Below are positions 1-64,000 of a stretch of 64,000 nt of DNA, piece after piece (position 1 is the stretch's first letter; each line of letters opens with the position of its first letter). The stretch is taken from assembly GCF_026151205.1 (NCBI RefSeq), contig NC_087073.1, positions 2,066,501-2,130,500 of the forward strand. Reading direction: 5' to 3'. Source of the DNA: Bolinopsis microptera. Its lineage: Eukaryota; Ctenophora; Tentaculata; Lobata; Bolinopsidae. The translations under genes were made by a program, and so were the position numbers. The notes under the pieces are model-generated. The model was not told the DNA's origin and searched no databases. It saw only the letters and a list, made by a program, of their open reading frames with translations.

Positions 1-152
1 GTTTCAGCATATGCTTTTGTTAGGGATTGGGTTAGGGTTAGGGTTGAGATCAGATAAGAGGGTTAGGGTTTCGAATAGTCGTTCAGGGCCAGCTAGAGAA
101 CGGGTTGAAAAATTCACGTGACAGTCGAGTGTAGAGTGATTAATCATCATCC
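1..152 (+). mobile_element. Right-hand part of a TTAGGG-containing MITE
   Basis: This stretch is nearly identical to 9013-9164, the right half of the element that splits the LINE at 7846-9482. It carries several TTAGGG motifs, a TCACGTGAC site and the terminal motif TCGAGTGTAGAGTGATT. The left half lies outside the window. Both copies continue to the same ATCATCATCC. Confidence 0.75.
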
Positions 153-1984
153 GTTTGTTTAGTTTACTTTAATAATAAGTACCTGCTAGGCGGGTTGAAG
201 AGGTGATACAGATTTGTGACTACTGCATAATGCATATTATGTGATTACTGCAGAGAGCAGCACCCCGCTTACGTATTGCTGTATTGGTGTTAAATGACTG
301 GACACTGTAAAGTTTTTACAGCTTGCAGACAATCGCTCTTATCTTTAGGTATCATTGTGACAAGGAACTGAGGATTGGATTTATAGGTTGCTGGTATGGA
401 TGTGTGGAACTATTGGTCTGCTACAAGAGGTTTGAACAAAAGTTGGCGATATAAGATTAATTGAGATTAGATATGATCCCAACAAAACTTTCTGTACACC
501 TCTACCAAAATTTGGAATGATCTCATCACTAATAGCAATGTATAGTATAAGTATAACTATTACTATCAGTAAGGCTCTTTAAACATGCTATTGCCAAAGC
601 CTACTTTGAGAATGACTCAAATCCATTTGTCACCAAAAAGTACCTTTAACTTACTCAAAATATAATTTTCGGGTATTTTACTTGTAGCAACTGGCTTCTT
701 GAGCGCATAATTTAATATAGCTGGTTACTCCTTCATGAATTAATCTAGTCTAGTCTATGTGGTAGATATTTATATAGCGTACTCTAGAATCTAGATCTAT
801 ACCACGATAGTCTTTTAGTTTTATCTCTCCGCTATTCCGCTAAGTCTAAAATTCTGCTAATATATATATAACTAACAATTAAAATTACATTCACAGTACA
901 CATAATCATAGCTGAATATCATGAGACAAGTGGAAAACAAACAAACGAATAGATTGTAAGCTCGTAAGGGACCGTCGCTTGAGATCGGAGATTTCAAAAC
1001 TCTAATTCGACAGTAGAAGTTCTCTAGTCGAATTTAAGTACGTGTCGAACTTGAGTCCAGGTATAGTAGCACACTTTAGTTCAACAGAGTCGAACCTTAG
1101 GGTTTGTCGAAGTACAGTACGTGTCGAACTAGAGTGCTTGTCGAACTTGAGTACGTGTATCTAAATTCTAACGTGACTATTGCCTCGATATTTCGGTTTC
1201 AGCTGTTACACAATAAATGTGTAAATCTCATGATGATTTACTTGAGTAATTAAATTCAGTGGTTTCCAGCCCTGATCTCATAGTACAGTTAAAGTTTTTA
1301 ATTGAAATGTTTCGACTTTCATATCTTCTTTGACGTTGATATGTATTTCTGGAACCTCAACAAAATTCTGAGACGCAATTTTTGCGAAATAAAACACATG
1401 TTGTAAACAATAAACATGCTAAAATATGAGTATTTCATTATTTTCTTGTCATCTAAAAAGGTATTATTCTAAGTAAGAGAAGCTAGCTCAAGTCAAATGA
1501 GTTTTTTCGGGATTATTATACTTTTAAAGAGCGAAATTTGTGAAAGCAAGTTTTTAAGAAAAAGTTAAGTAATATATATATATCCATTCAATTCTTAAAA
1601 TTAAATACTGGTATAAGCAGGGGTGTAGGAATAAATTTCTTCGTAGGGGGGGGGGGGGGGGGGGCAAAATTATAGAGTTTTTGAATTGTAGCGCGCTGTG
1701 CGCCTGAATGTCAAAGCAGCGAAACATTCAGTGTCAACCATGACTGTACAAAGTTTAAAGTTTAAACTTTATGACAGGACCGCCGAGAGCAGCATCCTGT
1801 CCAAATTCCAGATGAGTATTAATGTAGAACATTTCGCCGTGCAAAAGGCCTAGCTGAGCAATTTGGCATTGCAGGGCCGGGCCGGATGCCAAATTTTACA
1901 CAGTTTCAAGAACGATTCGAATAATACTATTTTAAATGTATATTATAGCCTGCCAGCAGCTCTTGCTAAATAAATTTGGTTTTA
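153..1984. other. AT-rich noncoding sequence
   Basis: No credible coding region. It contains a cluster of GTCGAAC/GTCGAA words (about 1021-1150) that recurs inverted at about 5955-6012, a run of 19 G at 1646-1664, and an imperfect palindrome at about 1858-1896 whose arms read AATTTGGCAT and ATGCCAAATT. Confidence 0.5.
1646..1664 (+). repeat. Homopolymer run of 19 G
   Basis: Uninterrupted run of 19 G residues; its exact length may be affected by sequencing error. Confidence 0.9.
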
Positions 1985-2055
1985 AAAACGTTCAGCATTT
2001 CCAAACCAGGCCTTTCCCCTCGGCTGCTGACGTCATAATATGTGAACGCTACCAT
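1985..2055 (+). repeat. Direct repeat, copy 1 (partner 2785-2855)
   Basis: Both copies carry a C/T-rich stretch followed by CTCGGYTGCTGACGTCAT and TATGTGAACGCT. Each contains a full TGACGTCA (CRE-type) site. They lie about 800 bp apart in the same orientation. Origin unknown. Confidence 0.6.
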
Positions 2056-2534
2056 ACCCACAACTCAATTGTTCAATATTCAATCTCTTTACTTTTGAAG
2101 CTATCAGTATAGTAACTATCAGTTTAGTAAAACTAAATGTAAGTGTAAACTATCCCTCATCACGTCGAGACCAATGGAATGGATATAATTAGTTGGTGCA
2201 CAATAATATTAATGGTGGTATATCAACAAACTATATTATGATAGTACTATTATACTATGACAAGGTGGTATTAGGACATGATGCGATGAGGGAAAGTATC
2301 GACTGACTCCGGAAAACAAAGACGTGAAAGTTATTAAGAGTTTACGGGTACAAAACCTACATACAGATAAAACTTTGAAGGAGAGCCAAGTTTGAGCTAG
2401 AATATGAAACAATTGCACTGCCACAATTGAAATTTGTATCTCATGAGGGTGGTAGTAAACTGACCAGTGACCACAGCTATTATATGCTTAATAAACCATA
2501 TCATTTCCAATTTATTACTAAACTTTTAACTTAT

Positions 2535-2566
2535 TTTCGATTTTTCACTCACGTGAAAAATCGAAA
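2535..2566. repeat. Perfect hairpin, 14-bp stem and 4-nt loop
   Basis: TTTCGATTTTTCAC at 2535-2548 is exactly complementary to 2553-2566 across a TCAC loop. Two tandem GTTGAGAGTTGG/GTTGGAAGTT words follow. Function unknown; it may be a transposon relic. Confidence 0.7.
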
Positions 2567-2784
2567 GTTGAGAGTTGGAAGTTGAGAGTTGGTCAGTACG
2601 ATTATTAAGTTTTCGTATAGATATGCTGACGGGTGTAGGCAGGGAAAATTAGTATGCGACTGATTTTAACAGTTGGTCAACAGAGTTCAGTTCACCGAAG
2701 TACTAATATTAAGGAAATTAGCAAAGTTTTATTGCTAATAAAATTGATTTGAAACAAAAATGTTTGCCAAAATTCACGTTACAT

Positions 2785-2855
2785 TTCTGCTGACGTCAGC
2801 AATTCCAAACCCCCCTACCCCCTCGGTTGCTGACGTCATATGTGAACGCTCCCAT
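2785..2855 (+). repeat. Direct repeat, copy 2 (partner 1985-2055)
   Basis: Second copy of the CRE-containing direct repeat described at 1985-2055. Confidence 0.6.
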
Positions 2856-3345
2856 GGCCATATTGTATTCTTTGGAAGAATTTCAGAAAGTTTGCTTTCA
2901 GGATTGAAATATTATAGCAAAGTGAAATCGTAAAGTGAAATGATAAATCAAGCAAGATTTTGGCTTTGCTGTGCCAATTTAGGGGTCAAAGGATTAAGTC
3001 CTTTAAATTTTGAAATATACTTAGTACTTACAGTAATAGGTCTCAAAAAGGGTGCAAAAAGGGAGAATCTGCAATTTAGTTGGACAATTTGCTTAAAGGA
3101 AGGAATTCTACTTCTAGCAATGAGGAATGTACGTTTGGACTACACTTTGTCTTTAGCAGTAAGGCAATTTGGATAATGCAATGGCGGATTGGCCAAATGA
3201 GCCTAAAAATGTTGTCCCCTTTCCGCCCCTTGCCCCCTTTTCCAACACCCCTGGGTATAAGCATTCAGTGGCCTAGAAAAAAATGCAATACCTAGTAATA
3301 CTTAGTTTCAAACAGTCCCATGCAATTTAAACACAATTTGTTCAC

Positions 3346-3566
3346 TCATTCAGGGCACACGACTCTCTCCACGTCAAAGTCGGCTCTACATCCATGATGA
3401 ACCCAGATTTTACCGCCGTCAAAACCAAAGCTTTTTCCGAGATCACAAGCAGAGCTAGATACTTTATTCCTCACTGTCATGCTTGTAACTCCAGACATCT
3501 CTTTTTCGCTGTACGCAAAACCATTACTCGCCATATGGATATTCATGGTCTCACTTTCGCACTTCA
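3346..3566 (-). CDS. Exon 6: terminal DUF3011-like module 4 and stop
   Basis: Acceptor TTTCAG|TG. The module ends VERVVCPE then TGA (3348-3346) instead of running into a splice donor. A small change relative to the other modules created this C-terminus. No clear AATAAA was seen within about 100 bp downstream. Confidence 0.65.
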
Positions 3567-5660
3567 CTGAAATTTTAGTGGTGAATTCTTCATAAAAAAC
3601 AAATCAAGCTAAATGGACATCAAGATACTTCCAATAAAATATTTGTACATAAGATCTCAAATAACAAACCTGGACACAACTCCACGTCAAAGTCGGCTCT
3701 ACATCCATGATGAACCCAGATTTTACCGTCGTCAAAACCAAAGCTTTTTCCGAGATCACAAGCAGAGCTAGATACTTTATTCCTCACTGTCATGCTTGTA
3801 ACTCCAGACATCTCTTTTTCGCTGTACGCAAAACCATTACTTGCCATGTGGATATTCATGGTCTCACTGTCGCACTTCACTGAAATTTTAGTGGTGAATT
3901 CTTCATAAAAAACAGCTCAAGCTAAATGGACATCACGATACTTTTAACGGGTGATGCTCGTAAAATATTTGTTCCATATACCGTCGACGAGTCCAACTCG
4001 GCGCGCGTCCTGGTAGGTTATAAACCTACAACGATACTTCCAATAAAATATTTTGTACATAAGATCTCAAATAACAAACCTGGACACAACTCCACGTCAA
4101 AGTCGGCTCTACATCCATGATGAACCCAGATTTTACCGCCGTCAAAACCAAAGCTTTTTCCGAGATCACAAGCAGAGTTAGATACTTTATTCCTCACTGT
4201 CATGCTTGTAACTCCAGACATCTCTTTTTCGCTGTACGCAAAACCATTACTTGCCATGTGGATATTCATGGTCACACTATCAGTATCGCACTTTGCTGAA
4301 ATTTCAGTGGTGAATTCTTTATTTCAAAAGAATTCAAGAATTACCAAAAAATTTATTACGTAATAATATGTGATTAAAGTTAAGCACGTTTTGGTTCTTA
4401 TTTAAGAATATTTGTTATGATCTATTCGTTGGAAATTTTGGTTTCCAGATTAGGAATATGTTGATAATTTGTCAATAATATTTAATAGCATCGAAAAAAT
4501 TCGTAATATCTTACGTGGGCATTCTTGAAGGTTACATTTTTGTGTTTCCTCCGCATTTCCTTCACAGTCAGCTCCACCAAACGCTGGGGCAGGGTTGCTG
4601 CATGATCTGTCCCTTGTCTGACTTCCTCCCCCGCATGGCACCGAACAAGCTGTCCATTCACTGTAGTCACTCCAACTTCCATCAACATCAACTGGGTAGG
4701 AGTAGTGAATTCTTCATTAAAAACACAAATCAAGCTAAATGGACATCAAGATACTTCCAATAAAATATTTTGTACCTAAGATCTCAAATAACAAACCTGG
4801 ACACAACTCCACGTCAAAGTCGGCTCTACATCCATGATGAACCCAGATTTTACCGCCGTCAAAACCAAAGCTTTTTCCGAGATCACAAGCAGAGTTAGAT
4901 ACTTTATTCCTCACTGTCATGCTTGTAACTCCAGACATCTCTTTTTCGCTGTACGCATAAGCATAACTTGCCATGTCGATATTCATGGTCACACTATCAG
5001 AATCGCACTTCGCTGAAATTTCAGTGGTGAATTCTTTATGTCAAAAGAATTCAAGAATTATCAAAAAAAATTAATTACGTAATAATATATGAATAAAGTT
5101 AAGCAGGTTTTGGTTCTTATTTGAGAATATTTGTTATGATCTATTCGTTGGAAATTTTGGTTTCCAGATTAGGAATATGTTGATAATTTGTCAATAATAT
5201 TTAATAGCATTGAAAAAATTCGTTATATCTTACCTGGGCATTCTTGAAGGTTACATTTTTGTGTTTCCTCCGCATTTCCTTCACAGTCAGCTCCACCAAA
5301 CGCTGGGGCAGGGTTGCTGCATGATCTGTCCCTTGTCTGACTTCCTCCCCCGCATGGCACCGAGCAAGCTGTCCATTCACTGTAGTCACTCCAACTTCCG
5401 TCAACTGGGCAGGAGTAGTCACACTTTTTCAAGGTTTCTTCAATCTTGCCACATTTCTTCGCAGCTTTCTTGCTTAATTTTCCTCCTCCTACTTCACAGC
5501 CGATAGATGATTGGAATCCTTTCAGTAGACATTTATTTTGGTACTGCTTTATCTTCTTTTTGAGAGCTTTCTTTTTAAGATTGCACTCCTTTGCAGATGT
5601 CTGCGCTAGCAGTACTGCCGTGAAAATCACGACAGCGACAACGAACGTTAAATTGCTCAT
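3346..5660 (-). CDS. Secreted modular protein: signal peptide, TSP1 and DUF3011/ADEL-lectin-like domains (6 exons)
   Basis: Reconstructed minus-strand gene with exons 5660-5234, 5012-4797, 4691-4515, 4295-4080, 3879-3670 and 3566-3346. Every junction is GT-AG and every intron is phase 1; the exons sum to 1467 nt, giving 488 residues plus stop. Residues 1-23 form a signal peptide ending TSA. Residues 24-85 are Lys/Cys-rich. TSP1 domains lie at about 86-142 and 215-273 (W-x2-Y-x2-W, CSVPCGGG). Four Cys modules follow the pattern GKIWVHHGCRADFDV at about 143-214, 274-345, 346-415 and 416-488; these resemble DUF3011 and mollusc ADEL lectins. A likely role is extracellular binding or innate defence (inference). 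In both TSP1 domains Pro replaces the Ser/Thr that is normally O-fucosylated. Introns as well as exons are duplicated, so the expansion is recent. The N-terminal exon is the most certain part; the order of the modules rests on splice signals. Confidence 0.72.
3670..3879 (-). CDS. Exon 5: DUF3011-like module 3
   Basis: 210 nt, phase 1 on both sides. Two codons shorter than exons 2 and 4 near the N-terminus of the module. The intron before it (4079-3880) carries an insertion of roughly 95 bp. Confidence 0.7.
4080..4295 (-). CDS. Exon 4: DUF3011-like module 2
   Basis: 216 nt, acceptor TTTCAG|CA and donor CCAG|GTTTGT. Nearly identical to exon 2, including the preceding intron. Confidence 0.7.
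4515..4691 (-). CDS. Exon 3: TSP1 domain 2
   Basis: 177 nt, acceptor CCTACCCAG and donor CCCAC|GTAAGA, phase 1 on both sides. The domain matches TSP1 domain 1 almost exactly. In exon 1 the same domain is joined directly to the N-terminal region, so the acceptor here appears to have arisen inside the duplicated copy. Confidence 0.65.
4797..5012 (-). CDS. Exon 2: DUF3011-like module 1
   Basis: Acceptor AATTTCAG|CG and donor TCCAG|GTTTGT; 216 nt, symmetrical phase 1. Encodes the SxSACDLGKSFGFDGG and GCRADFDV core and ends in LCPG. Confidence 0.7.
5234..5660 (-). CDS. Exon 1: signal peptide, Lys/Cys-rich region, TSP1 domain 1
   Basis: Starts at ATG 5660-5658, followed by a hydrophobic leader and Ala at residue 23. 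It ends CCCAG|GTAAGA (donor 5233-5232), phase 1. The TSP1 domain has six Cys of the group-1 pattern. Confidence 0.8.
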
Positions 5661-6010
5661 TACTTAATCTGAACGGCGAACACAAAGTAGTTTAAACGAT
5701 AAATGACCTCTGATAGAGCCGTTAAACAACACCTCACTCTGTGTGACTAGTTTCAACCTTTGTGACGTATTGTAACTTTTGGTTTCATGTGGCGACTTAG
5801 TTTTAACTTTTTAATGCTCCAAAGTTACAACGAATATGATATTGTCTTATACTCAGTACACTGTCCTGGGTGACTCCAGTTTAAACAGATGACTTGCAAC
5901 TCTGTTGTTATGACGAGCGTTGGTACCATCATATTATAGGATAATTTGAGTCGTGGGGTACTTTAGTTCGACACGTACTGTAGTTCGATAAACCCTAAAG
6001 TTCGACTCTC

Positions 6011-6074
6011 ATCACGTCAAAGTAGGCTCTACATCCCTTATCAACCCAGATTTTACCGCCATAAAAACCAAAGC
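6011..6074 (-). pseudogene. Isolated DUF3011-like exon fragment
   Basis: The minus strand reads FGFYGGKIWVDKGCRAYFDV without a stop, a diverged copy of the core of the modules in the gene at 3346-5660. It lies about 350 bp upstream of that gene's start codon, and no splice sites are evident. It is either a relic of a longer ancestral array or a piece of a broken paralogue. Confidence 0.6.
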
Positions 6075-6121
6075 AAGATTCTGATTGAATCTAGCCAAAT
6101 TGTAATGCAATGATATCTTAG

Positions 6122-6403
6122 ATGACCAAGATATCAAGCATACTGCATAACGAGTTTATTCATTACGTGGGATCAGGTGATTGGATTTGCACTAGTAAAT
6201 TCAAACTATCGTGCAGGAAGTTCAATTATGGGGCTGTAATCTGTATGTCTCACGAAACTCAACAGCTTTATGAGACGTTATTTTATGTAAAATTACAGCA
6301 GGCCTATTCAGCAGTTTACAAATTTATTGAAAGGAAAAAAGTACTAGCGGCTGTTTTAACTGAGATAAGAGAATTGATAAGACTGAGACAATTAGAGAAT
6401 TGA
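6122..6403 (+). CDS. Hypothetical 93-aa open reading frame
   Basis: Not recognised. Opens with ATG and ends in a basic/leucine-rich helix-like segment. No signal peptide, repeats or known motif seen. Lies between the DUF3011 fragment and a MITE, so a transposon-derived or chance ORF is as likely as a gene. Confidence 0.15.
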   Translation: MTKISSILHNEFIHYVGSGDWICTSKFKLSCRKFNYGAVICMSHETQQLYETLFYVKLQQAYSAVYKFIERKKVLAAVLTEIRELIRLRQLEN

Positions 6404-6511
6404 TAGTTTAAAATTGAGTGATCACACCTCAGAGAAACTCGTCAGCCCAAAGTAAATACCCGTCAGCTGATGCGTTCTACCCCTGATCTAAACCTGGGTA
6501 ACCGTAGACTC

Positions 6512-6738
6512 TAGATTTAAACGGGCCAAAAATGGAAAGATTTTCCTAAAATGTCTCAGCCAACTCAGCAGCAGATTTTGGGGTTTGGTAACGTGCTTAG
6601 ACCAATCAAACACTGTCACTGCCTAAATGTTCATGTGACAAACTTGGTCTTCTGATTAAATCGCAGTCGCTAAATCTGCTACTGAGTTGGCTGAGATATT
6701 TTAGGAAAATCTCTCCATTTTTGGCCCGTTTAAATCTG
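6512..6738. mobile_element. MITE with ~65-bp terminal inverted repeats
   Basis: About 65 bp at the left (AGATTTAAACGGGCC and onward) reappear as a close reverse complement at about 6672-6737. The element is about 225 bp, with no coding capacity. Target-site duplication not resolved. Confidence 0.7.
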
Positions 6739-6889
6739 GGTGATTGTTTGTCACATCAGTATATTATGTTGGTCCAAATTTACACGTCAGTAGATCCAAT
6801 TATTCGAGCTAAACTTTACCTTAGCCTAAAATGAAATTGTGTGATGTCACAAGTTTACTAGTTCATCATTCAGGACGTTGTTTGGTTCC

Positions 6890-7003
6890 GCCCTCGTGTC
6901 CATGCTAAAGTGAGTCATGTGATTCGCCGTCGTGTCCATCCTTTCAGGAAAGTGCCACCCTTGTGTCCTACCACCCTTGTGTCCTCCGCCCTCGTGTCCG
7001 GTT
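6890..7003 (+). repeat. Short degenerate CCYTYGTGTCC repeat
   Basis: Five or so copies of a CGTGTCC/TGTGTCC word preceded by CGCCCT or CCACCCT, at irregular spacing. Confidence 0.5.
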
Positions 7004-7015
7004 CCCAAGGGGGTT

Positions 7016-7700
7016 GCAACTGAACTAATTATCTCGGCTGACGAAGGAGAATCAATATTTCTTGGCCCGATCAAGCTGGTATTGACAATAGCAAATAACA
7101 ACACGGTATTAGCAGGTATCCTCGTGGATATGCGACAGCTGGAAAAAGACAACGAAATTTTGTACAATGGATAATAATTGAGAATAGTATTAGATAGAAC
7201 TAGAAATAGAATAATACTAGATAGAAATGACGTATTACTATAGCCACATAGAATTAGATAAATGAAGAATTAGATAAATGAAGGAAACTGGAATATAAAA
7301 TTGAAAACAAGATTCTTATTAATTCACGTCTTAACTTATAAATTAGAAGCAAGACAGCTAAATCATAAATTGAACGCTCACATCAAATTAAGAAAGAGAA
7401 CTTACTGGATTACTACAACTAGAAGCTTATCTGTATCAAAACAAGGCGTAGCCGGTCGAGTCGAAACCGGCCTACTGGCCCCTGAGTACTGGAAGTGGAA
7501 CAACCCTATCGACTGTGCTGACCTAAGACAGACTCTTTTCCGATCGTCAATATCCTCATATATCATCTCCGAATCTCACAGAGTCCTGAGTCTGCTGCTC
7601 AATGCTCATTATCGATATATGTATTAAACTCTGCCGCACATTATCCATCCTTACGATCCATAGACAACCGTCTGAAACTGTGATAGGCCGGTCTTGCTCT
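7016..7700 (+). repeat. LTR-like dispersed repeat, copy 1
   Basis: Homologous in the same orientation to 10557-11612. Shared blocks include AACTGAACTAATTA, CTGACGAAGGAGA, GAACTTACTGGA, CACAGAGTCCTGAGTCTGC (with variation) and GTGATAGGC. The second copy carries about 400 bp of extra sequence. Two same-sense repeats 3.5 kb apart could be LTRs of a decayed element or two independent insertions; no gag-pol coding was seen between them. Confidence 0.5.
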
Positions 7701-7845
7701 ATCCAGAGCCCTTGCGCTTGCAGTAGCGCCCGCCTCCCGGCGGAAAACTAATTTATTGTGAAACAAGCGTGTTATTAACCACGGTACCAATTTAGACAGG
7801 TGTTAGTTGCAAGTATAATAGTACCGGGTAATAATCACCTCTCCC

Positions 7846-9482
7846 ATGTCTTTACTTCTTTTAATCGACTTCAGCAAAGCTTTCGACCTTGTGGATCATT
7901 CCATACTCTTGCGCAAGCTGGACCATTACGGCATAAGGGGTCAAGCCTTAAACTGGTTTAAGTCATATCTCACTAACAGGAAACAGTTTGTATCAATTGG
8001 CTCGTCAAAATCCTCAACCAACCAAATTTTATACGGCGTGCCTCAAGGGTCAATATTAGGACCTTTACTTTTTATAATCTACATAAACGACCTGCCTCAA
8101 TTATCAGATATAGCCAATTTCATTATGTACGCAGATGATGCTAACATCTTCCTGATAGGAGAAAATCTTAATGAAGTTTACGATAAACTAATAACTCTTA
8201 GCGATGCTTTAGTTAAGTGGGTAGATAATAATGGTTTAGCTCTCAACCTTAAGAAAACAAATTATATGATCTTCTCTCGACAAAGAAATCTTAATTATCG
8301 TGATGTGGCAATTTCTGGTGTCACAATTGAGAGAAAAACAGAAGCCCGTTTTTTAGGAGTTATAATAGATGATAAACTAAACTGGTCCCATCATATCTCT
8401 GCCATGAAAATGAAAATGTCCAGATACATAGGAGTCATGTACAAACTTAAAAATATCTGCCTCTCGAAGCACGTCTTCAAATTTATCAAAGTTTTGTGCA
8501 GTCACACCTTAATTATTGCAGCCTTGTATGGGGTTTTGCTGCCAAGTCTCATATTGAATCACTTTTTGTAAAACAGAAAATGGGCCTTCGAGCAGTATTA
8601 CCTGGTTTCGTCAATTACTGGTACAAGGACGGTATCCCCCCAGCAAGTACCAAATCTGGCTTTTATTCACATAAAATATTGACAGTACACAGTATCATTG
8701 TAAAGAACGCACTCATTTTAATGCATAAATTTAAAAACTTTCCTAATCTAGTACCATTGTCTCTCAAGAAAACAATTCCCAAAAGCGCACCGAAGTGCTA
8801 AATCACTCTACAGTCGATCTTCGAGATTGTTCTAAAAGGGCCCCCGACGGTTGTAACCAACTTCAATCGATGTATTTTCGGACGCTGATTCCGAATCACC
8901 CCCCATGACATAGGGTTAAAATGCTCCCCTGACGAGATATTGGCGAAAAACTGTCTCGATCACGTGATATGACCGTATAAGGAAGTTAGTCTAATATCTC
9001 GTTAGGGTTAGGGTTTCAGCATATGTTTTTGTTAAGGATTGGGTTAGGGTTAGGGTTGGGATCAGATTAGAGGGTTAGGGTTTCGAAAAGTCGTTCAGAA
9101 CCAGCTAGAGAACGGGTTGAAAAAGTCACGTGACAGTCGAGTGTAGAGTGATTAATCATCATCCTTATTTAATACTAACCCGGATTCTATTCTCACTACA
9201 CAATGGTCAGAAAAGTATGGTCAACACCCTTACAACAACTCAGTATTTTTTAAAGGTCCATTATTAGCAATAAACCGATATAATGTTGCAGCAACTTCCC
9301 CGCCTAGTCTATTTAACCTGAACATTTACAAAACTTGTATAAAAACTATACTCATCGATCAGCAAAATGAAAACATCGAAGACGAATGGCCTAATTTCAT
9401 GTTATTTTGTATAACAGGACTAAGAAAATCAAAGCGTAACATAAACCAAAATGCCGATAATAACCTTGTCTCTACATCTTAG
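7846..9482 (+). pseudogene. Decayed non-LTR retrotransposon reverse transcriptase, split by a MITE
   Basis: Residues encoded from 7846 show the RT core: LIDFSKAFDLVDH, GVPQGSILGPLLF and YADDANIF, followed by the thumb region. The first frame is lost near 8500; homology resumes in another frame from 8496 to 8801, so a 1-2 nt indel is present. Reading stops at 8801 where a MITE (8801-9164) is inserted. From 9168 to 9482 an open frame continues the LINE C-terminus (SVFFKGPLLAIN and onward) to a TAG. The endonuclease and ORF1 are missing, so the copy is 5'-truncated and inactive. Confidence 0.8.
8801..9164. mobile_element. TTAGGG-containing MITE inserted in the LINE
   Basis: Complete copy of a family also seen at 1-152 (right part) and 14934-15045 (left part). 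Terminal inverted repeats are AATCACTCTACAGTCGA at 8801-8817 and TCGAGTGTAGAGTGATT at 9137-9153. The interior holds several TTAGGG words and two CACGTG boxes. It has no coding capacity and interrupts the LINE reading frame. Confidence 0.7.
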
Positions 9483-10020
9483 ATTATATGCACACACTTA
9501 TGCATCACTCAATAAACGTCGCATATCTCATCAATTACACTGCCAACATTGGACATTTTTATTATCGCCGCGTATTTCAAATCAAGTTACAAATTTTACA
9601 AATTTTGAAGTGCTCAGTCTTGTTTTACTTTTTTAATCTTTACCTATTAACCATTGCAAAATAAAACTTTAAGTTATAAACCTTCCTTGCATACTTTACC
9701 GGTAGAGTCTAAATTGAATAGTTTGAGATTTCCTTTACATTTTATATTTATGCATGTGCCCCACGGGGATGAATTTCTTTCTTTTCTTATGTCCATGATA
9801 TGTTATAGTATTAGTACTTTATTTCCTCCAAGAAATTATTTATTTAGAGCTCCTTTTGACTTGGCTAGAACTATACATGGGAGGCCCCGGTTATATCAAA
9901 AGAGTCCGTCTCGGAAGGTTCTGAACCCACGATTGAGCGTCTTAAAACCTTTGTTTTAGGGAAATTATAGTTTTGCTAGAATTCAGAGTTTCATGTTACT
10001 TCTTATTTAATTTAGTGCGG
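9483..10020 (+). other. Probable 3' untranslated region of the decayed LINE
   Basis: AT-rich sequence following the LINE stop codon, with a GTGCCCCACGGGGATG block. No conserved coding detected. The 3' end of the element was not located. Confidence 0.35.
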
Positions 10021-10556
10021 TTAGTGATTATAATTCAGACTTTCAATTTTGGTGGGATGAAACAAAGGGAAACAACAATATAGAGAAAAATATAGAGCGA
10101 CTTAAAAGTGTTATAATTAATGAATAAAAACCTTCTTATTAAAAAATGATTATATAACAATTATGGAAGTAACCTTTTTAAACTACCTTAAGAAATTGAC
10201 ACGGTGGAAAATCTCATGACTCATAACCTATTTAAAATTAATGGAACTATCATGGTCTCTGGGTCTATGTTGGTGCAATCACCTTTTTAGTTGTTCATCT
10301 CTAAAGTCTCTAATGATTAATGGTGTAGGCGGGCTGGAGGATCACGCGTCAGAATCCTTAACAGCTTGGCGGTCACGATGATCGAATGGTCTGAAAACAA
10401 TATCTTTTACTATCGCGTTAAAACAATACATAACGTAACCAACTGGAAAACTTCCTTAAACCTGCACTTGTTAATATTAATATCAAGTCTTACCCTATAA
10501 TAAAACAATACTTAATCAAATTACTATTAAATACAACTAATATTTTATGCAGACGT

Positions 10557-11612
10557 TATAACTGAACTAATTACCTTTGCTGACGAAGGAGATCAAATAA
10601 TCTAGCTGGTATCGGCAAAGGTAACACGGTCTGAGTAGAAATGTTCGTGCAATCGACCTGGAAACGGAAACGTAATTTTTGTACAAAGTATATAATTTGG
10701 AGAGCACGGAACTACGATTATCAAATATATTCTTAGATCTAATATGCAACTGCAAGACTATTGGAAAAGGAATTTACCTCAAGAAAAAACTCTTTTCGTA
10801 CGATGGTCCTTTGATACGGGCTTCCAGTAAGAGGGAGATAGGGAATCTTATCGTCGTTAGCTTACCTCTACCCGGAAACTTTGGATAGAAAGTAATCAAA
10901 GAATCGTGCAAAATACTTCTTAACAGGATTTAGGATGGTAAAACATTAAGCAACTATGAAGGATATTTTATCTAAGGTAAATGAAATATTAATCAATCGG
11001 ATGTTTTTACAATGTATATTCTGCTAACCAGTTTACACTTACTTAGTCACGGTTCTTTAGATTATGGAATTGGAGACTGTCCGGGAAACTACACGATGTG
11101 TCGGTTCGGATCAACCTGGATAGAATTTACTTTCAGTGAGTCGTATAGAATTTAAATGGATATTGGAAACGGGAATAGAACTAGAAACAATATAAATATA
11201 AAATTCACGTCAGACTCTTTTATAAGAAACAAAATACTTATTTGAAAGGCTCACATTAAATTAAGGCAAGGAACTTACTGGAATACTTATGACTGGAAAG
11301 ATTAAAGCATCCGGGCGGAACCGGCTTACTGGACTCTGTTTATAAGCACTGCAGCTCTGAAACAAACTTATAAGACTGCACTGACCCGAGAAAGACATCG
11401 GTCCTTCGATCGTTCTCCGTTATATCTCCCTGAATTTCCCAGAGTCCCAGAGTCTGCCGTTCCAGCCTTTTTTCAAGAGACGCCAGTATTGTTCATCAAG
11501 ATCGAGATTGCTCATCATGATCGGTATTGCTCCTCATTGTTTAAACTCCGCTGCTAATCTGTAATCATTCCTCGTCACTCTTCGTCTTGTGATAGGCTGG
11601 TCTGGTGCTCCT
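10557..11612 (+). repeat. LTR-like dispersed repeat, copy 2
   Basis: Second copy of the repeat at 7016-7700, in the same orientation, with about 400 bp of unrelated sequence inserted between its two homologous blocks (10557-10690 and about 11100-11612). Confidence 0.5.
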
Positions 11613-11858
11613 AATTAAACCCCTCCATAAGTCCATGGTAACTCATCAGCCGTGTCAAATGATTTGATAGTTTTCTCACAGAAAGTGTCCTTTTGTTAAT
11701 TAAACGTCAAAGTATATTCCATTTCTGGTATACTTCTAATGTTAACAATTCACTATCTATCTTAAATGAAAATAGGTGTTAACTGTAAAGCCTAAATCAT
11801 TTAACTATCTTTAAAGGAAGATTGAAATTAATATCGATTTCGAGATTCCTTACAAAGC

Positions 11859-12655
11859 TTACTGGGCCGCGCTCAGCCTGTCATTCCGCCTAATCTCTAT
11901 GTTTATGAACATAATAGCCTGAGGTCCCCAGGTAATACAGAGCGCGCCCACGCAGTGCACAGTGGCACGAACGGCGAAAGAACATGGTTAGGTGAAGAAG
12001 GCCGCGCAGTTTGCTATCAGCCAGTATCAGGTGTTTTTCTGTGGTGTTCTGATTGGACACCTCCATGGAATGTCATATTGTCATGTCATCGCATCTATCA
12101 ACCGTGTCGAATTGTTCCTTAGTTAAACAAAAAAAGCTTCGTTTGTTAATTAAACGTAAGCCTCTTCTCTAATTCAAAGAGACTTTTTATATAAATGATC
12201 TGCTAAACGTACGGAGATATATTTCAAACATAAAATTAAAATCATTCAAGCACAGAATTACCTGGGGACCTCAGGCTATTATGTTCATAAACATAAATCC
12301 AAATAGAGATTCGGCGGAATGACAGGCTGAGCGTGGCCCAGTAAGGTAATGTGTACCTTAATTGACGTTACCTGTTGTAGCGCGATGCGTTACTGTGCCG
12401 CGCCGAGCTGAGATGAATTGACATCGTCAATTAACGTTACCTGGGGACCTCAGGCTATCATGTTCATAATAGAGATTAGGCGGAATGACAGGCTGAGATA
12501 AACGCGGCCCAGTAAAATTGACGATGTCAATTCATCGCAGCTCGGTGCGGACTGCGGCACAGTAGCGCATTTCGCCAATCTAGTGAGGTCGTTGCAATAA
12601 GCATAATTGAATGCAGCGCGGCACAGTAACACATCGCGCTACAATGTGTACCATA
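11859..12655. repeat. Nested fold-back repeat cluster
   Basis: Unit A (about 80 bp, containing ACCTGGGGACCTCAGGCTAT and GGCGGAATGACAGGCTGAG) occurs at 11859-11936 inverted, and direct at 12257-12344 and 12436-12515. A further copy is at 13802-13881. Unit B (GACGATGTCAATTCATC plus GCGGCACAGTAAC and CATCGCGCTACA) occurs inverted at about 12349-12435 and direct at 12513-12655. The arrangement A' ... A B' A B can fold into alternative hairpins and looks like nested MITE insertions. Confidence 0.65.
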
Positions 12656-13056
12656 CTTTCTTCGCCCGAGACTTAATTTGCTGCAATTGCAATGTGCAGC
12701 TAGACGTAGACTGCAGCTCCTCATTTAACCCTCACACCCGATTTCTCGAGTATTCGGCTGAGTAGACATAGGCCGGTTGACCATTGTTAATGATCTGGCC
12801 CGGCGCGCACTACTTCGTAGCACTTGCCGACATTTCGAGAAGAAAGCGGCGCGCGCTACTTCGAAGAAATTTAGACGAGTAACATCCGTCAACGGGGCCG
12901 GCTGCTTTGACCACTCAGGATTCTTTGCTGAACGTCAACGACGCTCACCTTACGACCAGGAAGACAGTGGAATTGGAACTTGCAACCTCACGATTGCAAA
13001 GCTAGCGTAGCGCTCTAACCACAAACCAACGTTTTAACCAACTGCGCTATCTGGCC
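12654..13056 (-). mobile_element. tRNA-derived SINE, copy 2 (diverged, with insertion)
   Basis: The minus strand begins GGCCAGATAGCGCAGTTGG (A box at 13049-13038). It has an extended tRNA-like part and a degenerate B box at about 12981-12971, then the same tRNA-unrelated body as the SINE at 42308-42724. An insertion of about 120 bp lies near 12770-12895. The 3' end is lost at the fold-back cluster. Confidence 0.7.
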
Positions 13057-13112
13057 GTTTAAAAAATCCAAAATTACAAACCTTAAACAAGTTGCTAATT
13101 GCAAATCGATTG

Positions 13113-13498
13113 TATCACGACGTGACCCCTTCGTCGTTTCACTATAGTATAGAGTTTCTACAGTTATTCACCATGGATTTGTTTGTTATTAAATAGTTTT
13201 TCATAAATTTTTGGATTTAGATTAATTCGATGTAATGGATCCAAGTTACTGCGGACATAGTTTACTATGTGTTTACCGTGTTTGGGTGCCCATCGCCCCA
13301 TCATATTTTACAGATGGGGGCGATATTTTGAACGATTCTATTTTATATTCATCTATTGCTGTAGTCTGTAAAATTTGAAAAGTATTTAATAAAAAAACGA
13401 TACAGGGGGAGCCGCGCACTCGTGCGCGGTGGGTCATACAATGTACAACGTAAAAACTTTCACCATAGTGAAACGACCGTGGGGGTCACGACGTAATA
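13113..13498. mobile_element. MITE with ~36-bp terminal inverted repeats
   Basis: TATCACGACGTGACCCC at the left reappears inverted as GGGGTCACGACGTAATA at the right; the arms continue to TCGTTTCACTAT. The interior (13160-13400) is homologous to 55297-55545 in the opposite orientation, where these arms are not seen. A tetranucleotide GATGGGGGCGATAT core is shared. Confidence 0.65.
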
Positions 13499-13770
13499 CA
13501 ACGCGCGCGCATGCTCAACAATTTTTGTTTTTCAAGACCAGCCAGGAATTGCTCTAACCAGAGCCCTCTCGCTTGCAACAAGCGCGTCACGCAGTACGCG
13601 TAGGCACATGGCTATGTGAAGCCAGGAAGTAAAGGTCATGTGTCAAAAAATGTTGATAGGCGCCTATGCAAAAGATCTGGTTTAAAAACCAGTGCAGCAC
13701 TTTGCACTGCACTATACTATCAGGTGTCCACTTTCATGGCTACAAAATTATAATTTTTAAATTATGCCTC

Positions 13771-13784
13771 ATGCTGATCATGGT
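13771..13784 (+). repeat. Target-site duplication, left copy
   Basis: ATGCTGATCATGGT, identical to 14819-14832, bounds the truncated LINE. Confidence 0.85.
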
Positions 13785-14818
13785 CTGACAGTCTATCATC
13801 TTTACCTAGGGATCCCAGGCTATTAAGTTTATAAACATAATAAAGATTCGGCGGAATGACAGGCTGAGCGCCGCCCAGTAACATCGTCTATACAAGCTAT
13901 CTCTGCGCTTTCAACGCGGATTAGAACTAAAAAAACTGTTACGACTCTCTTAATGCACTCGGATCCAACAACACGCGGCAAGAGATACGATGGATTGCAG
14001 CACACATCGGATTGTGGGGCAACGAAAAAGCAAATGAGCTGGCCAAGCTTGGTACAATCAGTGAATCCACTTTGAAGTATCCAATTCCACAATCCTACGT
14101 CAAACGTCAAATCGACAACAAAGTCAACAGACTGAATCAGGAAACTTGGCTAACTGATGGTCCCAGACACACCAAACTGACACTCGGCCACGAGCACGCC
14201 AATATCATCAAAAACCTCAACACTACACTCAGCAACAACAGACAAGATTATGGATTACAGAACTGCAATTCACCTCATCACGGGTCACTGCGGCTTAAAC
14301 AAACACCTTCACACCATTTGCAAATCAAACACCAGTGCTTGTCCTATGTGCGGTGACGGAGATGAAACTGTCTCACACTTCCTTGGACAGTGTCCGGCTA
14401 TTGCCCAAATTAGAGGTCAATATTTCCAGGATAGAGGTAGGACTACTAGGACTACTACCTCTCTGTCAATGACATATTCGACAACCAACACATCACCACG
14501 ATTGTCAATTTCGCAAACTGCACCAAACGCTTAATTGTGCCGGAAGAGCTGGATCAGACCGGGGTGACTTAGAGTATTAACTCATAAGCTGTCTCGTCTC
14601 TTTTTATTTTTGCAAACCCAGCTGGCACTTGAGCGTACCATTTTGACTCATGTAATGTCACTTTTTACACCATCCTCCACCTTTCACTCTGATTTCACCG
14701 GCAACCTTCTCCAGGGTTGCCACACCCCAGAGGTAGGCAGAGCATCTCAATGCTATCCTCTCGTGGGCTAACTTGGCCTCTCTTTTTAAAGATAAAATAA
14801 AATAAAATAAAATAAAAT
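13785..14818 (+). pseudogene. 5'-truncated RNase H-bearing LINE with 14-bp target-site duplication
   Basis: The insertion begins inside an RNase H domain (residues DSLSSL), continues as QAISALSTRIR, then after a frameshift as RWIAAHIGLWGNEKANELAK, the usual RNase H HIG/GNExAD-type ending. After a second frameshift near 14250 comes GHCGLNKHLH and a CPMCGDGDETVSHFLGQCP zinc-knuckle-like tail. A 3' UTR ends in an (AAAAT)n tail at 14792-14818. The copy is flanked by perfect ATGCTGATCATGGT duplications at 13771-13784 and 14819-14832. The RNase H gene is broken by frameshifts and by a repeat inserted at about 13802-13881. Confidence 0.85.
13802..13881 (+). mobile_element. Unit A repeat inserted in the RNase H LINE
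   Basis: Fourth copy of unit A from the fold-back cluster. It separates DSLSSL from QAISALS, which adjoin in related RNase H domains, so it entered the LINE sequence secondarily or before transposition. Confidence 0.6.
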
Positions 14819-14832
14819 ATGCTGATCATGGT
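14819..14832 (+). repeat. Target-site duplication, right copy
   Basis: ATGCTGATCATGGT, directly after the (AAAAT)n tail. Confidence 0.85.
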
Positions 14833-14933
14833 TAAGCAAAAGACCTGGAAACGTTTGTAGAAACAATTTATTAATATCAGCAATTAAACATTGAACATGA
14901 ATCTTTGAATTTTTGTCTGAAATATTTTTTATT

Positions 14934-15045
14934 TGATCTTCGAGATTGTTCTAAAAGGGCCCCTGACAGTTGAAACCAACTGGAATCAATGTATTTTCTG
15001 ACGCTGATTTAGAATCACCCCCATGACATGATAGGGTTAGGGAGA
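14934..15045 (+). mobile_element. Left-hand part of the TTAGGG MITE family
   Basis: Matches 8816-8925 (GATCTTCGAGATTGTTCTAA and onward) and ends shortly after a GATAGGGTTAGGG. The right half is absent. Confidence 0.7.
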
Positions 15046-15288
15046 ATATTCTTTATAACTTAAGCTATGAGTCACGTTAAAAAAATACTGTTTTAGCTGT
15101 CCCGACAGGCAGTAAGTCACCCAAAACTTGACAATTTAGCACGTTATCCCAAAACCTTCCCTGAGAAAAAGTAGTAAGTCCATTTGTACAGCCTTCTCTG
15201 AGGGAAATTTTTCTGTTCCCTAAGAAAAGGCAGTATTAAATTATGAATGCTAAAACATCCGAGTTAGTGCCCAAAAGTTTTTGAACGT

Positions 15289-15310
15289 GGGGCCCTTCGT
15301 TACGCCACTG
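15289..15310 (-). mobile_element. Terminal sequence of a hAT-type element
   Basis: Reverse complement begins CAGTGGCGTAACGAAGGGCC, identical to the first bases of the hAT element at 16703. No partner end was found upstream, so this is a solo or diverged end. Confidence 0.55.
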
Positions 15311-16694
15311 GTCTCAACATTGCAGCAGTTATTGATAGCTACCAGATTTTATTGATTCTTATTGAAATAACCCTTTATTTAGAACAACTTACTTGTTTCA
15401 ATACACCAAAAATGACAAAGTTTTGAGAGGCTCCACTAAATACTGTAACACCACAGGCCCACCCCAGACCCCACCGATTATAAATAAAGCGGTTGGCGGT
15501 TGCTTCCAACTGTCCCCATGTACTGGTGGAAATTGCAAACAAGGTTTTCTTTGTATATGGTAGCTTGCGTCCGCTCCCTCTGTCCGCACTGTTGTCGCTG
15601 GCCTATTTAGTTGCTATGGTAATTATATAACAAAGTTAATTTAGCGCGATATTCTGGATTGAGCTACTGCTGTTCCTTATAATATTGAGGAGAAGTTAGT
15701 ATTTTGCACTAAGTAAAACAAAATTTAAATAAATTTTTATTAGCGCAATTTAAAATTAATTAAAAAGTCTAAAGCAGAAGTGAAAGTTATTCTAAAAATA
15801 TTTCATTAACTGACTTGTATTCTAAATGTTTAAATTTTATAATTCGATAGTCCATAATGCCTTGTTTCACGTTGTAGCCCTGCCGCGCATGAGTGTGCGG
15901 CTTCGTCATTCGTGGCTTTCGCCACATAACCACTTTGTGCAATGACAGGGGGTTACGATGTGATACAAATAATTCCACGTTGGCATAACAACATTTTTGT
16001 TGCGCATGTTCTGAGACCAGAAATGAGACAGTACTGGACTAAAAACGGCTGGCAAAAGGAACCAGTTGCCTGTAAGAGCTTTACTAGTACCCGAAATACC
16101 GTTTCTAAAGCACCACTAATGCCTTAAAATATGTAATTACAATTAATTTTAAAGATACACACATAAATAAACATAGTGATGATTTTATTTTATCAGTACA
16201 TTTAAATGAACATGGCTCTAGGAAAATATTGGATTTTAATAGGATATTTGCCTATCACCTCAGATGTCTATGAAAATAATTTCATCCACCTCCTTAAGAC
16301 GCTGCGCCCACTGGGAATTAATATGGTCAACCCCTTTTGTCTTCCGCTTCTTCACCTTTAGTTAGCTTTTTTACTTTTTCAGTCGCACTAACTTTTTTTA
16401 TCTGACGATTATTCTGCTACTGACGATGATTCTTAACATATTTAGCAGCTGCCTTATCAAGACATAATTCAGCTATTATGATGATTTACATCCATCATCT
16501 TGTCTGATTGTTCAATTAGGAAAACTTATCTGTTGGTTACAAATTATGTTGGTGGTAGTAAAAAAGGTTCACAGAGTAGTGATAAGAAATTTTGTGTTAC
16601 TCCCAAATTTCAAAAATTGCTGAAAACTACATGAAAATATATTAAACTGAAAAATATATTTCAGAGTTTTATTTTTTGATTACATGTAAGTTGT
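15311..16694. other. AT-rich noncoding sequence
   Basis: No gene recognised. Short ORFs here lack motifs and are interrupted by AT-rich sequence. Confidence 0.4.
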
Positions 16695-16702
16695 CAGCAC
16701 AC

Positions 16703-17193
16703 CAGTGGCGTAACGAAGGGCCCCGCTGACCCCGCTGTGCAGGGGGGCGCCGTCTTAGGGGGGCGCCAAATCGTCGTTTGAATGTGGGACAATTTCGAAA
16801 ACTTAACTCAAGTACTAGCAAAACTGCGCGTTTTGCTCTAGATGCACACTTTTTTAGAGATTTACCGGCGTAGTAGTAGTAGTAGTAGTAGTTGACAGAA
16901 GCTTCTAAGCTTTCCGTAGTGCACTCCAACCTGCTTTCAGATATGGAGGTCATATATGCAGATCAGCTTGCCACCGGGCGTCTCTGGTCGGCGAGCCACC
17001 AGTGGCACCTGCGCGTAATAATATGCCGTACGGGTAATAGACCCCGGTTTGGCTGCTCTGAAATTCAGAGCAGCGTATCCTCTAAAGTCACCTAATTTGT
17101 TCAATTTTAGGGAGGGGCACCAAAAGGGGAGGGGGCGCCAACAGGGGGGCGCTTTTTCGGCGGGGGGCGCCAACAGGCAACGTTACGCCACTG
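16703..17193. mobile_element. Non-autonomous hAT element with 8-bp target-site duplication
   Basis: Perfect 13-bp terminal inverted repeats CAGTGGCGTAACG (16703-16715) and CGTTACGCCACTG (17181-17193) enclose 491 bp. The flanks are an exact 8-bp duplication, CAGCACAC, at 16695-16702 and 17194-17201, which is the hAT hallmark. The interior is G-rich near both ends and has a (GTA)n microsatellite at 16870-16892. No transposase is encoded, so it would need an autonomous partner. Confidence 0.92.
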
Positions 17194-17201
17194 CAGCACA
17201 C

Positions 17202-20200
17202 CATGTTGTATTGTGGTTTTGATTGTTAGGTTTTGATTGATGTTAGGTTAAGTAGTAGTGCAGTGGTGAAGTGAAAAATTTTGGTAGTGCCAGCCAGTAT
17301 CTCTGTCCTGTGAAACCCAATATTTGAGAAAATTAAATACAAAGATCTTCTCTGATAAGCTGTTTCATCTTATAAACAATTTTTCCGGAGCCTTTGAAAG
17401 TTAGCCTAGCCTCGACTTAACTTCTAATCCACCAAAAGGTATAGGAAACCGACGGTGTCTGCAATCTTCCACTACTCCCGAAATTTCCCCGCCGTGGCCA
17501 ATATAGTAGTGACAGAGCTTGCTTATTTTTAATCATAATGGAACGTGTCCAAAATCAATTTATGATCGAACACTAGTGTTCATTTGTTTGGTGAATCATA
17601 TTTATAACTTAATTATATAACTTTTATATTGATAGCAAATCGATAAAGTCATAATTAAGGAAATATCTTAAAATAATTTGGGGAAAATAAAAGTACGAAA
17701 ATATGGTGTTTTTATCGAAAAACCACAGACTTTCGTACCATTTAAATATGTCTCGTATGGTAAATTGCATATATGTGTAGTGTATGTGGCCTTTAAAAAT
17801 TAAATGCTGAAAATTTTAACTTTCACAGACTTTTTGTCAACATTTAAAGGCCAAACTTAAAATTTTCTTAATACTGTTTAGATTAATTCCACTAAGGTTC
17901 AGTATGATTCCATGCAAATTGCACATAGAATCCCGGATTGACGTTGAAAAATTAATGGTGAATTTCAGGAAATTTAAAATCGCTATATTCACATAATCCT
18001 GTGTGCTTTTAGGGATGAACAAGAAGAATTGAAAAATTGCAATAATTTGGAGGACCTCAAGTAGTTAAACCTTCTCCTTCACGTTTCAGAAGCCCAGTTT
18101 TAGAACTTGCTTGGTTTATGATTTTTCAAAACTTTTAAACAATTTTTTATATTGCTCATGAGAAGTAAATTCGCTTAAAAATTGCATATTTTAGGCCTGG
18201 GGACACATTGCTTACGAGCTATCAATTTGTAAAATTAAGGTTCTATGAGAAATGTAGGTTGCTGTGATTGTCTACCTACCAATACTGCAGTACGTCATAG
18301 TTACTCATAGCTTGTCAAACAGCGTATTTTAGGACTCTAACGTATAGAACTTTCTGATGAGCTTCTACAAGTCGTGAGGTGACAATTTGGTACATCATTG
18401 TAAGGAGCAGCACGAACAGCTGTTTTACTCCCCTAATGAACAAATAATATCTGTGAATTCACTTTTCACCGTCGATGGGAAATGTTATTAGTGTATCAAA
18501 TGTAATTTTCTTCCAAGTCCCTGTGTAACAATTAACAAACCAACATTAAATTAAACCGACGTTACTTATCATCTCCAGGTTAACACTCCTCTATACTAGC
18601 AAATATCAGCAGACATTGTTAGCGGGAGAGGTCCAGCCTGTAGCTCTGAAATACTGGGAACTATTTGGGAGCTCCGGAGCCTTGACAATAGTCTGCCCAG
18701 GAGGGGCATTAGGATGATCGGTGGAGCACAATAGTGCAGATACGGAGAGTGGTAACTTGATACTGGTGGTCAATGTTACAACACGGCTGCCGGGAGAACA
18801 ATCCAATAAATCAGGAGGAGCGGGAGGTATCATCTAACACACTGCACCTCTGCTTTTATTGTCCTAATTTTGCCAGTGCGTTGTTTGTTTACGTTCTCGA
18901 GAATTATATATATCTGACAGTATTGATATGGGGCTGGTATCCGCTCCAGAAGCTACTTCTGAGTTCTAATCCTTCTGTTATATTATGTTGGTTTAACATC
19001 GCAGAGTAATCTTGTCTAGAATCGCTCAACATTTTGAGTCTGATCGATAATTTGGAGCCAATTCATTAGAATTATAAATGCATTTTAAAACTGTTACAGG
19101 CACGTGCTGCTGGTTTGGTTGATCCGATTAAAGCAGGGAGTAAGTAAGTGTAATGGCAACTCCCGGGTGGTTTGCGGCTGGAACACCTGGTTCAACACCT
19201 CAATTCAATTGATTGATCTTAATGAGCGAAAAGTACTGTAACCCAACCAATTTGCAGCTATATCTTCTCTCCGAGATTAAACTGTATCGGGGATTCAGTA
19301 GTAACCACTTGTCGGCTCCACATGATAACAGTTTACACTCTCCTGCACCCCTCACAAACCCCTCACAAACCCTCTAGTGCATCCAGACTAAGGTTCTCTT
19401 TTTTCAAATCACTGATGGCGACCAATTAGAAAGGGATCATTGCCAGACATGTCAGAACAGAGAGCACCGAAGAGACCCTGAAACGAGTCTGACTGATGAT
19501 GAGCTGAGAGATGGCCGGCACGGTTGACTTGACACATAATGATGTATTACGTTACCAGCCCCTTCTCTCGGGGGAGAGGGTGACAACCCTCCATCTTCCC
19601 TCGTAATGATCCTCACTAATAGTTACCTATATTCCTCTCTCTGTGTGGAGGGAGGACCTACATTGCTTCTTTGGTGGAGATATATTGTGTCACCAAATAG
19701 TTGGGGTGTTTTATAAAGGAGCAGGTTATAGTTGTACAAATAAGATTCTCATTTAGAAATCTCCTCTAATAATCGGTTATTTTAATTTCTTAATCATTAT
19801 GTCATCACAGCCACGTGATCAGTACACGTGATCTTGTCATCCCCGACATTATCTAAATTATTACGTGGCTGCAATTATAAAGATGGATTATCGTACCCTT
19901 AGTGCTGCAATGTATTTACATCTAATGAGCGGCATGCCGGCTTGTCGGCCTGTGGTTGGATGGTTTGAAAATTTTCTTTGCACTAGCAATTTTAAAACTA
20001 GTTTTGATTCCATGCTTTGGGAGATCTCCATTTATAGGTCCACTTTAGCGGACTCTCTCTCTTACTTGAGTACCTGTTACCATGGGAACTATTACCTGAG
20101 TACCTCAGTGGATACGAGGTTTATGGTTTCTTTGATCGGTAAATTGAGTGGTGTTGATAAAAGTCACGTGACTGCAAGAACCACAATTACTAATTCAGAC

Positions 20201-23200
20201 AATAGGTCTATCACGCAGCTCGGTAATTCTTAATTAGAAGTTACAGTGTCTGGCACATGCCAATCAACAGTGGTCACCAAGTAGATGCAGTCAAACAGCG
20301 CAACCGCTAACCAATTGAGATGATTGCAGTTCCTAATTGCTGATTGGGTCACGCAAATTGCTTTCAGTCAGTCCGAGTAAGCACTATCTGAGAAGATGTA
20401 ATTGCAACACGCTAGAACCCTGGAGTTAATTAGGTCTGTTAATTAGGCTTGTTGACGTGATGTTAGTTCTGCTAACAGTCCTCCTGACAAGCACTCAACT
20501 CACAGCCCCCTGGAATTACTACCACCTCCAACATCTACTCACATAAAAGTCAGCCATCCCTTTTTGTTATCCCCGATACATCTGTTTTTCTGATCTCAGC
20601 TCCTACAATACTCACAGTTTTACTATATTTCTCTGAGTTGGGTCTGTTTTCTTGAAATTGTTGTTTTCTTAAGAAGTCTAAATCAAGCAGCTCACTGGAT
20701 TAAGGCAGTAAGGTAGTACGTTTTCGTGAAACGTTTTACTAGTCACAGTATATACCGGTGTTGTGAATAATTGCTTGCAAATACCGGTACTCGTTGTTGC
20801 TTACACTGTGCTCTTTACAGCGCCCACCTTGACCACCTCGCACAGCTTGATCTGCATTACCGTTGTTTTATAATTATATATTAACTTTTATTGAGTTTCG
20901 TCAATCGCTATTGCACTAAAAGGTTTAGGCAAGTGAAATCAGCCTATGTTTATTAACATGGTTAAATATATAGAAGATGGTGAAAGATGGTATATATTCC
21001 GTGATCAAAGATTTTGAGATTTGTGAAGTCAAGAATATATGTCACGAATCACGGTGATATCACGGTCAGCCATTGCAAGAATTTATCTCTTGAGGTTGAT
21101 AGCGGAGCTTTCTAATTTCAATGCATCCACTAATATTGCTTCTCTTATCAGTTCACTGCTTCTCGATACGTTTTGCGATTGATCCCTGGAATCTCCTTAT
21201 CAGCAGATGATCCCACACTGATGGAATTTACCACTAGACCCCGCTTTGTCCCGTACCTGCCCCCTTTGACCGGTCCCTCTGTCCGTCATTAAACGTCAAA
21301 AACCTCCACAGCACGTCCGCCCTTGTCAATTAAACTTCACAGCTTCAAACCTCATTACCAGTTGACTGTGATCGAATTGCTCGCCGAGTCATCGTACGAT
21401 TAGTTATCGGATTTGCCCAGTGGTTGTGGTTTCACGGGGGCTACTTGTTACAAAGGAGCTCATTCCTGAGAGAGAGACCACATCATATTATGTTCGGTTA
21501 ACTTTGTTTCCTGACCGGTGATTTAATGTTTTAGTCCTGTAGGTATGTTGGAGAGGTGGGTAGGGAGGAGGTATACTCCTAGCAACATGGTCACCGTGTT
21601 CATCTCTCTCTTTCTGAGAACTAGAGTGCACCATGTCCATAATTGTTCTGCACATAGTTTCGGTTAATGACTTATTTCTTGTCTTTAGTCCCTCGTCGGC
21701 TTGATGCTGATGATATGACCGATTAATGACCGTAGTTTTTTATGTCATTACTTTAACTGTCAAAAAACACGGAAAGCAAATAGCTCACGGTTGATAAGGC
21801 TCGGCCATAATTTGAAAAATAACTAGCCTGCCAAGCTCCGGCTTTACATTTGCTGGCTAATTCTTCAAAAATGGTCCCGCTCCGATGACGTATGAAGGCT
21901 GTCCTGAATCCTCCAGTAAATCTTGTCAACTGTACCTCAACTAAATTATGGGGCTGGTGAGACATTTCACAAGTTTTCCTCTCTTTCAGACTTCTCACTC
22001 CTCCGGCTCTCTTTCTCCGTGATTCAAGTACTACATGTCGACCTAGCTGCTACCTACAGCGTGGTACCTTCAACTAAACTACACCTCGTCGTGCTTGTAA
22101 CCTGACCCGACAATTGGTCGTCAGACCGTCTGTTTTCCGTCCAATCAGGCCCAGGACACGTGGTCACGTGCTAAGAATGAATTGTCAGTCAGTTGTTGCC
22201 AGGTAACACGAGCGGTCTCCATTCTGGTCACGTGGTGGTAAGTTGTAACAACTTTAGAGTTCATATGATATAGTGAGACCCGCGTATAGTTCTAATCCTA
22301 TTATTCTTTCTGCAGAGCCGTCTATTTTATTAGGTCTTTCTATTTTCTGTCGCTAAAGCTTAATTCGAGTGTTTATTCTTGTTCCCTATCTAACAGTGTT
22401 TTTATAAACGGTTAACAAGTTTTGAGGCTGCATCCAAGGTTCCAAATTTCTGGGCAATCGAATAATTTTACAGATGACTTCGGCGATTCATAATATTTAA
22501 TAATAATAATCACTTGTGATCCTGACATGAAAGCATGACCGTTTATTACATAAAAACGTTTTTCCCATACAAATATTTACCAATAAGTATTCAATTTCTA
22601 GATTGTTTAAGATTAGATTTTACATTATTCGGGTTTTGAAATCTAGGTTCAACCGATACATGGAAATTGGAAACATAATCTCAGATATCTAAGAAAACGA
22701 TAAGTTATAGGCAGCAGGGTAAGAATTCCCTGAAATTAGACAGACTTTGGACACTAATGAATGTAAAATTACAGACATAGTAATAACAAATCGGTCGCAA
22801 GAAGAAAAGAAATTGTTGGATTTGGGAAAATCGTAACTCTACCCTCGAGCCCCCGAAATAATGGCGCCAAAATATCTGTGTTACCTTTCAGAGTATTGGA
22901 TATTGTGTGTGTTTTGACTAATTATGTGTGTTTTGACTAATTAGGGGCATATTTGGACACCCTCAATACATTGTTTGGTAAAATATTGGTGATTTGTTCG
23001 TGTTATTTTCAATTCGTCGCCAACGTTTTGCAGACATTTTGCAGACGTATTTCTTGCAACCAACTTTCTCTTTCACAATCTCTGACGTCTTGTAAAGATT
23101 GATTGATCAGGCCGGTTGAACATGGATACTTGCTTCTTGAATTTGTTATACTTGTTAATACACCTAATCAATTTGCAAAAAAATCCAATCATTTCAAACC

Positions 23201-23520
23201 GTCTTGTCTGTAAAAACAATCCCCTGTATTCGTAATGAAACTGTCAGATTTGAGGATGTCAAGCTTGCTGGATCACGTGCTCTAATTGCTGGGTCACGTG
23301 ATCTAACTTCACTTCAATTTAAACAGTTTCCCACACTCCTTATTGTAAGGGACAGGCTTAATGAATGGGACAAACAAAACAACAACAACTATTTGGGGGT
23401 AGAGTGCTGCTTGAGAGATTTCAATTAATTTGTAAACCCGACCTCTCCCTCTATCTGTACCGTGCCTTCCATGTAGATAGAGCCTTACTTTAGGTTGAAC
23501 CCTTTACCCTAACATCAGGG
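17202..23520. other. Long apparently noncoding region
   Basis: No convincing exon. Small ORFs at 18606-18833 (minus) and 19865-20233 (plus) have no recognisable motif. CACGTG boxes occur repeatedly (for example near 19100, 19812-19830, 20163, 22150-22232, 23272-23300). A 21-bp tandem duplication containing GTGTGTTTTGACTAATTA lies near 22905-22946. Confidence 0.4.
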
Positions 23521-23533
23521 CGGTTCACAGGTC

Positions 23534-23540
23534 TATATAA
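23534..23540 (+). promoter_or_regulatory. Candidate TATA box
   Basis: TATATAA in a GC-richer context (GGTCTATATAAGTCACGG). No coding exon could be tied to it. Confidence 0.3.
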
Positions 23541-24860
23541 GTCACGGTGCCGGCACTTTGTCTGATCAGGTAGATGGACTGAAGAGTGAAGCTGGTGTAT
23601 TGTTCATGTAATACTGAAGCTGATGTAATATAAAATTCTTAGCTGGAAACAAAAACATTTGTAGATTTTTATCACCTTTATTGGCAATTGCATTAGCTGA
23701 AAACAACGACGTTTGCCGTTTAAGTGCTAACTTTATCAAACATTTATTCTTTACAAAGAACTAAATTCTTTGATCTTTCCCTCAGAATACAGCTTATCCT
23801 TTATCATAAAGCTATGACTCTAGTGATCTATTAAGCAATTAGTGCATGGATTATAAGGCAATCGTGTGACTATTGACCCCAATCAAACAATACGATCGTG
23901 TGACTTGACCGCACTCAAACAAAGGAACCATCAGCAAGAAGCATGGCACCTAATCAATTCAAAAGAAAAGGACGCTAAAACTAGCACTAAAATCTAAATC
24001 AGTTTAAATCATTTCTAAAAGGATCACGTTAATGTTTAGATTGGTAGCTGAAAGTTAATGGGTTTAATGGGTCGGATTAACTGAGAGATTGGGCCAACAA
24101 CCCCTCAGGACCCCTGACGTCCCCCTCCCTGAAACTCAATATCCAGACCTGTTGCTCCGGATCATTGGTCCGCTGATCTAGCTGTTTCGTGACACGGGGT
24201 TCGAGGTTGTTTCATTACATATCAAAACTAGTTCAATAACTATTAACTATACCAGTTCTGCAGCTGTTACCGTTGAAGCTTTTATTTTGCGGGCTTGTAT
24301 TAATTCACTCTCTCCGTTGATATTACACAATTTAGTTACGTAACTTTACTTGCCAGATTGTTTATTCTAAACGTATAGATTTAAAGGTATTGCGTCTAGC
24401 AGTTTTGCTACAAATAACACTTCATATCCCCTGCACTACTCCCGACAGTGCAGTTCTACTAATACACCCTGAGGCAGAGGAGATCTCAATCAAGCCCGGG
24501 TAAATGGTCTAATAGCTCAATAATCTTTATTTTTACCCATGAATAGTAATGAGTTTTTGTTATTAGAGTCCTCGCAAAAGTGCATTTTTGACCAATCAAA
24601 ATCAGTGGGGTGCTCTTGATTTATACGGAACCATTTGCCCAGTGCGACCAGATTGCTCTTAGTTGATCAGATGTGTGATTGTCGAACTTTGCCGCTAAGT
24701 TATTGTCGTCATGGTTTGTTGCAGCTTGTCGTTATATTCGTTTAGTACAAACTGTAGTTCTTGTTGTATTTATACGTCTTGCTAAAAGTTACCCACAGGT
24801 TTTACTACGCAGATTACATACATATCTCCCTGAATAATAGTATTAGCCACGTTTTCATAG

Positions 24861-24912
24861 TTACGTCATAATATGACAGTAGTTACGTCATAATATGAGA
24901 GTAGTTACGTCA
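24861..24912. promoter_or_regulatory. Three TTACGTCA sites at exact 22-bp spacing
   Basis: TTACGTCATAATAT units start at 24861, 24883 and 24905, about two helical turns apart. TTACGTCA is a CREB/ATF or C/EBP-ATF type site. Function inferred only. Confidence 0.45.
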
Positions 24913-25189
24913 TAATATATGACATTAGTCGACATCATGATATTTTAAAACAGAGGATGTGCTCAGAAAATAAGCTGTGTTAGATTGACACATGTTCTCT
25001 CTCTCTCTCATGGTATGTTGTTATCTATATGAATATCATATTTGCCGCCCAACAGCACAGGCACGAGTCAGCTGTCAACTTTTCAAGTTTGTTAGTTATC
25101 AGGTATAGAACGTGTGTAGTTTCCCAATCTCCGGGCTCACATACACGCTTTGTCATCTTGTTATACTGTAGTCACCTCTCATCCTACAA

Positions 25190-25825
25190 ACCACGTGTCT
25201 CCTCTCTCAGCCAATCAAATCACTTGACCATACCCACGTGGGCAAGGAGGGGTGGGAGATTGGTCTTTTTACGCTAGACTCGCGTTGGCATTGGTCCTGC
25301 AATAAATCTAAGAGATAGAAAAGTTTCCTAAGCAATCTACATATTAACTAGTATATTATCTCGGTGGGAGTTTTTGAAAATATATCCCAGATCATTTGTT
25401 AGCATGAAGACCAGTCACATGTCTCACATAGGGCCAGTCATTGGTCCCGCAATATTGGTCCTGTGCAGACATTGGTCACCAGAGTAACGTCCATATGTGA
25501 TAGGTCTACAGTTTGGGAGGTGTAATATAGTGAGTTGTTTAAAAACTATAGATTATGTGAGATAGCAGAGAGATGAGGATGTATAGTAGGATGGTAACCG
25601 TGGTAACGCGTTATAGTAGGATGTGTAGTAGGATGGTAACGCGTTATAGATCTCCATCTACAGTTATGTGACCATTAGATTAACCAATTGTGCTGCCGAG
25701 TCTCGAACTTGGTGCACGTGCTGTAACCATGGTAACACGTGCACCTGCGCGACCACTCACAATTGAGCGGTTGTGTCACGTGTCAGGCTCCAACCACTGA
25801 GCACAACTGATAAGTCACGTGGAAG
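25190..25825. promoter_or_regulatory. Cluster of CACGTG E-boxes
   Basis: At least six CACGTG hexamers: near 25193, 25233, 25714, 25736, 25777 and 25817. One pair lies in a dyad GTGCACGTGC ... ACACGTGCAC around CCATGG. CACGTG is bound by USF/MITF/MYC-type bHLH factors. Confidence 0.35.
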
Positions 25826-27463
25826 AACTTTAATTTTTGGCGGACATTTAGCTGAAAAGGAAGATCGTGTTTCAGGTAATGTCGAAATGTATTGCTATAT
25901 GCATGCGGCGTGGGGCACTGACTACTGTCCGGAATGAATTCCTAAGATTCCTCCGATCTCCAGTGGTTCAGTCTTTACTAATTGTCCGTGCTGTGAGATA
26001 ACATTAGCCTTTACAAATCGTAAATACACCCAAAACTCCAAAGACAAATGATGTTCACAACAAAATACTGCAATTTGCAAATATTACTTGAGAATCTCAA
26101 TTTTAGGTTGTGCTAGCTTCTTGTTGTATATTTTCGTAAGTCGACGTCTCAAAAATTAGTTCTAAATCAATTATTGTTTGAAATTGCCTATAAAAATATA
26201 TATCTTTGAGCCAAGACTGTGTGGACAACTTGAACAGATGTTTTTGACTTCGTAATTTCCCGAATTTTTGACGATACAAATTTTAACACTGGAAAATCAG
26301 TTTTACGAAATGTGTTGAAAGTTTCCCACGTGGATTTTCCAACAGAATTTCACCTGATTTTGTGGCAGAGGCTCCTTTCTGATATTTTTGTAGCAAAATT
26401 ACACATAGAAATGCAGAAAACGGCAAATTATGCGACTCTGCACCCACCGCACCCGCCTTTGTTTCGAGTTTGCTAACAATGCTGTGATGATATGTAGTTA
26501 TCAGGCCGGTCCATTTTTTGAATTTCCAATATTTTGTATCTTTTCTGAGTTGTGACACTCTCCTTTCTGAGACTGTTCAAGACTAATCTACTCAGAAAAT
26601 ATTTGATCAGCTCCAAAATATAAACCATTAAAAAAGTTTCAAGGTTAGTAACTCAACCCGGCTAACGACAAGTTAAATATACGCTCAGCCTCATAGCACG
26701 GTTCACATCCACTACCATTCTATCTAAATGAAGCGAATATAATACAACCCACAAGAACTCACGCTTTCAACATAGAACTCAAGCCAGCAAGGGTGATCAC
26801 AAAGTCGTTATTCCAACATGGTTTTATGATAGAACACATTGTTATGTCGTCCCTGCCTCAATGTCTAGTTATTGGAACTCAATCAGGAGCTCAATTAAAC
26901 GGCACCCCCGCTGACAGTGGCCCCATTATTCCTCCACTCTAATTAGATTGAGACAGGGAGGCACATAAAACCCACCTTCACCAGCCGTTAGGTCTGTAGG
27001 TCCGCTATTGTCGTGTTTAGACTATCAAGTTGCACTGCGAGTGTGTGTCGGCCCCGCGGTGGTCCACACCATGTTTAGTTGGGGCCCCCGTTATTCTGTT
27101 TCTTTGTGTCCGTGAGTTTGCTGGTCAGGATGGGTTTGTACGGGCCGTACAAACCCCGTACAGTACAGGGACAAGTTGCGCATGAGCGGGAGAGCGTCAA
27201 GTTGCGGGGGGACTAACAGATGATGTGCTACATGAAATGCTATTAAACAAGGGATTTAGTCGAGGTTTGCAGCTGGCGCAGTGCCCCAGCCATCTGCTCA
27301 GCTCTGACACACATACCAACTAGTACGGGTAATCTTATTGATAATCTGCGACCCTGCACAGATCCTGCACCCATCTGGTGGGGGACAGACTCAGGACAGA
27401 CAGCAGATCAGGGACAGACAGGAGGATGGGCAGGACACCAGCTGACAGCCGGACACCAGGGAG

Positions 27464-28903
27464 CACTGCTCCTTGTCCTGCTGCTCCAACACCCGCACTC
27501 CGCACTGCTCCTTGTCCTGCTGCTCCAACACCCGCACTCCGCACTGCTCCTTGTCCTGCTGCTCCAACACCCGCACTCCGCACTGCTCCTTGTCCTACTG
27601 CTCCAACACCCGCACTCCGCACTGCTCCTTGTCCTACTGCTCCAACACCCGCACTCCGCACTGCTCCTTGTCCTACTGCTCCAACACCCGCACTCCGCAC
27701 TGCTCCGTGTCCTACTGCTCCAACACCCGCACTCCGCACTGCTCCTTGTCCTGCTGCTCCAACACCCGCACTCCGCACTGCTCCTTGTCCTACTGCTCCA
27801 ACACCCGCACTCCACACTGCTCCTTGTCCTGCTGCTCCAACACCCGCACTCCGCACTGCTCCTTGTCCTACTGCTCCAACACCCGCACTCCGCACTGCTC
27901 CTTGTCCTACTGCTCCAACACCCGCACTCCGCACTGCTCCTTGTCCTACTGCTCCAACACCCGCACTCCGCACTGCTCCTTGTCCTACTGCTCCAACACC
28001 CGCACTCCGCACTGCTCCTTGTCCTACTGCTCCAACACCCGCACTCCACACTGCTCCTTGTCCTGCTGCTCCAACACCCGCACTCCGCACTGCTCCTTGT
28101 CCTACTGCTCCAACACCCGCACTCCACACTGCTCCTTGTCCTACTGCTCCAACACCCGCACTCCACACTGCTCCTTGTCCTACTGCTCCAACACCCGCAC
28201 TCCGCACTGCTCCTTGTCCTACTGCTCCAACACCCGCACTCCGCACTGCTCCTTGTCCTACTGCTCCAACACCCGCACTCCACACTGCTCCTTGTCCTGC
28301 TGCTCCAACACCCGCACTCCGCACTGCTCCTTGTCCTACTGCTCCAACACCCGCACTCCACACTGCTCCTTGTCCTACTGCTCCAACACCCGCACTCCGC
28401 ACTGCTCCTTGTCCTGCTGCTCCAACACCCGCACTCCGCACTGCTCCTTGTCCTACTGCTCCAACACCCGCACTCCACACTGCTCCTTGTCCTACTGCTC
28501 CAACACCCGCACTCCGCACTGCTCCTTGTCCTACTGCTCCAACACCCGCACTCCGCACTGCTCCTTGTCCTACTGCTCCAACACCCGCACTCCGCACTGC
28601 TCCTTGTCCTACTGCTCCAACACCCGCACTCCGCACTGCTCCTTGTCCTACTGCTCCAACACCCGCACTCCGCACTGCTCCTTGTCCTACTGCTCCAACA
28701 CCCAGCACTCCGCACTGCTCCTTGTCCTGCTGCTCCAACACCCGCACTGCTCCTTGTCCTACTGCTCCAACACCCGCACTCCACACTGCTCCTTGTCCTA
28801 CTGCTCCAACACCCGCACTCCACACTGCTCCTTGTCCTACTGCTCCAACACCCGCACTCCGCACTGCTCCTTGTCCTGCTGCTCCAACACCCGCACTCCG
28901 CAG
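27464..28903. repeat. 39-bp minisatellite, about 37 units
   Basis: The unit contains CTGCTCCTTGTCCTACTGCT followed by CCAACACCCGCACTCCGCA. Variants are mostly C/T and G/A transitions (GCTGCT versus ACTGCT; CCGCA versus CCACA). Because 39 is a multiple of three and the unit has few stops, four frames on the two strands stay open for more than 470 codons (APCPTAPTPALRT on plus; AGVGAVGQGAVRS on minus). One irregular unit near 28700-28750 has a 1-nt insertion and a 7-nt deletion. Confidence 0.95.
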
Positions 28904-29930
28904 CTCCCAGAGTTGAGGTGCAGTGATGTAAAGTGGCGTGCAGTGGTCTTCTCTTTCATTCTCTACCTCCTCTTCATCTGTACTCATCTGCTCAACCTCC
29001 TCCATCCTACTCACAGTCCTGTTCTCTTGAGTCGTGATGTTAAGTGATACATCTGATGGGTGTTCTGTCTTGACAAGCACCACGGTAAACTAAACACCGC
29101 CCTACTTGGCCCTACTTCTTCACCCATCAATCCTGGACCTTGTTAAACTATACTTGTCACGTGTCTTAAACTGCTTCTTAAACTGCTCCTTAAACTGCTC
29201 CTTTACCAAACACCTTAAACCGGAGAGAACACCCTAACAGTTTGCTTGTTACCTGAACTGCAGGGCGTAAGATAGTTCCTGGTCTCCAGTATCAAGTGGA
29301 ACTGAGCACGCCAATGCCCCACCCTAACAAGAACGGACCCCCTAGAAGTAGATACAATCTAATTGTAAAACAGTTGCATCCAGCACTAATGCGGACCACA
29401 CACACACACTCACTCACAAACAGACACACACACTCACAAACACTCCTATTACTGCAGTACTATGCTCCCCTTAAAGCTGTCGAGCTAACTCTCTGGATTT
29501 CCGATCTAACTAATATGATTTAAACGCCAGCTGTCACGTGACCACGCGATCCAATAACAATCTGCTAGATTAGACTTTTTTAGTTCTTTTAATCTTTTCA
29601 AATTTCTCTCTAGTCGCTCGGGTGATCATAATGGCCGGCGAGGTGTGTAATTATTTTGCACTGCTCCTGTATGCAGTTTTACAGTATGTTTTTGTGGTGG
29701 CTCAAGGTGCTTGCACGCACAAAAAAGGTACATGGCAGTCCTTAGCTAGAGTACGGTCATTAACAAATAAGTAAATAGGGGAGAGTGAGAAAGAGCCTGT
29801 AATTATGAAATACAGTAACCACCCTTATAATACTATTTTGTTTTTCCATTTGTTAGCAATTAGTGAGCTCTCTTATCTTTTAAAATATTTGATAAGCGGC
29901 TACCAGGTACATGCTTATTGTACATTACAT
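28904..29930. other. Spacer with CA-rich microsatellite
   Basis: Contains imperfect (CACACACT)/(CACAAACA) repeats at about 29396-29446 and tandem TTAAACTGCTCC words near 29165-29210. A CCAAT word (29550) precedes an ATGGCCGGCGAG|GTGTGT at 29631, which might be a short first exon with a donor, but its phase does not fit the next E-protein exon. Confidence 0.35.
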
Positions 29931-29985
29931 ACGACCACGGTACATAGATTATTGTACATATATCATCCTGTTTTGAAGAACTGAA

Positions 29986-31437
29986 ATGGCAGGCTTAAAG
30001 GAAAAACAATCAGAAAGCAAAAAGATTGCGATTGGAAGCCTGCTAAACCTTGCAGATGAACCCAGCAAGAAAGTATTGTGTTCTTACAGTGCCACTGCTA
30101 CCTACAAAACAAACTTAGAGAATATGAAAGCCCACAATGCCCCTGTTCTCGAAGCCTGTGCCCAACTATTAGGTTTTAAAGTACGTGAAGCTGAAAAGAA
30201 GCTGTACAAGAACCAGGAGATTCTGTGTGACCGAATGATACTCAAGATCGAGTCCCTGTTCGACACCAATTGTGATGCCTGCTCAACTGTATACCACAAC
30301 GATATGACAGTCCAACCGCTCTTAAGATGTCGGCTTTGTATGCAGGGTTCGCACAATTGTGAAAAGATGAAAGAAAAAGCGACCGCTTTTAAAGAACTAA
30401 TCGAGAAGGGATTCTTCCCGCCTGAAGGATTGTGGCTCTGTTATGAGTGCGACCGTAAAAACGACCTGTCCCTACAGCCCCCCCAAAAGCCCCCCAAGGC
30501 AAGAAGCTCTCAAAGCTCGTCTGAAGGTATTCTGGATCCTATCAAAGAACATGACGAGGAAGGAGAAGAACATATCACTTCAGAAGAGGATAGAGAGAGC
30601 CCTAGAAGGAATAGAGACGACAACTTGAACGAAGAACAGACTAACACTGTGAGTGTGGTCTGCAGAGAATATGTCATGAGAAGATGCCACCATGGCCTCA
30701 CTGGAAAACGCCTGATAAATGGCAAAGGATGCCCATATCTGCATCCCAAAAGGTGCCGATATTACTCAGATTTTGGGGACGACAAACAAAGAGGCTGCAA
30801 GAAAGGGGAAAATTGCAACTTCTTTCACCCAAAACTGTGCAGAAACTCAGTGGCTACCCGAACTTGTTTCCATAAAGAGTGCGGCTTCCATCACTTGAAA
30901 GGAACTGCTAGAAAGACTGTTGGAGCCACAAATGCAGGAATAGATAGGTCCCAGCCCCTGCAACAACAGCAACATCAGCCGCAACAACAAAGAGGTCTAA
31001 GAAGACCAGACTTTAACCAAGCCCGAGGACAATGGCCACCTCTAAGCTCCATTGAACCCGACAAAATGGGCAGCCTAAACTCAGTAAACACAGTATACCC
31101 GCCAACTGTGGATAACTGGAAACAGGCTAGAACACGCAAGGATAGTTACTCTGAAAGAGAAAGAGACGGTGCTTTTTTAGAGAAACTTCTGGAAAACCTC
31201 AAGAACGGAATTATATCCGAAATGGACTCAAAGCTCATGAAGCTTCGGGACGAAATCCCGACATTAATACAAGAAACCCAGTCAAGATCACGCCAACCAT
31301 CCTCCCAAAGCCAACTCCAAGCCCCTCCACCTCAAGGACAAGTCCGACCCCCATTCCCGATGACTGCACCAATGCAGCCATTTCAACTACCGCATCAAAT
31401 GGGCCTTCATCCCAATTATGCAGGATCTTGCTACTAA
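29986..31437 (+). CDS. LINE ORF1: PHD-like and CCCH zinc-finger nucleic-acid-binding protein
   Basis: A 483-residue protein thought to package the retrotransposon RNA. A C4HC3 PHD-like cluster is visible at C96/C99, C115/C118, H123/C125 and C152/C155. Three CCCH-like fingers follow (C226-C234-C249-H253; C257-C271-C277-H281; C285-C294-C299-H302/303), a type that binds RNA. An acidic/serine linker (170-215) separates the two regions. The C-terminal third is Gln/Pro-rich (QQQQHQPQQQ near 325) with an amphipathic segment around 395-430. The ATG at 29986 is the first in frame. The stop overlaps the ORF2 frame. Confidence 0.85.
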   Translation: MAGLKEKQSESKKIAIGSLLNLADEPSKKVLCSYSATATYKTNLENMKAHNAPVLEACAQLLGFKVREAEKKLYKNQEILCDRMILKIESLFDTNCDACSTVYHNDMTVQPLLRCRLCMQGSHNCEKMKEKATAFKELIEKGFFPPEGLWLCYECDRKNDLSLQPPQKPPKARSSQSSSEGILDPIKEHDEEGEEHITSEEDRESPRRNRDDNLNEEQTNTVSVVCREYVMRRCHHGLTGKRLINGKGCPYLHPKRCRYYSDFGDDKQRGCKKGENCNFFHPKLCRNSVATRTCFHKECGFHHLKGTARKTVGATNAGIDRSQPLQQQQHQPQQQRGLRRPDFNQARGQWPPLSSIEPDKMGSLNSVNTVYPPTVDNWKQARTRKDSYSERERDGAFLEKLLENLKNGIISEMDSKLMKLRDEIPTLIQETQSRSRQPSSQSQLQAPPPQGQVRPPFPMTAPMQPFQLPHQMGLHPNYAGSCY

Positions 31438-34400
31438 ATGCCAGATCAATCTCACCTGCCGCCACTAGTACTGTCAAGTGGAAAATACCCGTCATCAGAG
31501 ATCATATGCTCCACGACAAAGAATCCCCCACCACCCCATTTCTTGCTATCACGGAGTCGTGGCTAAAACCATATATTAGTGATGCACAGATCAAGATAGA
31601 GGGATACAACTCTGTAAGGACTGATCGCCCTTTTCGAAAGGGTGGTGGATGTGTGCTCTACATTGAGGAGTCACTATTATTTTCAGACTGTTTTAGTTAT
31701 AGTGACAAACACTGCAGCATGCTTTACTGTTTCATAGACTCAATGAATACATTAGCTGTAGTTATTTACCGCCCACCGGACGCTCCAACAGAATCTTTCA
31801 AAGGAATTCTGGACCTAGTTCAAAAGAAACTAGACGCCCTCACCTCCGATAACAGAACACCGGACCTCTACATAATGGGAGACTTTAATCTCCCCAATAT
31901 AGACTGGGAGTATTCAAATGTCCTCGCCGGCCAAACCCAATCGGATCAAAGAGCCTGCTCAGGCCTACTCGACTTCATGAACAAGAACTTTCTCAGTCAA
32001 ATGATTCATGAACCTACTAGAGATAGCAACATTATTGATTTGATACTCACCAACAAGCCCCAAGACGTAATCGAGACGAACGTGTGTGTGACCCAGCTGT
32101 CTGATCATAGACTTGTTGAGCTTTTACTAGGTCACAACCCTCTCAGCCCCAAGCAAACCTCAACTGAAGTTGTAGATAAAGACTCTTTTCGAGCAGTAAA
32201 TTATCACAACGCTGACTTTGAAGCTATGAATGAACTTCTAACAACAATAGATTGGAAGGAACTTAAAAGACTCTGTGAAGACGATGAGAATGGGAGTAAT
32301 TTCTTGGAACTCATCCGTTTGACTGTGCTCCAGGTCACTCTCCTCAATTCCCCGTACAATAATAAGCCAGGTGCTTCCCCAGTGCACAGAAACCAGCATT
32401 GTCGTAAAAAGTATACGCTTAAAAGGAAAAAGAGGAAGATCAACGCCCGCATGAATGCCATTACTCAAAGAAACCCTACGTCCCCCGTCCTTGCAAAGCT
32501 TAGAAATGAAGTGGACCTCTTGGCATTTGAAATAAGTGAGCTGATCATCAACGAGCTCAACGAACGCGAGGCTAAAGCTGTCACTACCATAAAGACAAAT
32601 CCACGTTACTTCTACAGCTACGCAAAGAAGTTTGCGAAAGTCAAATCTTCTGTCTCCCCCATCAGAGATAGAGAAGGTCGACTGCACACTGACCCCAAGG
32701 AAAAGGCCGAGCTCCTCCAGGCCCAATATGTGAAAGTATTTAGTGACCCAAATGAAGCCCACATCGAGGAAAGCCTTGCTGGATTGAACCCTGTGCCAGT
32801 TAAGGAACTCGATCAAATGCAATTCTCAGTTAACGATATCTCAGAAGCCATCAAGGAACTGGACCCGTATTCATCGACCCCTGATGGTGATATCCCTGCT
32901 AGGATCCTGACCAAATGTAGAGAGACATTGTCCGAGCCCATATTTCTACTCTGGCAAGATTCTTTTGAAACTGGAGTAATCCCTCCTAGCATGAAAACGC
33001 AGTTTATTACCCCTGTCTACAAGAAGGGTGACCGCACAGAGGCTGCCAACTACCGCCCTGTTTCTATAACATCGCATATCATCAAGATCTTCGAAAGAGT
33101 GATACGAAACAACCTTGTCGAACATATGGAAGTGAATAACTTTCTTTCACCGCATCAACATGGATTTCGCAAAAAGAGGAGCTGCCTAACTCAACTCTTA
33201 GACCATGTAGATACCATATTGAAAAGCCTGAACAGTGGCGAAGAAGTAGATGTCATATACCTCGATTACGCCAAGGCGTTCGATAAGGTGGATCACAACA
33301 TACTACTACTTGCAAAAGCAAAACGTTACGGAATTCATGGAAACATGCTCCAGTGGTTAAGCGAATTCCTAAAAAACCGTCTCCAGACAGTGGTCGTTGA
33401 AGGAACTAAGTCATCCTTCCAGCTGGTGATAAGTGGAGTGCCACAAGGTACAGTGTTGGGACCGATTCTGTTCATTCTCTACATCGATGACCAATTGGAC
33501 GCACTGCTTACCTCTCTTGGAAAGATATTTGCTGATGACACTAAACTCATCGGTAAAATATTGGACTTGGCCACCAAAGCATCGCTACAAGAAGACCTCT
33601 TCAATGTCATTGCCTGGGCTCGAAGAAACAATATGCAGCTCAATGAAGCCAAATTTGAGATCCTCAATTATACGCTCAATAATTCTCTTCTGCTGCGAAA
33701 TCTGCCATTTACAAATGATCTGCTCAGTTACACTCTTACAACAGGTCAAATAATTGAGCCAGCAGAAACTGTCAGGGACTTGGGGGTGATTTTATCAAAC
33801 GACTGCTCTTGGACTCCCCACATCCAGAAAATGATCCAATCAGCAAGCACTATGTCATCCTGGGTTCTTAGCGTCTTCAAAGATAGATCACAATTTCTCA
33901 TGCTTACCCTCTTCAAAACCATGGTGCGGAGTAAGCTAGAATATTGCTGCCCTGTCTGGAATCCAGCCAAGACCATGGACATAGAGGCTATAGAAAACGT
34001 TCAACGACAATTTACCCGACGCATTAACGGATGCAGTGGTTTAGACTACTGGGAACGTCTCACGAAACTCAATATCATATCATTGCAGAGACGTCGAGAA
34101 AGGTACATCTTGATCCACACATGGAAAATTCTCAATGGCCTGGCCCCAAATGATATTGGCATGCTGTTCAAAAACAACCCCCGACATGGAATAAAAGCTA
34201 CTGTACCAGCACTGAACAACAAATCACAGCGTTCTGTGGCAACTCACTATGAAAACTCGTTTGGAGTGAAAGCGGCACAGCTGTGGAATCTTCTCCCCAA
34301 AGAAATTAATTCCATCTCTACTTTGGACCTGTTAAAATCGTCACTGGCTAAATTCCTTAAAGAATTCCCCGACACACCTCCGACTAAAGGATACACCGCT

Positions 34401-34472
34401 ACTAACAACAACTCACTCTTGGAATGGTACTTACAAAAAGACCCCTGTGGAGTGATAGGAGGACGTACTTGA
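31428..34472 (+). CDS. LINE ORF2: AP-endonuclease and reverse transcriptase
   Basis: About 1014 residues. The endonuclease (1-230) shows LLLNARSI, ITESWL (Glu about 43), YRPPD, GDFNLP (151-156) and SDH (225-227). The reverse transcriptase (about 480-760) shows VYKKGDR, NYRPVSI, HGFRKKRSC, YLDYAKAFDKVDH, GVPQGTVLGP and FADDTKL (catalytic Asp pair near 703-704). Target-primed reverse transcription is the expected role. There is no ATG at the start: the frame opens before 31428 inside ORF1, and the first in-frame ATG (about 31506) would remove the first endonuclease motif. ORF2 lies in the -1 frame relative to ORF1, so frameshifting or re-initiation is likely. All key residues are present. Confidence 0.88.
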   Translation: MLLNARSISPAATSTVKWKIPVIRDHMLHDKESPTTPFLAITESWLKPYISDAQIKIEGYNSVRTDRPFRKGGGCVLYIEESLLFSDCFSYSDKHCSMLYCFIDSMNTLAVVIYRPPDAPTESFKGILDLVQKKLDALTSDNRTPDLYIMGDFNLPNIDWEYSNVLAGQTQSDQRACSGLLDFMNKNFLSQMIHEPTRDSNIIDLILTNKPQDVIETNVCVTQLSDHRLVELLLGHNPLSPKQTSTEVVDKDSFRAVNYHNADFEAMNELLTTIDWKELKRLCEDDENGSNFLELIRLTVLQVTLLNSPYNNKPGASPVHRNQHCRKKYTLKRKKRKINARMNAITQRNPTSPVLAKLRNEVDLLAFEISELIINELNEREAKAVTTIKTNPRYFYSYAKKFAKVKSSVSPIRDREGRLHTDPKEKAELLQAQYVKVFSDPNEAHIEESLAGLNPVPVKELDQMQFSVNDISEAIKELDPYSSTPDGDIPARILTKCRETLSEPIFLLWQDSFETGVIPPSMKTQFITPVYKKGDRTEAANYRPVSITSHIIKIFERVIRNNLVEHMEVNNFLSPHQHGFRKKRSCLTQLLDHVDTILKSLNSGEEVDVIYLDYAKAFDKVDHNILLLAKAKRYGIHGNMLQWLSEFLKNRLQTVVVEGTKSSFQLVISGVPQGTVLGPILFILYIDDQLDALLTSLGKIFADDTKLIGKILDLATKASLQEDLFNVIAWARRNNMQLNEAKFEILNYTLNNSLLLRNLPFTNDLLSYTLTTGQIIEPAETVRDLGVILSNDCSWTPHIQKMIQSASTMSSWVLSVFKDRSQFLMLTLFKTMVRSKLEYCCPVWNPAKTMDIEAIENVQRQFTRRINGCSGLDYWERLTKLNIISLQRRRERYILIHTWKILNGLAPNDIGMLFKNNPRHGIKATVPALNNKSQRSVATHYENSFGVKAAQLWNLLPKEINSISTLDLLKSSLAKFLKEFPDTPPTKGYTATNNNSLLEWYLQKDPCGVIGGRT

Positions 34473-34981
34473 TACTGTTGTCCTGAAGCGATCCCAGCCA
34501 AACCTACTCAAAGTACTCAAAGTAAGTAAGTATAAACTGCTCGTTCTGATAAATTATACTTGTCCACGTGACCTCGTAATCGACCAGGCAGGAGGGCTCC
34601 AGAGAGGTAAATCTCAAACTCTCACCAGCATACTCAATCTCCCATCTTAAGTCAGTAATCGGTGGCGTAATTACGATTTACTGTGAACACGTGCCGAATA
34701 AGAATTTTACTGATTCAGTAACAGAGCAACCAGACAGAGGGCAGTAAAACCGTTTGCTGGCCGAGTAAAATGAGTACTAATTTAAAATTTTGATAATTTT
34801 GTGTGCCTCCTGCACTACTCCTATTCGATCAGGTAATAGATAACTATCTCATATTTTGTGGTGCACAGCGGTCCTCATAATTTACCAATTTTTATATATA
34901 CTCGTCTTTAAATGCCATATCATTTGATCGTTCAGGTGTTGTTTTTTATTCCAATCTCTGATCCCCCCCTCTTGTTTGTAG

Positions 34982-35205
34982 CATCATGACACAGTACGGT
35001 ATACCGAGCGCTGGTTCGCACTACCGACCGTACGCGACCGGAATGATCCGGTTCTCTCCGCCCGCCACCTCCACTCGCATCCTCCCACAAGAGACATTCT
35101 GTTACCCTGAGTACAGTGTGGGATACGGGGGTCCCTGTGCTTATCCTCCCCCAGGACTCAAGGACGAGGATCACAGCTTCTCTCTCCAGGGATTCTCTCT
35201 CAACG
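34982..35205 (+). CDS. E-protein exon with first recognised ATG
   Basis: Acceptor TTGTTTGTAG at 34981. ATG 34986 opens [10 protein letters not shown]; the exon ends AACG|GTAAGA, phase 1. No stop lies between the acceptor and the ATG, so translation could begin in an upstream exon. Confidence 0.75.
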
Positions 35206-38200
35206 GTAAGACTATGTTTGTAGCTGTTGTTATAGTTTTATTTTGTGTGTTTTGGACTTATAGACTGCTGCCAAAGTTGTATTTTTTGAGCTGCTTGCTT
35301 GTATCTAAAAAGTACGGTCGTTGGTATTGTACCAGACGAGTTAGTATTATACCAGACGTGAGTCTCTCAGTTTCTGCAGAACTCGAACAAGTCATTAGTC
35401 GAAGGTTTTAACACTTCGTAAGTTGGGCACTTTTTAAAATGCTTTGCACGTGAGTCCACCTCGTACACCAAATGGGAATTCAAAGTTGGAAGTTTTTTTA
35501 ATGGATGGGCAAGGAGAAGTTTCTAAAGTTGGAAGTTTTTCCAGCACCTCTAGCTGCATTCCAGTGAAGACCATCTCAGGAATGGTGACCTCACACTGAT
35601 GAGTATTTATTTACCAGCTCCATGTTCATGCCAGGCACCAGCATTACCACACAATCCCCCATAATTCTAGACATATCCTTTTGCCTTCTGTCTGACCGGG
35701 CCCGATCTAAGGAGCTGATAAGACTGATAAGGGCTCCTTCTATAACAACTTGCAATTAGATGAAGGTGTCAAACAAGACACCTTCCATTGGTATATCCTC
35801 CAAAAACCCTCCGATTAGCTCATTATTTGCGGGACTGTGAAGGAACAGGCTCTTTGAAGTGGCCCGGCTGTTATGAGGAGCTATTAGTCGCGCTACCATC
35901 TCACAGGGTCACAGGGTGTACCATGAGCAATGTGAGCCTCATCAATGTGAGCTGTTAACCTCGTCTAGATAAGCAAATCGATCGATAACAATCTAAATTC
36001 TTTAATTTCAAGTTTTTCCTGCATGTAATTCTAAGAAGCAGACTTTAAGATGGATTAGGATATTGAACTGTTATCATTTCTTCTATTTCTCTCTATTTTC
36101 CTCCGTAAACCACCGCTATTGATACGATTTCCCGCTTTTATACCTCTATATGAGGGCGCAAACCTGGTCAAGTTTCTCAATTCCCAAGTGAATAATTGAG
36201 CAGCACCTGCCCAGATACCAACACACCAGTCCCTTTTGTTTCTCAAGAAGTTGGTCGGAACCAGTGGTCCATGAAATTAATTACTGAGTAATGTCCAGTC
36301 GTGATTCTTTTGCCGACTGTATCAATCCATTGGTTTTATCGTTAATATGACCCAGGCCTTATCGATATGAGATATCTTATCTGATTATCATAGGGACGGG
36401 TGCATCCCACCCAGTTCAAGCCTTGTGTCGATATCTTATCTGATTATTATGGGGCCTGCCGGTGGGTGCATATATAAAACGTGAGCAATGCAGTCATGGT
36501 AACTGTTGTCATGGAAATGCATACTTTATCAATGTTCCAACTTTTACCGGTGAATCTGTTAAAATCCGTTAAAATGAATCTGTTGAAATCATAAGCTGTT
36601 ATCTAAATCAAATTATCGAGAGGTTTCCGTCTAACTTTGTAACGGTACATTAATTACATACTTATTCACACTTCTTTAAGAGCAGTAGTAGACTAGTAAC
36701 CTGTTATACTGGTCCAGTAATCAGTATAACTGGTTACTAGTGATAAAACCATTCCCCCAGGTACGAACATTGAACGTTAATAAAATGAGCAACATTAAGT
36801 GGACTGTTACAAGATTTGAAATAACCAATAGAACTTCTAGAATAGAACATCTAGGAAACTCTAGAGTCTAGACATCCCAACCTAGTCACCTAAGATTGAA
36901 AATAACATCACCACATGATTGCTGAACCCATAGTCCCTACATCAGGGGGGATCAGACATTTCACATGAAACTTTGTGAAATGTCTGAGAGGATCAAATAT
37001 CCTACACTATCCTACACCCAGCTTCAGGGCTCACATTATACAGCCCTCTTCAGAGCTGCTTCATGTGGCAGGTTACCTGGTTACCTGGTTACCTGGTTAC
37101 CTGGTTACCTGGTTACCTGGTTACCTGGTTACCTGGTTACCTGGTTACCTGGTTACCTGGTTACCTGGTTACCTGGTTACCTGGTTACCTGGTTACCTGG
37201 TTACCTGGTTACCTGGTTACCTGGTTACCTGGTTACCTGGTTACCTGGTTACCTGGTTACCTGGTTACCTGGTTACCTGGTTACCTGGTTACCTGGTTAC
37301 CTGGTTACCTGGTTACCTGGTTACCTGGTTACCTGGTTACCTGGTTACCTGGTTACCTGGTTACCTGGTTACCTGGTTACCTGGTTACCTGGTTACCTGG
37401 TTACCTGGTTACCTGGTTACCTGGTTACCTGCTTCATGTGGCAGGTTACCTCACTAGATCCTATAACAGTTCCAACCCGGCCTGGTGATAATAACTCTGA
37501 GATCGATCGAACCTCTTTACTGTCTCGTAACGGTCTACTGCAGCGGTGGTCACATTTCCATGTGTTACTTATACTGAGAATTATTGTGGCTATTAGCTTA
37601 CGTTCCATATCTGAAGAGAATAGCTCATTTGTACAATGTGTAGTGTAATTCTCCAACCGATCTGTCTCCAGCTGAAGCTTCTTTTTTTGCAGTTTTTGAG
37701 CTATTTTTATCTGCAAGTGGTAAACACAGCTGTGTTTTGTTTTTGTGCCATTTTTCTCGCGCTCTTGTTTCAGCACTCAGTTTAAAGATGACTCTCACAC
37801 ATTGTGTTCTAAATTACGCATCACCAACCGTCGAACTTAATTCTTCTCTGGCACATTTCACTCTGTAAAGACTGCATTTTGGTGTAAACCACCTCGTTAA
37901 TTAATTAGTTAGTTAGACATCTTATAAAGCTAGTAAAAGTTCCAAATATTGGCCTCACTGTATACCCTGCCCTCATAACATGTATAATATTACAACTCAT
38001 GTTGCTCTCATGTGTGGTTATGGAATCCGGTCTAAAAATCGAGTTATAATGGAGGGTATAATCCACTTATAGTTGGTGTGGAGTGTTGACAATGAAACTG
38101 TATCAGCCCTGAAGACTCAACCCCTCCACCACTCACTATTCTTCAGTCTTTACACTTTCTGCTAGCACGTTTAATGTAGTGTCTATAATGTTATCTGATC

Positions 38201-38395
38201 TGATTTCAACACTAGAGGGATCTTCACAAGGTTCCCAGTCCACTACAGCCAGGCTCGACACTCAATAATAATAATGATAATCGCAGTGATGGAGGTGGAG
38301 GACTCTAGAGCTCGTAATGCCCGGTAGTTTCTGTAATTAGAGGGGTCCGTAGAGCTAGAATAATTAAGTGAAACCTAATACCCTCAATTATAGCT

Positions 38396-38432
<37 letters not shown>

Positions 38433-38540
38433 GGTCGGTCAATGCGCACTACTCCTTCAGTTAACGTCTTTAGCTCTCCAGCTATAGCAAGAGAGGGGCC
38501 AGCCTTTGTTTTATATATACACAACAACTTTAGTGTTTGC

Positions 38541-38574
<34 letters not shown>

Positions 38575-41500
38575 TTACACTGTGTTGTTTTGTAGCTAGA
38601 AGTGGGTGTTAGTTGCGTTAGTGTGAATTATTTCCCTGCCTTGTTGGATGGCTCTTCTCAATCTTCTGCTAAGTTAGTAGAGTATTCGACCGACATCATG
38701 ATTGCATGCATCCTATCAAACTTACATTTTCTTGGTCGATAGTTGTTAAGCGTTGTTCAGATTACTGTCCCGATGGTTTTGGAGCTTTGTTCTTACAAAG
38801 GGTTTGAAAATCTCTGTTTTTCACTGAATCCTCCGCAGATAACAGTGTGCCCGTCAGTACACGAGGCCTGGACTGGTCTTCTCAGCGACTACAGAACATC
38901 TCCGGACCCCATAATGCTACCCCTCCTGTCATGCTCCAAGGAGCTCATCATCCAGGTAGGAACCGTGTTTCCTGACAGGCTGGTGCCTCTCATGTTTAAA
39001 GGAAAAGCCAATTGGAATACTAAAAAGCTTGACAAAAGGGTTACATTTTCTGTGATATCATCCACCAAGTTCATCTTAGAACTTATATTAACAGACAATA
39101 AAATCTCTTACAAATATATCGATTGATATCAAAATCAAATCTAGTTTGCTCCATAAGTGGTTTATTGGGCTCGGAATTACATAACCTGCTAGTTAAGTGT
39201 TTGTCCTGATAGTTTCTTGTTGTATCTCACAAATTTCCCCACTTTCAGACTCGACGATCGAGAAGCCAAAGTTCTGGCCGGACAGTCCGACCAAATCAGG
39301 AGGGACGGACAAGAAACTGTTCCTGCCTCCTAATCTTAATCCAAGAGACGAGCCCTTTAACGGTTGGTGTACATATTAGCGGAGCTTTTTTCGCGTAATT
39401 AGTTTTCACAGAACACATTTCTGCGGTATCCGATTGATTTTTATACGCAAGTCATTAATCTAATTAATTAGTCCTATCTTGTTATTATATATCACGTACT
39501 CTTCACCTGAATTACAGGGACTATTTCTGGAAGTGATAAGGTATTATAAGGGGGATCACATACATATTTTTTCGTCAGAGCCCAAAAAAAACATGATTTA
39601 GTCTTATGGGAACCTATGCATGGTAGAGCACAGCAAGGCCGACCAAGACAAAGCGACTTGTCTGTGTTACTGAAGGAAGTTGGTACAAACCCTGATGCGG
39701 GACAGGGATATATGGAGGGGGTTATCTGGCGTAGATCGGACTTAGTTCCGACATAGTAGTAGCACACACCATACCAATTCTATACAATGACCCATTTCAG
39801 GGCGCAAAGATCAGTCGACGGAGTTTGTGAGCGTGTTACGAGGAGCCCTGGGATCCATCAACAACCACGACTCTAACCTGCTGCACTGGTCCATGGAGAT
39901 GCCGGTCAGTTGTATTTCAATACGCCTTTATCATTACAGTACATTCACTTCATCGCAGTACAACATTAATAACTTTTAAAAAGTGGATATGTTAAAATCT
40001 AAAAGTAAAACTTTTAAACTCGGAAGACTTTTAAAAGGAAACGCTTCTCGTTATTTATTTGACTGATAATTCAGACATGTCCCTTTATTAACTGGATTGA
40101 ATCCTTCATAATGACTATGTTTGATCTTCACCTCATTCTGTTTGACAGAAAGCTGCCCATTTTGAAGTGAAAACCTTCAACTGCATTCAACATTATCAAT
40201 AGGAAAATAAAATCTAATTTAATAACTATGGGGTTTTAAAATTATCTAAATGTCCTTAAATTTACTGTTTTTTTCTCCATAAAACATAATTTTTGCGAAC
40301 CTCTCAATGCAGCAGTGTGCACAGGGCATACTTTCTCTAGTTTCTCTACTTTCTCCCACGGCATTTTAATCTCAAAGTTTTAAAAACCTAGGCCTCCGTC
40401 GGCAGAGTACGGAATTAGTGTCTTCATGTCTTGTTTAGGTACCTGGTACATAATATATTATTAGCTGCAGCAGTAATTTTGGAATTAGACAGGCTTGTGT
40501 GTTAAAACCATTGGTGTGAAATGTACTTTTCCGCCATTAATTGGGTCTAACCAATACTAGTTTAATGAACAGATAACGGTTTCTTATTACCGGTTTTTAA
40601 TCTAACCTTAACAGCTTAACGTCTTACGATAAAATATTAAGGACTGGGTCTTAAAATGTTAAAATGTCAGTGAACCGGAACCGTTTTGTCTGTACAGTGT
40701 TCATTGTCGGCAATAGTATACTTTAGTATGTAGTAGGTCACGTAAATTATCGTACCACGTATATTATGGCCTAAGTTGGACCCATATTTGATCTCTAAAT
40801 ATATCTCTAAATTCTGAAATACGTGAATTATTTAAAAGTTTCTTCTGGGTAGCAATACGGTATATTGTACTCCAATATAAATGATCCTATAAAAGTATAA
40901 ATATGATTAAGAACTACCTACGTGCCTTTTGAATGCTGAATGACGACTATTTCAGTTGAACCAAGAAGGACCACCCTCCTACTCGACCCCTGACCCAGTC
41001 GAGGATATCGGCTCGGAAATGTGCTTTCCAAAACCCTCCGACATACCATACGTTCCAGCGGTATCGTATTGCAGCAAAGGACCCCTGCCCCTCCCTCCTT
41101 ACATGCTACCCTCTCTGGAGAGACTGGATACTCAGAATAGTAAAGTCAGGATTAAGAGGGAACCTAAACATTATACCAAAGGTACGAGTTTTACAGATTT
41201 AATAAATTTACATATTCTGTAGTGTCAATTGACCATTTTCTTGTTACACCAAAAGCATAATCACTTAATTACCATAAACCCTTTATTACCATATCTCAGC
41301 ATTGACTGTACATATGTTTTCAGATAAAGACACAGAGAAAGTGAAGCGAGAGACTGACAGACGAGTTGCGAATAATCAGCGAGAGCGAGTGCGCGTGCGC
41401 GACATCAATGAAGCATTCAAAGAACTGGGCAAAATGTGCACTTTGCACGTGCAGAACGACAAGGTCCAGACGAAACTGAATATCTTACATCAAGCTGTAA

Positions 41501-43761
41501 ACGTGATCAACCAGCTGGAGGACGAAGTTGGAAGTAAGTTTCGTCTTACTTTCTGTTTCTGTTTCTGTTTCTGTTTCTGTACCAGCTGCCAACAGCGATT
41601 GATATGTAATATCATCCAGTAATTCTGTAGACGACTTTATCTAACATGATGCAGCAGAAATAAACGCCGCACTTTCTTTTGTATTATGAAAATTCTCTCA
41701 AATTTTAAACACCACAAATGCAGTAAGAATTAGATACCAAAACTAACCAACTCTATTTACAGAAAGGAATCTAAACAAAGAGCTGCCAGCTTTCCAGAAC
41801 GACATCGCCATCAAACACAAACTAGCCTCCTCCAGTTCGAGCAACAGTTCAAATAACGAGCTCCTACATTCCTCGGGCAGTGGCGGAGGAATGTCCGACC
41901 ACCACTCAGCACGCATGATGGAATGTTACCCTCCTCCCATTCCTTGTCAACCTCCCCACATGCCCACCCCTGTAAATCCAGTAAGTTCACTGACACACAC
42001 ACACACACACACACCTGACACACACACACACATTTATGTTTTATTTCTTGAAGTTGAACAGAAAAGTGTAAGTGTACATATAACTTGTGTGTAACATTTT
42101 AATTGGGATATCGTACAGCCTGTATAATGTATATTAGCGATCAGATAGTGTAGTGTGTGCGATCAAGATCTGATTAAGTCGTGTACTGCTATATCGAGTT
42201 TCAATGAATTATTCTTACAAGTTTCATGAAGTTTTCTGAAGTGTTATGAAGAGTCTATTCAGAAAAAATCAAAAGTTTTCTTAAAAAGATCATATATATT
42301 ATATTACGGCCAGGTAGCGTAGTTGGTTGATCATCGGATTTGTAATCGTAAGATTGCGAGTTCGAATCCCACTGCCTGCCTAGTCGTGGGGTGAGCGTCG
42401 TTGACGCTCTGCTAAGGATCCCGAGTGGTCTATGTAGCCCCACGGTTCACTCAGCCGAATGCTCGAGAAATCGGGTGTGAGGGTTAAATGAGGAGCTGTG
42501 CTTGATCAACACAGCGAAGCCTCGGGCGAAGAAAGTGTGGCATAGTGCCTTAACCGTTGCTGGCCTTAGGAACGATCCTTCGGGTTCTTGTAAAGCTCTT
42601 CCTTGAAAGTGCTGGTTTACATTGTAATGCAGGTAATGCCGAAGTAAAATAACAAAGGTGGTCGACTCATTCGATGGCCTTGTTGCGTCGCAACGAATCC
42701 TCATAAGATAAGATAAGATAAGATGGTGTATGTATTATCCTATATCACCTAAGATATTCTAGTAGGGTTCTGCCCCCAGACTGGCCCCCAATTTCTAAAT
42801 AGATGTTACTATATACCAGAACACGCTGAGTGCCCCTTCACAATACAGCGCTCTTTTGAAATCTCTCTCTCTCTCTCTCTCTCCCCATCTCTACACTATA
42901 ATACCAGCCAGTTAGACTCAGAACTAAAGGAACTGTGTCTCTAACTGTAATACTCCGTTATTCTCACACCTTGCCTGATCTCTCTCCTCCTCTCTATTTC
43001 TCTCTCTGTACACACAACCGTGACTATAATATCTGAGTTTAGTGCAGCAGGTGTAGCAGGTATACACTTAAACTTGTCTAGTTCGGTACTCGCAACGTGT
43101 GACGGACATTATACTCTAGTAGTATATACTATATAGTAGTATATAATATAATACTAGTAGAGGGGCATGAGAAAGCAAGTATGCGGTAAGCTGGTAAGGT
43201 ATGACGTCATTACTGATACGTCATCATGACGTTATCACAGCCATTACTAATACGTCATCATGATGTTATCACGGCCATTACGTGTAAGATATTTTGGTGA
43301 ACACAGTAGTCTGTCCTTCCATAATATTTGGTGAAATCACAGGCCACAATGTCTGCACTGTGAGCACATGTTAAAACTTCGTCCAACATGTTTATTTTAT
43401 TCCGTCAGTTTTACGTAATTACTCACGTCAGAATGACGCGAGTAAATGAACATGGAATTTAGCATTCCAATTACTGGGCAAGACAGCTCGATCTGGTCAC
43501 CGAATGACCGTGCTGTCATTTACCAATTATATAATAATTATTGCAATTATATAATTACTTAATACGATCTCATTTCAGATGGGTTTGTCTCCCCACCTCC
43601 CACCCCCAAGTAACTGCAGTGAACCACCTCCCTCCAACAGTGTTCCCTCAATCATCACCTCCAGCATGCAAGTCATTTACAACGTGGACGAACCTCTGAC
43701 CCGGGATGCGACACGCGACTACACGGACTACGCGACCAGCGACGAGGAAGGAATGCAATGA
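34982..43761 (+). CDS. Class I bHLH E-protein transcription factor (TCF3/4/12/daughterless family), 8 exons
   Basis: Exons 34982-35205 (ATG 34986), 38839-38955, 39249-39362, 39801-39904, 40956-41181, 41324-41533, 41763-41980 and 43579-43761 join in frame through GT-AG introns to 1392 nt, giving 463 residues. Residues 273-329 form the bHLH: basic [12 protein letters not shown] with Glu281/Arg282 for E-box contact, helix 1 [12 protein letters not shown], and helix 2 [14 protein letters not shown]. The E-protein-specific extension RNLN follows. E-proteins dimerise with tissue-specific bHLH factors in the nucleus and bind CANNTG. The N-terminal half is Pro/Ser-rich; residues 151-175 ([13 protein letters not shown]) may be an activation helix. 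The AD1 motif (LDFxxMF-like) was not found, so an upstream coding exon may be missing: the first exon begins with an acceptor. AATAAA lies at 44218. Confidence 0.88.
36376..36477 (+). promoter_or_regulatory. Candidate intronic promoter: duplicated GATA sites and a TATA box
   Basis: Within the first E-protein intron, ATATCTTATCTGATTAT occurs twice (CTTATCT at 36376-36382 and 36435-36441, reverse of AGATAAG). TATATAAAA follows at 36471. A short 32-codon ORF starts about 20 bp later (ATG 36496). This could drive an alternative transcript; not proven. Confidence 0.35.
37071..37430 (+). repeat. 8-bp satellite (GGTTACCT), 45 exact units
   Basis: 360 bp of perfect GGTTACCT repeats in the first E-protein intron. 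The array is flanked by a direct repeat GCTTCATGTGGCAGGTTACC at 37058 and 37431. Because the 8-bp period is not a multiple of three, all three plus frames read the same LPGYLVTW peptide repeat; this is not evidence for a gene. Confidence 0.97.
38399..38428 (+). repeat. (TC)n microsatellite
   Basis: Fifteen perfect TC units; a second (TC)n run lies 115 bp downstream. Confidence 0.95.
38544..38572 (+). repeat. (TC)n microsatellite
   Basis: About 14 perfect TC units in the first E-protein intron. Confidence 0.95.
38839..38955 (+). CDS. E-protein exon 2
   Basis: Acceptor CTCCGCAG, donor CCAG|GTAGGA, 117 nt, phase 1 both sides. Encodes [19 protein letters not shown]. Confidence 0.75.
39249..39362 (+). 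CDS. E-protein exon 3
   Basis: Acceptor CACTTTCAG, weak donor AACG|GTTGGT, 114 nt, phase 1 both sides. Encodes a polar stretch including KPKFWPDSP and LFLPPNLNP. Confidence 0.7.
39550..39756 (+). pseudogene. 3' end fragment of a LINE reverse-transcriptase ORF
   Basis: In the third E-protein intron an open frame reads [20 protein letters not shown], then LLKEVG and [11 protein letters not shown] and stop. This is the pattern of LINE ORF2 C-termini (WxPxHGxxxxGRPxxxxxxLLK...W). Everything upstream is missing. It lies in the same strand as the host gene. Confidence 0.6.
39801..39904 (+). CDS. E-protein exon 4
   Basis: Acceptor CCATTTCAG, donor CCG|GTCAGT, phase 1 in and phase 0 out. Encodes [14 protein letters not shown] and [10 protein letters not shown], possibly an activation helix. 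Confidence 0.75.
40956..41181 (+). CDS. E-protein exon 5
   Basis: Acceptor CTATTTCAG, donor AAAG|GTACGA, phase 0 in and phase 1 out. Pro-rich. Ends [12 protein letters not shown], where RIKREP resembles a SUMO-acceptor VKxE-type site. Confidence 0.8.
41324..41533 (+). CDS. E-protein exon 6: bHLH domain
   Basis: Acceptor GTTTTCAG, donor GGAA|GTAAGT, 210 nt, phase 1. Contains the whole basic region, helix 1, loop and helix 2, so identity of the gene rests chiefly on this exon. Confidence 0.95.
41550..41580 (+). repeat. (TTTCTG)n microsatellite
   Basis: Five TTTCTG-type units just after the bHLH exon donor. Confidence 0.9.
41763..41980 (+). CDS. E-protein exon 7
   Basis: Acceptor CTATTTACAG, donor CCA|GTAAGT, phase 1 in and phase 0 out. 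Begins KRNLNKE (compare RNLNPKAA in E-proteins), then a Ser/Asn run and Pro-rich sequence. Confidence 0.85.
41993..42031 (+). repeat. (CA)n microsatellite
   Basis: Two CA runs separated by CCTGA, directly after the donor of E-protein exon 7. Confidence 0.9.
42308..42724 (+). mobile_element. tRNA-derived SINE, full-length copy
   Basis: The head resembles tRNA-Thr: A box TAGCGTAGTTGG (42315-42326), anticodon loop TTTGTAA (TGT at 42341-42343), B box GTTCGAATCC (42360-42369). Both pol III promoter boxes match consensus. The anticodon stem is degenerate and there is a long unrelated body, so it is not a functional tRNA gene. The 3' end is a (GATAA)n tail at 42703-42724. A diverged copy lies at 12654-13056. 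It sits in the last E-protein intron. Confidence 0.85.
42862..42883 (+). repeat. (TC)n microsatellite
   Basis: About 11 TC units in the last E-protein intron. Confidence 0.9.
43202..43276. promoter_or_regulatory. CRE-type cluster with 34-bp tandem duplication
   Basis: TGACGTCA at 43202-43209 is followed by two 34-bp units (43209-43242, 43243-43276), each with TACGTCATCATGA. Located in the last E-protein intron. Binding by CREB/ATF is an inference. Confidence 0.4.
43579..43761 (+). CDS. E-protein terminal exon
   Basis: Acceptor CTCATTTCAG, phase 0. Pro/Ser-rich, ends in acidic SDEEGMQ and TGA at 43759-43761. Confidence 0.8.
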   Translation: MGLSPHLPPPSNCSEPPPSNSVPSIITSSMQVIYNVDEPLTRDATRDYTDYATSDEEGMQ

Positions 43762-43917
43762 GATCGCGCACGTGCAGTGCGCGCATGATGTTTCCTGCAC
43801 GTGCAGCTGATCAATAGAAACGAACAGTTGTGTTTAAGTTGAGATGGGTTGACATTGACATTAATTTGGGGTTGATATTTCAGACAAAGAGAGACAGATT
43901 ACAGTAGCAGATCAGGT

Positions 43918-43963
43918 CACGTGGTCACGTGGTACTGTAAGAGGTCACGTGGTACTGTAAGAG
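43918..43963. promoter_or_regulatory. Three CACGTG boxes with a 20-bp tandem duplication in the 3' UTR region
   Basis: CACGTG at 43918, 43926 and 43946. The 20-bp unit GTCACGTGGTACTGTAAGAG occurs twice in tandem (43924-43963), 160-200 bp after the E-protein stop codon. Confidence 0.4.
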
Positions 43964-44217
43964 GTCTACAATCAGAGTGTTTCTGAGAGGAACTGTAAAG
44001 TATAAAGTTGCGTGTTTTGAGTGAAATCCATGTTTCTAAACTTAGATTTCAGTCTAACCGTAGAGCTAAAGTCTGGACACCTTGCCTTGATCGGACACGT
44101 GACGTATTTTACTTTAACACTGGCTTGAATTTGCAGTGCAATTATTGGATATATCTCAAGGTGTTTGGAGTTCTAACTGACCAGAATATGTGAGGTATTT
44201 GCAACTTTGGCTCTCGA

Positions 44218-44223
44218 AATAAA
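44218..44223 (+). terminator. Candidate polyadenylation signal of the E-protein gene
   Basis: AATAAA 457 bp after the stop codon, the first clear signal on this strand. Confidence 0.45.
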
Positions 44224-45909
44224 CTGCTGGAGGCTAATTAAGCCTAATCATTGCATTTCCCTACCCAATCAGCATTTTCTCACGTCCTCCTAGGCCCCCT
44301 GTTATATTTTTACCGCCTTCCTTAATTTAAATAACCTTATTGAATTTGATTTATAACGGAGATGATCAATGAAAGAAAGTATCGTGTGCATGGGCTAAAA
44401 GTTTGCAGTTTTAAGTGTTTTGTTTATTTATTTGATGAAATATATTAATTTATTTATGAAATGTTTTGAAAATTTCTGTTGATTTTAATCCATTATATAT
44501 TTTACATTAAGGTTAGATAAATAGGCTTAACTAGACTGTCAGTAATTTCATGTAGGAATTTAAGTATTATTCTTCCTCGGTGACTGATAAGGGTTGCTTG
44601 GAAGTTTAATATTTAAAATCACGTATTCAATATTCGCTGAACAGCTTAAATATTTAATTCATATTACCAGCGCATAAATTTGGTTTGATTGTATGATACT
44701 TAACTAATCATAATAGCAGAGAATTTGATTCACGGTTGTATTATAGTATCTCAATTGAGGCATGACAAGCAATACTTTGGAGCTAAAAATCAAGATATTT
44801 TGTTAAATAAGTGTTTGTTTATTTATTAAAACATGATCGTTAGCATTAAATGCTGTAACTAATAAACTGATATAATTCGTTTTTGGAAATTTTGAGTTTC
44901 ATTTTGTTAGAAAGAATTTGCAGCCGAACAGGTCGTACCCTATTAAATTTCAAATCTGTTAATTTGGTTAAATTTAATATCGGCTGTCAAATCCTCTATA
45001 TCAGAGTGGTACTGGACGCCCTTAGTGTTATGGAATGTTACTCCAAATTCCATAACAGATCACCGCTTTCTGGAAACAACCTATTACCTATCTTATTTTA
45101 TAACCGACAGAATATTCTGACGGAAATTAAGTAATTCTGACAATTGCACTGAAGAACCTGATTACAATACCCGATAAGAAACATCTGCAGAAAATTGACA
45201 CATTATCTAATTAGAAATACAATATAAGTAACTTTTGTAATACAATTTGAAATAAAACTTCTAACCATAGAATGTAACACAGCACAATGCTCTGTACCGG
45301 ACTAATGTACAGATCTATAAAACATATTGACACAGCTGCTGTACTGTAGGACAACTACTCAGCTCTGCAAACTATATCATGACCTGCAACTCGATATATA
45401 TCGGAGTGCTAAAGTGCATATAGCTGGCAAATATCTCCTCAACTCTTTAGTACCTAACGTAATTTAAGTGTCATATTCGGAGGATTTCATGGAAAATATT
45501 CATCTGCTACTTGGTATGAATATTTGTAATATGACATTCATGATCTTCAGGGTGCTATCGATATTGTAACAAGAATTTATTCATAAATTAGCAAAGAAGT
45601 CATTTCTTGTAAACAAAGTCACACATCAAAATTAGCATAATTGTCAGGATTTAGCACAATTTTAGCATAATTGTCAGGATTTAAATTTACAAGAAATATA
45701 ACAAACTGCTCTCTGGACAGCGTCCTTTAACCGCACTTGGGGCTTCTTGAATTTGGTTGTGAGTGTTTATTGTCTCTGAGTTTTTCTTGTTCCTTTAACG
45801 AATCTGACGATCTCTTTTTCACGTTCTCGCATGTCTACGGAATCTCAAGCTCCGATTTGAAGATGTTTCCAGTAAAGTTAACTTAAATAAGTTACTTTCT
45901 CACACATGT
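44224..45909. other. AT-rich spacer between two convergent genes
   Basis: No coding region recognised. On the minus strand an AATAAA (45581-45576) about 330 bp after the GPCR stop is a candidate polyadenylation signal for that gene. Confidence 0.4.
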
Positions 45910-47181
45910 TCACACCTCAACAGTAGACTCAGTGTTCTTGCTCATAATAGAGAACTTCTTGTGTCCACCTCTCTTCGAGAACATTCTCACAAACTCAGCC
46001 CTCATAGCTGGAGTAGTCAGGAAGTAAGTTGCAGGAGAGAAACTAATTGCCGCCAACATCGCCACGTACATCAGATCCAGGGCCAGGTACTGTGAGATGG
46101 GCTTTTTGAGGTAGAGCTCCGGAGCGAAGATCTGAGGGATCCAGGTGAGGGTGGTGAGTGTGTTCAGAACCAGGATCATTAGTATGGACCAGGGGATTGC
46201 GTCTTGTCCTATCGCCTTTAGCTGTGACAGTTTCTCTCCGAGTGTGACTGGTTTGTAATCGTAATCCACCTTCCCACACTTCATCGACCCTTTGCATTTT
46301 CCCAGAGACTTTTCCTTCTTCTTGTGGTTTATGAGGAGGTTGACGATGAGCCCGTACACAATAAGTACCCCAGCAAATGGTAAAATGAATCCTACTGAGA
46401 CAAGGATCCACCTGAATGCGGTACACTTGCATCCCTCTGTCTGCAGATGACACAATCCCCCATTAGAGAGATTATCATGTTCAATCCACACATTAGAACA
46501 CAGACCCAGTAAAGGTAGACATGTCACCAGGGTGATGAGACACACCAACACCACAATCCCTGTCACCTGCACTCTGAGATTCAGGAGCTTCTTGTACTTG
46601 GTCGGGTAGGCTACACACAGCCACCTCGCTATTGAAACCAGGAGTATACCATACCCGGGCAGGATCACAGCTACATACTCCACAGTGTTCACAGCATCAC
46701 AGTAACCCTCCAGTGGAACTATAGCCTGCAGTACTGCCGAGGTTGTCAGGACAACGAACAGGAATAGTTGGCTCGCTGAGTAGAAGATCAGAGACAGATA
46801 CAACCTTATCAAGTGTCTGAAGTGTCTTAATATTAAGTAAAGCAGGATGGCTGTTGTTACCAAGAGAATTGCACAGAAGGGCCCGTACATTATCTTGGAT
46901 AGTTCCATACCATTCTTGATACTCGGTGGAACAACAAATGAGTCGGTATCATTAGTTTCGGTACCCATTGTACCCTCACTGAAAGGGGTCGTCACGGCTG
47001 ATGTTCTGATCATATCCGGAGTTGACTCCTGCATGCCGACGGATGCTCCCTCCACTTTGAGGTCGCCTTCTGGCTCCGTGGTGAGTCTGGTGGTGAAGGA
47101 GGAGGTTGAGTTGTACCATGAGGACGAAGTGGTCCAGTACTGCGTGGTGGGGAAATCGAACTTCAGGGTGTTTTCGTTCAT
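45910..47181 (-). CDS. Rhodopsin-like (class A) G-protein-coupled receptor
   Basis: Intronless 423-residue ORF. A long Ser/Thr-rich, N-glycosylatable N-terminus (1-92; NSS/NST-type sites near 24 and 77) precedes seven hydrophobic segments at about 96-118, 124-150, 163-188, 205-227, 257-284, 329-350 and 364-390. Cys161 sits at the top of TM3; Cys228/244/251/253 lie around extracellular loop 2. The DRY motif is ARW (185-187), the TM6 CWxP is TWIP (346-349), and NPxxY is SPATY (382-386). A Lys-rich third intracellular loop (286-325) and a C-tail with Ser/Thr follow. Ligand unknown. The family is plausible, but the diverged motifs leave room for a lineage-specific receptor. The first in-frame ATG is used. 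Confidence 0.82.
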   Translation of the reverse strand: MNENTLKFDFPTTQYWTTSSSWYNSTSSFTTRLTTEPEGDLKVEGASVGMQESTPDMIRTSAVTTPFSEGTMGTETNDTDSFVVPPSIKNGMELSKIMYGPFCAILLVTTAILLYLILRHFRHLIRLYLSLIFYSASQLFLFVVLTTSAVLQAIVPLEGYCDAVNTVEYVAVILPGYGILLVSIARWLCVAYPTKYKKLLNLRVQVTGIVVLVCLITLVTCLPLLGLCSNVWIEHDNLSNGGLCHLQTEGCKCTAFRWILVSVGFILPFAGVLIVYGLIVNLLINHKKKEKSLGKCKGSMKCGKVDYDYKPVTLGEKLSQLKAIGQDAIPWSILMILVLNTLTTLTWIPQIFAPELYLKKPISQYLALDLMYVAMLAAISFSPATYFLTTPAMRAEFVRMFSKRGGHKKFSIMSKNTESTVEV

Positions 47182-47363
47182 GGGTCCTTTAAAGGATAGA
47201 GATATGTTATTTCCTTGTTGTTAGAACAAATATCAATAATACAATCTAGGAAAAATGTGCAGTAGCACCTTTAACACATACTGACATACTCGGACAGAAA
47301 ACTTGGCAATAACATTTTACCCTTCGGCTTTTGACATTATAAACTGAAACGCCATTAGATAAA

Positions 47364-47636
47364 TTGCCGAAACAAACAGTCAAACATGCTCAACTATTGG
47401 TCAAGAACACAAAGCAAAGAACTACAGAGCTATGTCGTGATAAGCTATGTGGTAAGGTCACGCGAGCTCTACGTCAACAAGTTATAAAACTCAAGCTACT
47501 GAAAAAATGTTACATATTATCCGCAGTAGAGACGGGCCGATACTCGATAGCTAGATTGCGGAACCGATTTAGAGAATTACTGGCCAAAGGGAGTGTAATA
47601 CCAAGATTTAGGAGATTTCATTCTTTGCTTATATAA
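47364..47636 (+). CDS. Hypothetical 90-aa basic ORF
   Basis: Not recognised. Lys/Arg-rich throughout with no signal peptide or domain; it starts 183 bp upstream of the GPCR on the opposite strand. Could be a transposon fragment or chance. Confidence 0.15.
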   Translation: MPKQTVKHAQLLVKNTKQRTTELCRDKLCGKVTRALRQQVIKLKLLKKCYILSAVETGRYSIARLRNRFRELLAKGSVIPRFRRFHSLLI

Positions 47637-49193
47637 AATATGATATAAATCGAATAAAGTCCCTTCACTGAGTGAGCTTTAAAATTATCCGACTTATTCT
47701 TAATCGATGTGGATAGAGAAGCACTCAACAAATTAAGTAACGGCAAATGTGGATAACCAACGAGGAAAAGTTAGGGTGGATAAGCGGGGAGATACCAGAT
47801 AGTCACGTCTACAAAACATACGACACACGAGCAACATGTCACAATAATTACATGATCTAGCTCTATTCCGCACCTTGACATAAAGTGACGAAAAGTCCAT
47901 TATTAGTAACCCGAGATGATGTCGTACTATTAGATCAACTCTGACTTCAGGGGTGGTACCAGGTATTCATGTTTCCGAGAACACATTATGATCACGTAGC
48001 GGTATACCATTGACTTTAACTCGGCTGGGATTTAGGCCCATTAATAAGCTTCTTAGCACAGAGTTAATGCGTCTGCTACGACTTTAAAGAATTGAATTAG
48101 ATATTAAAAGCAAAATAATATTCAGATTATAATGGAACGTCCTACGACCAGCTATAAGGAACTAGAATACCGATAAGGTATGTAGGGTTTCTAACAACAA
48201 ATCAAACAATGATTATTTTTGTGACAAATTGAAGGACATGAGGGAAAATTATATTTTTGACAAATTACTAAAACGAGGCCAAGTGTAAAAAGTGTAAGTG
48301 TGAGGGCTCTGCCTACAACCAACGTAAAGAACTGTACCTTCGTATTAAGCCTGCCTACAACGAAGAAAACTACTGTGTTTAAGTTTTAACAAAGCTCTGA
48401 AATGTGGCGACAACGCATGCTCTGTAAATTGAGCCAGACTTGCAAATTTGGGCATGTTTAAGTGGAGCTAATTCAGTGACAATTACTTAATCTCTGTGTT
48501 ATAAACTCCTTTATAAACTCCTCTTATGGTATTTGTTCTTCTAACGGAAAGGAAACTGATAGAGGATTTGCAGCACAGATCTGTCAGGTCCGATTGTAAA
48601 CAGAAAATAATGCCGAGAACAAAAAATAAGGTCATCTAATTCTAAGTGTACAAACAGAACTGAGTTCGCCGCAAAACTAAGATTAACAGTGTATGCTACT
48701 ACAACAAGCTCCTCTGCGGTTACAGCAATTAAATATCCGTAGCTGATGAAAAGAGGGGATAATAATAGTATTATTCTAATAATAGTACGTTATAGTAATA
48801 ATATAGTATATAATATAGTATATAATAGTACTGTAATAATTGTGAGAAAAGCGAACCTTCCCAGCTCAGCTCCGGTCCATGTAGGTACGGCTAACACTCC
48901 CAAAGCAAAAGAACTGTCAGCAGCTAAAAGTAATAACTTGGTCTCTGTTTGAAATGTGGCTGCGAATATGGAGCCCTGCATGCATCGTGAGGACAGGTAG
49001 CAATGAATTATGATATAATTGTTGTACATGTTAGTGTGGCGACCGGTACCGCGTTGCAATGTGGGAGGGGGTTCATGAAAAGAAGATTAGCATGGAGTGT
49101 GGTGCAACAGAGTTTAAACAGAGTTTGGAGAGATTTAAAACCCATTATCATTTATAATATGCATACAGTTTGACAATATGAAAATATTAGATG
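47637..49193. other. Noncoding spacer
   Basis: No gene seen. Contains an AT-rich TATAATATAG-type simple repeat near 48775-48835. Confidence 0.4.
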
Positions 49194-52100
49194 AGTACGT
49201 TACACCATGACAATGATAGTAGAGACTAGAGATTGAGGTACACAATGAAAATGTCAGTAGAGAGTGCGGTACACCATGAAAATGTCAGTTGAGAGTGCGG
49301 TACACCATGAAAATGTCAGTAGAGAGTGCGGTACACCATGAAAATGTCAGTAGAGAGTGCGGTACAACATGAAAATGTCAGTAGAGAGTGCGGTACACCA
49401 TGAAAATGTCAGTAGAGAGTGCGGTACAACATGAAAATGTCAGTAGAGAGTGCGGTACACCATGAAAATGTCAGTAGAGAGTGCGGTACAACATGAAAAT
49501 GTCAGTAGAGAGTGCGGTACAACATGAAAATGTCAGTAGAGAGTGCGGTACACCATGAAAATTTCAGTAGAGAGTGCGGTACACCATGAAAATGTCAGTA
49601 GAGAGTGCGGTACAACATGAAAATGTCAGTAGAGAGTGCGGTACACCATGAAAATGTCAGTAGAGAGTGCGGTACACCATGAAAATGTCAGTAGAGAGTG
49701 CGGTACAACATGAAAATGTCAGTAGAGAGTGCGGTACACAATGAAAATGTCAGTAGAGAGTGCTGTACACCATGAAAATGTCAGTTGAGAGTGCGGTACA
49801 CCATGACAAATGACAATGTCAGTAGAGAGTGCGGTACACCATGAAAATGTCAGTAGAGAGTGCGGTACACCATGACAAATGACAATGTCAGTAGAGAGTG
49901 CGGTACAACATGAAAATGTCAGTAGAGAGTGCGGTACACCATGAAAATGTCAGTAGAGAGTGCGGTACAACATGAAAATGTCAGTAGAGAGTGCGGTACA
50001 CCATGACAAATGACAATGTCAGTAGAGAGTGCTGTACACCATGAAAATGTCAGTTGAGAGTGCGGTACACCATGACAAATGAAAATGTCAGTTGAGAGTG
50101 CGGTACAACATGAAAATGTCAGTAGAGAGTGCGGTACACAATGAAAATGTCAGTAGAGAGTGCGGTACACAATGAAAATGTCAGTAGAGAGTGCGGTACA
50201 CAATGAAAATGTCAGTAGAGAGTGCGGTACACCATGAAAATGTCAGTAGAGAGTGCGGTACACAATGAAAATGTCAGTAGAGAGTGCGGTACACCATGAA
50301 AATGTCAGTAGAGAGTGCGGTACACAATGAAAATGTCAGTAGAGAGTGCGGTACACCATGAAAATGTCAGTAGAGAGTGCGGTACAACATGAAAATGTCA
50401 GTAGAGAGTGCGGTACACCATGAAAATGTCAGTAGAGAGTGCGGTACACAATGAAAATGTCAGTAGAGAGTGCGGTACACCATGAAAATGTCAGTAGAGA
50501 GTGCGGTACACAATGAAAATGTCAGTAGAGAGTGCGGTACACCATGAAAATGTCAGTAGAGAGTGCGGTACACAATGAAAATGTCAGTAGAGAGTGCGGT
50601 ACACAATGAAAATGTCAGTAGAGAGTGCGGTACACCATGAAAATGTCAGTAGAGAGTGCGGTACACCATGAAAATGTCAGTAGAGAGTGCGGTACACCAT
50701 GAAAATGTCAGTTGAGAGTGCGGTACAACATGAAAATGTCAGTAGAGAGTGCGGTACACCATGAAAATGTCAGTAGAGAGTGCGGTACACCATGAAAATG
50801 TCAGTAGAGAGTGCGGTACAACATGAAAATGTCAGTAGAAAGTGCGGTACACCATGAAAATGTCAGTAGAGAGTGCGATACAACATGAAAATGTCAGTAG
50901 AGAGTGCTGTACACCATGAAAATGTCAGTAGAGAGTGCGGTACACCATGAAAATGTCAGTAGAGAGTGCGGTACATCATGAAAATGTCAGTAGAGAGTGC
51001 GGTACAACATGAAAATGTCAGTAGAGAGTGCGGTACACCATGAAAATGTCAGTAGAGAGTGCGGTACACCATGAAAATGTCAGTAGAGAGTGCGGTACAC
51101 CATGAAAATGTCAGTAGAGAGTGCGGTACATCATGAAAATGTCAGTAGAGAGTGTGGTACAACATGACAATGTCAGTAGAGAGTGCTGTACAACATGAAA
51201 ATGTCAGTAGAGAGTGCGGTACACCATGAAAATGTCAGTAGAGAGTGCGGTACAACATGAAAATGTCAGTTGAGAGTGCGGTACACCATGAAAATGTCAG
51301 TAGAGAGTGTGGTACAACATGAAAATGTCAGTAGAGAGTGCGGTACACCATGAAAATGTCAGTAGAGAGTGCGGTACACCATGAAAATGTCAGTAGAGAG
51401 TGCGGTACAACATGAAAATGTCAGTTGAGAGTGCTGTACAACATGAAAATGTCAGTAGAGAGTGCGGTACAACATGAAAATGTCAGTAGAGAGTGCGGTA
51501 CACCATGAAAATGTCAGTTGAGAGTGCGGTACAACATGAAAATGTCAGTTGAGAGTGCGGTACACCATGAAAATGTCAGTTGAGAGTGTGGTACAACATG
51601 AAAATGTCAGTAGAGAGTGCGGTACACCATGAAAATGTCAGTAGAGAGTGCGGTACACCATGAAAATGTCAGTAGAGAGTGCGGTACAACATGAAAATGT
51701 CAGTAGAGAGTGCTGTACAACATGAAAATGTCAGTAGAGAGTGCGGTACAACATGAAAATGCCAGTAGAGAGTGCGATACAACATGAAAATGCCAGTAGA
51801 GAGTGCGGTACAACATGAAAATGTCAGTTGAGAGTGCGGTACAACATGAAAATGTCAGTAGAGAGTGCGGTACAACATGAAAATGTCAGTAGAGAGTGCT
51901 GTACAACATGAAAATGTCAGTAGAGAGTGCGGTACAACATGAAAATGCCAGTAGAGAGTGCGATACAACATGAAAATGCCAGTAGAGAGTGCGGTACAAC
52001 ATGAAAATGTCAGTTGAGAGTGCGGTACAACATGAAAATGTCAGTAGAGAGTGCTGTACAACATGAAAATGTCAGTTGAGAGTGCGGTACAACATGAAAA

Positions 52101-55064
52101 TGCCAGTAGAGAGTGCGATACAACATGAAAATGCCAGTAGAGAGTGCGGTACAACATGAAAATGTCAGTTGAGAGTGCGGTACAACATGAAAATGTCAGT
52201 AGAGAGTGCGGTACACCATGAAAATGTCAGTAGAGAGTGCGGTACAACATGAAAATGTCAGTAGAGAGTGCGATACAACATGAAAATGTCAGTAGAGAGT
52301 GCGGTACAACATGAAAATGTCAGTAGAGAGTGCGGTACAACATGAAAATGCCAGTAGAGAGTGCGATACAACATGAAAATGCCAGTAGAGAGTGCGGTAC
52401 ACCATGAAAATGTCAGTAGAGAGTGCGGTACACAATGAAAATGTCAGTAGAGAGTGCGGTACACAATGAAAATGTCAGTAGAGAGTGCGATACAACATGA
52501 AAATGTCAGTAGAGAGTGCGGTACAACATGAAAATGTCAGTAGAGAGTGCGGTACACCATGAAAATGTCAGTTGAGAGTGCGGTACAACATGAAAATGCC
52601 AGTAGAGAGTGCGATACAACATGAAAATGCCAGTAGAGAGTGCGGTACACCATGAAAATGTCAGTAGAGAGTGCGGTACACAATGAAAATGTCAGTAGAG
52701 AGTGCGGTACACCATGAAAATGTCAGTAGAGAGTGCGGTACAACATGAAAATGTCAGTAGAGAGTGCGGTACACCATGGAAATGTCAGTTGAGAGTGCGG
52801 TACAACATGAAAATGTCAGTTGAGAGTGCTGTACAACATGAAAATGTCAGTAGAGAGTGTGGTACACCATGACAATGTCAGTTGAGAGTGCTGTACAACA
52901 TGAAAATGTCAGTAGAGACTAGAGAGTATAGAGTGCGGTACAACATGAAAATGTCAGTAGAGAGTGCGGTACAACATGACAATGTCAGTTGAGAGTGCTG
53001 TACAACATGAAAATGTCAGTAGAGACTAGAGAGTATAGAGTGCGGTACAACATGAAAATGTCAGTTGAGAGTGCTGTACACAATGAAAATGTCAGTAGAG
53101 AGTGCGATACAACATGAAAATGTCAGTTGAGAGTGCGGTACAACATGAAAATGTCAGTAGAGAGTGCGATACAACATGAAAATGCCAGTAGAGAGTGCGG
53201 TACACCATGAAAATGTCAGTAGAGAGTGCGGTACACAATGAAAATGTCAGTAGAGAGTGCGGTACACCATGAAAATGTCAGTAGAGAGTGCGGTACAACA
53301 TGAAAATGTCAGTAGAGAGTGCGGTACACCATGGAAATGTCAGTTGAGAGTGCGGTACAACATGAAAATGTCAGTTGAGAGTGCTGTACAACATGAAAAT
53401 GTCAGTAGAGACTAGAGAGTATAGAGTGCGGTACAACATGAAAATGTCAGTAGAGAGTGCGGTACAACATGACAATGTCAGTTGAGAGTGCTGTACAACA
53501 TGAAAATGTCAGTAGAGACTAGAGAGTATAGAGTGCGGTACAACATGACAATGTCAGTTGAGAGTGCTGTACACAATGAAAATGTCAGTAGAGAGTGCGA
53601 TACAACATGAAAATGTCAGTAGAGAGTGCGATACAACATGAAAATGTCAGTAGAGAGTGCGATACAACATGAAAATGCCAGTAGAGAGTGCGGTACAACA
53701 TGAAAATGTCAGTAGAGAGTGCGGTACACCATGAAAATGTCAGTAGAGAGTGCGGTACACCATGAAAATGTCAGTAGAGAGTGCGGTACACCATGAAAAT
53801 GTCAGTAGAGAGTGCGGTACACCATGAAAATGTCAGTAGAGAGTGCGGTACAACATGAAAATGTCAGTAGAGAGTGCGGTACACCATGAAAATGTCAGTA
53901 GAGAGTGCGGTACAACATGAAAATGTCAGTAGAGAGTGCGGTACAACATGAAAATGCCAGTAGAGAGTGCGATACAACATGAAAATGCCAGTAGAGAGTG
54001 CGGTACACCATGAAAATGTCAGTAGAGAGTGCTGTACAACATGAAAATGTCAGCAAAGAGTGCGGTACAACATGACAATGATAGTAGAGACTAGAGAGTG
54101 CGGTACAACATGAAAATGTCAGTAGAGAGTGCGGTACACAATGAAAATGTCAGTAGAGAGTGCGGTACAACATGAAAATGTCAGCAAAGAGTGCGGTACA
54201 ACATGACAATGTCAGTAGAGAGTGCGGTACACCATGAAAATGTCAGTAGAGAGTGCGGTACACCATGAAAATGTCAGTAGAGAGTGCGGTACAACATGAA
54301 AATGTCAGTTGAGAGTGCGGTACAACATGAAAATGCCAGTAGAGAGTGCGATACAACATGAAAATGCCAGTAGAGAGTGCGGTACACCATGAAAATGCCA
54401 GTAGAGAGTGCGATACAACATGAAAATGCCAGTAGAGAGTGCGATACAACATGAAAATGTCAGTAGAGAGTGCGGTACACCATGAAAATGCCAGTAGAGA
54501 GTGCGATACAACATGAAAATGCCAGTAGAGAGTGCTGTACAACATGAAAATGTCAGCAAAGAGTGCGGTACAACATGACAATGATAGTAGAGACTAGAGA
54601 GTGCGGTACAACATGAAAATGTCAGTAGAGAGTGCGGTACACCATGAAAATGTCAGTAGAGAGTGCGGTACACAATGAAAATGTCAGTAGAGAGTGCGGT
54701 ACACAATGAAAATGTCAGTAGAGAGTGCGGTACACAATGAAAATGTCAGTAGAGAGTGCGGTACAACATGAAAATGTCAGCAAAGAGTGCGGTACAACAT
54801 GACAATGATAGTAGAGACTAGAGAGTGCGTTACAACATGACAATATTAGTAGAGACTAGAGACTAGAGTGTGCGGTACAACAAGACAATATTAGTAGAGT
54901 CTAGAGAGTGCGGTACACCATGAAAATGTCAGTAGAGAGTGCGGTACACCATGAAAATGTCAGCAAAGAGTGCGGTACAACATGACAATGATAGTAGAGA
55001 CTAGAGAGTGCGTTACAACATGACAATATTAGTAGAGACTAGAGAGTGCGGTACAACATGACTT
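49194..55064 (+). repeat. 31-bp minisatellite, about 190 units with higher-order structure
   Basis: The unit contains GAGAGTGCGGTACACCATGA followed by AAATGTCAGTA. Common variants are CAACATG, CACAATG, GCGATAC, GCTGTAC, GCCAGT and GTTGAG. Rare variants recur at long spacing: CACCATGGAAAT at 52774 and 53329, 555 bp apart, with the surrounding units also matching. A six-unit (186-bp) block is duplicated near 51740-52080. Both ends carry the same longer divergent unit with GACAATGATAGTAGAGACTA. The period is not a multiple of three; no gene is encoded. Confidence 0.97.
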
Positions 55065-55296
55065 CATCAGTTGATTGCAAGGTTGAAACGTCAGTTTAAG
55101 AAATGAGTAAACAATACCTTATTTGGTCAACACAAGTTGTGGGTTCTCCCTCCCACTATGATATTCGTTTTAGGAATAAATGTACACACATTAGAGAACA
55201 ATACAAGAGAAAATTCGCAGCTGCTTTCGACCAAATGTGTTACTGTTCGCTCGTTCTTTCAAACGGTTTCTCATACGGCTTTTCTATCGACCGATA

Positions 55297-55545
55297 AAGT
55301 CACATACATTTTTTTATTAAATACTTTTCAAATTTTACAGAGTACAGCAATAGATGAATATAAAATAGAATCGTTCAAAATATCGCCCCCATCTGTAAAA
55401 TATGATGGGCACCCAAACACGGTAAACACATAGTGAACTATGTCCGCAGTAACTTGGACCCATTACATCGAATTAATCTAAATCCAAAAATTTATGAAAA
55501 ACTATTTAATAACAAACAAATCCATGGTGAATAACTGTGGATATA
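55297..55545 (-). mobile_element. Copy of the 13160-13400 element interior
   Basis: Reverse complement matches the interior of the MITE at 13113-13498 (blocks around CAGTTATTCACCATGG, ACCGTGTTTGGGTGCCCATC and GGGGGCGATATTTTGAACGA). The ACGACGTGACCCC arms are not present here, so either the arms belong to a second, outer element or this copy lost them. Confidence 0.65.
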
Positions 55546-55726
55546 GAGTCAAAATTGGTATTTCAATACGTCAAATTCCAGATACATTAGATACAGGTCT
55601 GAAATGGTCATTAATGTGTGAGAAGGTGTGCGGGTGAAGTGTGATATGATGTTGAAAGTATAGGAAGGTAGATAAAAAAATTAATAAAACAAAAATAATA
55701 ATAATATGGGGAGCAAAGAGACTAGG

Positions 55727-58700
55727 CTAGACTGTTGTTTCACTATCCAATAAAGATTTCCATAGATGCTTAGTGACCTCAGCTTTGAAAAGACTAGTAG
55801 ACACAATCTGTCTTACCTGTAAAGGGAGTCCATTCCACAGTATATGGGTTCTGTAGAAAAATGATTTTGCCAGTGGGCTATTTGAGGTACATGTGGTGTG
55901 TGAATTCTGACTTAACTTAGGTAAAATTGATGACACAATAGACAGACTGTCGAGGTGGCAACGTCTTAGTCGAGAAGTGCCCTGATATAAAGAGAGATAG
56001 TGAGGCAGCGATACAGGAATTAAATTGTTAAGAACTTTGTGGAAAAAAATAAGATCATTCAAGTCAAACTTTTGAGACAAAGGGAGAATGTCGACAAGCT
56101 TGCACTTTTTGACATATTGCTCAGGTGGATAACTGCGGCCCTCTTCAGACAGAATCCATTTAATAGCTCTCTTTTGGAGACTTTCTAATTTATCACTAAG
56201 TGATTTATTACAAGGGCGCCAGATTATGGAACAATTTTCGAATTGGCTACGAACCAGGGAGAGGTAAAGCGCCCGGCGACGTTTCTGATCGATGACAATA
56301 TGGCCATCTCTTCTGACCATACCAAGTTGTTGGCAGGCCTTAGTATAAATTCTGTCGCACTGACTATTCCAACTTAGCTTAGGAGTAACATCGACTCCAA
56401 GATCTTTTTCTAACTCTACATACACAAGAGGAGAGCCATCAAGATTATATGCGAATGGAGGAGATAAAGATGGTTTTCCTGAAACAATAAGCACTTTACA
56501 TTTTGCTGGATGGAATCGCATTTTGTTTCTTAGTGCCCAGTCAGAGAGATAGTCTATATCCATTTGTAAATTAGTATTATCGGAAGATGAATGTATTTTA
56601 CGCCAGATTTTTGTATCATCGGCATACAAAACAATATCAGTATTATCCGAAAGGCCAAGAGGAATATCATTGATAAACAATACAAAAAGTAAGGGACCAA
56701 GAATAGAGCCCTGGGGGACACCAGAATTAACTGAGAGGGTAGATGACATCTCATTACCAATAACCACTCTTTGGTAACGGCCTTGAAGGTAATTGGTAAG
56801 AAATTTGAGAAGTGTACCATCAATGTTATATAAGGTCTTTAGCTTATGAAGAAGGATATCATGATTTACAGAATCAAATGCCTTAGCAAAATCAAAATAC
56901 ACAACATGATTGATAATGTTTTCGTTAAGAGACAATGCCAGGCTATCACAAAAGTCAACCATATTGGTTGTGCATGACTTGTGCTCTAGAAAACCATGCT
57001 GCCTGGGATCAAGAAGGGTACTTGTCAAAGAAAGCAGTTTACGTTTAACAATGCGCTCAAAAACTTTCATGACTAAACAAGTAAGGGATATTGGTCTATA
57101 GTTTTCAACCTCACTTTTCTTACCTTTCTTAAATATTGGGACAACATTTGCAAGTTTCCATTCTTGTGGAATGTAGCCGCTGTTGTAAGATCCACGAAAA
57201 ATGCATGTTAGAGGGTAAGCTAAACCTACGGAACAATTTTTGAGAATTTTACCGTGTATGCCATCTGGTCCCTGGGCTTTATTTGAATTAATATTTGAAA
57301 GAAGCTTACGAACATCCCGATGATCGAAGTCAATATCAAAATCAACATCATTGACATAGGAGATGTCAGTGTCATAAAGTGAAGGATCCGAAAACTGGTT
57401 ATAAAAGAAAGAATTGAAAAGTTCAGCTTGAGCTTTGGGTTTGAACCGAAGCTGTCCAGAATAACTAACACAATTAGGAATACGGCAGGAGTTAGATTTA
57501 TACTTAACATGTGACCAAAACTTCTTAGTTATAAGCGCTGGATCATCACTATTGAAAAGATTGTCTCTTATTTTGGCTGATGAAAGCCTCTTAAAATCTT
57601 TACGGCTAGTAACAAACTTTAACTCATCAGAAATAGAACCAGAAATTTTAAATTTAGCTCTGAGTCTATCTTTTTTACGGCATGAAGAGAAAAGTTCACT
57701 ATCGAACCACGGGGGTTGAAACTCTGATTTAATAGTTACTTTAGGAATATGTATATCAACTAAATTCATAATGCAGTCTTTAACTAACTTCCAAGACGAA
57801 TCAGGATCTAGGCATTCTAGGACTTGCCAATTAATCGAGCATAATTCACGATTAATCATGTCCCAGTTTGCTTTCTTATAATTATAGATTTTACGTTTAG
57901 GAGTTTTCTTGCGGGAAAAGGAGCTTTTAATTGAAAAAGTGACAGGAAAATGATCAGATTTGCACACGGAATGAGGATCACAGACATTCAAGTTATCGAT
58001 TGTGTTATCATAATTACTGAGAAGAATGTCTAATGTATTACCACTTTTATGGGTGGGTGATGTGATCAACTGGGAGAGAGAAAGATCACTGAAAGAATCT
58101 ATGAAGGATTGCTCAATAGGTACGGTACTGGATGAAGATAGCCAGTCTGTATGGGGGAGATTAAAATCACCAATAACATAGATTTTAGGGGGATTCTTTT
58201 TGGAAACTAGCTTGCGAATATAACTAACTATTACATCATGATTAGGTAACCCAAGAGTTCCTACTCTATAACAAGTACAGATTACAATACTCTCTTTGTT
58301 AGGAAAAACAATTTTAACGGCAAGCATTTCTGCACCTAGGCTAACTGGTAGTCGGGTTGTAGTGGCATCGAGATCAGACCGAACAGCCAAAAGAACACCA
58401 CCTCCATTTTCCCTAAACTTTTTAGGGTTATTAGGATCTTGAGGATGAGTCTTTCTCGTGCGGTCATTGCGGAAGATTTCATATTGAGAAGAAGGAAAGA
58501 TTTCGTTGCTAGAAACAGATTTTTTGAGCCAAGTCTCATTTAGGGCAATTATGTCAGGCTGCTCTATGTTAGCAAAGGATTGAAGTTCGGAAATCTTATT
58601 ACCATCAAGAAGGGGATGGAGGGAGCTTAGGTTACTGAAAGGAATAAGACCTTGGACATTTTGGTAGAGTACAGATAGGGAGTTGGGACCTGGATTAAGC

Positions 58701-59242
58701 ATAGAAGGATTAACAAGAGTTATCAAAAGAAAGTTAAGAGAGAAAACCCAAAGAATGAATAAAGATACTAGACGCCTGAGGCGGCTGGAATACTTGACTC
58801 TATTCATCTTACCAGGGAGAAGAACATTTCTTATAAACCATGAGGAGATAATTACAAAGAAAAGTTTGATGTGGGAGCAAGCAAGAAATGGTATAAGATA
58901 ACGTGGGCTGTCAAGGAGTAGAGAGGAATGAATATTAGAATCTAGGGGGAATACGGTGTTCATGGACCTAGTCGTGGAGAGAAGAATTGGGAGAAGGTAA
59001 GTCATGATGAGAGAATAGAAGAGAAACATATGATTATGATAATTGTAGTTGATGTGTGGGGTGCATGGAGAATTAAATGTGTAAATTTTGTTAGGTATAA
59101 ACGTGTTCATATGTATATGTGCATTTCTTGACTGTGTACGAGGCCTTTTGCATGCAAAAAGACCTATTCTAAGTCTAAACGATTCATTGTCTAACATATG
59201 GGAAAATGGGCAGTGACCGAATGTACCTGAAATAGGAGGCAT
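55727..59242 (-). CDS. LINE ORF2: hydrophobic leader, NPGP motif, AP-endonuclease, reverse transcriptase
   Basis: 1171 residues, intact. Residues 1-180 are an unusual extension with three hydrophobic stretches (about 72-90, 114-143, 158-177), ending in MLNPGP (181-186), which resembles a 2A peptide (DxExNPGP) but lacks its Asp and Glu. The endonuclease spans about 188-435: YQNVQG, LNETWL (Glu236), GDFNLP (359-364), SDH (429-431). The reverse transcriptase is at about 650-930: VPIFKKGKK, NYRPISL, HGFLEHKSC, YFDFAKAFDSVNH (Asp784), SGVPQGSILGP and YADDTKIW (Asp875/876). No RNase H. All catalytic motifs are present. The family is CR1/L2-like by architecture. The true start may be a later Met (94 or 146), as the first part of the extension is low-complexity. 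Confidence 0.88.
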   Translation of the reverse strand: MPPISGTFGHCPFSHMLDNESFRLRIGLFACKRPRTQSRNAHIHMNTFIPNKIYTFNSPCTPHINYNYHNHMFLFYSLIMTYLLPILLSTTRSMNTVFPLDSNIHSSLLLDSPRYLIPFLACSHIKLFFVIISSWFIRNVLLPGKMNRVKYSSRLRRLVSLFILWVFSLNFLLITLVNPSMLNPGPNSLSVLYQNVQGLIPFSNLSSLHPLLDGNKISELQSFANIEQPDIIALNETWLKKSVSSNEIFPSSQYEIFRNDRTRKTHPQDPNNPKKFRENGGGVLLAVRSDLDATTTRLPVSLGAEMLAVKIVFPNKESIVICTCYRVGTLGLPNHDVIVSYIRKLVSKKNPPKIYVIGDFNLPHTDWLSSSSTVPIEQSFIDSFSDLSLSQLITSPTHKSGNTLDILLSNYDNTIDNLNVCDPHSVCKSDHFPVTFSIKSSFSRKKTPKRKIYNYKKANWDMINRELCSINWQVLECLDPDSSWKLVKDCIMNLVDIHIPKVTIKSEFQPPWFDSELFSSCRKKDRLRAKFKISGSISDELKFVTSRKDFKRLSSAKIRDNLFNSDDPALITKKFWSHVKYKSNSCRIPNCVSYSGQLRFKPKAQAELFNSFFYNQFSDPSLYDTDISYVNDVDFDIDFDHRDVRKLLSNINSNKAQGPDGIHGKILKNCSVGLAYPLTCIFRGSYNSGYIPQEWKLANVVPIFKKGKKSEVENYRPISLTCLVMKVFERIVKRKLLSLTSTLLDPRQHGFLEHKSCTTNMVDFCDSLALSLNENIINHVVYFDFAKAFDSVNHDILLHKLKTLYNIDGTLLKFLTNYLQGRYQRVVIGNEMSSTLSVNSGVPQGSILGPLLFVLFINDIPLGLSDNTDIVLYADDTKIWRKIHSSSDNTNLQMDIDYLSDWALRNKMRFHPAKCKVLIVSGKPSLSPPFAYNLDGSPLVYVELEKDLGVDVTPKLSWNSQCDRIYTKACQQLGMVRRDGHIVIDQKRRRALYLSLVRSQFENCSIIWRPCNKSLSDKLESLQKRAIKWILSEEGRSYPPEQYVKKCKLVDILPLSQKFDLNDLIFFHKVLNNLIPVSLPHYLSLYQGTSRLRRCHLDSLSIVSSILPKLSQNSHTTCTSNSPLAKSFFYRTHILWNGLPLQVRQIVSTSLFKAEVTKHLWKSLLDSETTV

Positions 59243-59339
59243 AAAATTGAGAAAAAGATTAAATCAGAGATTTGTTTGAGTTTAAATTTTAGGCGCAACG
59301 TCTTAATCAAAATATTAAATGAAAGAAAAGATCAAAGAT

Positions 59340-60722
59340 TTAAATTCCCAGAAGATTATTTACAACCCTGTCAAAACTGTGTTCGTTTACAACAAACTTA
59401 AGCCAAGTGGACAGTAAACCTACTCCTCTCATGTTGAGATGAAGCCAATCATGGTATAGAAGTTCATTACAGGATCTAAAGTCTCGAGTTAAAAAGTCTG
59501 AGAAACAGTCTAAGAACACGCAATTATTATTTAGGCATAAGTCTTTAAGTAGATTATTAAAATCTAGAACATTCTTTGCTATGTAGGAATATAAACACTT
59601 AATAGGAAGACAACATTGGATAATTATAATTGCAGCGGGAAATAACTGCTTAGTGGTGTCAATCAAGTCATTAAGATACTTCCTAAGGAACTGAACCCCA
59701 TACTTAGAATGTTTTATGTCATTTGTACCAACACTCAATATAATCTTTTCAATATCGTCAGCTTCTGCAGCTGCATGAGTTTTATGAAAATGCTGAATAT
59801 TTTCAGTGATATCTCTAATTTTTGCACCACTTTGGGACACATTGATTACTTTCCTTCCCCGGAATCCCAACTTATTTGTCCGTACGAATTTTGTCATTGA
59901 CGTACCAAACAGGACAGTGGTTTTCCTGCTCTTCGGTTTTCTTGGAGCATTTCGGTAGTAAAGGGTTGGTGTTGAGGTGGTGGTGGGCGGCATAGGAATT
60001 GTAGTGAGGACATTCTGCTCCCTGACTACATTTGTATCTGTCTTCGGTATCTGGCAGCGAAAAGATAAGCTATACCGAGTCTCCTTAGCTGATCTCTCTG
60101 CACGAACCTTGTGAAGACAATATTCCTGACACCCCGGTTTCATAATATACAAACTACAGTCCTTTGGGGTGATATGGCATTTACTGTTACATCGCTTATC
60201 CCCATTTTCTGGAATTATGTCTAGGGTCCTCTCAGCTCCAAATGAAACTACATAAATACCTTGCGACTGGTCAAGAGACACCTCGTCGTCGTTGTGGTAC
60301 CTAGTTGCACAAGAACCAGACTTGTACATGCTTGCTAGGCATGAGTTTAGCTTGCAGCCAAACTTGGAGTTGATATCATGCATAAGCTCTGATATCCCAG
60401 GATAATTTAAAATATCGATTGGCTCCTTAGTCGTGGTGTGTCCATTTGAGGAAGACCATACATATTCTTCTCCAGTGGAAGTGAGCCACTTTGTGGCAGT
60501 TTTCACAGCAGTTTGCTTGGCCATAAGTGTTTCAAGTTCAGACATCAACGTGCCATGTTGAACACTCTTGTTTTGAACAAAATCTGAATGCAACTCCAAG
60601 AAGTCCTCGCATTTAACAGAATCCCTCTTCAGTTTCATGACATTCTCAACACTGGCCTTAAGAGCTTTCAGCTCTTTTAATGAAAACGAGTTTAAAACAT
60701 TGGTAACAGAATTCAGATCCAT
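59340..60722 (-). CDS. LINE ORF1: AlkB-like 2OG-Fe(II) dioxygenase fused to SGNH esterase
   Basis: 460 residues, intact, 97 nt before ORF2. Residues 1-80 are helical and Leu/Lys-rich. Residues about 100-225 match the AlkB fold: RYHNDDE gives the metal ligands His143 and Asp145; IYVVSFGAERTLDI is the core strand; LYIMKPGCQEYCLHKVRAER gives the second metal His204; TRYSLSFR gives Arg216 and Arg222 for 2-oxoglutarate and substrate, as in the AlkB R-x5-R. Residues about 268-442 match SGNH hydrolases: FGTSM (nucleophile Ser275), SQSG (Gly299), GTND (332-335) and DWLH (Asp425, His428). A Pro/Thr linker (243-262) joins them. SGNH esterases are known in CR1-like ORF1; the AlkB part would act on alkylated or methylated RNA/DNA. 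Both assignments come from motifs only. Confidence 0.8.
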   Translation of the reverse strand: MDLNSVTNVLNSFSLKELKALKASVENVMKLKRDSVKCEDFLELHSDFVQNKSVQHGTLMSELETLMAKQTAVKTATKWLTSTGEEYVWSSSNGHTTTKEPIDILNYPGISELMHDINSKFGCKLNSCLASMYKSGSCATRYHNDDEVSLDQSQGIYVVSFGAERTLDIIPENGDKRCNSKCHITPKDCSLYIMKPGCQEYCLHKVRAERSAKETRYSLSFRCQIPKTDTNVVREQNVLTTIPMPPTTTSTPTLYYRNAPRKPKSRKTTVLFGTSMTKFVRTNKLGFRGRKVINVSQSGAKIRDITENIQHFHKTHAAAEADDIEKIILSVGTNDIKHSKYGVQFLRKYLNDLIDTTKQLFPAAIIIIQCCLPIKCLYSYIAKNVLDFNNLLKDLCLNNNCVFLDCFSDFLTRDFRSCNELLYHDWLHLNMRGVGLLSTWLKFVVNEHSFDRVVNNLLGI

Positions 60723-60904
60723 AGTGAAGGAAAGAGGGAGGAGAAGATGGCGGTGAGGGAGGAGAAAATGGCGAAGTCAATACTGTAGCCCAGGAAGTAG
60801 AACTAGATGCGTTGCTTAGGATACAAACGGTCACGTCATAGTCTCTTCTATCGCTTTGACATTGGGACCTCAAATTATTTGTTATATAGTAGTGTTGAAA
60901 GTAT

Positions 60905-61015
60905 TAAAACTGATATAGTAGTGTTGAAAGTATTAAAACATAAATAGAGAGTGCGGTTCAAGACGACATTTTCGGAAGAGCCTACAGTACGATATTATAA
61001 CAATGCCAGCAAAGA
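60905..61015 (+). repeat. Direct duplication and possible remnant of the 31-bp minisatellite
   Basis: ATATAGTAGTGTTGAAAGTA occurs twice (starting about 60884 and 60913). It is followed by TAGAGAGTGCGGTTCAAGAC (from 60944), a near match to the 31-bp unit, and by CAATGCCAGCAAAGACTACA. The array seems to resume in degenerate form on the far side of the LINE. Confidence 0.45.
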
Positions 61016-61660
61016 CTACAGTAAAATTTAGGTGGCATGAAAACTACCCCCTATACAGGACCATTCACATTCTAACTTAATTAAGATATCAGTTTTCGTC
61101 TCAAATGATCACGGAGATTTACCCCCACGTTCTTCCCGAAAGCGGAATCATCACCCATTAACTACCCCGCACACACAGCACACACAACATCCCCCCAAAC
61201 ATGACTTAACAGCTCCTCATTACATTAAACCTTTTGTTTAAGTAGCCTGTTACCAGGAAGAACCGCTAAAAAGAGAAATCACTAAAGACAGAGTGCCGCC
61301 CAGACTGATGGACAGGCACCCGTTTAGGTCACAACATGCTAACACGATGATATAATGCACTAAATTTAATTATTTTATACTTTTAGCTTCTAAATAAGCT
61401 GTCACTAATTCGGTGGCTGCAGGTTTCCTGACTATAGCAGAGTATAGCCAGTCGCCCGCCGTGAGCATGTTCAGTATCACCTAACTAATAGCTGGCACCT
61501 CCCTTTTTCACTGAGCCTTTTTCTAACCGTGTATTCAAGATTTCAAGATTATTTGCACAGGATTGCAACAATTTAAAGCTTAAAGTACGCAAGGTATGTC
61601 ATTGTTTATGAAGCCATTGACTGCATTTGTGGATCAATGATCGTACTGGCATTTAACGTC

Positions 61661-61748
61661 TCCGCAAAACATAACTGGTATTTACTGAAACAATATGGAA
61701 CTTTTCCGCAAAACATAACTGGTATTTATTGTAACAATATGGAACATA
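61661..61748 (+). repeat. 44-bp tandem duplication
   Basis: Two copies of TCCGCAAAACATAACTGGTA followed by TTTA(C/T)TG(A/T)AACAATATGG; start points 61661 and 61705. Confidence 0.85.
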
Positions 61749-64000
61749 AACTAAGATTATTTACCAGTTGGAACTTATTTGGTGCCACTAACTACCTCGA
61801 TAGCACGAGATTAGCCCTATACATATTAGGCATTAGCGCAATTAAAACAAAATTTACAAAATTTACACAACCTGATGACTGATTGCTCTACATGCGGTAA
61901 TAATATATACTACAAAGTGATCAGGCACAGGTTTACTGCTGTATAAGTATAACTAAGAAACTGTTCGAAAGTTGGGCGTAGGCGTCTCGAAAAAAGGTCA
62001 ACTGAAGTGCAAATTGATCACAAATTGCTTCTTGCGCTGACGCACCTTATTGGCATCAATGTTTTGACATCCTATCGTCTTGGCACCTGGTACAATTATA
62101 CTCCTCGAAATCGTGGTTATGGAGTGAAAACTAGTCGATCAAATTATACTCAAACGAACAAATAATACACAGATGGATATTGGATATGAGAAATTATTTC
62201 TGAAGAAACTGAGATTCAGTGAATAAAAAAGTGTGCCGATAAGACAATAAGCATTTGTGTAATTGGGGAATAAGGTTTCCAATTACGTAATTTGTCTTTG
62301 TCTGATAATTGATTTTTCGCCGCAGACCGCCTATCTCAAAATTCAGATTTTTTCCTGTAAATTTCTTTTACAACTGTCCGGCAATTAAACAGCAAGGGTT
62401 TCTTGGTCGACAAAGATATGATTAAATAATAAATATATATATGGGTAATCGATTTTTATTTTGGCGAAAGACCCGTATAACTTTGAACTATCCAAAGAAA
62501 CCGTAAAGCGAATTTTTATTTAGAAGACGAAAGGGATAATGGATATGACGATATTATCGGCAAAATCACAACCTGGTAACCTCGACAAATGTTCTGTGAG
62601 AAACTGTCAGTCAAATATTTCATTATCGGCAAATTTATTGACGCTTCGATTATGTCATAATGCAACGCAGCGATCCAACGGACGATATCTGTTTTCAACT
62701 CAACCAACGGTTTCTGCTTACCAGTATGCAGACTGATGAATATTCGAATAATGTTATGGAATTTTAAAATGAATGCATTTCTCGGGATTCCAGAATTGTC
62801 GCCATTTATCCGACGAATTGATATTTTCGCAAGCAAGATAAGCACATTTAATAGCAATTATTTGGGCAATAGCTTGACTATCTTTATGTTTTATCTGTCT
62901 TAACGCTGTGTCTGTTTAAAATTTAAACCATTTTCTTAATCGAATGACGGAAATGGCAAAATTTATTATCACCAAGGCAATTGATAACGAAAATAGTGAA
63001 AGTTTTGACGAATTATTATTATTTATTATTTGCTTCACAATTTGTGCCATCTATTTGAGAATTCCTAAAATGTTGATGGTGAATGATCTCACACTCACAT
63101 GAAACATTGACGCTTATAACTTAACATGGTGGGTTAGAACTGACATAATTACATTATGACTTTATACTGAGATCATGATATAGTTTCAATCTTTTCTGAG
63201 GGTCGGTGACTCTGTATATTTAGATCATCTAGTTAATAGTTGCAATATTCTCTGACGGAGGATTGCCGACAAACACTTCAGCTCATTCGCATTGATAACT
63301 CAAATTTTAAACTTAACTGTAGAATATTCGATACCAAGATCATGTTGTCGGTTGTTCTTTTTAGTTTATGATCTAAAGTTGGAGCGTAAATGAAGAACAG
63401 GACCGAGTTGTATTGCAAAGTACCTCCGTGAGGCTCACTTGTCTTCTGAGTAGAAGACACCCCCGTGTATTCAATGAGCTGATATTTGATATCACTAGCT
63501 CCGTTAATCCTTCAGACCGTCCAACGGTTAATCAATTGTTTATTAATTTTCCCTGAATAAAAGCTGTAACTGGCGGAGTCGCCATCCGACCAGTCGGGAA
63601 TTAGAAGTTTAATCGTCCCTGAAGAGCCCTGTCAATTAATCCTCGTAGTGACTTATTGGAGCTTGGTAAATTAGCTAACAAAGAGTAACATTGCATCCCT
63701 TTTGTTAAGAAACCGACAACGAGAATTGGACGGGCTCTTTAACATCAAGATCCGCATATATAAGGTCACATGGCCCTTGCTAGACTGCAGAAACATGTCG
63801 GTCACATGATATAAGTTAGACCTAAGTACCAAACAAACCAGCTGTCAAGTTGTGGTCTATTGTCGGGGCCCACCTGGCCCATTCTCACTACTACCACCCT
63901 GACTGTAGTCAAATATATTCCTCTCTTCGGGCAGCATTGTAAGTGCAACTAGGCTGAGCTGTAGCTCACCACCGCACTGTGTCCGCCCTCTCAAGACGTA
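61749..64000. other. AT-rich region, no gene recognised
   Basis: No ORF with recognisable motifs on either strand. The last kilobase becomes more GC-rich and may be upstream sequence of a gene outside the window. Confidence 0.4.
63757..63763 (+). promoter_or_regulatory. Candidate TATA box
   Basis: GCATATATAAGGTCACATGG context, similar in layout to the TATA boxes at 23534 and 36471. No downstream exon identified before the window ends. Confidence 0.3.

Follow-up and report, generated by a model that had tools for sequence, protein, structure and literature searches.

A LINE of the ctenophore Bolinopsis microptera whose predicted ORF1 joins an AlkB-type dioxygenase to an SGNH esterase

Esterase-bearing first proteins are a known type of LINE ORF1, designated Type IV (excerpt of PMC4120745), and occur in L2, CR1 and RTEX elements such as ZfL2-1. 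The ZfL2-1 esterase is active and binds anionic lipids, not oligo(A) RNA, and esterase ORF1s are described as having no defined RNA-binding domains (excerpt of PMC3905857). AlkB domains, for their part, are borne by RNA-replicating elements: in plant viruses of the Alphaflexi-, Betaflexi- and Closteroviridae they sit in long replicase-type viral proteins. A Ty3/Gypsy retrotransposon of Phalaenopsis also has an AlkB ORF with its cofactor residues intact, but there the element is of the LTR kind, the ORF is separate, and its product is an ALKBH5-like m6A demethylase (excerpt of PMC9289625). SGNH hydrolases have likewise been captured by retroelements of other classes, as GDSL ORFs of bdelloid LTR elements and of Athena, and the term AlkB has a count of 0 in that text (excerpt of PMC5408684).

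The locus described here resembles Type IV ORF1s in its position within a LINE, its related SGNH esterase and its helical N-terminus, and differs from them by an extra AlkB dioxygenase placed between the N-terminal helices and the esterase. AlkB goes unmentioned (term counts of 0) in the excerpts of two papers on Type IV ORF1 (PMC4120745, PMC3905857). Unlike the orchid domain, the AlkB of this ORF1 is ALKBH2/3-like, esterase-fused and carried by a LINE. An earlier reading made from the sequence alone had called the combination a candidate for an undescribed system. Within the open-access titles and abstract starts listed, this holds: no AlkB-esterase LINE ORF1 appears among them. Esterase ORF1s were already known; an esterase-ORF1 LINE that gained a demethylase appears to be new.

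The LINE was read within positions 55309-60722 of the window, by which we mean the whole 64,000-nt stretch of DNA analysed; on the minus strand these hold ORF1, a 97-nt gap, ORF2 and a 3' UTR (Table 1). The coordinates given for ORF1 in the sequence-only reading are correct, and its coding strand is minus; frame 1 of the plus strand is full of stops. Both ORFs are intact, as had been claimed, and lie on the same strand, and every residue named as a motif (H143-x-D145, H204, R216-x5-R222, S275, G332-T-N-D335 and D425-x-x-H428) can be read in the ORF1 translation.

Table 1. Features of the AlkB-SGNH LINE and of a truncated copy, in window positions.
Feature	Position	Strand	Evidence
ORF1, AlkB-SGNH fusion, 460 aa	59340..60722	minus	ORF reading, Pfam, phmmer, structure prediction, 108 relatives
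N-terminal two-helix segment, residues 3-34, candidate oligomerisation part	60621..60716	minus	predicted structure
AlkB-type 2OG-Fe(II) dioxygenase domain, residues 36-226	60045..60617	minus	
HxD metal motif H143-N-D145	60288..60296	minus	aligned to HxD of ALKBH3 and ALKBH2
Distal metal ligand H204	60111..60113	minus	96/96 two-domain sequences
Arginine motif R216 to R222	60057..60077	minus	R216 95/96, R222 96/96 two-domain sequences
Flexible linker, residues 227-266	59925..60044	minus	low pLDDT, charge
SGNH/GDSL esterase domain, residues 267-448	59379..59924	minus	
Catalytic Ser275	59898..59900	minus	Ser in 94/96 two-domain sequences
GTND 332-335	59718..59729	minus	G332 95/96, N334 96/96
D425-x-x-H428	59439..59450	minus	H428 93/93, D425 76/93 sequences with residues there
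ORF2, endonuclease-RT, 1171 aa as listed	55727..59242	minus	RVT_1 1.2e-28, Exo_endo_phos_2 8.3e-13 (Pfam)
3' UTR ending in AATAAAAAAA; element 3' end at 55309	55309..55726	minus	independent copy stops at same A-run
3' terminal stem-loop, putative RT recognition structure	55333..55400	minus	fold z -2.59
5'-truncated copy of the element's 3' end	13157..13397	plus	95% identical to 55309-55541

Sequence comparison, predicted structure and conservation all support the central claim of that reading, a fusion of AlkB and SGNH esterase in a LINE ORF1. With phmmer, ORF1 matched human ALKBH3 (E 2.5e-9) and the ORF1 esterase of the ZfL2-1 LINE (4c1b, E 9.8e-5), and a profile of the ORF1 family matched the same two proteins at 3.4e-19 and 2.9e-12. 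Pfam placed only the esterase of the single protein above its cut-off, the dioxygenase match falling below it (PF03171, E 0.0044); among 78 family members scanned at E <= 0.001, 2OG-FeII_Oxy_2 was found in 61 and Lipase_GDSL_2 in all 78. The predicted structure of ORF1 has a pLDDT of 90.5, and its best fold matches are ALKBH3/ALKBH2 together with SGNH esterases. For the AlkB part, the best VIA matches are ALKBH2 on dsDNA; FTO and ALKBH5 also match the fold at lower rank, and plant-virus polyproteins are among the matches. The same two folds were predicted for a relative of 29% identity (P0094), from an alignment (A4) that included the window protein. ZfL2-1 4c1b is absent from the best 50 VIA matches listed, which is no argument against a kinship seen in the sequence profile. 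Profile, fold and conservation rule out chance or misreading as the source of the AlkB motif. These sequence comparisons and models make ORF1 an AlkB-type dioxygenase joined to an SGNH esterase, encoded as the first protein of an autonomous LINE.

Outside the two domains, helices are predicted at residues 3-11 and 15-34 (block pLDDT 85-93 over residues 1-30), and this segment is a possible oligomerisation part. The linker falls below a pLDDT of 50 at residues 234-258. Its net charge over residues 227-266 is +5 in the window copy, against a family median of +1, and the basic linker of this copy may help RNA binding.

By sequence, the AlkB domain is ALKBH2/3-like. After ALKBH3, the family profile ranked ALKBH2 (1.3e-16) and then ALKBH1 at just 2.2; E. 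coli AlkB, ALKBH5 and FTO were missing from the 59 sequences found up to E 10. As to the single metal site that the earlier reading proposed, H143, D145 and H204 align with HxD...H in both ALKBH3 and ALKBH2. Each of the three modes of alignment paired H143-D145-E147-H204-R216-R222 with ALKBH2 H171-D173-E175-H236-R248-R254. The acid has the HxDxE spacing of ALKBH2/3, and E147, the counterpart of ALKBH2 Glu175, is Glu in 94 of 95 two-domain sequences. In ALKBH2, Tyr122, Asp173 and Glu175 touch m1A and m3C, and Phe124 stacks on the base (excerpt of PMC10377887). The ALKBH3 counterpart of Glu175 is Glu195, and the FTO active site has a Glu as well, Glu234 (excerpt of PMC3985658). Because Y87/W89 aligned to ALKBH2 Tyr122/Phe124 in one mode of three, equivalence of the lid is tentative; an aromatic residue is found at position 79 in 93/93 sequences and at positions 87 and 89 in 89/90 each.

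Membership of the ALKBH2/3 group itself is more qualified. The AlkB fold carries HxD...H and R-x5-R, but the pair Asn159 and Tyr161, which we take to be residues of the ALKBH2 2OG pocket, is half preserved: Y133 keeps the Tyr and Ser131 replaces the Asn. At the Asn159 position, 76 of 96 two-domain sequences have Ser or Thr and four have Asn. This replacement makes strict ALKBH2/3 orthology less likely and leaves the AlkB fold unaffected. Human ALKBH2 and ALKBH3 share with the ORF1 domain the fold, HxDxE, distal His and Arg motifs; they differ as stand-alone host repair enzymes, whereas the ORF1 domain is fused and has mostly Ser/Thr in place of Asn159.

Relatives of ORF1 are numerous. A first protein search returned 101, with identity down to 27%, and a profile search extended the list by seven to 108, giving an alignment of 109 rows with the window protein. 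Both domains are present in 96 rows; five have AlkB without a full SGNH and eight the reverse, all 13 incomplete rows being pieces of 224-389 aa. The eight rows without a full AlkB, which bear on whether other copies keep that region, are pieces of 224-311 aa; two of them, P0047 and P0224, show no AlkB whatsoever and may be either broken copies or genuine AlkB-less forms. Since the search began from the fused protein and favoured fused relatives, the AlkB-less share is a lower bound. That AlkB is a sporadic insert of individual copies is disfavoured because 96 of 109 sequences have both domains. By eye, one relative (P0085, 706 aa, longest contig 59,550 nt) has two tandem AlkB domains before the esterase. 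Single relatives are named in the source as "alkylated DNA repair dioxygenase AlkB" or the same followed by "/lysophospholipase L1-like esterase", with LINE membership unstated there. No ORF1 relative was found among viral contigs or in the bacterial and archaeal genome scan; phage records gave two distant AlkB matches.

Conservation is concentrated at the active sites. HxD is kept in all 95 two-domain sequences having residues there, and the full set of H143, D145, H204, R216 and R222 in 94 of 96, the exceptions being P0071 and P0072 (one gap at 143/145, one Leu at R216). Among the 13 incomplete rows, P0226 has Tyr at position 204 and P0228 has Arg at 143, each in place of a metal ligand. The mean pairwise difference between AlkB regions is 59%, and the columns conserved at 97% or more are Y87, L129, H143, D145, E147, G162, R165, M194, G197, Q199, H204, R216, S220, F221 and R222. 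The SGNH domain retains the Ser, Gly, Asn and His of an esterase-type (Type IV) ORF1; the catalytic Ser is missing from two of 96 two-domain sequences, as one Ala and one Leu (the latter in P0089). Such conservation suggests that purifying selection acts on the two active sites. Across 96 sequences, pairwise distances in the AlkB part track those in the SGNH part (r 0.84), which fits one fused unit inherited together.

ORF2 carries the AP-like endonuclease and RT of an APE-type LINE, and Pfam found no RNase H in it at E <= 1. Because 18 aligned ORF2s have a consensus that starts at M16 of the listed frame, the listed start is probably too early and the true start is likelier M16, at window position 59197. 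E236, D359, N361, D430, H431, D784 and the YADD at 873-876, presumably the catalytic positions, are invariant among these 18. A PDB search with ORF2 returned R2, L1 and bacterial or group II intron-type RTs. A second LINE (29986-34472, plus) has an intact ORF1 of 483 aa, Cys/His-rich and PHD-like by eye with no Pfam match at E <= 0.01, and an EN-RT ORF2; the ORF2s of the two LINEs share a mere 27% identity. A third RT fragment (7846-8571, plus) is 36% identical to ORF2 over ~200 residues.

The 3' end is marked by the truncated copy, which ends in the same seven A residues and is the one example of the 3'-anchored, 5'-truncated copies characteristic of APE-type LINEs. It is flanked by inverted repeats, one of 20 nt and one of 23 nt, and the whole (13110-13501) resembles a small DNA transposon with the 3' end of a LINE inside. 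The same 3' stem recurs in the second copy (z -3.12) and scores z -1.33 when folded with more flank; it is a possible RT recognition structure according to these folds. Rfam gave nothing at gathering score. In a search for target-site duplications, the flanks had only one 10-mer in common, at most a candidate duplication. Tandem duplications of 21- and 29-nt units lie just upstream of ORF1 (60734-60773 and 60884-60947) and perhaps belong to the LINE 5' UTR. About 300 nt past the 3' end begin ~183 copies of a 31-bp unit (49227-55000). Elsewhere, the window holds an intact rhodopsin-family receptor gene (423 aa, 45910-47181, minus; 7tm_1, 7e-11), which by itself suggests an animal host. The frames that stay open over long distances in several readings at 27335-29083 and 36965-37648 consist of short tandem repeats and are probably not genes.

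An AlkB-ORF1 adjoining an RT was directly seen at one locus. Comparison of 101 ORF1 matches with the 120 listed of 4246 ORF2 matches gave equal longest-contig sizes of 5975, 5531 and 6114 nt (P 0.045 with sizes jittered); a fourth match, 3717 nt, is too short for both ORFs, so chance matches occur, and the sizes are a hint that further ORF1-ORF2 pairs exist on shared contigs.

What might such a protein do? Among the functional guesses first offered, the best fit is that the element demethylates or repairs its RNA or newly made DNA, given that the AlkB domain is closest by sequence to ALKBH2/3. We propose that the N-terminal helices would let ORF1 self-associate, that the ALKBH2/3-type Fe(II)/2-oxoglutarate dioxygenase would bind nucleic acid and demethylate it, that the linker, basic in the window copy, may contribute further RNA contact, and that the esterase would anchor the particle at membranes, the role put forward for ZfL2-1. 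The likeliest job of the AlkB part would be to strip m1A/m3C lesions from element RNA inside the ribonucleoprotein, perhaps also clearing new single-stranded cDNA, so that target-primed reverse transcription could reach further. We infer enzyme activity, substrate, particle assembly and the benefit to transposition, and we regard the proposal as a whole, a self-associating ORF1 with a lesion-cleaning demethylase and a membrane-tethering esterase, as evenly poised. R2 is a non-LTR element. Commonly used RTs are impeded by m1A and m3C, and in OTTR, AlkB treatment erased the signatures of both; with the R2 RT it led to more capture of most 3' tRNA halves, an increase that the authors ascribe to m1A hindering this enzyme, although intact tRNA was affected only modestly and modified tRNAs could be captured even when AlkB was left out (excerpt of PMC12140624). 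Since the template of a LINE is its own RNA, such blocks could be relieved by a demethylase carried in the ORF1 particle.

Alternatively, the AlkB domain could erase regulatory marks, either m6A, whether in RNA of the element or of the host, or methylation of the integrated DNA, and so allow escape from silencing. The orchid enzyme is an m6A demethylase active in vitro (excerpt of PMC9289625), Alkbh1 knockout raises 6mA on young mouse L1 (excerpt of PMC4982230), ABH2 oxidises 5mC at low efficiency (excerpt of PMC10377887), and FTO and ALKBH5 do match the fold. However, the sequence ranking and the HxDxE spacing favour ALKBH2/3, though FTO too has its active-site Glu; ALKBH5 suppresses L1 (excerpt of PMC7873242), and the erasure of host silencing marks finds no specific support. 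We consider mark erasure unlikely.

Rather unlikely, too, is repair of 3mC/1mA in integration-site DNA or new cDNA, including 3mC left as a by-product of host DNA methyltransferases. ORF1 proteins work mainly in the RNA particle, and host ALKB2 would normally do this job already; both speak against a DNA substrate, although the evidence gathered here fits RNA and DNA substrates alike. The VIA matches to ALKBH2 on dsDNA speak for it, as does the co-evolution of ALKB2 with DNMT1/3, the makers of 3mC (excerpt of PMC9246332).

The fold could also serve as a nucleic-acid-binding module without catalysis, taking the place that an RRM or zinc knuckle has in other kinds of ORF1. At E <= 1, Pfam assigned ORF1 neither an RRM nor a CCHC knuckle, the esterase ORF1s already described are without defined RNA-binding domains (excerpt of PMC3905857), and Asn159 has become Ser. 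Yet the metal-ligand and arginine positions are near-invariant while the remainder diverges, unlike a scaffold kept for binding only, and this makes loss of catalysis distinctly improbable. Finally, that ORF1 is an unrelated host gene beside a LINE ORF2 by chance is scarcely credible: linkage was seen directly at one locus and the contig-size pairing is weak, but the two intact ORFs lie 97 nt apart on one strand, the family profile matches a LINE ORF1 esterase, and the relatives are as numerous and diverged as expected of a mobile element.

Demethylation of the element's own template remains our preferred reading, and it suggests that such LINEs may clean methyl lesions off their RNA before copying it. 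In its fullest form, a diverse LINE lineage would have made a template-cleaning demethylase an obligate part of its ORF1 particle, with reverse transcription made resistant to methylation lesions in the RNA and an esterase bringing the particle to membranes; we hold this to be possible, while leaning slightly against it. If true, this would be, to our knowledge, the first LINE known to edit chemical marks on its own template. Plant RNA viruses and the orchid LTR element have captured AlkB too, and this would be the parallel among LINEs, apparently with a different AlkB group. Annotations such as "AlkB" or "lysophospholipase L1-like esterase" may then, in some cases, stand for LINE ORF1s. The reading makes a testable claim, that m1A/m3C in element RNA limit retrotransposition and that the ORF1 enzyme lifts this limit. 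LINE-borne demethylation of RNA or DNA within the element's own particle would, if true, tie RNA modification to reverse transcription.
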